DNA from: Diphasiastrum complanatum
Taxonomy: Eukaryota > Streptophyta > Lycopodiopsida > Lycopodiales > Lycopodiaceae
Reading direction: 5' to 3'
DNA: 64,000 nt
NCBI GenBank assembly: GCA_029204225.1
Contig: CM055097.1
Location: 3,566,620 to 3,630,619, forward strand
This document shows positions 1-64,000 of the stretch, piece by piece (position 1 is the first letter of the stretch; the number at the start of each line of letters is the position of its first letter). The notes beneath the pieces are model-generated. The model made no database searches. It was not told where the DNA came from and saw only the letters and a program-made list of their open reading frames with translations. Both the position numbers and the translations under genes were made by a program.

Positions 1-279
1 GAGATGTATTGCATGTTGGAAGCTGCCTCTCTTTGTATTTATAAGGATCCTCACTTGCGTCCAAGGATGTCCCAGGTTAGATCTAAGCTTTCTTGTTAAC
101 TAGTTGTTTATCTTCCACTAAGCATTTCTGTTGTCCTACTAGGTTCTTTGGCACTAGATGGTTTTTATAAGGGATTCTTTAAACTGCAGATGCTGCGTAT
201 ATTGGAAAGAGATGCCTTATTCGAAAGAAGGGATTTTCCTATAACATCTCGACAGCACTTAATGCCAAATGGTGATTAA
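1..279 (+). CDS. 3' end of a receptor-like cytoplasmic kinase gene (two last exons)
   Basis: The first 75 bases read in frame 1 as EMYCMLEAASLCIYKDPH followed by LRPRMSQ, the end of a Ser/Thr/Tyr kinase domain (subdomain XI, Arg in RPRMSQ). A GTTAGA donor at 76 and a CTGCAG acceptor ending at 189 bound a 114 bp intron. The next exon (190-276, stop TAA 277-279) continues as MLRILERD plus a 21-residue tail. The joined MSQ-MLRILERD matches the MSQVLRxLEGD pattern of PERK/RLCK-type plant kinases, including the group annotated as inactive kinase SELMODRAFT_444075. The catalytic loop lies left of the window, so activity cannot be judged. The gene seems intact here. I infer splicing from the reading frames; no transcript is available. 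Confidence 0.8.
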
Positions 280-898
280 GTCTAGCTACAATGGCAGTAA
301 AATCTCTACTCAGCTGGATGGAAAACGGTGAGGTCTCTAGGTGGGGGGAGTTGATGTCTGCTTGCTTTTGAGAGGCTGCGTGTCAGAAACACACACAATA
401 AGAATCTCATGAAGACTATATCTGACTTCTACAGTACAACCAGGACATCATCTTGTGAGATGGAACGATCAGTTCAAACTTCATGCACATTGCCACAGAA
501 GGGGATATTTGTCAGCAACTGAAGCACTCATGAAGCTAACTAATTCCTGCTAGAGAAAGGTTTTTGGGGCTTCTTTCTTCAGTGAAAAGAGTACGACAGG
601 GAGCTGTTCTGTATCATACTGAGCCTAGCTGGAAGATTCTCCAGCATTCATCATGTGCAGAAACTCCAAATCATACAAGCAACTGTGACCACTGTGCTAT
701 CACCTATTGAGTCTAAAATTCTTGTCCTATTTTGATATCATAACTAGCACATTTGGTCTAGATGCTAGTGTAAGCTATTGTTCTATGCATAGATGATAGA
801 ACTTAACCAAAAGTTGTGAATCTTACTGATACATTAGATTCACAACAGAACTTGATTCGAGGGAGAATCAAGAACAAAAGATTAGTTAGTTTGAAGAC
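280..898. other. 3' flank of the kinase gene, no gene seen
   Basis: No convincing reading frame or repeat. The first few hundred bases are probably the kinase 3' UTR. I could not place the polyadenylation site. Confidence 0.5.
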
Positions 899-1315
899 AT
901 GGAGCTGCATATTAAGTACCTTGAAAGGCCACCAATTAATCCTGTGACTGGCACTAGGCCTCTTAAAGTCAGAGAGCCTCATGATCTGCATGTTCATAAT
1001 TTGAAGTGAAAAATGAAGATTAATCCTTCGGCAAATGTGCTCCCATTTACTGTGATGGTTGATTCTGCACAATGTTCGCAAAAATTCTCTTTAAAAAACA
1101 ACATGATCAATGAGTACATATACTTTGTTATCAGTGGCTGACTTTCTATAGAGGCAAGAAGACAACTTGTGAGAGAATACCTGGACTCACCTTATTTCAA
1201 AACCATAGAGTGTAAAATGTATGCTAGTTTGATGGAGGAGGCCAAATTGCTTGCATGGGACCATGATAACGATAATGATTATTGTCCTAGAATGTCTTTT
1301 GTACAAAAGATTTGA
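899..1315 (+). pseudogene. Unrecognised coding-like frame broken by two TGA codons
   Basis: One reading frame of 139 codons runs from ATG 899 to TGA 1313-1315 and is interrupted only by TGA after residue 36 (..HVHNLK) and TGA after ..YFVISG. Between and after the stops the peptide looks like real protein (for example VREPHDLHVHNLK, INEYIYFVISG, EARRQLVREYLDSPYFKTIE, MEEAKLLAWDHDNDND). Both TGA codons could come from TGG by one transition. I do not recognise the family. It lies 620 bp downstream of the kinase tail on the same strand and could be a decayed separate gene or a retrocopy. There is no poly-A tract after it. Confidence 0.45.
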
Positions 1316-1917
1316 TTTTTTCATGATTAATATTTCGATTTTTTGAAGACACACGACCGCGTCAGCCTTGAGTTGAGAATTCAGTGTAACTATTGATCTC
1401 ACAGAAATACAATTTTCACAAAATTTTAAGGTATGCTACCTAGTTTCAAAATACTAAAAATTCAGCCATTAAAGAGTATCAAAGTTCTATATCCTAAACC
1501 TATCAGAAATGATAAAAGAATTATTCGGGAATCATTAAATGTTATGCGTCAAAAATGCTAATTGCTTTACCTGGCCATCCTCACGGGTTCTCTCATGGCA
1601 AGTAGGTTGTCGAATAGCTCCCGCTCTAGAAAATTGTTGACCATGTAGTCAGTCGTCGTCAAGTAGGCATGAGGAACGGAGGCAAAAAGTGAGGAAGTAA
1701 AGAAGCACTAAATCCTATGCTCCCTAGATTGTGTGAGTGATAATGAGGCATAGGATTTATTATATAGTGGTTGACTCAAAATTCTATAAGATTTAATATA
1801 TAAACATTTCAAATCCATTTAGTGAATTTAATATCTTTTGAGGTCCATGATTGAGGCTATGAAAGGGCTTATAATTTCCAATTTAGAGACCTTTGTTTGT
1901 TTTTTTATTTTCTATAC
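1316..1917. other. Intergenic, nothing recognised
   Basis: AT-rich sequence without a supported gene. Short frames here have no protein-like composition. Confidence 0.5.
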
Positions 1918-2217
1918 GCCGGTCGAGATCCAACAAGTTGCTCCGGTCGAGATCCATCAGGACGCTTCGGTCGAGATCCAACAGGACGCTCCAGTCGAGA
2001 TTTGACAGAAACGCTCCGGTTGAGATTTGACATAAACGCTTCGGTCAAGATTTGACAGAAACGCTCCGGTTGAGATTCAACAGAACGCTCCAGTTGAGAT
2101 CTGATAGAAACCCATCGGTTGAGATCTGACAGAGACTCATCGGTTGAGATCTGACAGAAACCCATCGGTTGAGATCTGACAGAGGCTCATCGGTTGAGAT
2201 CTGACAGAAACCCATCG
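1918..2217. repeat. 24-25 bp minisatellite, about 12 units
   Basis: Units of the form GGTCGAGATCCAACAGGACG-CTCC at the left drift to GGTTGAGATCTGACAGAAAC-CCATC at the right, so the array shows ordered divergence. The right five units are nearly identical. The array abuts, and probably truncated, the copia protease fragment to its right. A degenerate relative lies at 6740-7100. Confidence 0.85.
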
Positions 2218-3466
2218 GCCCCTTGATTGTAGCATTCAACCTGTACAATTTTGTATTGGGCTCCCTTACTCCATCCGCAATAACTTTGAACTTTTGGCTC
2301 ACAACCTTCATAAAGCAACGATCATGGGCGAATTCTACTTTCAACTTTTGATTAGTAATGACTCCAACAGAAAGTAGATTTTTCTTCAAACCTGGTACGT
2401 AAAGTACCTCCCTGATCATCCTACTTTTGCCATCAAGTAGTTGGATTGAAACAGTGCCTATCCCCTTGATCTTGCATACCTCACCATTTGCTTGTGAAAC
2501 GGACGTTCCATTATCCAACACTTTCAAGATACTGAACCAATTCTTGTTATCTGTCATGTGTCTTGTGGCTCCCGAGTCAATATACCACGCTTGATCATCT
2601 TGATTAGATGACAATGCAGATATGAAGATGCTAGAGTCTTCAATCTCACCCTCATCGACAAGGTTACTTGCTTGCTTTGGTTTTCCCTTGCCTTGTTCCG
2701 CCAGGAATTTGCGACATTCACTCTTTCAATGGCCCTTTTTACCACAATGGAAGCACTTGTCTTTCTTCTTGGTCTTACTGGAAGATCCTTCATCCTCCTG
2801 AGACTTGGCAAATTGTTGCTTAGACTTCTTCTTGCCATTGCCCTTGACTTGTTTTTGGCGTGTCGCAAGTGCCTGATCGTCAGTATTTTGACGTCTAGCT
2901 TTCACCATTTCTCGTCGTTGCTCTTCCTGCATCAAGATTCCTGTGAGCTCGTCAAAGATTGCTGATCTTTCTCTTGCTAATCTGATAGGGTTTTGCAATG
3001 CCACACAATGCATTGTGCACCAGCTCCACATCACGTATGCGCTCACCAATAGAATGCAGTTCATCCCTCATTGTCTTGATTCTGGTCATGTACGTCTGAA
3101 TGTGCTCTCCTTGTTCCATGCGGGCACTATTCAGCTTTGACTTCAAAAGCATGATTCTTGATGGATTTGACATCTCAAACTGCTCCTTTAGCACATCCAT
3201 GTCTGTCTGGGTGTAACAACAGTACAAATGTGGGTAATGATGTGATCCTTCACTGACAAGTTAATGAAGGTTAAAGCTTTCCTCATCTTTTTGTCGAATA
3301 TTTTGATATCCGCTTCATTTGGCGGCCTTCTCTCATCACCTGTGACGACTTCCGACACATCTTTCTCCATCAGTATGTTTTTCATTTTGAATTTCCACAC
3401 TGCATAGTTGGAAATCCCGTCCAATTTGTTACTTTCACTCAAAATGGACTCTTCCATGTTTGCCAT
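2218..3466 (-). pseudogene. Ty1/copia gag-protease fragment
   Basis: Reading leftward from ATG 3466: a copia capsid-type gag (LDGISNYAVWKFKMKN, then KLNSARMEQGEHIQTYMTRI), a basic linker, a CCHC knuckle CFHCGKKGH-KSEC in which the codon after His is TGA, and an aspartic protease with WYIDSGATRHMT and LLSVG. The open frames are 3188-3466, 2952-3227, 2726-3064 and 2045-2614, so several frameshifts have occurred. Integrase, RT and RNase H are missing: the frame runs into the minisatellite at about 2217. The lost pol half and the stops mean this copy is dead. The family differs from copia family A in this window (different gag and protease sequences). Confidence 0.9.
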
Positions 3467-4998
3467 CGCAAAACTGCTTGAAACTTCTGCCGTAGGCTAA
3501 AAACAGTATGTCGAGGCCAATAGTGATGTCAGAAGTTGAAAATAATGACCTTTACTTTTTTCCCTTACCAGACCACTCGTCGGATTTCCACCAATTTGAA
3601 AGCCAAATCGGCGTCGCCTTCCGAAATGCACTCAGTCGTCAACTCCCAACTACGTGCCCAGTGGAATGGTGAAGTCACTTCTGGCGCACTCCAAACACTT
3701 TCTCCACTGCAATCTCTCTATTTTGTTGTACCGTACTTGCAGGTACAGTCCGGGTGCCCTTCGTTTGGAGGTTATAGCCTTTCGTTTGGGTCAAAACGGG
3801 CAAAGGACCCAAAAATAAGGATTTTCTTTGTTTTTGAACTGTTTCTTCACCTTGAAAAAACTTCACTCTTCACTTGTGAAGGGACCCAACTCCAATTTCA
3901 GTATGAAAATTTTAATGAAGTTGAAGGCCAAAATGCACTTCACTTCTTCAGGGCCCTCTTCAACAACCCTTCAGACTCCATCCAATGGTTGATTCTGATC
4001 CAACTGTGGATATCCCTTCTGGGTAGCACAATCTGAGCCGTCGATCTTGTAAGTTCTCTATCCAACGGTTTTGAGCACTTCTGTGCACCAACTGAGAGTC
4101 TTTTAGATGTTGTCCACTCCAAAACACTATGGTTTCGCCTTGGTTCCACGTGCGAATTGACACGTGACTTTCCTGCTCGCGGCCACCTATTATGTCTCCT
4201 CCCAACTATGGCTTCCCTCACGAATCCTTGACCATCTCTCTCTCTCTGGGTCGCGGCTGTCTACGGCCTCCTCTGGTCTGACTCGCACTGCTAGGGCGCC
4301 CTCCTCTGTGTTTTTACAGCTTGAAAAATAGTTCAGAATAGAGAGAAAACTTTGCTTTTCTGCTTTCAAACCCTAAGCCAGGGTTTTTCTCACCACTTTG
4401 ATCTTGACTTGCTTTTCACAGCTCTTTGGCTAGCCAAATCAACTACTTTGAGGTCGCCCTACCACTGGAAAGCTGATGCTTCAATCCGTTTGTCAAACGA
4501 TGTCCGATTGAATGCACATTGACTGTAAACACCAAATAGGCTGCTTCAGAATTTCAAAATTCCGTTTGCTGAGGTTCTGATTCAACCGACAACCCTTGTA
4601 TCTGAATACTCACACAGTCTCAAGCTCACCAAGCTTCTGTGTGCTAAACTCTTTGCACCAATGTTTCTCCTTCCGTCTTCAACCCGCCATAAACCCCGAA
4701 CTCTCAGAAGACAGTTCTCCCGAAGCTCTCTTCAACGGTGATGTTGTACTGTGTACACTCCCTATACGGCTCAATACCAACTTAGAATTTGCTTCGAATA
4801 AGAACACAGATCATGCTACATAGTAGCACAGACATAAAACACTCTCCATAGCAAGCTCACATAGCAACTGTATTTCACAAAGTGAAATTACACTGTCCAT
4901 ATAGTTGTTCACTCAGGCAACCCATGCATGACCCAGGTTGTCGTTGGCGGGACGCGTGTCCCGTCGACTTGCCTCGTGGCGAGGCCAACTGATTCCTA
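3467..4998. other. Leader/LTR-like flank of the copia fragment; GC-rich hairpins at its end
   Basis: No gene is supported. Being upstream of a minus-strand gag start, it may hold that element's leader and LTR, but I found no primer-binding site and no second LTR copy. Near the right end are two adjacent small palindromes: GGGACGCGTGTCCC at 4949-4962 and GCCTCG-TGG-CGAGGC at 4971-4985. Confidence 0.4.
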
Positions 4999-6124
4999 TC
5001 AACTAATAGGACCCACAGTACAGTAGCACAATGATTCTACTTTAATTCTAACTATTTCAACTATAACCTTGATTTTTGAAGGATCGGTAGAAATATCGTC
5101 CTTGGAAATTATATGTCCGAGTATGACCCCATGGGTGACCCAGATTTGACACTTATTAGGGTTTAACAAAATTCCAAATCTACGGCAGCGAATGAAGATT
5201 TTCTCCAGTGCATCAAGGTGCATACAGCTAAGGACTGTACACTCAAGATCGTCAAGATAAATCTCGACAATCCGATGTAACAGATCTTGGAAGGCCAGTT
5301 GCATGACCCTCTGAAACATTAAAGGGGCGTTGCATAAGCCAAAAGACATGACATTATAAGCATAAACCCTGTTCTATGTGGCAAAGGCCATTTTATGTTT
5401 ATCTTCAGGGGCTATTTGAACAAGGAAATAACCGCTGAATCCATCCAAGAAGCTGAAAGCTTCAGCTCCTGCCATTTCCTCTAAGATTTGGGTTGTTAAA
5501 GGCAAGGGAAAATGGTCTTTCTTCATAACCGCATTAAGGTTCTTGAGATCGACACAGATACGAAGTTTGCCGTTTTTCTTGGGTACAACCACAATGGGTG
5601 ATACCCAATCAGTATGTTGGACTTCATAAATGAAGCCAACATCTAGCAATTTCTTAATATCTTCAACAATTCTCTCGCAATAGATGGGGTTACTTCTGTA
5701 AGGTTTAGCCCTAACAGGCTTTGCGTTGTATTCTAACGGAATCGTATGGACCACTACTTCAGGCGGGATTCCTTTCATTTCTGTATAGTTCCATGCAAAT
5801 ACATCCCTGTATTTGCAAAGTAAAGTTTCCAGATCAGAAAGTTGGTCGGACGAAAGGTGTGCACCAACATGAACTATGCGTTCCATCTCCTCGTCAGGAT
5901 TTTTAAGGTTTAACGACATCGTTTTAGCTGGTCCTTCAAAGGAGTTGGAAGTTGGTGTAGGTTCTTGGTGTGGCTGCGACAACTGGATAACGACATCATC
6001 CAGTGTGAAATCTTTAAATTTTCATGGGAGATCAAAAGATGGTTCCAAAAAGTTTTCTGAAATTTTGCGAATCATCTTTGTTGAGTCACTACCGGCCGTG
6101 GAATCTTGGTCTGCAATAGTGTAA
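4999..6124 (-). pseudogene. Ty3/gypsy reverse transcriptase fragment
   Basis: From about 5982 down to 4999 one frame encodes a gypsy RT: YRDVFAWNYTEMKGIPP, HTIPLEYNAKPVRAKPYRSN, VVPKKNGKLRICVDLKNLN, AFSFLDGFSGYFLVQI, then YAYNVMSFGLCNAPLMFQRV and the catalytic box IYLDD (usual form YxDD). A TAG replaces an expected Trp at about 5371-5373. The sequence ends abruptly at 4999, so RT thumb, RNase H and integrase are absent. Upstream, the gag zinc-knuckle part of the same element is at 6350-6680. The element is truncated and inactive. Confidence 0.9.
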
Positions 6125-6349
6125 CCATCTTGGATGGCTAGTTGTGCTGGATTTTCCGGTGGTGTGGAATACTCATCCCATTTGCACGAGCATGAGTTGT
6201 CGGTTGGATATTGTTGAGAACTAACAGATGGAAGTGTCGTATCGTGATGATATGAGTGATCGTAGCAGTTTTCTACAAGATGTGTTTGTGCAGATTCTCA
6301 AGGGTGTCTATGTTTTTGTGCTCCTAGATCATGTTGTTCCCTTGGAGGT

Positions 6350-6680
6350 GGTCCTAAGAGCGCCAGCTGTGGTTGAGGTTTATGTCTAGATGGTCTGGGC
6401 AACTCTTGTATATGGACTTGGTTGTTTTGTGATTGATAGTGCTGATGTTGATTTTGTGAAACAAACTGGTGTCTAGGGGTCGATAATGTCCCCATGACTG
6501 GTTGTGAGGCAGGTTCCTTGGATTATAATAGCAATAGAGGGATGTATGACCCATAAAGTCGCAGATGTCACATTTGATCAAGGAAGTATCTGGGATCGAT
6601 TGGTATGAAGGGCACTCATTGCCAGTGTGTGCACCTCGATAGTGAGGGCACCATGTGTTCTCTCATCTATGGTGGATTTG
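6350..6680 (-). pseudogene. Ty3/gypsy gag zinc-knuckle fragment
   Basis: On the minus strand the peptide CPHYRGAHTGNEC precedes CDICDFMGHTSLYC by about 17 residues. The second is a perfect C-x2-C-x4-H-x4-C knuckle; the first has Tyr in place of the second Cys. This paired arrangement also occurs in the plus-strand gag at 53938-54063, so both belong to related gypsy elements. The surrounding frames are short and shifted. It probably belongs to the same insertion as the RT fragment at 4999-6124, but without intact protease or linker. Confidence 0.7.
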
Positions 6681-6739
6681 GCCAGTGGGTAACTGACCTG
6701 GCATCGAACTCTGGATAGACTTAAGAGTGTTTTGAAACT

Positions 6740-7110
6740 CTTTCGTGAGGTTGAGATTTCAGTAGAGGCTCCGGTTGAGATTTTAGCAGAAAGGCTTGGG
6801 TGAGATCTGATCGATGAGCATTAGTTGAGATTTAACTCAGGACTTGCTGGATATTGCGAGTAGTGATTCGGTCGAGAGTGAGTGCGTAGTTTCAATAGGT
6901 GAATGAAACAAGGTTTCGTCCGGTCCAGAGGAGAGTCGTGGAGCTCGGCTAGGGAAGGAACTTGAAGCCTCGATTGAGATCGAAACTGTACGTCGGTCGA
7001 GACCAAAATGACGAGCTCGATAAGGATGCATGTGTGAGACTTCAGAGCGATGGTTTGACAGCACAGATCAGAAAGATGTGGCTTGGATAAGTGTCTGTGT
7101 AGCTGTGGAA
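6740..7110. repeat. Degenerate minisatellite related to 1918-2217
   Basis: Repeated GGTTGAGATTT / GGTCGAGA words at roughly 25-40 bp spacing (for example near 6750, 6771, 6797, 6823, 6869, 6970, 6995) match the unit of the 1918-2217 array, but with much drift. No gene is supported here. Confidence 0.5.
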
Positions 7111-7293
7111 ATGGCGCCAAATGTTCATAGATTTCAGTTGAATCTGTGAAGACGATTATTTTTTGTTCTCCTTCTTTGTCACTTCTATTTTGGTTACAGA
7201 TCTTTACGGATAAATCTTCTTGTTAGAACGGTTTCTAGGTAGAAGTGTTTCTCAGATTACAATGTGTATTCCCAGCCTATCAGTGGGGAGAAA

Positions 7294-8284
7294 TGAAGAA
7301 ACAAAACGTTTCTGTTTACAAAGCCCTCGACCTGACGAAGATGTTTGCGAACATGAAAATCAGGACGAAACACAAAAAGTTTTGCGAACACGAAAGTCAA
7401 AGGAGACGATCACGAACGATTCGCGAACACAAAAGATTTACGAATGATAAAACCAACGGTGGAACCGGAACCAACGACGGAAACGAAACCAACGACGTGA
7501 CACGAAAAATGTCGTGAAATCTGTTTTGCCCTCACGCTCCAAAGAGTACCAACAAAGATCACGCAAGTACCCAGAAGTACAAAAATCTGATCTGATGGCA
7601 TGACGTCAGCAGATACTTCCTAGGTCGTGGCTAACCTGCCACTCTTGTAATTCCCTGATTAGTTGTAGATGCTTAATCACTCTAATCTTAGATCTACATA
7701 GAGCGACTATACTTACTGGATTATACTTGATGTATAGATCATCAGAGAGCACACATACAGAGTGATGTCGAAGTCTGATGCTAATAAGCAATCAAGACGA
7801 AATACAGACAAAAAATTCGCCTGCGTGCGAGACGAGCTCTGTGATCAGGATCCATAGCGATCCGAAGTCCGCTAGTAAGCGAGACATACATCCGTGAGAG
7901 AAGCGTCTCTCTCACGCCAACGCACTACGTGGATTTGCATGCAGTGCTTGGAGAATCAAAGAAGGAAAATCAATAGACGATATTGTAGCCTTTGCACACA
8001 TGTCAATTTTCTCATTGTGTCTGATCTCGAATGCAAATGCTTCTGCTGTTATTTCGCGTGTCCAAGTTCTCTTGTTCATTTTAATTCTGCACCTTGGTTG
8101 AAACTATGTGGAATGCTGCATTCATTTTATAAACGTAGATTAGCAGTGCCTGACTACATTCTGGAGGACTGTAGGAGTGATTCAGTTGTGTCCAACGAAC
8201 GCATCTGTACTCTATCCGAATCTCAAGAGGGAATCGTGGTTTCTTCACCAAAGCTTTGCGAATTATTCTTTTCATTCCCCTTCA
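7294..8284 (+). repeat. 5' LTR of copia A1
   Basis: Starts TGAAGAAACAAAACG and ends TTCA one base before the primer site. The start was set by alignment with the 3' LTR, which begins directly after the purine tract at 12621. The LTR contains repeated CGAACACGAAAGT-like words in its first 160 bases. Confidence 0.88.
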
Positions 8285-8285
8285 A

Positions 8286-8297
8286 TGGTATCAGAGC
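8286..8297 (+). promoter_or_regulatory. tRNA-iMet primer-binding site of A1
   Basis: TGGTATCAGAGC, complementary to the 3' end of plant initiator-Met tRNA, one base after the LTR. Confidence 0.9.
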
Positions 8298-8400
8298 AGG
8301 TTATCCTGTCATATTCTGACATAGCCAAGAAGCTAGCAGATCCAAGAGGCCAAGCATTCAAACAAACAACCATCAACGAGGGAACAAATCTCAAGAAGCG

Positions 8401-9420
8401 ATGGCTTCAATCAGCAACATGCAGAGCAAGATCTGCACAATACTTGATTCTTCAGGATCTAACTTTCTAGCCTAGAAAGTTAAGACATCTTTGATACTCA
8501 AGGGTGAAGGATTATTCCCCTGGGTGGATGGCACAAAAGAAATGCCTAGAACAATAAGCAAGGAGCTACACGAGTGGAGGGAGAGAAACGACAAGGCAGT
8601 AGTCTTGCTATCATCTTCCATTGAAGATAGTCTCACACTTGACCTGGCTACACTCTCCAAAGCTAAGGAGATGTGGGATGCATTGCTCACCAGATTTCAG
8701 ACGAAATCAAGAAGTCAAATCATGATGCTGGAAGATTAGTTGACGAATTTGCAGTGGGATGGAAAAGACCTCACTTTTTTCGTAAGAAAGATGGAGGACC
8801 TATTTCTGTCACTACATAACTCTGGAGCAGAGAACGTTGTGTCAGCTGAGAAGCAGCTTACGTACCTGTTGAGAGCCTTACCCAGATCATTCCAGACAAA
8901 GAGGACCCTGCTTGCGAAAGATCCTACCATGAACCTCGAAAAGGCGATTGTCGAGATTCGAGAGGAAGTCGAGGCCAGAGAACATCTTGATCACAAAGAT
9001 GGTTCTGACTAGGCCCTCTACGGCAACAAAGAAAAATCCAAGAAATAGTTCAAGCCTAAGAGAGAGTCCAATCAGAGGCGAGATCATGACCAGCAAGCAT
9101 AGGGTACCGGCAAGAGCAACTGGAAGATCAAAGGGAGGTCGAAACAACAAAGTGCAGACAAGAAGACTTGTGTGAGATGGAGAAGAGACGGGCATACAAT
9201 AGATACCTGCTGGTTCAATCCCAAGATTGAGTGTATCCATTGCCACAAGAAGGGTCACGCAGCCATGGATTGCTGCCAGAACCCGAGAAACAAGTCAGCA
9301 CAGAACAGACATGAGAACAACAATAGTTCGTCCTATGTCGAGGAGCCCGAGAGCTCGAAAATGGACGAAGAAAGAATGAATAGAAATTGTTCAACTGCCT
9401 ATATCTATGAAGACGTGTGT
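8401..9420 (+). pseudogene. A1 gag
   Basis: ATG 8401 opens MASISNMQSKICTILDSSGS, followed quickly by stops (SNF, TAG, A, TAG). The frame then continues as a copia capsid protein: WVDGTKEMPRTISKELHEW, LTLDLATLSKAKEMWDALL, LTNLQWDGKDLTFFV. A basic tail and two zinc knuckles follow. The first, CVRWRRDGHTIDTC, has lost its second Cys (Trp); the second, CIHCHKKGHAAMDC, is intact. Further stops fall at 8737-8739, 9010-9012 and in the basic region. Gag would form the cytoplasmic particle that packages element RNA; this copy cannot produce it. Confidence 0.9.
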
Positions 9421-10960
9421 GCAGCATCAACATCTGATGCACATGAGGTGATCCTAGATTCAGGAGCCATCTCACACTTTGTGACATCAAGACGAATCAT
9501 GTCCGATTTCAGAAGTGCAGATCCCTTGAGATTCATAGTTCTTGGAGATGAATCTAGAAATCAAGTGAACGATATTGGTTCACTATGGCTCAACACCAAT
9601 GGCAGAGACAGATGACTTGAAGACGTTGTGTTCGTGCCTACTCTTCAACAAGACTTGCTATCTGTAGCAAGAATAGCAGATGCGGGATGCGTGTGACGTT
9701 TTCTGACGAAGCATGCAATGTGATTGATGCCAATACCAGTACTCTCATCACCCAAGGTAGAAAAAAAGAGAACCTATATCATTTGAAGGTATGCCTACCT
9801 GCAGATCAGATGCATCAGACTCATGACGACTCACCAGACACTATGTGGCACAGGAGACTCTGCCACATGAACTCAATGGCACTTTACTAGGCAAGCCATC
9901 ATGGAGCGATAACAGGGGTCAGCATATCGAATGCACTAGTTCAACTACCTATGATGCATGTTTGAGAGGCAAGATGTCGCGCACTCCATTCATTAAAGAC
10001 TCCTATAGAACGACAAAGATTCTGGAGCTAGTGCATTCTTACATCTGCGGACCATTCAACGTGATCTCAGTAGGAGGTTCAAAGTATTATATAACCTTCA
10101 TTGATTATTATAGCAAATTTGCCAGAGTGTATTTCATTCAGAATAAATCTGAAGCACTTGATAAATTCACGAAATATGTGAATTGGACTGAGAGATGTAC
10201 ATGCAGCAAAGTGAAGCAGATCAAAACAGATCAAGGTGGCGAATACATCTCGAATCGCTTCACTGACTTCTGCAATGATCGTGGCATCATTCACAGAAGG
10301 AATGCAGCCTACACACCGGAACACAATGGTGTTGTTGAGCAAAAGAACAGGATCCTGATGGAAGCAGCCAGATGCATGATGGCCTATTCGAAAGCTCCAA
10401 GGGCACTGTGGGTTGAAGCAGTAGCTACAGCCGCATACATCTAGAACAGAATAGGCAAGTCTGGTGTCCCACATACGACACCACATGAGCTATGGTGGGG
10501 TAGAAAGCCCAACTTGTGTCACATCATAATATTTGGTTGTGCAGCATATGCACATATTCCTGATAAGCTTCAAAAGAAGCTTGATGAGAAAGCCAAGCAG
10601 AGATTTCTGGTAGGTTATGACAACAATTTGTCATACTACAGAGTCTACATGCCAGACACGAACACTGTGAAAACAGTGAGAGATGTCAGATTCAATGAGA
10701 GCAAGACAATGGCCAATGATGATCCTGTCAGCTACAAAGTTTTGGAGAGACAGTACTATGATCTGCCGCCAATGACAGAGGGAGCAAAAGACGAACACAA
10801 AAACGAAAATTTTTGAGTCATCTCCCATTCGAGCGATGAATCTCACGAAGAAAGATTCGCGAGGCAATCTGCCGTTGCAGTTCCTATAAACGAAGGTGGT
10901 TCTAGACCGAGCAGAGTAGACAAAGGCAAAGGTATAGCTGTTCAAGGAGGATCTCCTAGA
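9421..10960 (+). pseudogene. A1 protease and integrase
   Basis: Protease motif LDSGAISHF at about 9459. The GAG-pre-integrase zinc region follows with TMWHRRLCHMNS. The integrase core begins LELVHSYICGPFNVIS: the first catalytic Asp of the DDE triad (normally HSDICGPF) is Tyr, codon 10040-10042. The second Asp is present in IKTDQGGEYIS, and the Glu in HNGVVEQKNRI. A further FIDYYSK replaces FIDDYSK. Stops occur in the protease, after the pre-integrase region and at 10441-10443. The loss of a catalytic residue plus stops make the integrase non-functional. Confidence 0.9.
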
Positions 10961-11059
10961 AGGTCGAGAAGACCACGAAGAGCGCCAACAAGATATGTGC
11001 CAGGCAGCTCAGCTTCCACATCAGAAGAGTTTTGCGGATTCAGTGGCGAACTACAAACT

Positions 11060-12600
11060 TTCGAGGAAGCGATTGAGAGTCCAAAAAAGGACAAATGGGT
11101 CTAAGCCATTAACAAAGAGATGGAGTCCATGAGGAAGAACCAGGTTTGGACGTTGGAGCCATTACCACATAAGCGCAAGACTGTTAAATGCAAATGGGTC
11201 TTCAATACGGACCAGATGGGGATGTGACAAAATACAAGACAAGATTGGTAGCAAAAGGTTTCTCTCAGAGATATGGTATTGACTACTCTGAAACCTTCTC
11301 TCCTGTCATCAAACATTCGTCCCTACATCTATTATTTGCATATGCAGCAGCTTATGACCTCAGGATCCACATTGTGGACGAGAAGACAGCCTTCTTGCAT
11401 GTCGAACCAGACGAAGAGGTCTATATGGATCAACCCCCATGATATGTCTCAAATTCACTTCCTAACTATGCATGCAGAATGCATAGAAGCATCTACGATC
11501 TGAAACAATCAGCTCGACAATGGTACAAGAAGAAAGATCAAGCCCTGAAATCATTAGGATTCAAGCCTCTATTGGCTAATTCCAATGTATATGTTAGAGT
11601 TACAGATGGGCAGATCATCATTGTGGCTGTGTATGTGGACGACGCTCTGATACTTTGCAGGAGTGAGCAACTAATAGTTGAAGTAAAGACAGACATCTCG
11701 AAACATTTCGAGATAGTGGATCTGGGAGAAGCCAGGTGCTACCTAGGCTTACAAATTGAAAGGGACTACGAAGGATGTAAGTTATACCTTCACCAGTCCA
11801 AATACACCCAGAAGATCCTAGAGGACTTTGGACTGCTGAACTACAAAGGAGCAAACACTACAATGCTCGCAGGGACGGTGCTGACGAATGATGACTGTCC
11901 AAAAACTGAGGAGGAAGGAGAACAAATGCAGCTCACACCTTACAGGAAGCTGATAGGATCACTGATGTACCTTGTAGACAACACATGTCCTGATATTGCT
12001 TATGCAGTATTCAGGATGAGCCAATTCTGCACGAATCTAGGCTCGACACATTGGAAGATTTGCAAAGCGAATTTGGCAATATCTTCAATTAACGAGGGAT
12101 TATGGCTTGTGTTATTTTCATGATGTAGGTTTCAGGATACTTTCCTACAACGATGCTAGTTGGGCATCTCTCAAGGATGATTGTAAAAGCATCTGAGGAG
12201 GATGCACCATCGCATCAGGAGCAGTAGTTCTCTGGGTCAGCAAGAAGCAGACTGTTGTAGCCCAGGTATCCTGCGAAGCAGAGTACGTTGCAGCAGCAAA
12301 GATGGCCAATGAAATAATCTGGCTAAGGCAATTCCTGGACGAATTGGGCGAAACAAAGAACGAGCCCCTGGTCTTGCAGATAGACAACACCACTGCAATA
12401 CACCTGAGGAAAGATCTCGTGTTCAATTCTAGAACGAAGCACATTGCGATCAAGTACCACTTGATCAGAGATCTAATTGAAAAGAAGATGTTGCAAACCA
12501 CCTTCATCGGAACGAAAGACATGGTTGCTGACATCTTCACCAAAGCTCTGGACAAAGGACTCTTTGAGAGACAAAGGACCAGTCTCAGGATTGTAAAGCT
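11060..12600 (+). pseudogene. A1 reverse transcriptase and RNase H
   Basis: Fragments read KDKWV-AINKEMESMRKN, KYKTRLVAKGFSQRYGIDY, RMHRSIYDLKQSARQWYKKK, then the catalytic box VAVYVDDALILC at about 11625. RNase H follows with YNDASWASLKDD, KKQTVVAQVSCEAEYVAAA and the terminal DMVADIFTKALDKGLFE. A stop replaces a Gly/Arg codon near 11441, a frameshift lies near 11200, and another lies before RNase H (about 12100). The order RT then RNase H after integrase is diagnostic of Ty1/copia. Confidence 0.92.
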
Positions 12601-12610
12601 ATCATGCTTT

Positions 12611-12620
12611 GAGAGGGAGC
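12611..12620 (+). promoter_or_regulatory. Polypurine tract of A1
   Basis: GAGAGGGAGC directly before the 3' LTR start TGAAGG. The identical tract precedes the 3' LTR of A4 at 51731-51740. Confidence 0.85.
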
Positions 12621-13573
12621 TGAAGGAACAAAACGTTTATGTTTACAAAGCCTTGCTCGCTTTCAGCCCTCAACTTGATGAAGATGTACGCGAACACGAA
12701 AGTCAGGAGACACGAAACACGAAAAGTTTTGCGAACACAAAAGTCAAAGGAGACGATCACGAACAGTTCGCGAACACGAAAGATTCACGAATGAGAATCT
12801 TTTGTGGTCTGGCATGAGAATCCTTTGCGGTCCAATACGAGAGAAAGGCAAACGAGCAAAACGAAATCAACAACGGAAACGAAACCAACAACGTGACACG
12901 ACAAATGTCACGAAACCCATTTTGCCCTCACGCTCCAAAGAGTACCAGCAAAAATCACGCAAGTACCCAGAAGTACAAAAATCTGATCTGATGGCATGAC
13001 GTCAGCAGATACTCCCTAGGTCGTGGTTAATATGCCACTATTGTAATTCCCTAATTAGTTGTAAATGCTTAATCACTCATAATCTTAGATTTACATAGAG
13101 TGACTATACTTACTGGATTATACTTAACATATAGATTATCAGAGAGCACACATACATAGTAATGTAGAAGTCTGATGCAATCAAGACGCAATACAGACAA
13201 AAAGTCCGCTTGCGTGTGAGACGAGCTCTGTGATCAGGATTCATAGCGATCCAAAGTCCGCTAGTAAGCAAGACATACATCCGTGAGAGAAGCATCTCTC
13301 TCACGCCAATGCACTGCGTGGATTTGCATGCAATGCTTGAAGAATCAGAGAAGGAAAATCAGTAGACGATATCGTAGCCTTTGCGCACATGTCAATTTTC
13401 TCATTGTGTTTGATCTCGAATGCAAATGCTTCTGCTGTTATTTTGTGTGTCTGAGTTCTCTTGTTCATTTTAATTTTGCATCTTGGTTGAAACTATGTTG
13501 AATGCTGCATTCATTTTATAAACGTAGATCAGCAGTGCCTAACTAATTTTGGAGTACTGTAGGAGTGATTCAG
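12621..13573 (+). repeat. 3' LTR of copia A1 (clipped)
   Basis: Matches the 5' LTR from its first base (TGAAGGAACAAAACG) through GGAGTGATTCAG, after which copia RT sequence of a different family begins. Confidence 0.88.
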
Positions 13574-13574
13574 C

Positions 13575-14580
13575 TTGACTCTGATTGCGTTAGCAGCCGC
13601 GGAAGACCTCAAAATGCACCAAATGGATGTCAAGGCAACATTTCTCAACGACAATGTCGAAGAGGAGTTGTATACCTTCCAACTGAAAGGATTCGAAGTC
13701 AAAGGCCAAGAACACAAAGTGTGCAAGCTACACAAAGCAATCTACGGTCTAAAACAGGCCGCGAGAGCATGGGTCGATAGAATCAACTCTTATCTCATTC
13801 AATTGGGATTTGCAAACAATTCAGCTGACTGTAATGTTTATTCAAAGCATATAGGCACCAATTCAATTCACATGGCTCTTTACGTAGATGATGCATTTAT
13901 TCTGTCTAACGACACTTCTCTACTGCACACTACTAAGAGTGATCTGTCAAAGGAATTTGACATGACTGATTTAGGAGTTGTTCATTCTTTGCTAGAAATT
14001 CGCATTACTAGAGGTAGACTTCATCTATCTTAGCCAGCAGACATATCTAACTTGGCATTTTAGGAAAGTTTCATATGTCTGATTGCAAACCAATTGATGT
14101 CCCAATGGATCCAAGTGTATAACTAACTACACCTTCTTATGCTGAGATTGATAGTGAAGTATTCGACTTAGCAAAGTACCCTTATCATTCACTAATCGGA
14201 TCTCTAATGTATGCAATGTTGTGTACTAGACCAGATTTAACATACACTATTAGCACGTTAAGTCAATTCATGTCTAATCCTAGGATCTCTCATTGGAAAG
14301 CATTGAAGAGAGTGATGAATACATTCAAAGAAGTTTAGATCACATTTTATGTTATGATGGAAATGCCATCGACCCACTCGTCCTGCAAGGCTACTCCAAC
14401 TCAGATTGGGGAGGAACAGTCTCGACCAGAAAATCTACCTCCAGGTTCTGTTTTTATCTGGTAGGGGGACCGATTTCGTGGAAGTCAAGGAGGCAGAAAT
14501 CAGTTGCGCTTTCTTCGACAGAGGCAGAATACATCGCAACATGCCAAGCTTTAAAAGAAGCTGTATGGATCAGGTTATTA
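13575..14580 (+). pseudogene. Copia fragment (RT to RNase H), second family
   Basis: RT begins mid-domain with MHQMDVKATFLNDNVEEE, continues CKLHKAIYGLKQAARAW and ALYVDDAFILSND (catalytic YVDD present), then DMTDLGVVHSLLEIRI. A stop and frameshift follow at about 14033, and the frame resumes as PYHSLIGSLMYAMLCTRPDL and QGYSNSDWGG / KSRRQKSVALSSTEAEYIA (RNase H). The left edge cuts the 3' LTR of A1; the right edge is replaced by gypsy RT sequence at about 14580. It has no LTR of its own here. Confidence 0.88.
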
Positions 14581-15250
14581 CTTTACGAAAGCACTTCTTC
14601 ACAAATACTACGATAGTTTCACATGGAATTATCCTAAGTTGAAGGGCATATTGCAAGATGTGGTTCACACCATTCCACTGTTGATGAGACACAACCCGCA
14701 ATAAGTAGGCCATATCGGTCTAATCCACACTATGCCCAACTAATTTAAGAGAAATTGACCAAAATTCTATATGTAGGTTTCATCTATGAGATGGAACACA
14801 TAGATTGTGTATTGCCAATCATGGTGGTGCCTAAAAAAAATGGTAAACTTAGAATATGTGTGAATTACAAGAAGCTTAACACCATTACCAAGAAGGATCA
14901 TTTTTCTTTACCATTTATAGAATATGTATAAGAAAGAATAGTTGAAACTAAAGCCTATAGTCTTCTCAACGGATTTAGTGGCTATAATCAGGTGCAAATT
15001 GCTCTAGAAGATCAGTAAAAAATTGCATTCTCCATTGAGTGGAGAACATACACCTGTAGAGTAATGTCATTTGGATCCGCACTTTCCAACGGGTGATGAG
15101 CTATGCTTTCAAGGATTTTATACAAAAATTTATTGAAATCTTTATGAACAACTTGTGCGTTCACTCTCTCTAGCATTTAACCTACTTGGAAAAAAGTGTT
15201 CATCATCCGACATATCTTTGAATCCGGCAAACAAATTTACCTAAGATTGA
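14580..15250 (+). pseudogene. Ty3/gypsy RT fragment with a destroyed active site
   Basis: In shifting frames: SFTWNYPKLKGI, VVHTIPLLMRHNPQ, YRSNPHYAQLI, GFIYEMEHIDCVLPIMVVPK, KNGKLRICVNYKKLNTITKK, FSGYNQVQIALEDQ, then VMSYAFKDFIQKFIEIF followed by MNN where gypsy RTs have the catalytic MDD or LDD. Several stops interrupt it. It resembles the minus-strand RT at 4999-5982 and sits between two copia pieces. Confidence 0.85.
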
Positions 15251-15480
15251 ACTTGTTAGTATTGTGTTGGACAATTATTTGTAAAATTAACAAATCTTGT
15301 TCTGAAAGATTTATTGGTTAACTTGATAATGATCTGGATAAGGATCTAAATGTGGTGTTATACTAGTATAATTGAGATCTGCACCTGGACATTTGAGATT
15401 TCTGAATCATTGGCAATTAGCTGGAGTAGTTGGTTTACTCTTGTGGAAGTTAACTGGTAAAATGAACAGTGTGAAAAGAG
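15251..15480. other. No gene seen
   Basis: AT-rich spacer between gypsy and copia fragments, with no motif I can name. Confidence 0.4.
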
Positions 15481-15482
15481 TT

Positions 15483-17184
15483 CACCAAAACTGTTTGTTT
15501 TGTGTTTATTGGTTGTAAGATCCCAAGAGTGGTTCATCAGTCGATTCCTCCCAGAAGATCAAGCCGAGTGCGCACACAACCCACAAGGTATACTCCTGAG
15601 TCTGCATGTCTCTTGATACAGGAATCGACAACAGTCAAAGAGGCACTCAGCCAACCAGATTCTGATCTCTGGAGAGAAGCCATGGACAGAGAGTATTCCT
15701 CTCTGATCAAAAACCAGACATGGTCACAAGTCGAAGCTCCTATTGGCTGCAATATCATTGATTGCAAATGGATCTTCAAGATCAAGCACAAATCCAATGG
15801 AGCAATTGACCGAAGGAAGGAAAGACTGGTAGCATGAGGATTCACTCAGATCCCCAACGTCGACTACAGTGAGATTTCTAGTCCAGTAGTCAAAAGCCCT
15901 CCTATCATATGCTGCAGCTGTCGACTCGAAGTGCATCAACTTGATGTGCAAACAACTTATCTGAATGGAGATCCAGCCTGAAGGATACGTTATGGAAGGT
16001 ATGAAAAATCATGTCTGTAAACTCCATAAGGCACTCTACAACTTGCTGCCAGAGCTTGTTCAGAGGATCAACACATTCCTCATTGAACAAGGTTTCCAAC
16101 CAAGCATTGTTGATTGCAACGTCTATTCCAAGTCGGTGCAATGATCCTTCATTATCATCACCTTATACGTGGATAATACGTTGCTTTTCAGCAACAATAC
16201 CAATTTGGTCAAGGATTCTAAACAAATGCTGTGTTAGGAGTTCAGCATGACTGATCTGGGTAAAGCTCACTTCTGTCTGGGCATACAGATCCACAGAGAC
16301 AGAGCGAGATGACTGATCTATATCACTCAACAAAGTATCTTCACAATGTTTTGATAGATACAATCTAATGAATTGTAAGTCAGCTCACTCACCGATGGAT
16401 CTAGGCCTGCGGTCAAAGGACCAATGTCCCTAGACCAAGCAAGAAGAGGAGCAGATGAGAGAGTATCCTTATCGATCGATACTTGGATCTCTCATGTACA
16501 CAATGGTCTGTACAAGACCTGGCATCTCTTCAGCCAATATATGGCTAATCTTGGCATTACCCATTGGAAGTTCTCATAAGAGTCATGAGGTATATTCGGG
16601 CTACCATGGACTAGTGCATCTGGAGTAAAGTCTCTGATGGCGAGTAAAGTGCAGAGTGCGAGTAATGGGCATCGACGAGCAACAGTGCCTTCATCAGCTC
16701 AGTGGATATTCTGATGCAAGCTGAGGATGATATGTAGACAATTGTAAATCCACATCTGGATTTACATTCTTCTTCAATGGCGGTCCTATCTCATGGAACA
16801 ATTGTAAGCAAACCTCTATCACTCTATCTTCTACAGAAGCACAATAATTGCTGCTTCTCAATCTATTAAAAAAGCATTTTGGTTGAGAAATTTACTGTCA
16901 GACATTAATTTGTATCAATACAGCCCTACAATTATATTATGTGATAATTAGAGTGCTATTGCCTTATCGGCCAACCCTAGATTTCACTCTAGTTGTAAGC
17001 ACATTGAAATCAGATATCACTACATCAGGGGTAAGGTTCTCAACAAGGAGGTAAGCTTAACGTACTGTAGAATGCAGGACATGGTTGCAGATATATTCAC
17101 GAAGGCATTAAGTGTTAATGCACACAACAAGTTTTGTGCATTGCTTAGTCTGAAGAGCAACGCATTCACAAATCCAGATTAAGC
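15483..17184 (+). pseudogene. Copia fragment (RT to RNase H end), third family
   Basis: Begins in the integrase-RT linker (RRSSRVRTQPTRYTPES), then EALSQPDSDLWREAMDREYS, NIIDCKWIFKIKHKSNGAID, CKLHKALYN, and an RT box read as TLYVDNTLLFSN, where the second catalytic Asp is Asn. RNase H is heavily broken, but its end MVADIFTKALSVNAHNKFCA is readable at about 17079-17140, followed by a stop and a G-rich polypurine tract. Confidence 0.85.
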
Positions 17185-17185
17185 G

Positions 17186-17207
17186 GTGGGGGTGGGGGGG
17201 GGGGGGT
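17186..17207 (+). promoter_or_regulatory. G-rich polypurine tract
   Basis: GGTGGGGGTGGGGGGGGGGG runs directly into TGTTGGATTT, the apparent LTR start. This is the plus-strand primer position for the copia fragment on its left. Confidence 0.75.
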
Positions 17208-18440
17208 GTTGGATTTATTTCCTCTACTCTCCTAAATCCTATGTTAATCTGTCTCCATTCATGTTTGATGTATTTTTCCTATGTTGTCGCACAGTTTGCA
17301 TATCTACATGTAAAATAAGACAGACGAATAAAACGCGACTGTCTGCATAAATACAAATAAATTTCCATAGGCAAAAAGGGACGCGAAAAAGACGACACTG
17401 TTCTACAAATGCCAAAAGGTGTCCTTATAGAAAAGTGAAGGTACCCTGTAAATCAGTTTTTAAGGCGTTTGTCAGAGTGTCACATTTTTCGCATTTTCAC
17501 CAACGTTATTCTTCGCGAAGGCTGACGTCGCGACCTTCTCATGCTCATCCCATGCAACTGTGCAATCAGATTTGACAACGACAGCAGCCACCCACGATCT
17601 CCCACAGACAACACATCCACTTTTTACTTTCTTCATCTGCACACCTGTAAAAAATTATGTATATATATAGAATACCATCTGCATATTCAAGAAGATGTAT
17701 AACAACATCAGAGCAAAACATCATTGATAATTAGAGACAGACATTGTAGATGCTTTTGCGCATCGATTCTTTTTTTTTCCAAATCTGTATTGTTAGTAAT
17801 AGGTTTATCACTTTTACACATTGTGTGATTAGCTTTGTGAAGCACGCGGTTTCGTCCGCTATTGTCTTGTGCTCACCTCCATTATTGACCTTTATATTTC
17901 GCCGTACTTAATCTGATTACAGCTCTGTTTGTTTTGCGTTCAGATTTGTGTCAATATTGCAATGCTTTGCTACATTCTGTCTGACTTTCTTATTGCTTAA
18001 TCTGGTAGTCTGCTCTTCGCGAATTATTATTAGTCTAGCTGTTCGCAACTAACATTTAGTCTTGTCTTTCGCGACTAATTCGCGACTGATAATCAGTCTA
18101 GCTATTTGCGAATAATTTGCGACTAATAATTTGTCTAGCTGTTTGCGACAAATTATCTTTCTGATATTTTTTTGATGCTTAATGTTTGGCTACGTAATCA
18201 GCTCGAACATGATTTATATCACTAACGTTCTGTTCGTGTCTGATAGGCGTAGTCATGCTTAAGGAAAGAGTGAGATAGCTTCTTCCGCTGTGCACAAACA
18301 CTTTCCATTCAAGTTCGTTTCTTTTTCGAGTTTCGAGTTTCGAGTTCGCTTCTTTTACATGTTCCTTTCTTTTCGAGCTATTTTCGTTTCTCACACCCCT
18401 CTTTCCCAACACTCTCTTCTCCTCTTGCTTTCACATGGCA
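17208..18440 (+). repeat. Probable 3' LTR of the third copia family (end uncertain)
   Basis: Starts TGTTGGATTTATTTCC after the purine tract. It contains words also seen at 56100-56450 (GTCTGCATAAAT, GCGACACTG), which suggests a related LTR there. At 18015-18160 a phrase of the type TCGCGACTAATAATnAGTCT-AGCTGT repeats about four times. No second full copy is in the window, so the right boundary is a guess. Confidence 0.55.
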
Positions 18441-19730
18441 TGGCTCGGGGGCTAGATCCGGATTGATCTAGGTTTGGTTGGGAGGTTTGGCTCCTACATG
18501 TCTCATGTCGTGTTTTCCTATCCTCATCTTAGGAGTTTTCCCTAGTGGTCTTTCCAGATATTCCATGAACTATCAGGTGAGCTACCATGATAAAAACTTA
18601 TCAAATTTTTAAATATGTAGCCATAGCAAGTCTTCATTAATTGATACATCAATGATGAATTCATGCAATGATAGCTACTTCAAATGAATATGAAGATAAG
18701 TGACATAACAATTTGATTTATATTTTCCTTGAACATAGAAGAATATTCAACAAGGAGAGGCTCCTTGAAAAAGGCTCTCTATAAACATTGATCTCACCAA
18801 CTTGGCTTCCATTTGAGCTCATATATTTCAGTCCCATGCAATAGTCTCTGAAAGCCATACAGATTCCTCTTCCATCAAAATATCATCTATACAATCGAAA
18901 GTAATGTATAATATTATAACATAATATGCTTTGATAATTTTTTTGCAAATAGAAGAGACTTTCAAAAGAGGCTCTAATTGAGTAAAGTGTAATAAGGAAC
19001 TTCCAAGTTTGAGCTTGAGTAGAACTTTTGCGATTCACCTTGTCACTAGCATCATACATCAAATGTGATGATTATGTATGCTTAGACCCCATTGATTGTT
19101 GTAGCATTGCGCAATATCTAATCGATTACATAGACTTTGTTATTCAACATAAAAGCAACTATCTACTTTTCATAAGCATGAAACATCGGTTTTACCATCT
19201 TTTCAAAATCTTATTGTAGACGAAAGCATTAGTATGCTCACTCGCGTTGGGAATCACAAATAGGAGTCATCCCTTTTTTTTTCTAACTAGTCTTAAATTT
19301 TGAAATGATCCTTACAATACTTTCCACAATAAGGCAAACAAGAGCAACCACTCAAAAGTTTAGATTCATTAGAATGATTTCAACGATATGTTTTTATTCA
19401 TTCTTTCCATTGCAAAAGGAAAAATGTGCGAAATAATCTTGAATTGTCCAAAAAGGCATGATGGTTGATGGCTCCTTTCAAGACCTCAAGGTTCCATTGA
19501 ATAAACAATAATGCTTTGCTAATACCTTTTCTAGCAAAGAATACACTTCAATGCAACTCTTGCGATATATTATTGTGAATAGCAGGTCGAGAAAATTGAT
19601 GGCAAGTGTTGGTAAATAATATATGTAAAATCAAAATATGAATTGATATTTGATCATGGAGACTTTCAATGGAAGCAAACAGATATATTGTAAAAGGTAC
19701 CATAAGTTTATGCTGAAAGCACGATACATA
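18441..19730. other. AT-rich, no gene seen
   Basis: Only short frames of low-complexity composition. No transposon motif recognised. Confidence 0.45.
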
Positions 19731-19821
19731 TTTTTACTTAAAATGGATTTTGATTATGATGAGGTTTTCTGATGCATAAGAGCAAAGAGTGAAGTGCAAA
19801 TGTACATGTTGAATATTCTTG

Positions 19822-20607
19822 TCAAATTGTGCTTTCATTCCTCCTATCAAATTGCTTACATATTTGGCAATACTTGATTTTACGGCCAAAGAGGGAGTCC
19901 CCAACATCGAGATCCGCACCAAGAACTTCTGGAACATAACTGTCTTGGCTCGATCCAGCAACATCCTCCATAGGTCCCTTAGCTTTAGCACATAAAACTT
20001 TTTTTCGACCACGATGAACAAGCTCAACAGTCTCAGCTTCGGGATTAGCCATTGAAGTAGAAGCTTGCATGCTTGATGTCAAATACTTTGTGAAAACATG
20101 AATCAAATTGAAGTCTTTCGATAAGCAATAGAAATTTCTTTTCTCAACGAGACAGGAGAGTTTCACACAACAAAATGACTCCAAGAAACACAACTCCTTC
20201 AATGATCTCTTATTTTTGATCTTGAAAAGAATTTTCGAAGCATCATCCTCGTCATAATAAATATTTCTAACATGTCCAAGCATCTTTGGTTCTCTGAAAT
20301 CATCCGATCCCTTTTTTTGTGACATAACAATGCAAAGTTTGTCACCTTTTAACATCGCGCACCACAACTATGCCTTGTAGGAATATAAAGTGATCAGTTT
20401 TTCATGAATCTCTTCAGCAGCTATCCTCTTCGATGGAAGCTCATGGTCGATTGAGATCTTTGAAGGTTCTTCCCCTTCACCAAGTGGGTGACTCATTCTA
20501 CATTTCTTATGGGTTACCTTTGGTGTTACAAATCCATCCGAAACCCTAAATTTGAGTTTATGTATTGGTTTGTAATGACAAAAAAGAGAAACTAATTTTA
20601 GTTTCAA
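19822..20607 (-). pseudogene. Unrecognised coding-like frame with one TAG
   Basis: One frame from ATG 20607 to 19822 has a single TAG at 20368-20370, between LITLYSYKA and LWCAMLKGD. The peptide is protein-like and probably partly globular: IAAEEIHEKLITLYSYKA, LWCAMLKGDKLCIVMSQKKG, FREPKMLGHVRNIYYDEDDA, SLKELCFLESFCCVKLSCLV. The last third may contain an unspliced intron, judging by lower complexity around FNLIHVFTKYLT. It ends with KYCQICKQF. I do not recognise the family. The single stop (a Gln, Trp or Lys codon one change away) suggests a young pseudogene or a sequencing error. Confidence 0.5.
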
Positions 20608-20804
20608 AATAATGATTTCTTTCTTAAATAATATGAGATATTCTAGACCATCAAATTAGAATATGAAACTTTCCTAACTCTTTGTAGTAATATCCTTAAA
20701 AGTACATCGAAAATCGTAAAAATGTGTCACTAAAACAACACTACAGATAAAATTAAACGATACCATGTTTTGACTAATGGTTTCAATTATACAGATTGGT
20801 ACAT

Positions 20805-21010
20805 GACATCGATATCCAATATCAATTTTTTGTATCATTTGTCACCTTTGATACTACAAAACGACACCGCATATCGATCTGAGATATCAATTCTACATAA
20901 TGATTTTGAAGATCGATATCGGGTATCGATCTCCCATATCATTTGTTATCCCAAATTAGATAATGATACTTGAAATCGATACGTGGTATCGATATCTTGT
21001 ATCATAATTA
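20805..21010. repeat. Cluster of ATCGATAY / GATATCGAT words forming inverted repeats
   Basis: GATCGATA at 20911-20918 is mirrored by TATCGATC at 20924-20931, and ATCGATAC at 20975-20982 by GTATCGAT at 20986-20993 with a 3-base loop. Further GATATC/TATCGAT words occur at about 20808-20885. Non-coding. Confidence 0.6.
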
Positions 21011-21078
21011 CAAGTGAGAAGGTAATATATCACTTTTGATATCAAAAGTAAGACTGCCTTGGTTTTTTATGAGACAAA

Positions 21079-21399
21079 GCCTCTGAGGCTTTACGAAAGT
21101 ATGAGCAATTGTTCCAACTTGCTTTCAGAACTGGTGCTATTTGGGATCTGTAGGATGAAATATTTATGTTGTGGGAGAAAAGTGAGATCAAGGGGCAAAG
21201 GCGAGCTAAAATTAAAGATGATCCCTCAATTGCGCTGCTTAAGAAAGATAGAACAAAAGATGCGTCCATCAAAACATTGTCAGACGATATGAAGATTACA
21301 TACTGGAGATCTATGCAGGGCATCAAGAACGAAAAAAATTATTATTTCGATTCTTTCTCGAGTGAAGTCCTTAGATTTGTCATTAGAGAAAATGGATAA
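21079..21399 (+). pseudogene. Unrecognised coding-like frame with one TAG
   Basis: Reads ASEALRKYEQLFQLAFRTGA, IWDL, TAG, DEIFMLWEKSEIKGQRRAKI, SDDMKITYWRSMQGIKN, SSEVLRFVIRENG, stop. Charged, protein-like and helical. No family recognised. It lies head-to-head with the broken minus-strand frame at 19822-20607, with the ATCGATAY cluster between them. Confidence 0.35.
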
Positions 21400-23640
21400 T
21401 GAGTTTTAGCAGTAAGTTAACTCCGAAAGTAATGCAATTTTTTCTTTTTAGATTTGATTTGTTTATTTTGACAATCATGTTTATTTATGTTCATCTATGA
21501 ATTGCATGCATAAAACATATATGAGGATGCAAGAGCAAATGATGTTTAGACTAAACTGCTCCTCTGAAACAAGTGCTAAAGGACTATTCTCAATCCAGTC
21601 CTAAGGAGGCACTGAAGCAATTTTATATTGCTTTCAAGAATATTGTGAATTTGAATGTTTTATCTTGCTAATATGATATCATTGTGGTGACTTCTCATCA
21701 AATGTGCTTTCATATTTGCATGCTAATATCGAGGAACTTGTTTTTTGGTTCATGTCAAAAATCAAGAGCTAGTACATATGTCTTTTTGGTGAAGAATTTG
21801 AGGAGATTGGTCTCCAAATTGTGTAGAATTTCCTGCATTGTCTTGCTTGTTTGAATGATGATATGACCAATTTTTTATGTATCCTTAGTGTTGTATTTAC
21901 TAACTTTTTTCATTATGTGTGCAAAATAGATCCTCAACCATATTTGAATCTCTCTAGTATTTTGAAGATCATTGTAATGCATTGTTGATGTGTATTTCAT
22001 TAGTTTCATGGTTACAGATTGTTTTGCCAATTTTGAGACATCTAGGTTTGTTCCTTTGTGTATGAAGCTTTCACACTTTGCCCTTGTTGTTAAAGTGTGA
22101 ATGAGATTGTGCAACATTGCTTGTACTTTTGCATTGAAACAAGTTTAGTCTACATATTTTGCTACTTTGATATGCTTTAGGCTTCTTCATTCAAGCATTG
22201 TAGTTTTATTATTGGGATATATGCCCTTACGTTTTGTTCAATTATCTATATTCTAGTAGGTTCTTCATCTATTTACCATAATTCAAGCTTGAAAAGATAT
22301 AAATCTAATGGTTTTCAAAGCTCGGCTCACCTATTGGTACCAAACCCCATTCTAGTCTACAAACGGTGACCATTTCATCATCGTATGTTTAGGCCATGAA
22401 CTGTGAAAGTGCTTGGACATGTTAGATAGCATATAAGAGTGTTTGGACATGCCACATAGTATAAGCGATTGAAGTTAATAAAGTAATGACATTGACGTTG
22501 TTGATTCGTGAGAAGCATCTTTGAAGACTTTTAGAGCTTTCACTTTGTGTTCTGTGAGTTTTGGCATGTCTTTCCCGTATGTGCATCATTGTACAAAATA
22601 AAAGTCATTTTCACGTGTATCTTAAGTACTCATTATTGTGGAGCACATTTATTTGGGTAATATTAATATGAGAATCTTTATGTACACAAATGACACCTCC
22701 ACATCTTTCTACAAAAATTGTATTTAAACTCATAACATATACAACAATAGATATCTAATAGAAATAAAATACTCTTAACTTTTGTACTTTGAAATTCTAA
22801 GTAGTCTTCACAAAAATTTCCTTGAATTTTGTTATACATATTAACTTCCTTGACATGTATACTATCCCTAGAGAACCAATTTATCATAAGAAGTAGATAA
22901 TGGTAAAGTTGATCAATGATATATAGTTGTTGCCTCCTTCTTGTGTTAACCTAGCATCCATGTTTCTTGCTAAATTCAATTTTCTCTTTCTATTATCTTT
23001 GAAGTTATGTTGCTCCTTTGCTTGTTGATTGTTGGCATTAAGGCGAATTCAAGTGAAATTCTCCAAATACAATAATGAATGTTTGGAAAGCACTAGGACT
23101 AACTAAAAATTATATCACTTTTTGCCTTTGAGCATAAATACTACTCTATTTGTCGACCAACACATTTTAGATTAGATTTGTACTAAATTGAGCTCTCCTA
23201 GAAAATTCGAGTGAGATTTATTTATTAGTTTGGGTCTAAAGGCATATTCTCTTAAACTAATATTCCCATGGTTCGCTATGACATCTAAAAAAGGGTTGCA
23301 AAGTGCTTTCTTCTACCCATCCACAAATTGGATAAGCCTCTTGTAGATTAAGATTTTATTTTCACATGATGGCTTTACATTTCTACACAAATCTCTAATG
23401 TAAAAATTTTAGCTTCCCTCAAAAATGTGTGTAATAATTACAAATTTTCCTTTTTCACATTTAAGAGTATTCCTCTATTTCCCATGATAAACTTGGCCAC
23501 AATCCTAGTAGGTTTTGATGGTTAGTCGTAGGAAGTAGTGTAAAAATTACATGTGCCACAACCACAACCAATTCAGTAGCGTAATGATAAACAAAAAATT
23601 GTTAACTCATAGAGACCTTGTATATCTTGTCATATAGGGA
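21400..23640. other. AT-rich, no gene seen
   Basis: No supported reading frame, LTR or RNA gene. Sequence composition is that of plant intergenic or old repeat DNA. Confidence 0.45.
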
Positions 23641-23915
23641 CCAATGAGAAGGAGCCATATAAAAGACTTATTTTCATTATATAGAAGACCACAATCTTGT
23701 GTATTGTGGAATCTTCTCTCCCATTTTTCAAGTTCAAGAGTTGGAGTTCGCTCCTCCTCTCTTCTTCTCCTTCTTTTCCTCTCTTTTTCTCAACTTATTC
23801 TCCTCTCCTCTGCTTTTCCTACTTCACCATGTTCTTTCTCTTCTCCTCCTCTCTTTCCTTACCCTCAACCCTACCCTTATCTTCTATCAGTTCTGTTGTA
23901 ATCCTCAACTCTAGA

Positions 23916-25800
23916 TGTTATGTCCATGGCCAGTAAGTAGGATTCAGTAAACTCGTAGTCTTGGATACACGATACTCCAGTAAATCAAGTTGTTAGTTAT
24001 GCCACATCATACTGGATGTAACCCGAAAGTAACTAATATTCTTGTGAGGCCCATAACACACTAAATGGAGTTTAGACAAGGTATGGGACAATGTATGCAT
24101 GTGTAGAGTTATCAATAGAAATTCTATGAATAGGTGGTCCATGCTTAGGACTCTATTCTAGGTGAATCTATGTATAGGGAACTTACGGCTATGCATAACT
24201 ATGTGCCCAGGATGTTTTTGGCTCTATATATTGGGTCCAAACTTGCCCTACTCCTCATTGTGATCATGGATTCATTGCCAGGGTTTAACTCTACCTTCAT
24301 GCTTCTTATTCCTTGGCTTGGGGGTGAAGCTTCTAGAGTTGATTGGTTGCTTCTACTTGGTTGGATGGTTGCTCCATAGTGTATTTTCCATTGTGTTTTA
24401 TCTTGTAAGCAGGATCTTAGGGAGCTTCCTTTATATTGGTATCAGAGCTAGATATCATGTAGTGATTATAGGACAACTAGATGATCAATGGATCTCTAGA
24501 ATATCATATGAGAGCTCAAATGGATAGCGAATCATAATGAATCCAAGAATAACAATTGAATTGATATTCAGCAGGACTTTGGATATCTAGATGATTCTGG
24601 ATTGTAATCTAAAGTTTTTGTAGTTTCAGTCTTTAATTACCAGTTGTTTATAGAATTTGAATTTTGCACTTCAGTTAAAGAATCATGTTCTGAAAGTATT
24701 CCTAAATCCAGTATTTTCTTAATGGAAAGATTTTTGGAATGACTCTTACTTTTCCCGAGTTATGTTAGACATATACTCCAGTATCCTAAATGATTATGGT
24801 TTGAATTTTAGAAAATTATGATTGACAAATCAAATGAATCTAAATATTCATGGTTGACGAATCATAAATAGATACTTAATTATTGTAAGAGGATTATAAA
24901 GAATTGTAATGATTCCTAAGTGAGGTTATTAATTCTTGATCTATTATTCGAGTAAGAATTTGAATCCGTGTTTTTGAATCTCTCTACTCCAGTGTTATAT
25001 TTGAGGACCTATGGATCTCACAAACATTTTCACAAGATAAGTATTCTATTTGTGGAGAGTTTAATTTATCTAGTGGATGTTATTCTGCTATAGTTTATGG
25101 TCTATAGATGCCTGAGTACAGTTTTTCATTTGATTGGATCTCCAGTTATCTTAGGAGATAGACAAGTCTATTAAGATGAATGAATGTTATTTTCTTGCAT
25201 TTGGTGCCAGAAACAAGAGCATTTAACTCAAAAGAATATCTAGGATACTCATAGTTGAGTTATAATCATTCTATATCTTAATGATTCTCCTCGATATTCT
25301 AATTGAATGAATTTTCATTTCTTAGAATTTGGATTCTAAGGGTATTTGTACTTGAAAGCTTATGAAATATTTGTCAGAGTTGTGGATAATTTCATACTGT
25401 AATTATAATTCTTTTATGATATCTTTAACTTTAATCTGTTAAGTTAGGTTATTTCACCCAGTGTTTCATGTAAATGTTATGTCCATGGATAGTAAGTAGA
25501 ATTCAGTATACTTCTAGTCTTGGATACACGGTACTCCAGTAAATCAAGCTGTTAGTTATGCCACATCATACTGGATGTGACCCGGAAGTAACAAATATCC
25601 TTGTGAGGCCAGAACACACTAAATGGAGTTTAGACAAGGTATGGGACAGTGTATGCATGTGTAGAGTTATCAATAGCAATTCTATGAATAGGTGGTCCAT
25701 GCTTAGTACTCTATTCTAGGTGAATCTATGTATAGAGAACTTAGGGCTATGCATGGCTATGTGCCCAGGATGAGTTTGGACCCAATATATAGAGCCAAAA
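23916..25800 (+). mobile_element. TRIM-like non-autonomous LTR element
   Basis: Two direct repeats of about 320 bp or more start TGTTATGTCCATGG at 23916 and 25475 and are about 90% alike by eye. A Met-tRNA primer site (TGGTATCAGAGC, 24437-24448) lies just inside the left copy, as expected for an LTR retrotransposon. The 1 kb between the copies is AT-rich with no gag or pol. Total length is about 1.9 kb. The right copy is shortened: its last 28 bases (25773-25800) are the exact reverse complement of the corresponding bases of the left copy (24216-24243), after which similarity ends. Confidence 0.7.
24437..24448 (+). promoter_or_regulatory. tRNA-iMet primer-binding site of the TRIM-like element
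   Basis: TGGTATCAGAGC immediately downstream of the left long direct repeat. Confidence 0.8.
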
Positions 25801-26140
25801 GCATACCTTGTCACCGTTTTTCGAGTTTTCGGCCTTGTCCGACGTTTAACTAGTATAGTTAACTTCAGACAATAGTTAGTTAAGCATGAGATGTAATCAC
25901 TTCTCTTCATGCTCGTTCCAAAATTCGGGACTAGAGCTTTAAGGCTGAAAATCTTGGTGTGCTCAATGCAAAAACTGAAGCGGGAGTAGCAGAACTTTTG
26001 AAATCCTTGTATGCTTATAGTGAAATATGAGGCGAGACGATTTTTCAATGTGACATAAACATTACAAAAGTAAGGTATGCTAGATCTATTCATGTTGATT
26101 TACTATAGTTTGAAGTATTTACAGATTGTAGCTTTTAACA

Positions 26141-27176
26141 ATGGCAACGTTCCATTTTCATGTTGCTCTTCCTATGGAATGCACTCCAATTATTAAGAAA
26201 AGTTAGAAAGTTGTAGAGAATGTTGCTACAATAGTTGGAGAATTGAGAATGAATAATTTTATGAATCTAGATTTGTGGGTGGGTGGATCAATTTATCCTA
26301 ATGATCCAGCTACCAATTTGTGTCCAGATTTTAAGTCCGTAAATCATCTTCTCAGATTTGTATGTGAAGGAAATAGCGGATTACTTGGATATTGTCAAAG
26401 GTTGCGTGATATTGGAATGCATAGCATATCTTGTCTTAATCAGCAATTACAGTTTGCTAAATTGCAAAAACATGCAAATCAACAATTGCTTCATTATGTG
26501 CAACACACTAGTGCTGGAAACAATGCACTCAAGAATGCTATGTCAGAGTTGAATGCTACAGTCACTACTCTTCGGGGATCAAACCAAGAAATGTTAGAAT
26601 CCAGGAAAAGTTGCGATCCGAGAGTTTAAATCTGTTGTTGATATAAAAGTTATCAAAAAGGCAATGATGAAGAAGAAAATAAAGAGAGTACCAATGAAGA
26701 ATATTGATGACTTATCTACACATAGCGGCAATAAAAAAAAAGAATTCTATTTATTTGATTTGAATATGTCATTTAAGTTTGATATGCACTTGATAACATG
26801 GATTATTAATTTATTAAATATAATTTGAGTTTCATATGTTTCTTGCAGATCATGTTTGGTGGCAAAGAACTATTTAACAGATCGTGCATGCATTGGATCA
26901 TCTTTAAGTCATGTTTTACCAAGAAAGTCAGTAAAGGAAATGATGAAAAATGTTCGGTTCGAAAAAATGAAGAATGAAATTGCAAAGACTGTTTTGATTA
27001 AGGTTCAATCATACTTGGATGCAAATGCGATACAAGGTGCATGTGATGTTTCTGGAATTAGCAGAAATGCTTATTCTAGTTTTTTTAGAATAGCTAAAGA
27101 AGCTTTTTCCCAAGTGATGGTGAAGAAAACTTATCTTCTGCATCCATATCGGGTAAGATTAGCAGGAAATTATTGA
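26141..27176 (+). pseudogene. Unrecognised multi-exon-like gene, broken
   Basis: ATG 26141 opens a 163-codon frame (to 26629) interrupted once by TAG at about 26204: MATFHFHVALPMECTPI, then VVENVATIVGELRMNNFMNL, LCPDFKSVNHLLRFVCEG, and a helical stretch LQFAKLQKHANQQLLHYVQH. A shift near 26605 moves coding to another frame (REFKSVVDIKVIKKAMMKKK, IKRVPMKNIDDLSTHSG). After an AT-rich stretch ending in TTTCTTGCAG (26839-26848) a further exon-like frame follows to 27174: KNYLTDRACIGSSLSHVLPR, SYLDANAIQGACDVSGISRN. No family recognised. It is clipped by the A3 LTR remnant. Confidence 0.4.
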
Positions 27177-27193
27177 TGAGAAATCGAGTCAGC

Positions 27194-28244
27194 GCTCTAA
27201 TACCATTGTTAAGAGTCGAGTGGTGCTCCGATACGAATGATGAGAATCGTGAGAAGAAAAAAATTCACAGAAACATTCGCGACCCTCTTTCGAGATTCGG
27301 ATGGCGTTCAGATGCGTTCGCTGCGCACTGCCAGCTAAAACACTCCTACAATCCTACTGATCTACGTTCATAAAATTAATATAGCATTCGCCTTCATTTC
27401 AACCAAGGTGCGGAATTCAACAAGGGAACAAGAAAACTCAGACATACTAAAGTAAAATAAACAGCATAAGCATTCGACATCCAAGATCAGACACACTCTA
27501 TATTGATTTTCTCTGATTTCTTCAGTGCACTACATGCAAATCCACGCAGTGCGTTGGCGTGAGAGAAGCACGGCTCTCTCACAAGTAGTAGTCTCGCTTT
27601 ACTAGCGGACAATTGGATTTTTCTGATCCTAGATAGAATTGTCTTCTCGCATGCAGACGAAGCTTTTGTCTGTGTTCGTCTTAATTGCTTACTAGCATCA
27701 GACTACTTGTTCTTCTTTCTTGCTTGGTTACACACTGTGTATCCTATTGATATATGTCAAGTATTATTCAGTAAGTAAAGTCTCTCTATGCAAATCTAAG
27801 ATTAGAGTGATTAACCATCTACAACTAACCAGAGAATTACAAGAGTGGCAGTTTAGCCACGACCTAGGGAGTATCTGCTGACGTCATACCATCAGGTCAG
27901 ATCTCTGTACTTTTGGTACTTGCGTGATCTCTGGTGGTACTCCCTGGAGCGTGAGGACTTAAAAAAAGTTTCATTTTCACCGTTGGTTTCGTTTACCTCA
28001 TTTGTCTTTCTCTCGTATAGGACCGCAAGGGGAATCTCGTTCGTGTTCATGAACCGTTGGTCTTCGTCTTCGTTGACTTTCGTGTTCACGAACCTCTTCT
28101 TGTTTTGTGTCTTCAGATGTTCGAGTTCGCGAAGATGCTCGTCATCGTCTTCGTTGACTTTCTTGTTCGCGAAACTCGTCGTGTTTCGTGTCGAAGGGCT
28201 ATAAGCTAGCAAGGCTTTGTGTTCAAAAACACTTTGTTTCTTCA
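27194..28244 (-). mobile_element. Copia family A lone LTR with primer site (A3)
   Basis: LTR 27207-28244 (1038 bp) matches the LTRs of A1 and A2 in reverse orientation, starting (minus) TGAAGAAACAAAGTG and ending next to a primer site that reads TGGTATTAGAGC on the minus strand (27194-27205, one mismatch). Everything internal to the primer site is missing, so this is a 5' LTR with a few leader bases, not a clean recombination solo LTR. Confidence 0.85.
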
Positions 28245-28599
28245 ATTATTATAATCACGGAATGTTCAAAGTAGTTGGCCAACCACTTCATATAACTAAA
28301 TTATAAAAATCGAAATATGGTGAGCTCAATTACAGCAATTGCAATAATGTTTTTCTTGATATTGAAAATGTTCTAAAATACATTATTCGATTCTATAAAC
28401 TAGACGAATGGAAAAGGGACAAGTGTGGACTATGTAGGAAAAAATAGTAATTATTCTTCCACATAGAACACGATGCAAGTTTGAATAAATCAATGTCTTT
28501 AATCATGATTTTATCTGATCTATGTACAAATAGAACAATATTTGTTTCGATTGAATATGTGTGCGGAAATTCACAAATTGGTTCGAGATCTGATAGAGA

Positions 28600-28830
28600 C
28601 GGTTGAAGTCTTTTTCTTTTTTCTCTTTTTTCTTTTACTTTTCTCGCAGTCTTTTTTTCTCTCTCTTTTTTAGTTTTCTTTTTCTTCTTTTATATATTTT
28701 TTCTTCTGTGTTTTACCCATTGGGCGATGGAGTCACTCCCCACCCCACTTTACTGTTTCTGTTCCCATTTTTTCCTCTCTCAACAACCCCCCCCCCCCCC
28801 CCCTCCCCCCCCGCCCCCCCCCTCAACTAT
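28600..28830. repeat. Pyrimidine-rich stretch and poly-C tract
   Basis: Long T/C-rich sequence ends in about 45 nearly pure C (28788-28822). On the minus strand this is a G-tract like the purine tract at 17186-17207, so it may mark an old LTR edge, but I found no LTR that confirms it. Confidence 0.5.
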
Positions 28831-28994
28831 GCATCTATACAATCATTTATGCCCATAGAAGTTAGCAAATGTTCAAATGCAGCTCAGAGTTTATATAGAG
28901 ATGCAATGAAGATGTATGCATAGAAAACTGAGAATTGCAACAGATGCTCACCATATCGTGTCTAGTGTATGATGCATAATAGATAGGTGGGTGG

Positions 28995-29394
28995 TTATAG
29001 TGCATTTCTGCACATTTCTGTCTGTTGGTTCTTCAACTCCCCAGTGTAATTGGGGTCCACTTCTGCCACATCCACAAGGGCTAGATCGGCACCTTCCAGG
29101 AACTTAAAATAAAACATCTCATTTAGGGTTTTGCAATCCCTGGAAGTTCTGTCACGCGTCCACAGGATTTGAATATCTTTTTTATGGTTTCTTTCAATGT
29201 CGTGAATGGATGCCAAGCCCTTAGAGGCTGCTTAAGGTCTCCACTACCACTCCACACCTCCTCCGCTAGCTTAGAACAATCCAATCACAAGAAAGCACAC
29301 AAAACAAGGCTAATCTACCCCCAAATCCACCTAAAACACACTAAAAAAGCAAAAGCAACTAAAAGGACAACTAAAGCTAGTTATTGATAGCCTA
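28995..29394 (-). pseudogene. Possible leader/5' coding remnant of a gypsy element
   Basis: Lies just inside the primer site of the minus-strand gypsy LTR. A 73-codon minus frame (28995-29216) reads HDIERNHKKDIQILWTRD and FKFLEGADLALVDVAEVDPN. I do not recognise it as gag or another known protein. The assignment rests only on position. Confidence 0.25.
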
Positions 29395-29412
29395 TCCCCG
29401 GCAATGGGGCCA
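29395..29412 (-). promoter_or_regulatory. tRNA-Asp-type primer-binding site
   Basis: On the minus strand TGGCCCCATTGCCGGGGA, one base inside the LTR end (..ACCCTACA). It differs at two positions from TGGCGCCGTTGCCGGGGA, the Asp-tRNA site common in plant gypsy elements. Confidence 0.75.
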
Positions 29413-29413
29413 C

Positions 29414-30259
<846 letters not shown>

Positions 30260-30439
30260 AACCAGTATGTGTCTCAACAAACTGCTTGAATTATTTAAAG
30301 CAATTGAATGCAATCATATATTTGATGTTTGATCAAGATCTTGTTGAGTTTGCATCTCTTTCATTAAGTAGATATTGATTTTCTACATTGCCAATGGTGC
30401 TAATTGTGTTCTCTTTCATAATCAAAGATCTTTTGGATC

Positions 30440-30565
30440 TTAGTGATTCATAAAATCTTCACACTTCGAATCTACTAGTATGATTTTTTCGAATAGGAAT
30501 TCACATTGAGTCATGTGTTGGGAAGCACCAAAATCAAGATACCATAGCATGGCATCTCTACAACT
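30440..30565 (-). pseudogene. Copia protease scrap
   Basis: Minus strand reads MLWYLDFGASQHMTQCEFLF: the copia aspartic protease motif with DFGA instead of DSGA. A stop follows within 30 codons. Confidence 0.65.
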
Positions 30566-30811
30566 CATTGATCAACCGAACCTCCGAGAATGTACCTTCC
30601 ATAGTTAATGAACAATCTAATAAATGGTAATTAGTCGTGAATACTATTGACATTTCAAACCTAGGCTTTAATACCACTGTTGGATGGTACATGATTATCA
30701 GCTCTGATAGCACTCTTGCTGGATATGGTATCCAAAAAAGAGAAAACAATATTGAAATTATTACATAATCGATACGAACTGAAAGATTTAGACTCTTACT
30801 TACATCGTTCA

Positions 30812-31673
30812 TGTTGTGTGTGTGATGATTGATGAATTCGTCAGATTCACGAAACTTTCGCGAAGGCGAATCAAGCACGACTCTCTTTGATGGAGTTCAG
30901 ATGCAATCACTGGACACTACCAGTTGAATCACTCCTACAGTTCTCCAGAGTGTAGTCAGTCACTACTGATCTACGTTCATAAAATTAATACAACATTCAA
31001 CATAGTTTCAACCAAAGTGCGAAATTCAAAATGAACAAGAAGAAACTCAGACACGCAATTAAAAACAAAAACATTTGCATTTGAGATCAGACACAACACA
31101 AATTGATATGTGCGCGAAGGCTACAATATCATCTATTGATTTTCTCTGATTCTTTGAGCACTACGTGCATACCCACGCAGTGCATTGGTGTGAGAGAAAC
31201 GCGGTTCTCTCACGAGTAATCATTTCGCTTTACTAGCGGACAGTTGGATCTTCTCATCCTAGACAGAATTGTCTTCGCACGCAGGCGGACAAGTATTCTG
31301 TATTTTTTGTCTTGATTGCTTACTAGTATTAGACTGTTTTGTTGTTACACTGTATGTGTATTTTGTTGATCTATATGTCAAGTATCATCAGTAAGTATGG
31401 TCACTCTATGTAGATCTAAGATTAGAGTGATTAAGCAACTAGTCAAGGAGTTACAAGCGTGGTAGATTAGCCACGACCTAGGAAGTATCTGCTGACATCA
31501 TGCCATCAGATTAGATCTCTGTACTTCTGGATACTTGCGTGATCTTAGCTAATACTCTTTGGAGCGTGAGGGCAAAACGAGTTTCGTTTTGCTCGTATGC
31601 CTTTCTCTCGTACTAGACCGCAAAGGAATCTCGTTCATGGATCTTTCGTGTTCACGAATCGTTCGTCTTCGTC
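30812..31673 (-). repeat. 3' LTR of A2, its start deleted
   Basis: Matches the A2 5' LTR from the TGTTG edge for about 860 bp. At 31673/31674 it joins RNase H sequence (KKR-T), so the polypurine tract, the end of RNase H and the first ~180 bases of the LTR are gone. Confidence 0.85.
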
Positions 31674-32713
31674 AACGGTCCGCTTCTTGTTGACCCAGAG
31701 AACTGCTGCTCCTGATGAAATGGTGCATCCTCCTGAGACACTTTTATAGTCGTCCTTGAGAGATGCCCAACTAGCATCGTTGTAGAAAAGTATCCTGAAA
31801 CCTACACCACGACAATAATTTGCTCATCCTGAATACTGCATAAGCAATATCAGGACGTGTGTTGTCTGCAAGGTACATCAGTGATCCTATCAGCTTCTTG
31901 TAAGGTGTGAGCTGCATCTGTTCTCTCTCTTCCTCAATCTTTGGACAGTCATCATTTGTTAGCATCGTCCCTACGAGCATTGGACTGTTCGCTCCTTTGC
32001 AGTTCAGCATCCCAAAGTCCTCTAGGATCTTCTGGGTGTATCTGGACTGGTGAAGGTATAACTTACCTCCCTCATAGTCCCTTTCAATTTGCAAGCCTAG
32101 GTAACACCTGGCTTCTCCCAGATCAACTATCTCAAAATGTTTTGAGACGTTTGCCTTTACTTCAACTATTAACTGCTCACTCCTACAAAGTATCAGAGTG
32201 TCGTCCACATACACAGCCACAATGATGATCTACCCATCTATAATTATGACATATACATTGGAATCAGCCAACAGAGGCTTGAATCCTAATGATTTCAAGT
32301 CTTGATATTTCTTCTTGTACCATTGTCGAGATGATTGTTTCAGACCGTAGATGCTTCTATGCATTCTGCATGCATAGTCAGGAATTGAATTCGAGACATA
32401 TCTTGGGGGTTGACTCATATAGACCTCTTCGTCTAGTTCGCCATGCAAGAAGGCTGTCTTCTCGTCCACAATGTGGATCCTGAGGTCATAAATTGCTGTA
32501 TATGCAAATAACAGACGTAGGGACAAATGTTTGATGATAGGAGAGAAGGTTTCAGAGTAGTCAATACCATATCTCTGAGAGAAACCTTTCGCTACCAGTC
32601 TTGCCTTGTATTTTGTCACATCCCCATCTGGTCCGTATTTGAGCTTGAAGACCCATTTGCATTTAACAGTCATGCGCTTATGTGGTAATGGCTCCAACGT
32701 CCATGCCTGGTTC
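31674..32713 (-). pseudogene. A2 reverse transcriptase and RNase H remnant
   Basis: Minus strand: KCKWVFKLKYGPDGDVTKYK, YSETFSPIIKHLSLRLLFAY, RMHRSIYGLKQSSRQWYKKK, catalytic AVYVDDTLILCRS, FEIVDLGEARCYLGLQIERD, SLMYLADNTRPDIAYAVFRM. After FRMS a deletion removes the connection domain and joins LLSWCRFQDTFLQRC. RNase H survives only as the piece around SSSGAAVLW. One frame break separates the palm halves near 32225. Not functional. Confidence 0.88.
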
Positions 32714-33066
32714 TATGACCTGCCGCCAGTGACAGAGGGAGCAGCAGACGAACACGAAAACAAAGATTTTTGAGTTGTCTCCCATTCAGGCGATGTTTCT
32801 GACGAAGAAAGATTCGAGAGGCAACCTACCGCCATAGTTCCTGTAAACCAAGCGAGCAGACAAGGGCAAATGCATAGCTGTTTCAGGAGGATCTCCCAGA
32901 AGGTCAACAAGACCACTAAGAGCGCCAACAAGATATGTGCCAAGCAGCTCAGCTTTCACATCAGAAGAGTTCCGCGGGTTCAGTGACGAACCACAGACTT
33001 TCGAGGAGGTGATTGAAGGTCCAAAAAAGGACAAATGGATCCAAGCCATGAACGAAGAGATGGAGT
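32714..33066 (+). other. Inverted segment inside A2
   Basis: This 353 bp piece matches A1 10757-11126 (integrase tail/RT linker) in the plus orientation, although A2 lies on the minus strand. The sequence on both sides is minus-oriented A2 in the correct order: VLERH up to 33067 and the GAACCAGG linker from 32713. About 4 and 10 bases present in A1 are missing at the two joints. It is therefore a local inversion with small junction losses. Confidence 0.85.
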
Positions 33067-34440
33067 GTCTCTCCAGAACTTCGTAGCTGACAGGATCGTC
33101 ATTGGCCACTGTCCTGCTCTCATCGAATATGAGATCTCTCACTGTTTTCACAGTATTCGTGTCTAGCATGTAGATTTTATAGTATGACAAATTGTTGTCA
33201 TAACCTACCAGAAATCCCTGCTCGACTTTCTCATCAAGCTTCTTACGAAGCTTATTAGGAATATGTGCATTAGCTGCATAGCCAAAGATTCTGATATGAG
33301 ACAAGTTGGGCTTTCTACCCCACCATAGTTCATGTGGTGTTGTGTGAGGAACACCAGACTTACCTATCCTGTTCTAGATGTATGCGGCTGTAGCTATCCC
33401 TTCAGCCCACAGTGCCCTTGGAGCCTTCGAGTAGGCCATCATGCATCTGGCTACTTCCATTAGGGTCCTGTTCTTTCATTCAGCAACACCATTGTGTTGC
33501 AGTGTGTAGGCTGCAGTTCTTCTGTGAATGATACCATGATCATTGCAGAAGTCAGTGAAGCGATTTGAGATATATTCACCACCTCGATCTGTTCTGATCT
33601 GCTTCACCTTGCTGTCTGTACATCTCTCTGTCCAATTCACATATTCTATGAATTTATCGAGCGCTTTAGATTTATTCTGAATAAAGTACACTCTGGCAAA
33701 TTTGTTATAATCATCAATGAAGGTTTATATAATATCTTGAACCTCCTACTGAGACCACGTTGAATGGTCCACAGCTGTCAGAATGCCCTAGCTCTAAAAT
33801 TTTTGTCGTTCTGTAGGAGTCTTTGACGAATGGAGTGCATGACATCTTTCCTTTCAAACATGCATTCGAGATGCTGACCCATGTTATCGTTCCATGATGA
33901 CTTGCTTGGTAAAGTGCCATTGAGTTCATGTGGCAGAGTCTTCTGTGCCACAGAGTGTCTGGCGAGTCGTCATGAGTCTGATGCACCTTATCTTCAGGTA
34001 GGCATACCTTCAGATGATATAGGTTACCTTTCCTTCTGCCTTGAGCGATGAGAGTACTGGTACTACGGTCAATCACATTGCATGCTTTGTTAGAAAATGT
34101 CACACGCATCCCTGCATCTGTTATTCTTGCTATAGAGAGCAAGTCTTGTTGCAGAGTAGGCACGAACAGAACATCTTTGAGTCGTATGTCTCTACCGTTG
34201 GTGTTGAGCCATAGTGAACCAATACCGTTCACTTGATGTCTAGATCCATCTCCAAAAACTATGAATCTTGAGGGATCTGCACTTCTGAAATCTGGCATTA
34301 TTCGTCTTGATGTCACGAAGTGTGAGGTGGCTCCTGAATCTAGGATCACCTCATGTGTGTCAGACGTTGATGCTGCACACACATCTTTACAGATGTAGGC
34401 GGTCGAACAACTTCTATTCGTTCTTTCTTCGCTCATCTTC
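33067..34440 (-). pseudogene. A2 protease and integrase
   Basis: Minus strand: protease LDSGATSHFVTSRRIM, GDGSRHQVNGIGSLWLNTNG, LLSIARITDAG, pre-integrase TLWHRRLCHMNSMALYQ, integrase LELGHSDSCGPFNVVSVGGS (first Asp kept), a frame break, IRTDRGGEYISNRFTDF (second Asp kept) and LQHNGVAE (Glu kept), followed at once by a stop (KN of EKKN preceded by TGA). The C-terminal part reads RKKLDEKVEQGFLVGYDNNL. The catalytic triad is present, but frames are broken. Confidence 0.9.
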
Positions 34441-35400
34441 TAGCTCTTGGGCTCCTCGACATAGGATGAACTATTGTTGTTCTCCTGTCTGTTCTGTGCT
34501 GATTTGTTCCTTGGATTCTGTGGTAATCCATGGCTGCAAGACCCTTCTTATGGCAATGGATAAACTCAATCTTGGGATTGAGCCAGCAGGTATCTACTGT
34601 ATGTCTGTCTCTTCTGCATCTCACACAAGTCTTCTTGTCTGCATCTTGTCGTTTTGACCTTCCTTTGGTCTTCCAGTTGCCTTTGCTTGTTCCCTCTGCT
34701 TGTTGGTCACGATCCTGCCTCTGATTGGACTCCCTCTTAGGCTTAAATTGTTTCTTTGATTTTTCTTTGTTGCCGTAGAGGGCCTGGTCAAAACCATCTT
34801 TGTGATCCAGATGTTCTCTGGCCTCGACTTCCTCTCAAATCTCGACAATCGCCTTTTCGAGGTTCATGGTGAGATCTTTCGCGAGCAGGATTCGTGTCGT
34901 CTGGAAAAATCTGGGTAAGGCTCTCAACAGGTACGTGAGCTGCTTCTCAGTTGACATTGCATTCTCTGCTCCAGAGTTATGTAGTGATAGAAACAGATCC
35001 TTCATCTTTTTTACAAAAAATGTGAGGTCCTTTCCATCCCACTGCAAATTCGTCAACTGATCTTCCAGCATCATGATCTGAATTATTGATTTCATCTGAA
35101 ATCTGGTGAGTAATGCATCCCACATCTCCTTAGCCTTGGAGATTGTAGCCAGGTCAAGTGTGAGACTATCTTTGATGGAAGATGATAGCAAGGCTACTGC
35201 CTTGTCGTTTTGCTCCCTCCATTCACGTAGCTCCTTGCCTGTTGTTGTAGGTATTTCTTCTGTGCCATCCACCCAGGGGAAGCGTCCTTCACCCTTGAGT
35301 ATCAAAGATGTCTTGACTTTCCAGGCTAGAAAGTTAGATCCTGAAGAATCAAGTATCGTGCAGATCTTGCTCTGCATGCTGCTGATTGAAGCCATTGCTT
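34433..35400 (-). pseudogene. A2 gag
   Basis: ATG at about 35395 starts MASISSMQSKICTILDSSGS, NFLAWKVKTSLILKGEGRFP, and continues with a long open frame to about 34835 (LTLDLATISKAKEMWDALLT, FFVKKMKDLFLSLHNSGAEN). This is the best-preserved gag of family A in the window: A1 has two stops where this copy reads NFLAWKVK. A stop after AIVEI (near 34835) and later shifts break the basic region and zinc knuckles (34433-34848), where CIHCHKKG appears as FIHCHKKG. Confidence 0.9.
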
Positions 35401-35496
35401 CTTGAAGTCTGTTTACTTGTTGGTGGTTGATTGTCTGAATGCTTGGCCTCCTGGATCTGATAGCTTCTTTGGCTATGTCAGAATTTGACGGGGTGC

Positions 35497-35508
35497 GCTC
35501 TGATACCA
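35497..35508 (-). promoter_or_regulatory. tRNA-iMet primer-binding site of A2
   Basis: Minus strand TGGTATCAGAGC, one base inside the 5' LTR end. Confidence 0.9.
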
Positions 35509-35509
35509 C

Positions 35510-36551
35510 TGTTGTATGTGTGATGACTGATGAATTTGTCGGATTCGCGAAACTTTTGCGAAGGCGAATCAAGCACGACTCTCTTCGTCTCGGATGGAGT
35601 TCAGATGCGATCACTGGACACTGCCAGCTGAATCACTCCTATAGTCCTCCAGAGTGTAGTCAGTCACTACTGATCTACGTTCATAAAATTAATACAACAT
35701 TCAACATAGTTTCAACCAAAGTGCGGAATTCAAAATGAACAAGAAGAAACTCAGACACGCGATTAACAGCAGAAACATTTGCATTCGAGATCATACACAA
35801 CACAAATTGATATGTGCGCGAAGGCTACAATATTATCTATTGATATTCTTCTCTGATTCTTTGAGCACTACGTGCATACCCATGCAGTGCATTGGCGTGA
35901 GAGAAACGCGGTTCTCTCACGAGTAATCGTCTCGCTTTACTAGCGGATTGTTGGATCTTCTGATCCTAGACAAAATTGTCTTCACACGCAGGCGAACAAG
36001 TATTCTGTATTTTTTGTCTTCATTGCTTACTAGCATCAGACTGTTTCGTTGTTACACTGTATGTGTATTTTGTTGATCTATATGTCAAGTATCATCCAGT
36101 AAGTATGGTCGCTCTATGTAAATCTAAGATTAGAGTGATTAAGCAACTAGTCAAGGAGTTACAAGAGTGGCAGATTAGCCACAACCTAGGAAGTATCTGC
36201 TGACGTCATGCCATCAGATCATATCTCTGTACTTTTGGGTACTTGCGTGATCTTAGCTAGTACTCTTTGGAGCGTGAGGGCAAAACGGGTTTCATTTTGT
36301 TCGTATGCCTTTCTCTCATACTAGACCGCAAAGGAATCTCGTTCATGGATCTTTCGTGTTCATGAATCGTTCGTCTTCGTCTTCTTTGACTTTCGTGTTT
36401 GCGAACTGTTCGTCTTCGTTTCCTTTGACTTTCGTGTTCGCAAAACTTTTCGTGCTTCGTGTCTCCAGATCTTTTAGTTCGCGAATGTCTTCGTCGTGTT
36501 GAGGGTTGAAAGCTAGCAAGGCTTTGTAATTAGAAATGTTTTGTTTCTTAA
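35510..36551 (-). repeat. 5' LTR of A2
   Basis: 1042 bp, minus strand from TTAAGAAACAAAACA (36551) to ACAACA (35510). Matches the A1 and A3 LTRs. Confidence 0.88.
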
Positions 36552-36824
36552 GTTCTTTTGACCAACATAATATCTGTGTAGGTGTCTAAGACAACCATGA
36601 AGAGAGCGATGTTATTAGATGTCTATGACAACCATGCTTTATTTGTGTCATATATTCTACATGAGTCATATGAGCAAGTATTAGTAGCAAAAAATTTATC
36701 AGAAAGCATTTGACAAAGCAAGTGTACATAAAGAAAATAGAAAATCTGTATATTAGTTGTTTAAAATCAAAACAAAAAGATTTTTTTTGTTACTGAATCA
36801 CTTGGCATGTTTTACACTTGGGCT
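36552..36824. other. No gene seen
   Basis: Two near-copies of a phrase of the type TAGGTGTCTAAGACAACCAT occur at about 36579 and 36619; a related phrase lies at 39941. Otherwise AT-rich. Confidence 0.4.
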
Positions 36825-36995
36825 CCTTGGGCTCCTCGTGGTCCCTTGCGGTCCAGCCCACTGCTAGGGACCGCAAGGAGCCTCCTTGTGGTCCCTTGCA
36901 GTGGCCCAAGGGACCACAAGGGGTCTTCTTGTGGTCCAATCCCACCACAAGGGACCACGAGGAGGCCGTAAGGGACCACAAGGAGGCTCCTCACC
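36825..36995. repeat. Cluster of alternating inverted repeats (AGGGACCRCAAGGAG)
   Basis: The word AGGGACCACAAGGAG and its reverse complement CTCCTTGTGGTCCCT occur about seven times in alternating orientation in 170 bp, giving many possible stems. All six frames look open only because the repeat is GC-rich. I read no gene here. Confidence 0.75.
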
Positions 36996-39640
36996 TAGAC
37001 CTGAAGGATGGCAAAATACTCTTGTTCCACAAACAAAGCGGCACGTACAATTTACACACCACACTCAGCTATAGCCTTATTGTCTAGCTTAAAACCAATT
37101 ATTCCCACAATTTGGGGTTTTATGACTCACATCGCCGATTAGTTCATAAAGTCAATATTTCGCAGTCTTGTAGGTTCATTGTACCGCAAACTGTATGTTG
37201 AACATTTGCTAGTGCTGCACTATATCAACACCTAACTCCAAGCTATCTTCACATATAGAGTAGGGGTGCCATTTCCTGATAACAGAATTGTATCAGTTGA
37301 GTGACCACCACTGACAATAGTAAAATCTCACCCCTCCTCCAACCATATTCTTGGAAGCATGGAGAACTTCCATTGGCAGGAGGAGCACGAGGTGGTTGAG
37401 TGGGCCATCAGGATTGGAAGTGGCATCCTCGATCACTGACGTAAGGGCAATGTGGGCCCTTCCCTTTTTAGGGCTTTCTGGCGAGACCAATCCCTCGTCC
37501 GAAAAACCCCTAGCAATTTGCAAATAATTCTTATTCAACCTTAGAGTTTGTTAAGTTGAGTCATTCCTTTCAAATTTTTTCGATTCTTAAAGAGATCCAA
37601 AATTAGAGACGTCATGTAATATGCAAAACTTGAAATTTCTGAAGAAGTTTTGCCCCTTGGGGCTTACAATTATTTGGAACATTTCAATTAAGGCGTTTCG
37701 TTGCTTAGAACAAACTGGTTGCTTGATCAGATCTTTTGGTGAACTACCGTAACTCATAAATTTTTTTCCTATCTTCATCGATAGGCTTACAATTACCAAT
37801 TTCAGGGCATTTTGACTGGTACTTTTTGGTCAAAAATGTGAATTCACGGATATCACATAAAGCAATTGATAATATGGAATTTTATCTCAGCATGTAACAT
37901 AATTGGCAATACAAGTGTTACGGAATTCCACAAAGAATTTAACCAGTATGTCGAAGGTGAAGGAAGTTCCTCCACACAGAGGAGCTTTCCCTTTGCAAAT
38001 GACCGATAAAATTCATTTTTGCATCCAGATTTAGCAAATTGTAATAGGTTTAATCATGTATTGCATTTTAATAGCGAGTTGCAATTTGCCGTAATGGTGT
38101 TCCATGACCACACAACTAAACGTGTTACGTGGTTTAAACCGATTGGCTTGCTCTCAATGAGAGAAATCGGTCAAAATATTGGAAAATGACGTAAAGTCTT
38201 GTCGAATTACGAGAACACCAAACCATGTTAGCTAGTTGGGTTAAGTTAAGATACCAGAACAACAAAGTAAAAAAAAACATTACTTGCTAGCTTATCCATG
38301 TAACTCAACAAAGAGCCTCCAAACACGGTGCAAAAACCAAACCCATTCAAATTGCCAGAATAGATTTGTACAACTGCTAATATATTGTTCATGCCCAACA
38401 TCAATAGAAACTTGTTAGAGTAACTTTAGAGAAAAAATCCACATTAGCTAATCTCCCCTCCCCTCCCCTTTCTCAAATTCCCTCCAAAAATCAGCGACCC
38501 TCTTTGGCTCCTCCCGTCGACCCCCTTCTCGGACTTCACCAATCACGAGCAGCATGCAGCTCTCGGTCACCTCCAGTTGCGATCAGTAGGCAACAAAGAA
38601 ACCGAGTGCGCGCGCGAGAGAGAGAGAGAGAGAGAGTTTTCTTGCAGGGTTGGAGCACGCTGCAGCGTGTTTGGAGGAGGAGGAAAAGCACCCCTTGTCA
38701 AGTAATAATTTATGATTTCTGTTTCTTGTAGGAGTTATATTTTAAAAAAAACATGCATCAAAGTGAAAGCAAAAGCGTAATTTCATTGCAAACCCACCAA
38801 GAAACTGTAATCAGATTAGTAGAAGCCAGAGGATAGCATAATGTAGGTTTATTTTACAATAGAAGCTTGCTTTGATAGATTCATAGGTGGTTTATACCAA
38901 AAACTAGATTTTAGCAACTGTTTTTAAATTCAAAAATAGCTAGTTTGTGGAGAAAGTTGTTGCCAACAATGTTTCCCACACTAACACAAGTTTTCTTAAT
39001 TTAACAGCTGTGAATCATTGATATAATATCACCTATCAAAGCTCCTGAAAAAATGTGGCTTAAAGCCTTATGATTTCACCAAACTTTCAGCTTGTAAAAT
39101 CACCTTATGACTTAAACAGAAAGCAGTGATTCAAAGTGAAAATTATTACTTACAGATATCCCCAAAAGATCGAAGCAAAACTAGGTTGGAAATGTTTCCT
39201 GTGTTATGCCAATAAAAACAGCTTGTTTAATGACATAACAAACGGGAAACAATCATTTCATAACGATGGAAAAGCCCGTCCACTAACAAATTGAAAATTC
39301 CAAATTCCGAAAATGAACTTCAAGAAGCTTGTTCCAAATAAAACTAGCATTTAACTCCTCTACCATCATGCAATTTTTTTTTGATTACTTTGTAACCAAG
39401 TACTCAAGAAATTTGACTTTTTGAAGGCACAAAATTTTGGCTTTCAAAAGGCTGAAATTTTGCCTATCGTCAAATAGCAAATGGCAAAATTGATTCCTAA
39501 AGACTTAATGTTACTAGTGAATCAAAATCCTTTCAAAATCACCATTCAAGAGCATACTTTATCAAACTGATTGCAACTTTTGGTAGTGCACATACCGTAC
39601 AATCGATATCCTCTTGAAAAATCGTGATTTGAGAAAAGAA
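36996..39640. other. No recognised gene; short GA tract
   Basis: Mostly AT-rich. A GC/GA dinucleotide run is at 38608-38637. A minus frame at 37293-37538 (ARGFSDEGLVSPESPKKGRA) is open for 81 codons, but I do not recognise it and would not call it a gene. Confidence 0.4.
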
Positions 39641-39647
39641 ATGTGAA

Positions 39648-39960
39648 TCACCCACCAAGCTTTTGCACACAACTTTTGGCTCCACAAAGTCCAAGAATCA
39701 GGACCCCACCACGAAGATCCTTCTCCATATCATTGGCCTCCTCTTGAGCACTTCCGCAATGACAAAACTGCTTAGCTTTGGCTCTGATACCATAGCTAAG
39801 CAAACTGTAACAAACAACACGAGGAAATCGGATGGTGGACAAACCAATCCAACCAAATCTAGATCGAACAGATCTAGCCCCCAAGCTATGGATCTTTAGA
39901 ATCTCTGTCAACAGAACCAATCGATTAAAAGATGAGTTAGTAGGTGTCTTAGACAATCAT
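39648..39960 (-). mobile_element. Copia leader remnant with primer site
   Basis: Minus strand TGGTATCAGAGC at 39781-39792 preceded by an LTR-like end. The following leader has a Cys/Gly-rich open frame. No gag can be read downstream (below 39640). Confidence 0.45.
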
Positions 39961-40261
39961 TGTTACAGAATTTGAAGGCATCAAGGATAGCCATGATTCT
40001 GTACTTTGACTCAGTCGATAAGACACACAAGGAGAATAAGGAGTATTCGATTCACAATCAGAAGTAGAAACAACAATAATCATTCACAGAGTATACATTG
40101 ATTTGAAGAACACAGAGGATTTAAAAGATGCACGAATGTATATGAGATTGTTGTAAGAAAATTTACTTATTGATATACAAGCCTAGAATAATATATTAGA
40201 ACTAAATGATAGTGCTAGCATGTATAAGCATGGATGTACTAACAATACATGACAAGATTTG

Positions 40262-40497
40262 TTATGTCAAATTCTTCAGAAAGATTCAACTTGGTAATCT
40301 CTAAAAAAGAGATAGAATTGCTTAAAAGCAGACAATCATCTACATAAAGTGCAATAATTATGTACTTTGGACCATTATGTTTGATATAGACATTCGAGTC
40401 AGCATCACTCGAGTAAAAATCAATTTGTAAAAGATAATCATTGATTTGATTGAACCAGGCTCTAGGTGCCTGCTTGAGCCCATAAAGTGCTCTACAC
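40262..40497 (-). pseudogene. Copia RT fragment
   Basis: Minus strand reads CRALYGLKQAPRAWFNQIND, YLLQIDFYSSDADSNVYIKH and IIIALYVDDCLLLSNS, the palm of a copia RT with an intact YVDD. Both ends are lost. Confidence 0.8.
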
Positions 40498-40850
40498 TAG
40501 GTGCTTTTTACCCTTCAGTTCGTATCCCTCTGGCTGCAACATGTAGATTGAGGAAAGTTCCGGATAATGCGTCCAATGGATTTGTTTTACTAATTTTTAT
40601 TTGTGTGAATCTAGAGATTCTTGATTTGCCGTGTGGAGGGATTGCCCTGTCCAATGAAGCTGCCATTGTTATCGGAGACCAAGAGGAACCATTGATGCAA
40701 TCAATATTTGCAATGAAAAAAATGTAGAAGATCAATGGATACCAAGAATATATCAAAAATATCAATGGATCTTGATGCATCCCTCTGCAAAAGGCTCATT
40801 TTGGAAAAGAAAAAGATCAGATAACATATATAGAAGCTCTTAGAAAGGCA
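40498..40850. other. No gene seen
   Basis: A plus frame of about 75 codons continues to 40727 (DNASNGFVLLIFICVNLEIL), but no family is recognised and there is no start context. Left unassigned. Confidence 0.3.
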
Positions 40851-40859
40851 TGATAATGG

Positions 40860-41720
40860 ATTTCAAAGTATCACCTGCCGGTCAATCTATTACGAAAGTT
40901 TTAGTTTAGTATGCTTATCTTCACAATGAGCTCAACATTCATGATTTGAATCCAAATGATAGAAGAAAATGTATTTGTAAGTTTTTAGATTTGATTTCTT
41001 TAGAGTTAGTATTTTCTTTGAATTATATTTTTCTTGTGATGTTTTTGTTGGTTTTGCAGATTTGTATCCATCAAATTTCATTGAATGGCAAACAGTTCAA
41101 TCGATTGCAGGAATAATCGACGTCATACATTCAGATATCGGTATTTTACAATATAAAGGTCTCCAAAATCACTTTTAGAGTCAGGACTTTTCTTTTTAGA
41201 TTAGACCCACATCCTCTACTAGATATTTCGAGTGAGGAATGGATTTCTCCTAATGCAGCAATTTCAGAAAGTTTTCAATCTAGGCTATATATTGATATTC
41301 AGAGTATATTAAAATGTAGCACTAGATCAAAGAATAATAGATTAAGTTGGTATCTACCTTTTACTATTTTTGTTGATTTTTTTTCAAATGCAATGTTTGG
41401 AGAACGAAAACAATGTTTATATGTAAGGACTTGAGTGCTGAAATAATCGCCGAGATGTTGGATGATGGTTGGGATACGAAACAAAATCAGCAAGTTGAGT
41501 GCAGAGTATGTTACTCATCAATGACATTTACCTATCACATCGAAAAACAAATGCTCACTTGGCTGTTGTATTATAGAAAATGAACTAAATGCAAAAATGT
41601 TTGGAAGCCACTTGATCAAGATTTTGGTATAAACCCTCAAGAGCAACTTCAGATAATAGTGAAAAGAAATGACAACATTCTTGCAATAGTTGAGGTCGAG
41701 GAAAATTGATGTCTCAGTCA
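40860..41720 (+). pseudogene. Unrecognised exon-like frames
   Basis: Plus strand exon-like pieces: SPAGQSITKVLV, stop, YAYLHNELNIHDLNPNDRRK; an intron-like gap with GTAAGT-type donor at about 40978 and TTTTGCAG ending at 41060; YPSNFIEWQTVQSIAGIIDV IHSDIGILQYKG; then DISSEEWISPNAAISESFQS; and CKDLSAEIIAEMLDDGWDTK with QVECRVCYSSM. The frames shift and contain stops. No family recognised. It could be an old host gene or a captured gene. Confidence 0.3.
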
Positions 41721-41861
41721 CATTCGATCAGAACTAGACTGTTGCAATTCGATCTACCTCAGTACTATCAATTTCAATGGAATGGTGTAAAGGTAAGTTA
41801 TGCCATATGAAAACATTCCTTTTTTTTTCTATTTCTAAGTGAATCAGTTTCAAAAAATATA

Positions 41862-42745
41862 TTAACTAAAACAATTTCTCTTATGCAGGTAAGAGTAAGG
41901 CAGGAAGAACATATAAAATGCAAAGACATTGGAACATCCATCGAAATTGAAGATACACAGATTATGAACAATGGAATTTTGTATTATGTGATAAAAATTT
42001 TTGTATACATCATTTTTGAAAATATATGAACCACTTTTTCTATGAGGCTCTTTCATTTCTATGATTTCCATTTCCATGGTGCAGAACACAATGTAATTGC
42101 AACTGGCATTATCTCCATTGGGGAGATCTTCGGTCACTTGAACCCAGTGACCACTACAATCAGATATCGAATTGACGCTTGCCCTTGTTGAAGTCTCAGA
42201 TATATCGGTTGTATTTTTTGTCTTCATTGCCATGGTCTGTATTGTCCTTGCCTTGGCATATTTGGATATGTTCAGAATATAATCTAATCAAAGCTTTGTC
42301 GCAACAAATCTAAGTGAACTTATGTCACATGTTTGGATTGGTTGTGGCAAAGGTTCGATCAGATCATCTTTCTGAACTTATCCATAAAAAAACCAAGGTA
42401 AAGGCAAGGCAGACCAAGGCTATGAAAAACAAACATTTAGGAAAACCATAGAAATTGAAGTTGAATGAATAATAACCTGAATTAATAACAGGAAAACAAA
42501 CATGTAAAAACAACTATAGAAAATTGTAAATATATTTCTATAAAAAATTTCTGTACATGTGTCTCATCCACATCAAGGGAGACCAACTTTTTATCAGTAT
42601 CAACTTTCTATGATTTCTACATCCATTTCTTCAGTTTGAAGTAGCTTGGGTGGAGAACACTCTGCCACTGCAACTAGATATGAATTTTCGATCACAAGCT
42701 TTATGGTCTCCTACCTGAAGTGCATTATCTCCTTCGGGCATTTAA
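41862..42745 (-). pseudogene. Unrecognised exon-like modules, duplicated
   Basis: Two minus-strand pieces share a LPNGDNA / MPEGDNA motif: 42233-42020 (GHWVQVTEDLPNGDNASCNY, IVFCTMEMEIIEMKEP) and 42745-42600 (MPEGDNALQVGDHKACDRKF). Each is preceded by a plausible acceptor (GATTGTAG or TTTTTCAG). A third piece at 43430-43320 begins after TAATTGTAG with DHWSLYVFMSLYVNDEG, similar to GHWVQV in placement. I do not recognise the family. Confidence 0.3.
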
Positions 42746-43017
42746 ACTGAAAAAAACAAAAACACAGTTAAATGTTATCAATCAAAGATTAGTTATTAGG
42801 AATTTGATTATGAAAAAAAAACTAAAACACAATTAAATGTTATTAATCGGAGATTATCTCTTCCAAATTAGGAAGTTCATCTTGTAGTGCAAGCCAATTG
42901 AAAAAGAATTTGGCATTGCATACCGTATACCAACCACAGCTGACAGAAATCAACCTGCTGGGAGGACTGCAGTATCAAATATAAACGAAAGTTAGTAACA
43001 AAATCTAAACATTATGT

Positions 43018-43175
43018 AATATCGGATCAACGTGCAGGAGGTTATAATAAAATCTACAACGGAAACAAGCGTGCATCGAATCGATATCCAAAAAATATTG
43101 TTTGAATATCGGATCAGTGCGCACGATATGAAAAGAAACCAAACAATAACTACAAGGGCGCGTCGAACCGATATT
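43018..43175. repeat. Two paired-box modules (left of the H3-like gene)
   Basis: Module 1: box AATATCGGATCAACGTGCA at 43018-43036 and the inverted partner around GCATCGAATCGATATCC at 43069-43089. Module 2: box at 43104-43123 and partner GCGCGTCGAACCGATATT at about 43157-43175. Box and partner are imperfect reverse complements separated by 32-33 bases. Confidence 0.75.
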
Positions 43176-43493
43176 GATAAATTTTTACATTTGCATCAAC
43201 CATTTTCAGCTTCGTATATGCTATTGCATGTGGTATTGGAAAGAGTTCTAGTATTTTCTAGATATGGCTCCTGACAATTTTTTTTGTGTGTGTGTGTAAT
43301 AGAGTTAATCTTTAAACAAACTGGATTACACACACCCTCATCATTGACATATAAGGACATGAACACATATAAGCTCCAATGATCACTACAATTAGAAAAC
43401 AATAAATTTATGAGAATCAATGTGAAATCAAAATTCATACTAAAAATTCAACTTAATAAAATCTGATGGAAATTTACTTACTTTATTATTTAT

Positions 43494-43640
43494 GGGACCA
43501 CGAGAATTGGAGTCCCCAGTCTGACGTATTGGAGCATATCATCGTGCAGACTTTTAAAATCAGGGAAATCAAAAGCAGCCATGAATCGCAGGGGAAACAA
43601 TGCTACATCTATAAATAGTGGGGTCTTGAAAAACTCCATT
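43494..43640 (-). CDS. Small unrecognised ORF (48 codons)
   Basis: ATG 43640 to TAA 43494-43496: MEFFKTPLFIDVALFPLRFM, AAFDFPDFKSLHDDMLQYVR, LGTPILVVP. The composition is protein-like. A GTAAGTAAAT donor-like sequence follows 11 bases after the stop on the minus strand, so the stop may be read in an exon whose true frame I cannot fix. It lies 160 bp downstream of the H3-like gene on the same strand. No function is proposed. Confidence 0.3.
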
Positions 43641-43722
43641 CAGTACTAAATTGCACCCCCTCCTACATTGTCCCCTAGCATTTTATCCCTACTTTCTAAT
43701 TCACCTGTATCTAATTTTGAAA

Positions 43723-43748
43723 GAGGAAGACCAGCATTGGTCTTCCTC
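43723..43748. other. Perfect 11 bp stem with 4-base loop
   Basis: GAGGAAGACCA (43723-43733), loop GCAT, TGGTCTTCCTC (43738-43748). It lies 55-80 bases downstream of the stop of the minus-strand H3-like ORF. Confidence 0.7.
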
Positions 43749-43802
43749 ATCTTAAAACTGTATAGAGGACTTAAAGCTTTAAGATATGTGTTTAACAATT
43801 GG

Positions 43803-44363
43803 TCATACTATACATATTGAGGAGTATTTACAAAGGCAAGTGCAGGGGTTTTGTACTCGAAAAACAAGCTGGGGTGGTTGAGATTGCTTTCGTTTTCTTT
43901 TTTCTGCATCTTGTTTTGGAGGAGAGGAAGGAGCTGGTTCAAAGTACTCTGCAAATTTGTCATATGTGTCTCGTAGCCTGAACACAGTGTTGAAATCCTT
44001 GGGCATAATGGTCACCCTCTTGGCATGGACAGTTGCAACAACAGTATCTGAAAAAAATTTCACTTGGAAATCCTCATATGCAGTGTGCAGCACCTCAAAT
44101 GCTGTTACAGTCCATCTCACATCTGCAGATAGACTTCTTGTAACCTGTCTGATGGATCTCTGTATGTGAGCTTTTGGAATCAGAAGATTATTAGTCTTCT
44201 GTAACTTTTGAATATCCTTCAGCCAAGAAGGGTCTCTTTGTCTTCCCTTTGGCCTAGGAGGAGGTGGTGGTGGACAACGCGGTGGTGGTGCATTTTCCTG
44301 ACCCCCTCCCGTGATTGGGATTCCACCAGGGTGGATTCGTGCTGTTTGCTTAGTCCGCACCAT
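43803..44363 (-). CDS. Divergent histone H3-like protein (H3/CENH3-like)
   Basis: An intronless 186-codon ORF. Residues 1-8 after Met are VRTKQTAR, as in canonical H3 except Val for Ala, so the K4 context is kept. Position 9 is Ile (canonical Lys), 10 His. Residues ~26-45 are Pro/Arg-rich in place of the K14-K36 region. Residues 47-136 align without a gap to the H3 fold (about 35 of 89 identical by hand): DIQKLQK, NNLLIPKAHIQRSIRQVT, DVRWT, YEDFQVKFFSDT and the invariant HAKRVTIMPKD. NLLIP, RWT and FSD recall plant CENH3, but loop 1 has canonical H3 length. DNA-contact Arg residues equivalent to R63, R69 and R83 and the tetramer residues H113 and D123 remain. A Lys/Pro-rich ~50-residue C-terminal extension follows. 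Candidate roles are a centromeric or lineage-specific H3 variant. A histone captured by a mobile or viral element is an alternative. Confidence 0.8.
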   Translation of the reverse strand: MVRTKQTARIHPGGIPITGGGQENAPPPRCPPPPPPRPKGRQRDPSWLKDIQKLQKTNNLLIPKAHIQRSIRQVTRSLSADVRWTVTAFEVLHTAYEDFQVKFFSDTVVATVHAKRVTIMPKDFNTVFRLRDTYDKFAEYFEPAPSSPPKQDAEKRKRKQSQPPQLVFRVQNPCTCLCKYSSICIV

Positions 44364-44371
44364 TACTATCC

Positions 44372-44441
44372 AATATCGGATCAGCGCACGAAGAAGGAGA
44401 ACTCAGGATCAGAAGTCAAGTTGAGCGCATCGAACCGATAC
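44372..44441. repeat. Paired-box module directly upstream of the H3-like start
   Basis: Box CAATATCGGATCAGCGCACG (44371-44390) and inverted partner GAGCGCATCGAACCGATACC (44423-44442), spacer 34 bases. It starts 8 bases upstream of the H3-like ATG, so it lies in the 5' UTR or proximal promoter. Half boxes follow at about 44454 and 44524. Confidence 0.75.
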
Positions 44442-44596
44442 CTGAACTTAGACCAAACCGATACCTGAGAGCGGAGGGGCACGCACGAGTAAAAGCAGAA
44501 TGTAAATAGGTTGCTTCGGACGAGTTGAATCGATACCGCATGGAAGTAGACAACGATAAGAACTTTAAGCAAAAAATTTTAAGCATCGTCCATCTG

Positions 44597-44604
44597 TATA
44601 TATA
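44597..44604 (-). promoter_or_regulatory. Possible TATA box of the H3-like gene
   Basis: TATATATA (palindromic) about 234 bases upstream of the minus-strand ATG 44363. Position is plausible with a long leader, but the word is common in AT-rich DNA. Confidence 0.35.
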
Positions 44605-44929
44605 GTGCAAATATGAAATGATTGCATATGTGGTGGTTTGGAATTTCGAGGCTCGGATTACGCTGATGATTACTTCGAGATATTCAGAGGCTTGTCAATC
44701 AAGTCCAATTAAATATCCATCCTCCATCAAAATGATTATTTGATATGGCTAATGACGACCACAATTTATTTCTACAAAAGTATGGTCACATCTACAATTA
44801 ATTCTACAAAAGTATGGTCACATCTATAATTTATTTCTAAAATTGACAAGGTTATGCTATAAATATCTAACATTTTTTGATATCCAATCATTATAATTTC
44901 AAAAAATTCCAACGACCATTATTTCATCC

Positions 44930-45391
44930 AATAGTGAATTGATGCGCATATACTGCATGTGTAAACCAAAGGGGCTATTCTCACACGTTGAACTGATATT
45001 GCACAATATATTAATGATCAGAGCTTGACTCGATAGATTCTTCTTAGCTTTGGACAATATGAAAAGTCTACCAAATCAAGCTTTGATCATGTATAATGCC
45101 GTCCATTAATTTCGACAATTTTCAGAAATATTTTTTTTCGACAATAGCGATTCGATGCGCGTAGTCCAAGTGGAAAATAACTTTCTTCTCCGAGGCGCGC
45201 TGATCCAATATCTGAGATGCACTGAAAATATATTGGAACACATTATGCCATCAAAGCTTGCTTCGGTAGATTTTTGAGGAATCTCCTGAAGCAAGCTTTG
45301 ATGATTCATAATGCATTCCAATAGCAAATCAACGCGCGTAGTCCAAGTTGAAAAATCTTTTTTTTTTGGACGGGCGCGCTGATTCGATATC
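44930..45391. repeat. Three paired-box modules alternating with hairpins
   Basis: Modules at 44930-45000, 45143-45212 and 45320-45391, each with two inverted GATGCGC / GCGCGCTGAT-type boxes 33-35 bases apart. Between them are hairpins: TGATCAGAGCTTGA (45015-45028) with TCAAGCTTTGATCA (45076-45089, one mismatch), and CATCAAAGCTTGCTTC (45249-45264) with its perfect complement at 45288-45303. Unit spacing is about 180-210 bp, so this is a short tandem array. Confidence 0.75.
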
Positions 45392-45639
45392 CGATTCGCC
45401 ATACTAGAGTATTTAATCAACGCGCGCCTATTTGATCTGTTCTTGTGAAGCACTTGTCCACTCGCATGGTCGGCTCTTTCAAAATACTCTGCCTTATGAA
45501 AATGTTCTGAATGAACAATTATCTCAAAAGAAAAAATTTCATCTTTACGGTGCTTAAATAGGACGAGAGACTGTAATAATTGCCCTTGTACACGTTTTTC
45601 AATGATGTCCATTTAATATTTGTTTATTATTTGTTTAAT

Positions 45640-45787
45640 GATGATTCGGTGAGGCTAGGATAGACTATTTAATGTATTCCGACACAGGTACAAATTTTAG
45701 GATCAGGGCTAACGATGATTCGTAGAATCTAGTGATAGACTATTTAATGTATTTCGGCGTAGGTACAAATTTGTCTCACTATAAATA
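45640..45787 (+). promoter_or_regulatory. Duplicated promoter segment with TATA box
   Basis: A ~60 bp segment containing GACTATTTAATGTATT occurs at 45640-45698 and again at 45712-45772 (period about 72). It is followed by TATAAATA at 45780-45787, 88 bases before the ATG of the small ORF at 45875. Confidence 0.5.
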
Positions 45788-45874
45788 TGGGCACCACTTT
45801 TCATATTTCGATTCCGTGATCTTTTATTCTGAACTCCCTCGTCATTTTGTTTTCTTTCTTTCTTGCGATATCAA

Positions 45875-46144
45875 ATGACTTCAGATTATCAGAAAACTCT
45901 CCCTCGTTCTATAATCCTCTCTGATTCTCTTCCATTTGCATCTCCTGTTAATCAATTAACTCTACTCGATGTTCCCTTGTACTTTATAAATAATGAGAGT
46001 TATATTTCATTTAATGATATAGAAGATGTTTTGAATTTGAGAGAGGATGAAATCCCCTTGATTTTTGCACAAAATTTATCAGAATATGCTGGAGATCAGC
46101 CAGAAGCCCATTGTAGATGTTCTTCAAATAATTTGGCTGTCTAA
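45875..46144 (+). CDS. Small unrecognised ORF (89 codons)
   Basis: Starts MTSDYQKTLPRSIILSDSLP and contains QLTLLDVPLYFINNESYISF, NDIEDVLNLREDEIPLIFAQ, NLSEYAGDQ, ending in a Cys/Ser-rich tail (EAHCRCSSNNLAV). The middle looks like a compact alpha/beta domain. A TATA box and a duplicated upstream segment precede it at a normal distance, which supports a real start at 45875 rather than the upstream in-frame TTG. It is divergent to the H3-like gene, with the paired-box array between them. The product is unknown; it may be only the first exon of a longer gene. Confidence 0.45.
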   Translation: MTSDYQKTLPRSIILSDSLPFASPVNQLTLLDVPLYFINNESYISFNDIEDVLNLREDEIPLIFAQNLSEYAGDQPEAHCRCSSNNLAV

Positions 46145-46590
46145 GTTTGGGATTCCTATAGGTATCAGATGAGCAGACATAGATCCAAAATTGGTTTCAC
46201 CTGACCCTAGATCGATGATCAATAAACATGCAGGAAGAATCATGAAATAGAAATTAGTCATTCACCAAGGAGGCAATTGTGGGCTTAATTTCCAACACAA
46301 ATACTTAAGCTCCCATATTTCTTTGCAAAATAAGTTGCATGATGAAGAAGGATGTGCTACAAATAATAGTTTTGATTAGTTACATTAGTAGAAAAAAAAA
46401 AAATAAGCCTGAATGAGATAAGTATTAGATAATGATATAGATTAGCACCATTGAATGAGTAACTTTGTCTTTTCTCCAACAATCATGTACAAATTTTACA
46501 AATGTGGTGCAATGAGTTTGCAAAGTTCTCAAATCTTCCGATGATAGGTTTTCTTTCCTGATAACACCTATGAGTTTGTCTAAGTTGGTC
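46145..46590. other. No gene seen
   Basis: AT-rich spacer between the small ORF and the A4 LTR. Confidence 0.4.
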
Positions 46591-47554
46591 TCTAGAACAA
46601 CTGATCAAACAGATCTTGATTTTACTAACAAAGCGCGTAGTTTACTTGAGAAAGGATGAGAAAGAAACGAACGCGAACTCGAAACATTTCTATTTGTGAC
46701 CACCTTGAAAGATTTGCGAAGAATTCACAAAATTTGTCTTGTAGTCAACTCGAAAGATTCTTGAAAGATTCGCGAAACAGTTTCTTGTTGAAGCTCATGG
46801 CTTTCTAGTTGAAGCTCAAAATATTCACGAACAAAATGTTGTCACGAAATTTTTTGTTTCTTGTTCAAGTCTCAGATGTCGCGAACAATTCACGAAATCT
46901 TCTGGACTGTTCTTCAAGCTCACCTGTCGCGAAACTATCTCGAACAATTCGCAAAATATTCTAGATTTCTTCTTCAAGCTCAAGAATTGTCATCTGTCGT
47001 GAACAATTCGCAAAAGATGAAAATGTCACGAAGATAAGTGACGCGAACAATTCACAAAACACGAATCTGAGACGAAGAGATAAACTGTCGCGAATAGAAT
47101 TTATTCGACCCTGGAAACAGAGCGTCTATTTGAATATTCACCATCGTAAACGGTTAGATATCTACTGTTACAACATTAAAAGGCCAAAAGACCTATAAAT
47201 AAAAGGCAAAAGACTTGTCATGTAACAATATAAATACAGTTGCACTACTCGTTGTAGCTCACTCACTCAATCAGAGACACAACAGCGAGATAAGACAACA
47301 AGAGATGTGTATTGATGAATCAGATCCAGAGTTATAAAAATCATTTTTGATCAATAATTTTTTATTGTCTTAACTATCTTAAGTTGTCTCTTACTTTTGC
47401 ATATAATTTTCGCACGCATATTCAATCAGAACAAATACTATTCTATTAGTACATAGATCAGATAAAATCACGATTGAAGACATTGATATTAGTTTGATTT
47501 ATTCAGACTTGCATCGTGTTCTCTGTGGAAGAATAATTACTATTTTTTCCTACA
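46591..47554 (+). repeat. 5' LTR of A4
   Basis: 964 bp. Start set by alignment of CTGATCAAACAGATCTTGAT with the 3' LTR; it begins TC where the 3' LTR has TG. Ends CTACA one base before the primer site. Rich in repeated TCGCGAACAATTC words (46867-47095). Confidence 0.87.
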
Positions 47555-47555
47555 G

Positions 47556-47567
47556 TGGTATCAGAGC
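47556..47567 (+). promoter_or_regulatory. tRNA-iMet primer-binding site of A4
   Basis: TGGTATCAGAGC, one base after the LTR end. Confidence 0.9.
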
Positions 47568-47670
47568 CTACGGAATTAAAGTTGATACAGTGGTATCTTC
47601 ACATCACTCTTATCATTCTTCATACATCCATCAGTAAGCCGCTATTTGGAGATTATTCAGAATTAAAAGA

Positions 47671-48680
47671 TGTCGTCGATCACCAATATTCAAGCTAAGA
47701 TCACTACAATTTTGGACCCAGAAGGTTTAATTGATTTGAAAATTAAAGACTTCACTCTTGTTGATGGGTGAAGGTCTATGGCAATGGGTAGAACCAATTG
47801 AGGAAAAACCAGAAGCTACTCCTGGCAAAGAACTTCGAGAATGGAGTTTAAAAAATGACAAAGCTATAGCAATTATTGCATCTTCAGTGCATGACAGTAT
47901 AATGTTGGATCTTACATCAATTTCAAACACAAAGGATTTATGGGAGGAATTGCAAACCAAGAATGAGACTCGATCTCGTAATCAGATCATGTTCTTGGAA
48001 GACCAATTAACTTACCTATAGTGGGATGACAAAGACCTGAACACATTCGTGCGAAGGATTAAAGATCTGTTCATTTCCTTGCAGAATTCTGGTGCAAAAA
48101 ATACAATTTCTAAGGAAAAACATCTTAGTTATTTTCTTTGAGCCCTACCCAGGTCATTCCACACAACAAGAACCTTATTGGCGAAAGATGCGACAATGAC
48201 ACTTCAAAAGACAATAGACGAGGTAAAGGAGGAAGTAGAAGCTTGTGAACGCTATGACGACAATGGTGATTCAGAAAATGCTCTATTTACTCAGAAGAAT
48301 AAATCTTCTAAGAAGTCTAAGTTTAAGAGGGAGTCATCTAAGAAGAATGAATCTAAGACTAATGAACAACAATCTGGAAAACAACAGAATTCTGGTAATA
48401 AAAAGATATGCAATAGATGCAAAAGATCAAGTCACATAGAAGAAAAGTGTTGGCTAAATCCAAAGATTTAATGCATTCATTGTCATAAACGGGGTCATGC
48501 AACAATATATTGTTATTAGAATCCCAAAAACAAAAAGGAGCAGAATCGAAGTGAACCTTTAGATTCAAACTATGTCGAAGACAAAGCAGAATGCTCCAAA
48601 GCAGCAGAAGACAGGGCAACAAAGAACTTAGCAGCTTATGTTTGTACTGATCTATGTTGTTCATCTAATTCAATTTGAGA
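47671..48680 (+). pseudogene. A4 gag
   Basis: MSSITNIQAKITTILDPEGL, a frameshift near 47750, then WVEPIEEKPEATPGKELREW, SIMLDLTSISNTKDLWEELQ, NQIMFLEDQLTYL. Stops lie at 48019-48021, about 48140 and 48469. Two zinc knuckles are intact in sequence: CNRCKRSSHIEEKC and CIHCHKRGHATIYC. A1 has lost one of these cysteines. Confidence 0.9.
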
Positions 48681-49951
48681 AGTAGTACTTGATTCGGGAG
48701 CCACCTCACATTTTGTTTCCTCGAAACAAATTTTGTCTAAGTACAAAAAGATGAACCATTCAAGATTCACTATACTTGGAGGCGGTTCTAAACACGTGGT
48801 TGATGGAACTGGTGTATTATGGCTAGACACGAATCAGGGAGACAAGAAACTGGAGGAAGTTCTCTATGTCCCTACTCTTGATAAAGATCTTCTATCTGTA
48901 GCTAAGATAGTTGATACAAGCATATCAGTAACCTTCACGAAGAACTCTTATAAACTGTTCGAGGAAAATTCTGATAACCTGGTTGCTAAAGGCAATAGAG
49001 AAGGATATTTATATCACCTGAACATTCGAACAAGAATCGAACAAGTCAATCAAACTCATGAATCAACAGATGTATTGTGGCACAAAAGGCTATGTCACAT
49101 GAACATGGAAGCCTTTTACCAAGCCAAAAAAAAGTCAGAGAATTCAAGGAGTCGAAATCAAAAGTAAAGATATTTGAACTACCTGCAAATCTTGTCTTAA
49201 AGGCAAGATGTCTAGAACAGCTTTCAGTAAGGATGTTTATAAAGCAGCTAAGGTACTTGAAATTGTGCATTCAGATATTTGTGGACCATTCAGAGTAATA
49301 TCGTTGGGTGATGCAAAGTACTTCATTATGCTTATTGATGACTTCAGCAAGTTCACTATAGTATACTTTATTCGTACCAAATTTGAAGCTTTCGAGAAAT
49401 TCGTTGAGTATACGAATTGGGCTGAGAAACAGCCATGCAATAAGCTGAAGCAAATTCGCACAGATCGTGGAGGTGAGTACATTTTCAATGAATTCAAAGC
49501 TTACTGTATTGATGCTGCAAGGTGTATGATGGCTCATGCAAAAGCACCAAAACAGTTGTGGGCAGAAGTAGTGGCTACATCAAATTATCTTCAGAATTGT
49601 ATTCAGAAATCTCGAATACCGGATAAAACTCCTCATGAGATATGGTGGAAGACAAAGCCAAATCTTGCACATGTTCGAACATTTGGATGCACAATGTATA
49701 TGCACATACCAGATAAGCTGAGAAAGAAACTCGATGAAAAGACAAAACAAGGTTTTCTGGTAGGAATCGAATCACATTTGTCATATTATCGTGTTTATAT
49801 ACCCAAAACTGGCAAGATAAAAGTTGTTCGAGATGTTAAGTTGTTCGACAGTGATCTAGTCGGCTATGAAATTCTCAAAAATCATTATGAGCTACCAACG
49901 ACAACAATAGATAAACAAGCAAAAGATGAAAGAGAATTACCAGTTTCATAG
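48681..49951 (+). pseudogene. A4 protease and integrase, catalytic Glu deleted
   Basis: Protease LDSGATSHFVSSKQ at about 48690 and EVLYVPTLDKDLLSVAKI. Pre-integrase VLWHKRLCHMNMEAFYQ. After a frameshift near 49140, the integrase frame 49208-49951 reads VLEIVHSDICGPFRVISLGD (first Asp), IRTDRGGEYIFNEFKAYC (second Asp), then jumps to DAARCMMAHAKAPKQLW. Compared with A1, about 30 residues containing the NGVVEQKNR segment with the catalytic Glu are missing, in frame. The C-terminal part (RKKLDEKTKQGFLVGIES) is intact. The enzyme could not integrate. Confidence 0.9.
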
Positions 49952-49999
49952 AGAGGTGAAAATCGAGCAGACTCGAATCGCCAGTTCGAATTCCAACAG

Positions 50000-51720
50000 A
50001 AAAGCTCGAATCAAAATTGAACTTGAAACCTGCAGAATTGAACTCGAAACCACCTGTGAGAAGATATGATAGACAAAGAAAACCACCAGAAAGGTATGGT
50101 CATGATGTTTTTAATATAGCCATCGAGTTTTGTGGATTCTCTGACGAACCTCAAACATTCAAGGAAGCTGTAGATGGGCCAGAAAAAGATCACTGAATTC
50201 AGACAATGGAGGACGAAATGTCATCCATGTATAAGAACAATGCATGGACACTTGCACCTATACCTGATGGCAGAAAACCAGTCAAGTGCAAGTGGATCTA
50301 CAAGATCAAAACAGGTCCTGATGAAAAAAACATCAGATACAAGGCAAGGTTAGTTGCTAAAGGATTTTCACAGAAGTATGGGATCGACTGCACTGATACT
50401 TTCTCACTGGTAGTCAAACATACATCAATTCGCTTGTTATTCGCGTATGCAGTGGCTCATGATCTGAAAATCTATATTGTGGATGAGAAAATTGCTTTCC
50501 TGCACGCAGAACTAGAAGAAGACTTATTCATGGACCAACCACTTGGTTTTGTAAGCCAAGAAAATCCAGAATGTGAATGTCACATGAATAAAAGCATTTA
50601 TCGTCTGAAACAAGCAGCAAGACAATGGTATAGAAAGAAAGACGAAGCACTAAGTTTCTTAGGCTTCAAACCTCTATTTGCTGAATCAAATGTCTATATC
50701 AAGCATGTCCAAAATGAAATAATCATTCTAGTTGTCTATGTTGATGACACGCTTATCTTCTCAAAAAGAGATAAGTTAATTTCAAATGTCTTCTCAAGAA
50801 GAGATAAGTTAATTTCAAATGTCAAAAGAGACATTTCTAAAATATTTGAGATCGCTAACCTAGGAGAAGCTAAAATCTATCTAGGCTTGCAGATCGTGAG
50901 AGACTTTGAAGGTGGTAAGTTGTATCTTCACCAACAAAAGTACACTCAAAAGACCATTGAAGACTTCAACATGCTTGAATGCAAAGGTGTCCATACTCCC
51001 ATGATACCTGGAACAATACTGAGCAAGGCAAATTGTTCGCAGATTGAATGGCCAAAACACCCTATCGTAGGCTGATTGAATCATTGTTATATCTAGCAGA
51101 CAACACTAGACCTGATATAGCATTTGCAGTATATAGGCTGAGCCAATATAATCAGAACCCAGGATCATTGCATTCGAAGTTGGCAAAAAGAGTACTACAA
51201 TATCTCCAAGAAATGAAAGACTATGGATTGTATTATTCGAAGGAAGCTGGATTTCATATCGAATCTTACAATGACGCAAGCTGGGCATCCATAAAGGATG
51301 ATAGCAAAAATATTTCAGAAGGTTGTACTCTAGCATCTGGCACAACCATACTCTGGATAAGCAAGAAGCAAATATCAGTAGCTCAAATCTTTTTGTGAAG
51401 CGAAATATGTAGCAGCAGCCAAGATGGCAAATGAGCTGATGCGGATTAAACAGAAATTGGAAGGATTTGATGAATCTAGTTCTGAACTTTATGTCTTGTT
51501 AATGGATAACACTTCAGCAATCTATCTTACGAAAGATCCTATATTTCACTGAAAAATGAAGCACATAGTTATCAAATATCATGTGATTCAAAACTTAGTC
51601 GAGAAGAAGATACTGAAGACAATCTTCATATGCACAGAGGAAATGACAGCTGATATCTTTACAAAGCCACTCAATAAGGCTTTGTTTGAGAAACAGCGAA
51701 GAAGATTGGGGTTAAACCAA
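50000..51720 (+). pseudogene. A4 reverse transcriptase and RNase H
   Basis: Long open frame 50206-51075: RYKARLVAKGFSQKYGIDCT, SIYRLKQAARQWYRKKDEAL, catalytic VVYVDDTLIFSK. An 11-residue unit (FSKRDKLISNV) is directly repeated after it (50758-50823). A frameshift near 51050 follows, then LLYLADNTRPDIAFAVYRLS and RNase H YNDASWASIKDDSKNISEGC, another shift near 51390, FCEAKYVAAAKMANEL, a TGA near 51550, and the end MTADIFTKPLNKALFEKQRR. RT could be nearly intact at protein level apart from the insertion, but upstream breaks make it unlikely to be made. Confidence 0.9.
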
Positions 51721-51740
51721 CTGCCACTTTGAGAGGGAGC

Positions 51741-52178
51741 TGTAGAATGACTGATCAAACAGATCTTGATTCTATTAGCAAAGCACGCAATTTACTTGAC
51801 AAAGGATGAGAAAGAAATGAACGTGAACTTGAAACATTTCTATTCGTGACCATCTCAAAAGATTCGGAAAGAATTCACAAAATTTGTATTGCAGTCAACT
51901 CGAAAGATTCACGAAACAGTTTCTTGTAGAAGCTCGTGCTCAAAAGATTCGCGAACAGAATCTTGTTGTGAAACTTTCTGTTTCTTGTTCAAGCCTCAAA
52001 TGTCGCGAATGTGCACTACTCGTTGTAACTCACTCACTCAATCAGAGATACAACAACGAGATAAGACAACAAGAGATGTATATTGATGAATCAGATTCAG
52101 AGGTATAGAAATTCGTTTTTGATCAATAGTTTCTTATTGTCTAAACTATCTTAAGTTGTCTCTTACTTCCGCAAATTT
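51741..52178 (+). repeat. 3' LTR of A4, internally deleted and clipped
   Basis: Begins TGTAGAATGACTGATCAAAC. At about 52008, after TCAAATGTCGCGAAT, it jumps to TGCACTACTCGTTGTA, skipping a few hundred bases present in the 5' LTR, and it ends after CTCTTACTTCCGCAAA. The end is followed by T-rich unrelated DNA. Confidence 0.8.
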
Positions 52179-52189
52179 TTTTTTTAGAT

Positions 52190-53172
52190 GTTCTTTTTAC
52201 TATTTTAGCATTTTTTAATATATTAAAATGGTTTTTTTTTTTAATTTTTGGTTACTACAACCTTGGGGCGCTAAGACTAAACCCACCATGATTCACCTTA
52301 CCAAATGGTGGTACAACCCCAATGAGTCCATGGAGTCAGGAGCGGACCTAGCATTGTGAGGGAAAAGTGGGCAAAACCACTTCAGACCTTTGTAATGAAA
52401 AACCATTGAAAACCAACCTTTGCATGACTGGTAGCAGCTTCAGGGTATAGTCCTAGACCTGCATAGAAGCTTGTGAGAGTTTCTTCCCAGTAGATTTTGA
52501 AAAATTAGAGAAAAACTCATAAAAATCCTAAAATCCCTTGGAAAAAAAAAAAATTCAAAGCTCAAAGCTCAAAATGAACCTTTGCAGAGATTTTTGAAGT
52601 TCCATCTCACTGAGACAAGGACACAAAGAAGTCTACGGGAGTTGGTTCTCAAAAAAAGTGCCTCTACGAGGTTCCCAAGATCAGAACGGCAAAAAACGAA
52701 GGCGGAACCCTCGCAAACATCAAAATTTGCAATTCCAATAAGAAGTAACCTTCGTAGAGAATTCTAAAGTTCCATTTCATTGAGACAAGGACACATAAGA
52801 GCCTGCAAGAGTTAGTTAGATTGCAGTGAGTTGAAAGATGGATTTAAGTGCTTAAAAATCACTAAAATCATCAGATCTAGTGAATTCTAATAGAAGTAAT
52901 ATTCACAGACCATCCCATTGTCTTCAAAATGTCATTTTCCATCAGTGATGAAGTCTGCAAGAGTTAGTTTGAGATATTGAATGATCTATGAGCAAAAAAG
53001 TGGTTTTGGACCCTCGTAGACATCAATAACTTTCAAATATTTGAGAAAGAACTCTCTCCACTTTGAACAGAGTCAGGTCCATATCAAATCCAACTCCTAA
53101 GAAGCCTACAAGGGTTAGATCTTAGTAGAGTTGTAGCCGCACAAATCGAGGCAGAAGCAGAACCAACAACAA
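52190..53172. repeat. Degenerate tandem repeat, period ~150-170 bp
   Basis: A phrase of the type AACCTTTGCAGAGATTTTTG followed ~50 bases later by CCTGCAAGAGTTAGTT recurs near 52412, 52575, 52747, 52894 and 53047. It probably forms the untranslated leader of the gag element to its right. Confidence 0.6.
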
Positions 53173-54063
53173 TGGATCCAATGGGGCAACATGTACCTGT
53201 CACACCCTTGCAAGTAGTTTGGAGGGCACCTCATCTTTAAATGCCCAAATATGATGGATCATCAGATCCTATTAGGTTTCTCCAAATCTACAAACAAGCA
53301 TGCGAGATTTATGCGAGCGGACACCGGTGGAAAAATTGATGTTGTTTCTTATGTCTCTAGTAGCTGCAGTCTAAGACTAGTTTTTCAACCTATCAGAAGA
53401 AGAAAAATACACTTGGTAAGGGGTTAAGTGGTTCTCATCACGCGCTTTAAATTGAGGAAGTTCCTGGAAGATCATTTTCTCCTGTTGAGCAAAGTCAAGA
53501 TGGGAAAAAGATAAAGGGTCTGGGACTACATTGAATGGGTCAAACACCTAAGATCCGAATGCAACATAGCTCCTGATCATGTGGTTTCTCGTGGGATTAC
53601 CACACAGCATCAAAAGAGAACTCAAACAAAGGGAGCAGTATGCCATGTTGCAGAAACCAATGGAAGATGCCATCAGAGAAGAGAATGAAGGCTTAGATGA
53701 TGAATTTTATCAAACCGTCCATAATCCAACTCCCTCAATAGCATCAACCTCCAACGCTTCCAATAATGTATCAACAGATCTGCTGATGAAACAGATGACA
53801 AAGTTACACAAGCAGCAGATGGAACATTTGAGGCACAGTTTGATAAAAAAATTGAAGGCCTTACAGGCAATGGTAGCACCAACTCGAATCCACCAGAACA
53901 AAACCAGCTGTAGTATCCCCGAAGAGATAACAAATGATGTCCGGTTTGTACACAGAACCACACTGCCAACGAGTGTCTAGTTTTGAGGCAAAATTTCAAG
54001 CTGACACAACGGTATTGCCATTTGTGCAATGCTTCATCGCACAAAACAGTGTTCTGCCCATTC
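53173..54063 (+). pseudogene. Ty3/gypsy-type gag
   Basis: ATG 53173: MDPMGQHVPVTPLQVVWRAP, PKYDGSSDPIRFLQIYKQAC (retrotransposon gag pattern), several stops, then GLPHSIKRELKQREQ. In a third frame, two zinc knuckles lie at 53938-54063: CPVCTQNHTANEC and CHLCNASSHKTVFC, both complete CCHC sets. The frame changes at least three times. Related to the minus-strand gag at 6350-6680. No protease, RT or integrase follows before the LTR. Confidence 0.75.
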
Positions 54064-54263
54064 AACCCCATAATCATATAGTAGACGAGAAATCAATATC
54101 AAACCTCTTATCATTATCACCAGGGAGCACCAAATGCGGCACCGCGTTATGGAGGGCCAGTGAATCAGCAGCACATGGCTTTACCTACACCACCAGGGCC
54201 AGCTAACAACCAAGCGGCTCATGTAAAGACAACATTCCAACGCCACCCACATTCAAAGCTGTG

Positions 54264-55189
54264 ATGGCTAGTTCTAGCCAAGACAAAGACAAGCAAGCAG
54301 TGGGGATGGAAGTTCAAGATCAAGCAGAGGGCAGTGGACAAGACCATGGCCCAAATACCAACCCATCAACGGATCAGAGCCCAAGCCAAGAGGAGTGTCC
54401 AACATCACCATCTCAAAGCTCTCGATCTATCTCTACTAGCTATGCCTTTCACCGACCAAAGTCTGTAGAGAATAAAATCAACGACTTTTTAGTCCAACAT
54501 CCCTATGAGTCTTCATGCGGCGGCTGGTAGGTGTCTTTTCACCCCAAACAATCAAGGGCAACGAGCTGAAGTACCTTCTAGTACTCCAACCACAATCGAA
54601 GTGGCGCCATCAATTATTTGAAAGCGATTCTACGGCCATCAGGGCATACGTCACAAGTCCACAACAACAACCGGTGAACCCGCACTTCCTCCCCATCACA
54701 CGACGATCCAAATGGGCGGAGTGTGGGACACCTTTGAATAAGATCACAATTAACATCTTGAAGCGGCCAAAATTCCGCTCAGAGAATGGATGGGAAACGG
54801 ATGTAGATGCCAAGAGGGCTCTAATCCAGTTTTCAAAAAAGCATCTCCACTGTACTAACCCCACCTTCCTCGTGACCGCAACATTTGCCCGAGACTTAGA
54901 ATTTATGATGGAAATCACTACGAAATGGGATGACGTTTTGCCTCCCTTATTTTTTGATCCTAATATAGCCCTAGCTTCAGAAAAAGTTGAAGATCAACTG
55001 CCAGTGGCTCGAGTGCACTATAGAGCAACCTTACTAGGCGATCCTTGGACAACCAAATTTCAAGTGTGGATGGACCAATTTTGGCTCACAGGCATCCACA
55101 AGTCCTTCTTAACCTCCAAGGACAACTTTATGGAGGAAGTTACCGACTACATTATCCAACAACGACGAGCAAAACGGGCACTCTACTAA
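54264..55189 (+). pseudogene. Unrecognised ORF between gag and 3' LTR
   Basis: Two overlapping frames (54264-54530 and 54515-55189) probably form one protein split by a frameshift near 54520. The first part is Ser/Gln/Asp-rich and disordered (KQAVGMEVQDQAEGSGQDHG), followed by STSYAFHRPKSVENKINDFL. The second part is globular: KWRHQLFESDSTAIRAYVTS, LLGDPWTTKFQVWMDQFWLT, NFMEEVTDYIIQQRRAKRAL. It ends 45 bp before the LTR start. It is not protease, RT, RNase H or integrase by any motif I know. Being inside a gag-containing element, it may be an accessory ORF of a non-autonomous family or an envelope-position protein without a visible membrane segment. Confidence 0.55.
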
Positions 55190-55234
55190 ACACCATAGTG
55201 CCGAGGGACTAGCACTACTTCAGGTCGGAGGCCC

Positions 55235-55973
<739 letters not shown>

Positions 55974-56099
55974 ATGTATGAACAACTGATTTATACTAAG
56001 TGATTAGGTCGTCAAATGCGATTGCCAGTTGGTTGGTGTCCGCTGGCATTCATCCAGTTCTTTTCAGAAGTTGCTTGTCGATAAGCGGTGACAATTGGC

Positions 56100-56460
56100 T
56101 GTAAATAGTTTGTCTGCATAAATGAATGTTAACTGTCATTCTGCATAAATGAACGTAAACTGCCACTGGCAAAAATTGCGACACTGCATTTTTACTCGTG
56201 ATTTTTGACAGACGAAAAATGCAAAAAAGGTGACACTACATTTTTACACGTAATTCTTGACAGGCGAAAAATGCGAAAAAGGTGACACTGCATTTTTACA
56301 CATAATTCCTGACAGGCGAAAAAGGCGACACTTCATTTTTACATGTAATTCATGACATGTGAAAAATGCGAAAAAGTTGACACTGCACTTTTACACGAGA
56401 TTCCTGACAGGCGACACTGTCGGGTTTGTAGAGAGAGAAAATGCGACACTGTTGTCAAAC
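56100..56460. repeat. ~55 bp tandem repeats in an LTR-like segment
   Basis: A phrase of the type CATTTTTACACGTAATTCTT followed by GACAGGCGAAAAATGCGAAA recurs about five times between 56185 and 56420. The words GCGACACTG and TCTGCATAAATG are shared with the copia LTR at 17208 onward, so this is probably the LTR or leader upstream of the RT fragment that follows. Confidence 0.6.
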
Positions 56461-56577
56461 TTTGTGTATTTTTGCAGGCTATATAAAGACACGAGAAAAT
56501 CTACAGAACTGGAAAAACAGTTGGATAAAGATTAAAAACCGATTAGTCGATTAGTAGGAAAGAGAATAATCCAATAA

Positions 56578-57530
56578 CTTTCACTCCAGTGGTAAAGCAT
56601 TAGTCGCTTCGAACATTACTCATTATCGCAGCTACCGAAGATCTAGAAGTTCATTAGATGGATGTTCAAACAACGTTTCTAAACGGATACATACAAGAAG
56701 ACATTTATATCTATCAACCCAGAAGTAATGTCCTTCAAGGCCAAGAGCATAAGGTATACAAATTGCAAAGTCTTTCTACGGGCTGAAGCAAGCCCCTAGG
56801 GCTTGGTTTGATAGAATCAATCAATTCTTGTTGTAGCACGACTTTACTTCAAGTTTTGCTGACTCTAATGTCTATCTCAAGCACATAGGCTCAAGCTATG
56901 TTATAATAACATTATACATTGATGACTATATGATCATCAACAATTCAAATCTATTACTCCAAGAGACAAAGTCTATATTGTCGAAAAAATTCGAAATGAC
57001 TGATACGGGTCCAATGCATATCATCTTGGTTATTGAGATAACTAGAGACAAAACAAACAGAAGGACCGCGATAAGCCAATACAAATATCTAATCAGTGTA
57101 CTTCACAGGTACGACATGGAAGACTTCAAGTCGATAGACTCGCCCATGGATCCAAGATTCGAGCTGTCAAAAGAGATGTGCCCAAAGACTGAAGCATAAC
57201 AAAAAGAAATGTGCAAATACCCCTATCAGTTGAGAGTTGGATTATGTATGCCATGATCTGCACCCGACCTGACTTAGCATTCACAATCAGCACATTGTCG
57301 CAATATATGTCCACCTCATTGGAAAGCTCTACTAAGAGCATTAAGATATATACAAGCCATGAAGCACTATGCTTTGTGCTATAATGGAAATACAGATAAC
57401 GCTCTAATTCTAAATGCTTATTCTGTGACTCTGACTGGGCTGGACACATGGACACTTGAAAATCCACTTTTGGCAACCTATGCTTTCTAGCAGGAGGACC
57501 CATCTCATGGAATAGTCAAAAGCAAAATTA
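56578..57530 (+). pseudogene. Copia RT-RNase H fragment
   Basis: Starts FTPVVKH, stop, SLRTLLIIAATEDLEVH, stop, MDVQTTFLNGYIQEDIYIYQ, then GLKQAPRAWFDRINQFLL, ADSNVYLKHIGSSYVIITLY followed by IDDYMIINN (YIDD catalytic box), KYLISVLHRYDMEDFKSIDS and an RNase H remnant near 57415-57490. Frameshifts and stops throughout. Integrase and the left half of pol are absent. Confidence 0.85.
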
Positions 57531-58379
57531 CACTTCTTGTCAGAAATGGTGAACTCCTGCAACTTTGCCGCGATGCGGAGCGAAGCAACACGAAGCGAAG
57601 GTCGAATGACGAACAATTCACGAAAGTCAACATACCTCGAAAACCCTAAGACACGATGCGAAGTGAAACTCGAAGGGCGAATGATTCGCGAAAGTCAAAC
57701 ATGCCTCCATGACCAAAAAGACATGACACGACACGAAACGAAACGAAACGAAAAAAAATCTTTCGCGCCGTCAGCTGCCAGCTCAATGGGCGTGGAGTCT
57801 TAAACTTCACGCTCAGCTGAAACAATTTGCAATAACGGAGAATAACTGATTAGTTGATTAGCGTTAACTACTCTTGTAATTCTCTGTTTAGCACAGCGAA
57901 AGAGCAAAGCGTCAGGATGCCAACGATAAAATCCAGAGATCACTAGTACAGGTTTTTTGTTGCAAAAGAATTGGATTGAAGTGTTGGTACATCAGAGGTG
58001 CTCGCAGCTGTTCTCAACAAAAGATTTAAATCATACCTTTACTACCAGCAATTTCAGGTGCTCTCAGCTATTCTGAACAAAAAATTTAAATCATACCTTT
58101 ATTGCCAGCATTTTTGTGGCACAACCATTTCTCTGTCATCAACGATCAGTTTAGAAGTGCTATACATGCAGGCACATAGTTTCGTTGCACACAAAGAAAC
58201 AAGTTTCGTGGCACAACCATTTCTTTCTCATCAGGGATCAGTTTAGATGTTAGCTTCACCAAGTTCGAAGAAAAAAATGACATTCTAGTGAGTAGAATTA
58301 CAAGCAAACTTTCAAGTTTGCTGATCAGATCCTAATTACATTCTCAAGACTTCTATTTGGGTTATCTCAAGTATTCTCA
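57531..58379. repeat. Repeat-rich spacer before the LINE
   Basis: 57560-57760 has CGAAACGAAA / ATTCGCGAAAGTCAA words. 57995-58115 holds a ~62 bp unit (GGTGCTCTCAGCTATTCTGA type) twice in tandem, and the phrase GTGGCACAACCATTTCT recurs at about 58116 and 58208. No gene. Confidence 0.55.
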
Positions 58380-61300
58380 ATGGATGATGGCAATGCGGAC
58401 ATTCGCAGTATGGATCAAAGTGCAAAACAAGACAAAAAGAGACCTGCTTTACCATCTCTTCCATCCCCACCTCCCTCTAATCGTCCTTGCCATGAATCAC
58501 CTCTTCATGCATCTCTTCCTTCGCCTTCACCGTATCGCCCACCACATATTCGTTCTGCTGTTTCTTCTTCTCCTTTGTCATCCTCACATAATCCTATACC
58601 TCATTCCTCTCGTGTACCTTGTCCGGGTTGCGGACATTTATATATGTTGGGTGCGGGCCTTTTTAGGCATCAAAATGCTTATAGTGCCTTCCAACAACGA
58701 GCTTCCCTTTTAGAATCAATCCAAACCCCTCATCCTGCTCCACTTTCTCCTCCCGACTCAAGTTGGGCTTGGGCTCGCAATTTTGATATTTTGGGCTCCT
58801 TTTATCTTGGTTTTCCTCGACCATGCCATTATGCCCACATTCCTAAGGCCCTTCGCCTTGAAGTTCAAAGAGCTCTTCGACTACCTTTGACCCGTTTAGC
58901 TACCTACCCTTCTGATATTGCGGCTTGGCATATTTTTTTTGCTTTGTCCCCTTTGGTGTTTGCCTCCTCCAAGAGGTGGTGAAGTAGGTCATCGGGAAAC
59001 ACGTAACAAAATTCGGCGTTTCATGTCAGGTGATTGAGAAAATTTGCAAGAGGAACTTCTTGTTTGTTGCAATGCACTTGCAGCAAAACGGGAGTTTAAT
59101 TCAGGCTCCGACTTGGGTTCCATTCCTATTCATAGTTGTCTACATAGTTGTGTTTTGCTTGGACAAGCTGGTGAATTTTCTTTCTCGGGCTGCACATGCT
59201 CTTGCTCCATCAATTTCGGCAACACCTTCTTCTACAACTATTCAGGCATTGGAACAACTTCATCCCCATGCAAGTGATACTCTTCCTTTATTTGTGGAAG
59301 ACTTTCAGCCTGAATCCGATTTTCAACTTGCGGAAGCTCATTTTATGAAAGCTTTTCTGCGTAGTCCTCGCCTCTCAACCGGTGGACCTTTAGGAATGGT
59401 TTTTGAACATCTATGTGATTGTTTTTCACCAGAAGATTATGCTTGTGGCTTTGATCTTCTCTTTAAGGTGTGCTCTTTCATTGCATCTGGGCAAATCCCA
59501 CCTTCAGTTGCTCATTTTTTAGGTGCTGCTCGTCTTTTAGCATTGGATAAAGCTTCTGGTGGTGTGCGTCCAATTGTAGTGGGAGAATGTTTATACAAGT
59601 TGGTGGCAAGGGCACTCTGTTTCTAGTTTCGAGAAACATTTCATGCTCATCTTTTTCCATTTCAATTTGGGTGTGCTACTCCTGGCGGTTGTGAGACAGT
59701 CGTTCATGCTTTACGCGCTACTTTGGATATTCATCCTGACTGGGTAGTATTGCAAATTGATGTTGCTAATGCTTTTAACTCAGTTTCTCGGGCGACTATC
59801 TTTCAAGAACTTCGTGATGCTCAAGATACACTTGTCATGCTCATTCCTTTTGTGCGGAGCTTCTATTCAAAAAGTTCTTCTTTATATTCTAGTCATGCTT
59901 CTCGTGCTGGTGATGTTACCGTCATTTCTTCTGTTGAAGGAACTCGACAAGGGGATCCTTTGGGTGGTCCTCTCTTTGCTTTGGCACATTATCGCGCATT
60001 ACGTGCTACAGCTTCAGCTTTTCAGTCCTGTCTATTCTCCTCTATTGCGGATGATACTCATATTGTGGGGCCTGCAAGTGAAGTTGTCCCTGTTTTTTTG
60101 TATTTGTCAACTCAACTTTCTTCTATTGGGCTTACAGTGAACAAGGATAAGTGCGTTGCTTGGTGCCCAAAAGGCCTTCCAACATATATCTCATTACCTA
60201 AAGGTTTCATTACTCCTCAGCTTGGGATTAAGGCTTTGGGTGTTCCCATTGGTTCTTCTGGATATGTCAATTCATTTATGTGAGAAGTTTTGGATGGATT
60301 TGCTCGACATTCTGTTTTGTTGCCAAAGCTTGGAAATTCTCAGGTTGCATTTGGAATTCTCACTCAGTGCTTTGCTCAACGTCCTAGCTATCTTCTACGT
60401 TGCGTATCTCCTTCACCTGATATAGTATCCTTACTTCGGGATTTTGATGATGCTTTCTTGGGCATATTTGGTCGTCTTTTGGGGCCATGAACCTTTGACA
60501 CTTGTGAAGGTCAGTTTTCTAAGCGGCAAATTCCTCTTCCTGCTTCCTCTGGTGGTGTTGGCCTTGTATCTACTGCTTGCATTGCACCAACTGCTTTTCT
60601 CGGAAGTTGGGCTCTTGTTGCCTCTGCACTAGTCTCCAGGTTCCAGCATGGTAACCAGCCTCTTCTTCTTGATACGGTCGCTCATGTGGAGACTGGCAAT
60701 TTTTCTTTTCAACAAGCTCTACGCACTGCTCAAGATTTACTTCCACCACTTGTACAACCTTTTGTGCCTCCCTTTGAATCTTTGGTGACAAATTAACAAC
60801 GAGTTTTTTAGAAGACTATTATGGAGCATATTCACAGGGGCTTGGTTGGTTGCACGTCCAGTTCTTCCACTATTGAGACTCAATAATGACTTGTTTATAA
60901 CTGCCCTTCTAACCAGATTGGGGCTTCCACATCCAATGTTAATTGGTATCTCTAAGTGTTCATGTGGGCATGTATTGGATTCCTTGGGTACTCATCTTAT
61001 GCGTTCTCCATCAGGTGGAGAACGTAATGTTTCACATGATTCCATTCGTGATGCCCTGGCTGCTATTGCTCATGATAGTGGCTCTCATGTTGTTCGAGAA
61101 CAGACACACGTTTTACCAGGGCCTTCATCGCAATCTATCCGACGACGAGTTGACCTTGTTCTCTCGCGTGATGAAATTCGTACTCTGGGAGATGTTGTAA
61201 TTGTTGATCCCTCTCGTCAAGACCTTCTTCGTCGTTCTTCCACCACGCAAGGGGCCGCTGCATCTCAAGCAGCTCAAGTAAAGGAACGAGATTATAATGA

Positions 61301-61592
61301 TCGTGCACTCGGTGAAGATTTCATCCCCTTTGCCTTGGAAACTTATGGTTGTCTTCACAAGAAATTTAATGATTTTTTATTTTTATGTGCGGAGCTTATG
61401 GTGAAACGCCAAGGACAAAGCATTACCTTACCTTCCGTCATTATTTCTTTCTACCGCCAGCGTATTTCTATAGCATTACAACGTTCACATGCGATTTCAA
61501 TTCTTCGACGAGCTCAGTTTGCAGGAACGACTGCTTCAAAGCTTCCTACATTACCTATTACTGGATCTATTTTAGTTAGTGATTTACATTAG
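58380..61592 (+). mobile_element. Non-LTR retrotransposon (LINE) with restriction-like endonuclease, decayed
   Basis: A single long ORF can be traced through breaks. N-terminal region: Pro/Ser-rich, then CPGCGHLYMLGAGLFRH, a possible zinc-binding segment. RT: SGGVRPIVVGECLYKLVARA, motif A LQIDVANAFNSVSR, motif B EGTRQGDPLGGPLFALA, motif C IADDTHIVG, then VNKDKC. C-terminal (60846-61592): CSCGHVLDSLGTHLMRS with GGER..H, RRRVDLVLSRDEIRTLGDVV, IVDPSRQDLL, K in QVKERDY, FIPFALETYG. This Cys-His plus PD-(D/E)xK arrangement is the restriction-like endonuclease of R2/CRE-type LINEs, not the APE type. Breaks: frameshift near 59000, TAG 59624, TGA 60281, TGA 60488, TAA near 60796, frameshift near 60840. 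Confidence 0.85.
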
Positions 61593-62366
61593 GCAGTTAG
61601 TTTTGAGTAATTAGTTTAATATTTAATTTCTGACTTAAATCGGGCAGTTGGTTTTAAGTAATTAGTTTACTATTCTAAGTTTTACTTAGCTTTTAGGTAG
61701 CTTAATTCATTTCTATCGTTGTTCTACAATATTTTATTTTAAATACTTTAATCTTCTTGTTTGATCATGGGTTTTCCCATCATTTTTTATAAAATCAGAG
61801 ATATTCATTGATAAAGGGTGGGGCCTTAATCAGATCGATGTCTTGGAGCTCTTAAGTCAATGAGTGCTTCATGAAATTATCAACTCACGGGATCATAGGG
61901 AATTGAACTTGGGTGGGAGATTGGGCACACTCGCAGAGGTGCTGCTTAAGAAAAACTTTCTAGAGTTGAGCTTTTCTAGGGTTCATTTTTTTTCTTCTCG
62001 AAGAACTTTGTGGGGGTTTATGTTGGGTGCTCTTAGAATACGAAAGAATTTTCTAGGGTTTATCCTCTTAGTTACTAGTAAGGTCATACAAAATAAGACA
62101 AAGCACATATTATGTGCTCTCTCCATCGGAGTCCATCCCATCTCTGCTGCTCCTCCGTGCTCGCGACGTTGCTAGAATACACCATTGCATATCTTATGCA
62201 TCAACACTAGAATATTAGATCGTAACTAGTTCAGAAAATCTGGTTTGCTGACACATTTTGAGGGATTTCTTGCAATTTTTTTGGTAAGAAAACGATCCTT
62301 GCACTGATCGTTGGCTGTTTCAGATAAAAAACAGCGTTGTAAGCTAGCTAGAAACAGCAGAATAGC
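61593..62366. other. LINE 3' tail repeats and SNU114 upstream/5' UTR
   Basis: A ~52 bp unit (GGCAGTTAGTTTTGAGTAAT type) occurs twice at 61591-61676, likely the LINE 3' UTR. There is no poly-A tail. The right part should hold the SNU114 promoter and leader. A TTTCAG at 62319-62324 could end a 5' UTR intron, but I cannot fix a transcription start. Confidence 0.45.
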
Positions 62367-63125
62367 ATGGATGAAAGTCTGTATGACGAGTTTGGGAACT
62401 ACATAGGCCCAGATATTGATTCCGATGAGAATGAGTCTGAAGCAGAGGGCGAGGATGATGAGCAGATGGAGGATGGAAGGGCCGATGGAGGGCTTACAGA
62501 TGGGGAAGACGGATGGCTGGCGCATGCAGATGGAGCCGATCATACTGCTGCTGATGAGGATATGGAAACTGAGGGTGCTGTAGTTCTTGCGGAAGACAAG
62601 AAGTATTATCCAACCGCAATGGAGGTTTATGGTGAGGGTGTGGAGACTCTAGTCATGGACGAAGATGCTCAGCCCCTTGAAGAGCCAATCATAAAGCCGG
62701 TGAAAGCCAAAAAGTTCGAGGTTAAGGTGATGGATGGCCTTCTGACATATGTATCTACCGATTTTCTTTTAGGTCTTATGTCTAATCCTGCGTTGGTGAG
62801 AAATGTGGCTCTAGTGGGGCACCTTCAACATGGCAAAACTCTCTTCATGGACATGCTGGTTGAGCAAACTCATGAGCTCAAGACTCTTGATCCTAACAGT
62901 GAGAAGCATTTGCGTTACACTGATACACGGATAGATGAACAGGAAAGGCAGATTTCTATTAAGGCTATGCCAATGTCGCTGGTGCTGGAGGACAGTTGTG
63001 GGAAGTCATATCTGTGCAACATTATGGACACTCCTGGCCATGTGAATTTTTCAGATGAAATGACAGCAGCTTTACGTCTGGCGGATGGAGCTGTGTTGGT
63101 GGTGGATGCAGTGGAAGGTCTAATG
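62367..63125 (+). CDS. SNU114: U5 snRNP GTPase SNU114 homologue, first coding exon
   Basis: ATG 62367 begins MDESLYDEFGNYIGPDIDSD, the conserved start of the U5-116 kDa/EFTUD2/Snu114 family. An acidic N-terminal region (residues 20-70) is followed by KKYYPTAMEVYGEGVETLVM, TYVSTDFLLGLMSNPALVRN, P-loop GHLQHGKT (151-158), a switch region with YTDTRIDEQERQISIKAMPM, and DTPGH (221-225). All three GTP-binding motifs in this exon are normal. The exon ends after GLM (253 codons) at GTATGT (63126-63131), a good donor; the next residues in the family are NTER, so reading on would be wrong. The protein controls spliceosome activation and disassembly in the nucleus. In Arabidopsis the gene is CLO/GFA1/MEE5. 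The rest of the gene lies to the right of the window. Confidence 0.93.
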
Positions 63126-64000
63126 GTATGTTAATTCACTTGCTGTAAGGTCAATAAGTCATGTATATCAAGTTGGAACTTCTTGTAGTTTAGGCCTCCA
63201 AATTACTTAGGGTTTTCTTTTCGTTACTCCAAGTATATTGCCAGTGATGCTGAACCTGCTGAATGAACGAGCTCACTAGCACAAGATAGGGAGGAAGCCA
63301 AAGTGATTGATATATGAATAGATTTACAAATATGGCATCAACTAAAGCATAAAAAAGATCATAATTGATGAACAATGTGTTAGAAGATAATGTTAGTTTG
63401 ATCCCTTATGTCTAGATGCGAACTTCCTTTTCGTGTTTGGTTTTATTCTTATCTTTATGCCTTATGGTATGATTGCCTTGGTTGCTCTTTATGTTGACGA
63501 CTTGATTATCACTGGTTGTAAATAAGAGATGATAGTCATGATCAAGAATGATCTCATGAATCAATTCAAGATGACGGATCTCAACCTAATGCACTATTGT
63601 CTTGGAGTGGAAGTGTGGCAAAAAGGATATGAGGTGGGGCTACCATAGGTCAAGTATGTTAGGGAGTTGTTGCATAGGTTTAGGCTACAGGGTTGTAAGC
63701 CAGTGAACACACCTATTGAACCAGGCAAGCTTGATGAATCACAGCCATTTGATGCTACATTGTATAGACAACTAGTAGGAAGCTTGATTTACCTTACTAC
63801 GACTAGGCCAGATATATGCTGTGTTGGTATTGTAAATCAATTCGTGGCAGCACGTACTTAAACGTGTTCGAAGGCAACCAAGCGCATTTCGATATGTCAC
63901 GGGCATTTCCAATTCTGGCTTGGTGTACAGGAGGCAGGAAGGTCTGCTTGAGATTTGTGGTTATGTGGATGCGGATTGGGGAGGTGACTGTGATGATCAC
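63126..64000 (+). other. SNU114 intron 1 (start), interrupted by copia sequence
   Basis: Begins GTATGTTAAT. No acceptor with continuing NTER-type coding is found before 64000, so the intron is longer than 875 bp. It contains the copia fragment from 63478. Confidence 0.7.
63478..64000 (+). pseudogene. Copia RT-RNase H fragment in the SNU114 intron
   Basis: Reads LVALYVDDLIITGCK, stop, EMIVMIKNDLMNQFKMTDLN, CLGVEVWQKGYEVGLP, stop, VKYVRELLHRFRLQGCKPVN, then TLYRQLVGSLIYLTTTRPDI and, after a frameshift near 63858, RYVTGISNSGLVYRRQEGLL, GYVDADWGGDCDD (RNase H start). It runs off the right edge. Same orientation as SNU114. Stops make it inactive; whether it affects splicing is unknown. Confidence 0.88.

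Follow-up and report, generated by a model that had tools for sequence, protein, structure and literature searches.

A histone H3-fold reading frame in Diphasiastrum complanatum, probably the truncated first exon of a gene on a high-copy transposon-like element

We analyzed a 64,000-nucleotide stretch of Diphasiastrum complanatum DNA (the window; contig CM055097.1, positions 3,566,620 to 3,630,619) that carries an ORF resembling histone H3. This ORF is probably the truncated first exon of a gene on a high-copy, DNA-transposon-like plant element. In the less damaged copies, the gene appears to encode a single protein made of an H3 fold, a Pro/Ser/Lys-rich linker, and a protease-like domain. Whatever its function, such a protein would place the histone fold among the genes that DNA elements of plants carry along. 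It also calls for caution: in genomes of this kind, a divergent H3 or CENH3-like gene may be part of a transposon.

The ORF and its H3 fold

The ORF occupies positions 43803 to 44363 on the minus strand and is open throughout its 186 codons. An earlier note on this DNA had described a 186-codon frame here; it is intact, but it has to be read from the minus strand, since the plus strand from 43803 is closed by several stops. The protein starts with MVRTKQTARIHPGG..., and its first residues, MVRTKQTAR, contain the tail start VRTKQTAR that the note had reported. Against canonical H3, the protein aligns without a gap over 84 residues of the fold, as claimed, and 35 of these are identical (42%; the earlier hand count was 39%). 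The HAKRVTIMPKD block is complete, and NLLIP, RWT, and FSD are all found; loop 1 has H3 length in the alignment, and the longer CENH3-type loop is absent, again in agreement with the note. The ORF thus shares the gap-free fold, the RTKQTAR start, HAKRVTIMPKD, and the length of loop 1 with canonical plant H3 (H3.1/H3.3). Unlike canonical H3, it is only 42% identical in the fold, has a proline-rich tail, has lost K9 and S10, and belongs to a mobile, multicopy gene in which the histone is fused to a C-terminal domain. According to an excerpt of PMC4357034, plant H3.1 and H3.3 are recognized by signature residues 31, 41, 87, and 90 and by near-identity between plants. With 35 of 84 fold residues identical, the window ORF falls outside that description.

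The Pfam Histone profile matches residues 37 to 131 with an E value of 2.9e-20, which means that this is not a chance ORF, and H3 chains in the PDB match residues 3 to 131 (E 4e-18). Judged by this profile and by the solved H3 chains, the window ORF is a histone H3-fold protein. AlphaFold was run on the single sequence and on a 14-row alignment, and both models were too poor; the helices modeled at residues 46-58, 64-80, 85-105, 107-116, and 121-141 come with a pLDDT of 56. A Foldseek search with the poor 14-row model (pLDDT 56) returned no PDB match at E 0.001. No Rfam family reached its gathering score. About 60 nt past the ORF stop lies a 66-bp imperfect palindrome (43704-43768) with a perfect 10-bp stem (GAGGAAGACC/GGTCTTCCTC); it falls within the exon 1 remnant and has no Rfam match. 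The features of the window are collected in Table 1.

Table 1. Parts of the H3 element in the window. Window coordinate = 44363 - offset from the ATG.
Feature	Position	Strand	Evidence
N-terminal tail, codons 1-37, proline-rich, begins MVRTKQTARIHPGG	44253..44363	-	
H3 histone fold, codons 38-140, most constrained stretch	43944..44252	-	Pfam Histone 2.9e-20
Last ~15 codons and stop, deletion-derived frameshift product, not shared by the family	43803..43850	-	comparison with other copies
Rest of exon 1 (putative start of protease-like domain), decayed with stops, other frame	43487..43846	-	tblastn 84%, E 2e-61
Predicted exon 2 remnant with DHWSLYV (His) motif, two frames	43192..43387	-	tblastn; splice signals in other copies
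Predicted exon 3 remnant with SCGWY (Cys) motif	42858..42944	-	tblastn
Predicted exon 4 remnant, FKCPK...EIIES	42603..42746	-	tblastn
~80-bp palindromic-ended unit, presumed intron 2	43014..43091	+	
~80-bp palindromic-ended unit, presumed intron 2	43101..43178	+	
~80-bp palindromic-ended unit, end 5 bp before ATG	44368..44446	+	
~80-bp palindromic-ended unit, inverted, upstream of gene	45141..45216	-	
~80-bp palindromic-ended unit, inverted, upstream of gene	45316..45395	-	
H3-element remnant	40671..46590	-	pieces 40671-43848, 43852-45780, 45875-46091, 46298-46590 (blastn between the window and 20 copies of the source genome)
Second element ORF remnant, MASDYQKTLP...FNDIEDVLNLREDEI	45875..46090	+	tblastn 86%, E 2e-35; no Pfam family
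Third element ORF remnant, ADIIAELLDDGWDTKQN..., apparently two exons	41437..42002	+	tblastn E 5e-72, bait pieced together from several copies; no Pfam family above cut-off
Further element ORF remnant, NGKRFNRLQEIIDVI...	41066..41299	+	tblastn 49%, E 2e-18, bait a hand-typed composite with letter errors
Separate left-end fragment of same element type	25810..28408	+	sequence comparison

Copies in the genome and extent of the element

We ran a six-frame search with the ORF protein against the source genome (1,744,706,496 bases in 5176 contigs) and scored 150 of 7562 loose first-look candidates; the larger number does not measure copies. Each of the 150 scored matches is a relative, with 74 to 100% identity (85% for the best one besides the window itself), so by its matches the window ORF is a member of a high-copy family and not a single-copy gene. 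The matches mostly span residues 1 to about 173 and are spread over 23 large contigs (C1-C23) and many small ones; some rows of equal score evidently reflect segmental duplications or duplicate copies on contigs left unplaced. In-frame stops interrupt 133 of the 150, and 17, the window copy included, have none. Many decayed copies, which the earlier note had named as a finding that would count against a functional gene, are thus present for the window locus. We fetched 20 of the 149 non-window matches, 9 kb each plus some flanks, from a list ranked by protein likeness to the window ORF. L026, near-identical to another copy, was excluded from the counts, which gives 20 copies when the window one is included. 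Their stops mostly reflect CAG to TAG and CGA to TGA changes. On contig C2, a stretch of about 16 kb with a copy of the element is duplicated at about 98% identity (33.57M and 28.03M; L024 and L026), and one breakpoint of this duplication resembles gypsy integrase sequence by eye.

By blastn, DNA similarity outlasts the gene in all 20 copies and continues for kilobases on both sides in most; upstream, it is short in two (about 30 bp in L031 and 520 bp in L033). Relative to the ATG, related DNA reaches from about -6 kb to +4.8 kb. In L029, E37, L020, and the duplicate pair A24/B26, the right end of the homology is ...GGGCCCATTTTGAGTTCTAATATCCCCTAATG, and the common end ...AATATCCCCTAATG closes it at four independent sites whose flanks differ. 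An inverted form of this end is found at the left-type end in L021, with 29 of 34 bases matching. When 21 stretches were scanned, the right end was present in 5 (4 independent sites) and the inverted left-type end in 1; the matches cover 29 to 34 of 34 bases, except for 25 in L020, where a one-base gap lowers the count. A further match in S18 (25/34) belongs to a nested insertion. The ends are TIR-like (CATTAGGGG...CCCCTAATG), and we take them to be the terminal inverted repeats bounding an element some 11 kb long. The best reading of the carrier is a large DNA-transposon-like element. A histone carried by a mobile element was among the suggestions of the earlier note, and copy number, homology beyond the gene, and a common end sequence all argue for it. 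Among the fetched copies and flanks, none had both ends and a TSD; in the C3/C22 pair, the right flank is common (99%, 870 bp), and no TIR was found there.

In L018, a nested insertion that ends in CATTA-like sequence failed to yield consistent ends. The LTR-retrotransposon reading was abandoned after no direct repeat longer than about 115 bp was found around copy L024, and a solo-LTR reading of the left-end piece was dropped. L018 carries an insertion of about 350 bp at about -970 to -624 from the H3 ATG, with ATTAGAGGAGTT inverted ends; it sits in the fast-diverging upstream part and is possibly another small element.

CACTA (En/Spm) elements have CACTA/G termini and a TNP2-type transposase. 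The H3 element is like them in its termini (CATTA...TAATG against CACTA...TAGTG) and in its size of about 11 kb, and unlike them in that its termini read CATTA and that the pieces tested gave no TNP2 match. Nor did these pieces match any other transposase family in Pfam. By eye, a conserved ORF that spans roughly -4.6 to -3.3 kb and contains GDLK...C..C resembles a DDE-type sequence; Pfam gave no transposase match for it. The separate left-end fragment in the window holds a coiled-coil-like ORF (26141-26590) and transposase-like ORF bits (27066-27173 and 28244-28408). Inspected by eye, some ORFs neighboring the copies resemble insertions of copia or gypsy type.

Units of about 80 bp with palindromic ends accompany the gene. 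At E 0.01 there are 106 in the 20 copies, many of them weak matches, with 3 to 7 per copy, both beside and inside the gene. One unit lies within -90 to -5 of the ATG in 19 of the 20 copies and is partial in L031, and a downstream pair sits in presumed intron 2 in 15 of 20. The remaining units, most of them in inverted orientation, fall between -1.8 and -0.1 kb, except for two at +2.5 kb. The window has five full-strength units, only around the H3 gene. When L027 was compared with other copies, noncoding DNA from -1.5 kb to 0 diverged by 14 to 22%, DNA further upstream by 4 to 12%, and DNA downstream of exon 1 by 4 to 16%, with copy sets that differ between these parts.

Gene model, protease-like domain, and constraint

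Splice-like signals recur across copies: exon 1 ends in AA/GTAAG, and an intron of about 100 bp follows. In other copies, exon 2 holds NDHWSLYV and is followed by the intron with the palindromic units, exon 3 holds SSQQVDSVSCGWYTVC, and exon 4 ends in EIIDS. Taken together, the splice signals and frames of these copies suggest a four-exon gene. L033 has 417 open codons, starting 39 bases before the ATG, and there one frame joins the H3 head, the linker, and the protease-like start. In the window copy, a deletion at about 43850 (offset about 511) has removed 350 bp relative to L018 and roughly 300 to 390 bp relative to others. The end of the window ORF is an artefact, because the rest of exon 1 resumes at 43846 in another frame; decayed exon remains run from 43846 to 42603. 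The earlier description of the ORF as intronless therefore suits the first exon, but not the gene, for which other copies suggest three further predicted exons. Similarly, the C-terminal extension of some 50 residues is family sequence up to about residue 171, and what remains is a frameshift product.

Across exons 2 and 3, DHW, NS, and QQVDSVSCGW occur in this order, and we take them to be the His, Asp/Asn, and Gln...Cys motifs of a Ulp1-type protease; what is presumably the usual Asp position reads Asn here. Ulp1/C48 cysteine proteases are carried by plant transposons. The element domain is like these proteases in having HW (His) and Q..CG (Cys) in the right order, and unlike them in the Asn, in its place behind a histone, and in staying below the family cut-off. 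In Pfam, one copy matched C48 with an E value of 0.19 and 12.0 bits against a cut-off of 20.7 (profile positions 85-193 of 217); none of six alignment rows, one of which is this same copy, matched Ulp1/C48. Searches of the PDB with one copy gave chance-level matches, including SENP8 (E 0.85), and with a profile, SKI2 (0.81) and OTU1 (1.4). From these motifs, we read the C-terminal domain as Ulp1-like, with weak statistical support.

The H3 head keeps some H3-type residues and has lost others. Lysine 4 is retained in 20 of 20 copies and lysine 9 in 0 of 20; position 9 is Gly in 9, Ile in 6, Val in 4, and Leu in 1, and position 10 is His in all 20. Thr3, Gln5, and Thr6 are each retained in 19 copies and Arg8 in 18. 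Beyond about residue 14, the tail can barely be aligned to H3. In the fold, Arg69, Arg83, His113, Arg116, and Asp123, which we take to be DNA-contact and dimer residues of H3, are present in 19 or 20 of the 20 copies, and the dimer-interface block HAKRVTIMPKD is nearly invariant.

The earlier note had named neutral dN/dS as a sign against function, and in the 20 copies tested this is not what we see. Over pairs that are not independent, the median pairwise dN/dS is 0.26 in the fold (below 1 in 186 of 189 usable pairs) and 0.61 both in the tail and behind the fold; in the 9 stop-free copies alone, the fold stands at 0.25. Control readings of the same alignment gave 0.74 and 0.83 in frames +1 and +2 and 0.63, 0.78, and 0.42 in antisense, and in the antisense reading at 0.42, 183 of 189 pairs are below 1. 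Protein similarity to the window ORF was the basis for choosing the copies, and a choice of this kind lowers dN and favors gap-free copies. Comparison of L027 with others gave substitution rates of 0.104, 0.052, and 0.137 at the three codon positions of the fold core (chi 60), with a gap rate of 0.000; in noncoding windows directly upstream, chi went no higher than 17 and the gap rate no higher than 0.18. A further signal at +1342 to +1582 (0.072, 0.104, and 0.160; chi 48) lies outside the search query and hence is not merely an effect of copy choice. The phase signal at +862 to +1222 (chi 14-17) does not rise above the strongest noncoding upstream window (17). At the level of these alignments, the data show constraint on the fold across the copies tested; the tail, with a dN/dS of 0.61, is under weak constraint only.

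Possible role and origin of the H3-protease protein

Plants silence transposons largely via H3 lysine 9 methylation and DNA methylation. We tentatively suggest, stopping short of calling it probable, that the H3-protease protein may help the element as an accessory chromatin factor. The H3 head of this protein, with lysine 4 and residues of the H3 dimer interfaces kept and lysine 9 gone, would enter or imitate nucleosomes at the palindromic repeats of the element. These repeats would thereby be kept from H3K9-methylation silencing, and the protease-like part may assist in this. The mode of action would be like that of VANC of VANDAL elements, with a protein outside the VANC family. According to excerpts of PMC10398659, the VANC protein of VANDAL elements in Arabidopsis binds tandem repeats that diverge fast and lie in noncoding parts of the element encoding it, and it causes silent marks to be lost. 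The two systems are alike in being plant DNA elements with an accessory protein gene and fast-diverging, noncoding repeated motifs, and the upstream divergence of the H3 element resembles that reported there for VANC targets. They differ in that these excerpts of PMC10398659 do not describe VANC as a histone and that the paper never mentions Ulp1 or a protease, and in that anti-silencing is shown for VANC, whereas we infer it for the element H3. A literature search of limited coverage found no case of a transposon-encoded histone or chromatin mimic. An H3 that lacks lysine 9, is constrained in its fold across the copies tested, and is joined to a protease-like domain would give a selfish element a direct means of editing the host's chromatin alphabet. 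The system is also a tractable one, with a single protein, a defined set of candidate repeats, and numerous natural variants.

A bolder version, which we regard as doubtful, is that the H3-protease of the element would replace host H3 on the element itself, with the fast-changing palindromic repeats as landing sites; the active mark on K4 would then be possible and the silencing mark on K9 impossible. If this were true, the element would set its own chromatin state and the host could not re-silence it.

Next most likely after an accessory chromatin factor, and a serious rival even if on the unlikely side, is a role in the transposition complex. In that case, the H3 fold would be a structural part of the machinery. 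Paired with H4 of the host or with some other partner of histone fold, it would aid the binding of transposase to the repeats, with no role in silencing. The palindromic units at fixed places around the gene and the near invariance of the dimer-interface block fit such a role, but the units sit in the interior, nearly all of them no more than 1.8 kb from the ATG, and away from the element ends.

That the element is an endogenous virus or derives from one, with an H3 acquired by the virus (a multiplied giant-virus insertion, for example), seems to us improbable. A histone together with a protease-like domain is reminiscent of large DNA viruses, and several ORFs of the element belong to no known family. 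In three scans of viral contigs, neither the ORF nor canonical H3 nor the alignment found a relative, so the giant-virus derivation entertained in the earlier note gains nothing from them; this is weak evidence, because canonical H3 was not found in these contigs either. No viral family appeared among the Pfam matches of the pieces read, and the TIR-like ends and the copy number also speak against a virus.

We give still less credence to a host H3 variant or CENH3 gene that became a pseudogene family by retroposition or segmental duplication and has no function in an element. The stops in most scored matches, largely CAG to TAG and CGA to TGA in the 20 copies, are what such a family would show, as are a first exon that is open without introns and the 16-kb segmental duplication of one copy. 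Against it, homology runs far past the gene to a common end sequence, the copies retain intron-like gaps with splice signals, and the fold has a low dN/dS, also in the 9 stop-free copies. We set a retrocopy origin aside because of the intron-like gaps.

The descent of the fold was followed in a tree of 19 rows. Nine H3 or CENH3-like contaminant loci from contigs of prokaryote genomes supplied rows for the alignment and the tree. The eight element copies group in a single clade (100/100), whose branch measures 1.11 changes per column. The AU test rejected neither a grouping with plant CENH3 (p 0.44) nor one with H3 (p 0.24), and a weak join with human CENP-A (54/74) was flagged as long branches meeting. 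An early or degenerate CENH3, as the earlier note had proposed, is compatible with the AU result, but loop 1 and the copy number are unlike CENH3. The element H3 is like plant CENH3 and animal CENP-A in RWT after loop 1, IP after helix N, and FSD, and like CENP-A in WLKxIxKLQK; it is unlike both in its loop 1 without extra residues, where the element copies show no alignment gaps, its H3-type tail start, its high copy number, and its C-terminal fusion. That it is a working CENH3 of the plant, or a recent paralogue, is very improbable: RWT, NLLIP, and FSD in common with plant CENH3, WLKDIQKLQK resembling human CENP-A, and the AU p of 0.44 favor it, but more than 100 decayed copies, a loop 1 of H3 length, an H3-type QTAR tail, fusion to another domain, and an AU test equally compatible with H3 rows (p 0.24) do not. 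A literature search of limited coverage found no case of an intronless CENH3. L007 (446-1617) and L009 (3-1076) hold divergent H3/CENH3-like genes, apparently with introns, on contigs labeled as Candidatus Pacebacteria MAGs; these contigs are evidently eukaryote contamination.

Elsewhere in the window, positions 62367-63134 (plus strand) hold a first-exon-like stretch that we take to resemble the U5 snRNP GTPase Snu114/EFTUD2, followed to the window end by what look by eye like copia-like reverse-transcriptase remains. Also by eye, ORFs at 59030-61592 (plus strand; GGVRPIVVGECLYKL...) resemble a reverse transcriptase of non-LTR type, whose C-terminal part is possibly nuclease-like. Several decayed Ty1/copia-like elements can be made out by eye from ORFs at 9172-13120, 31771-35614, and 48733-51075, and some of the Ty1/copia-like pieces of the window also match flanks of H3-element copies.
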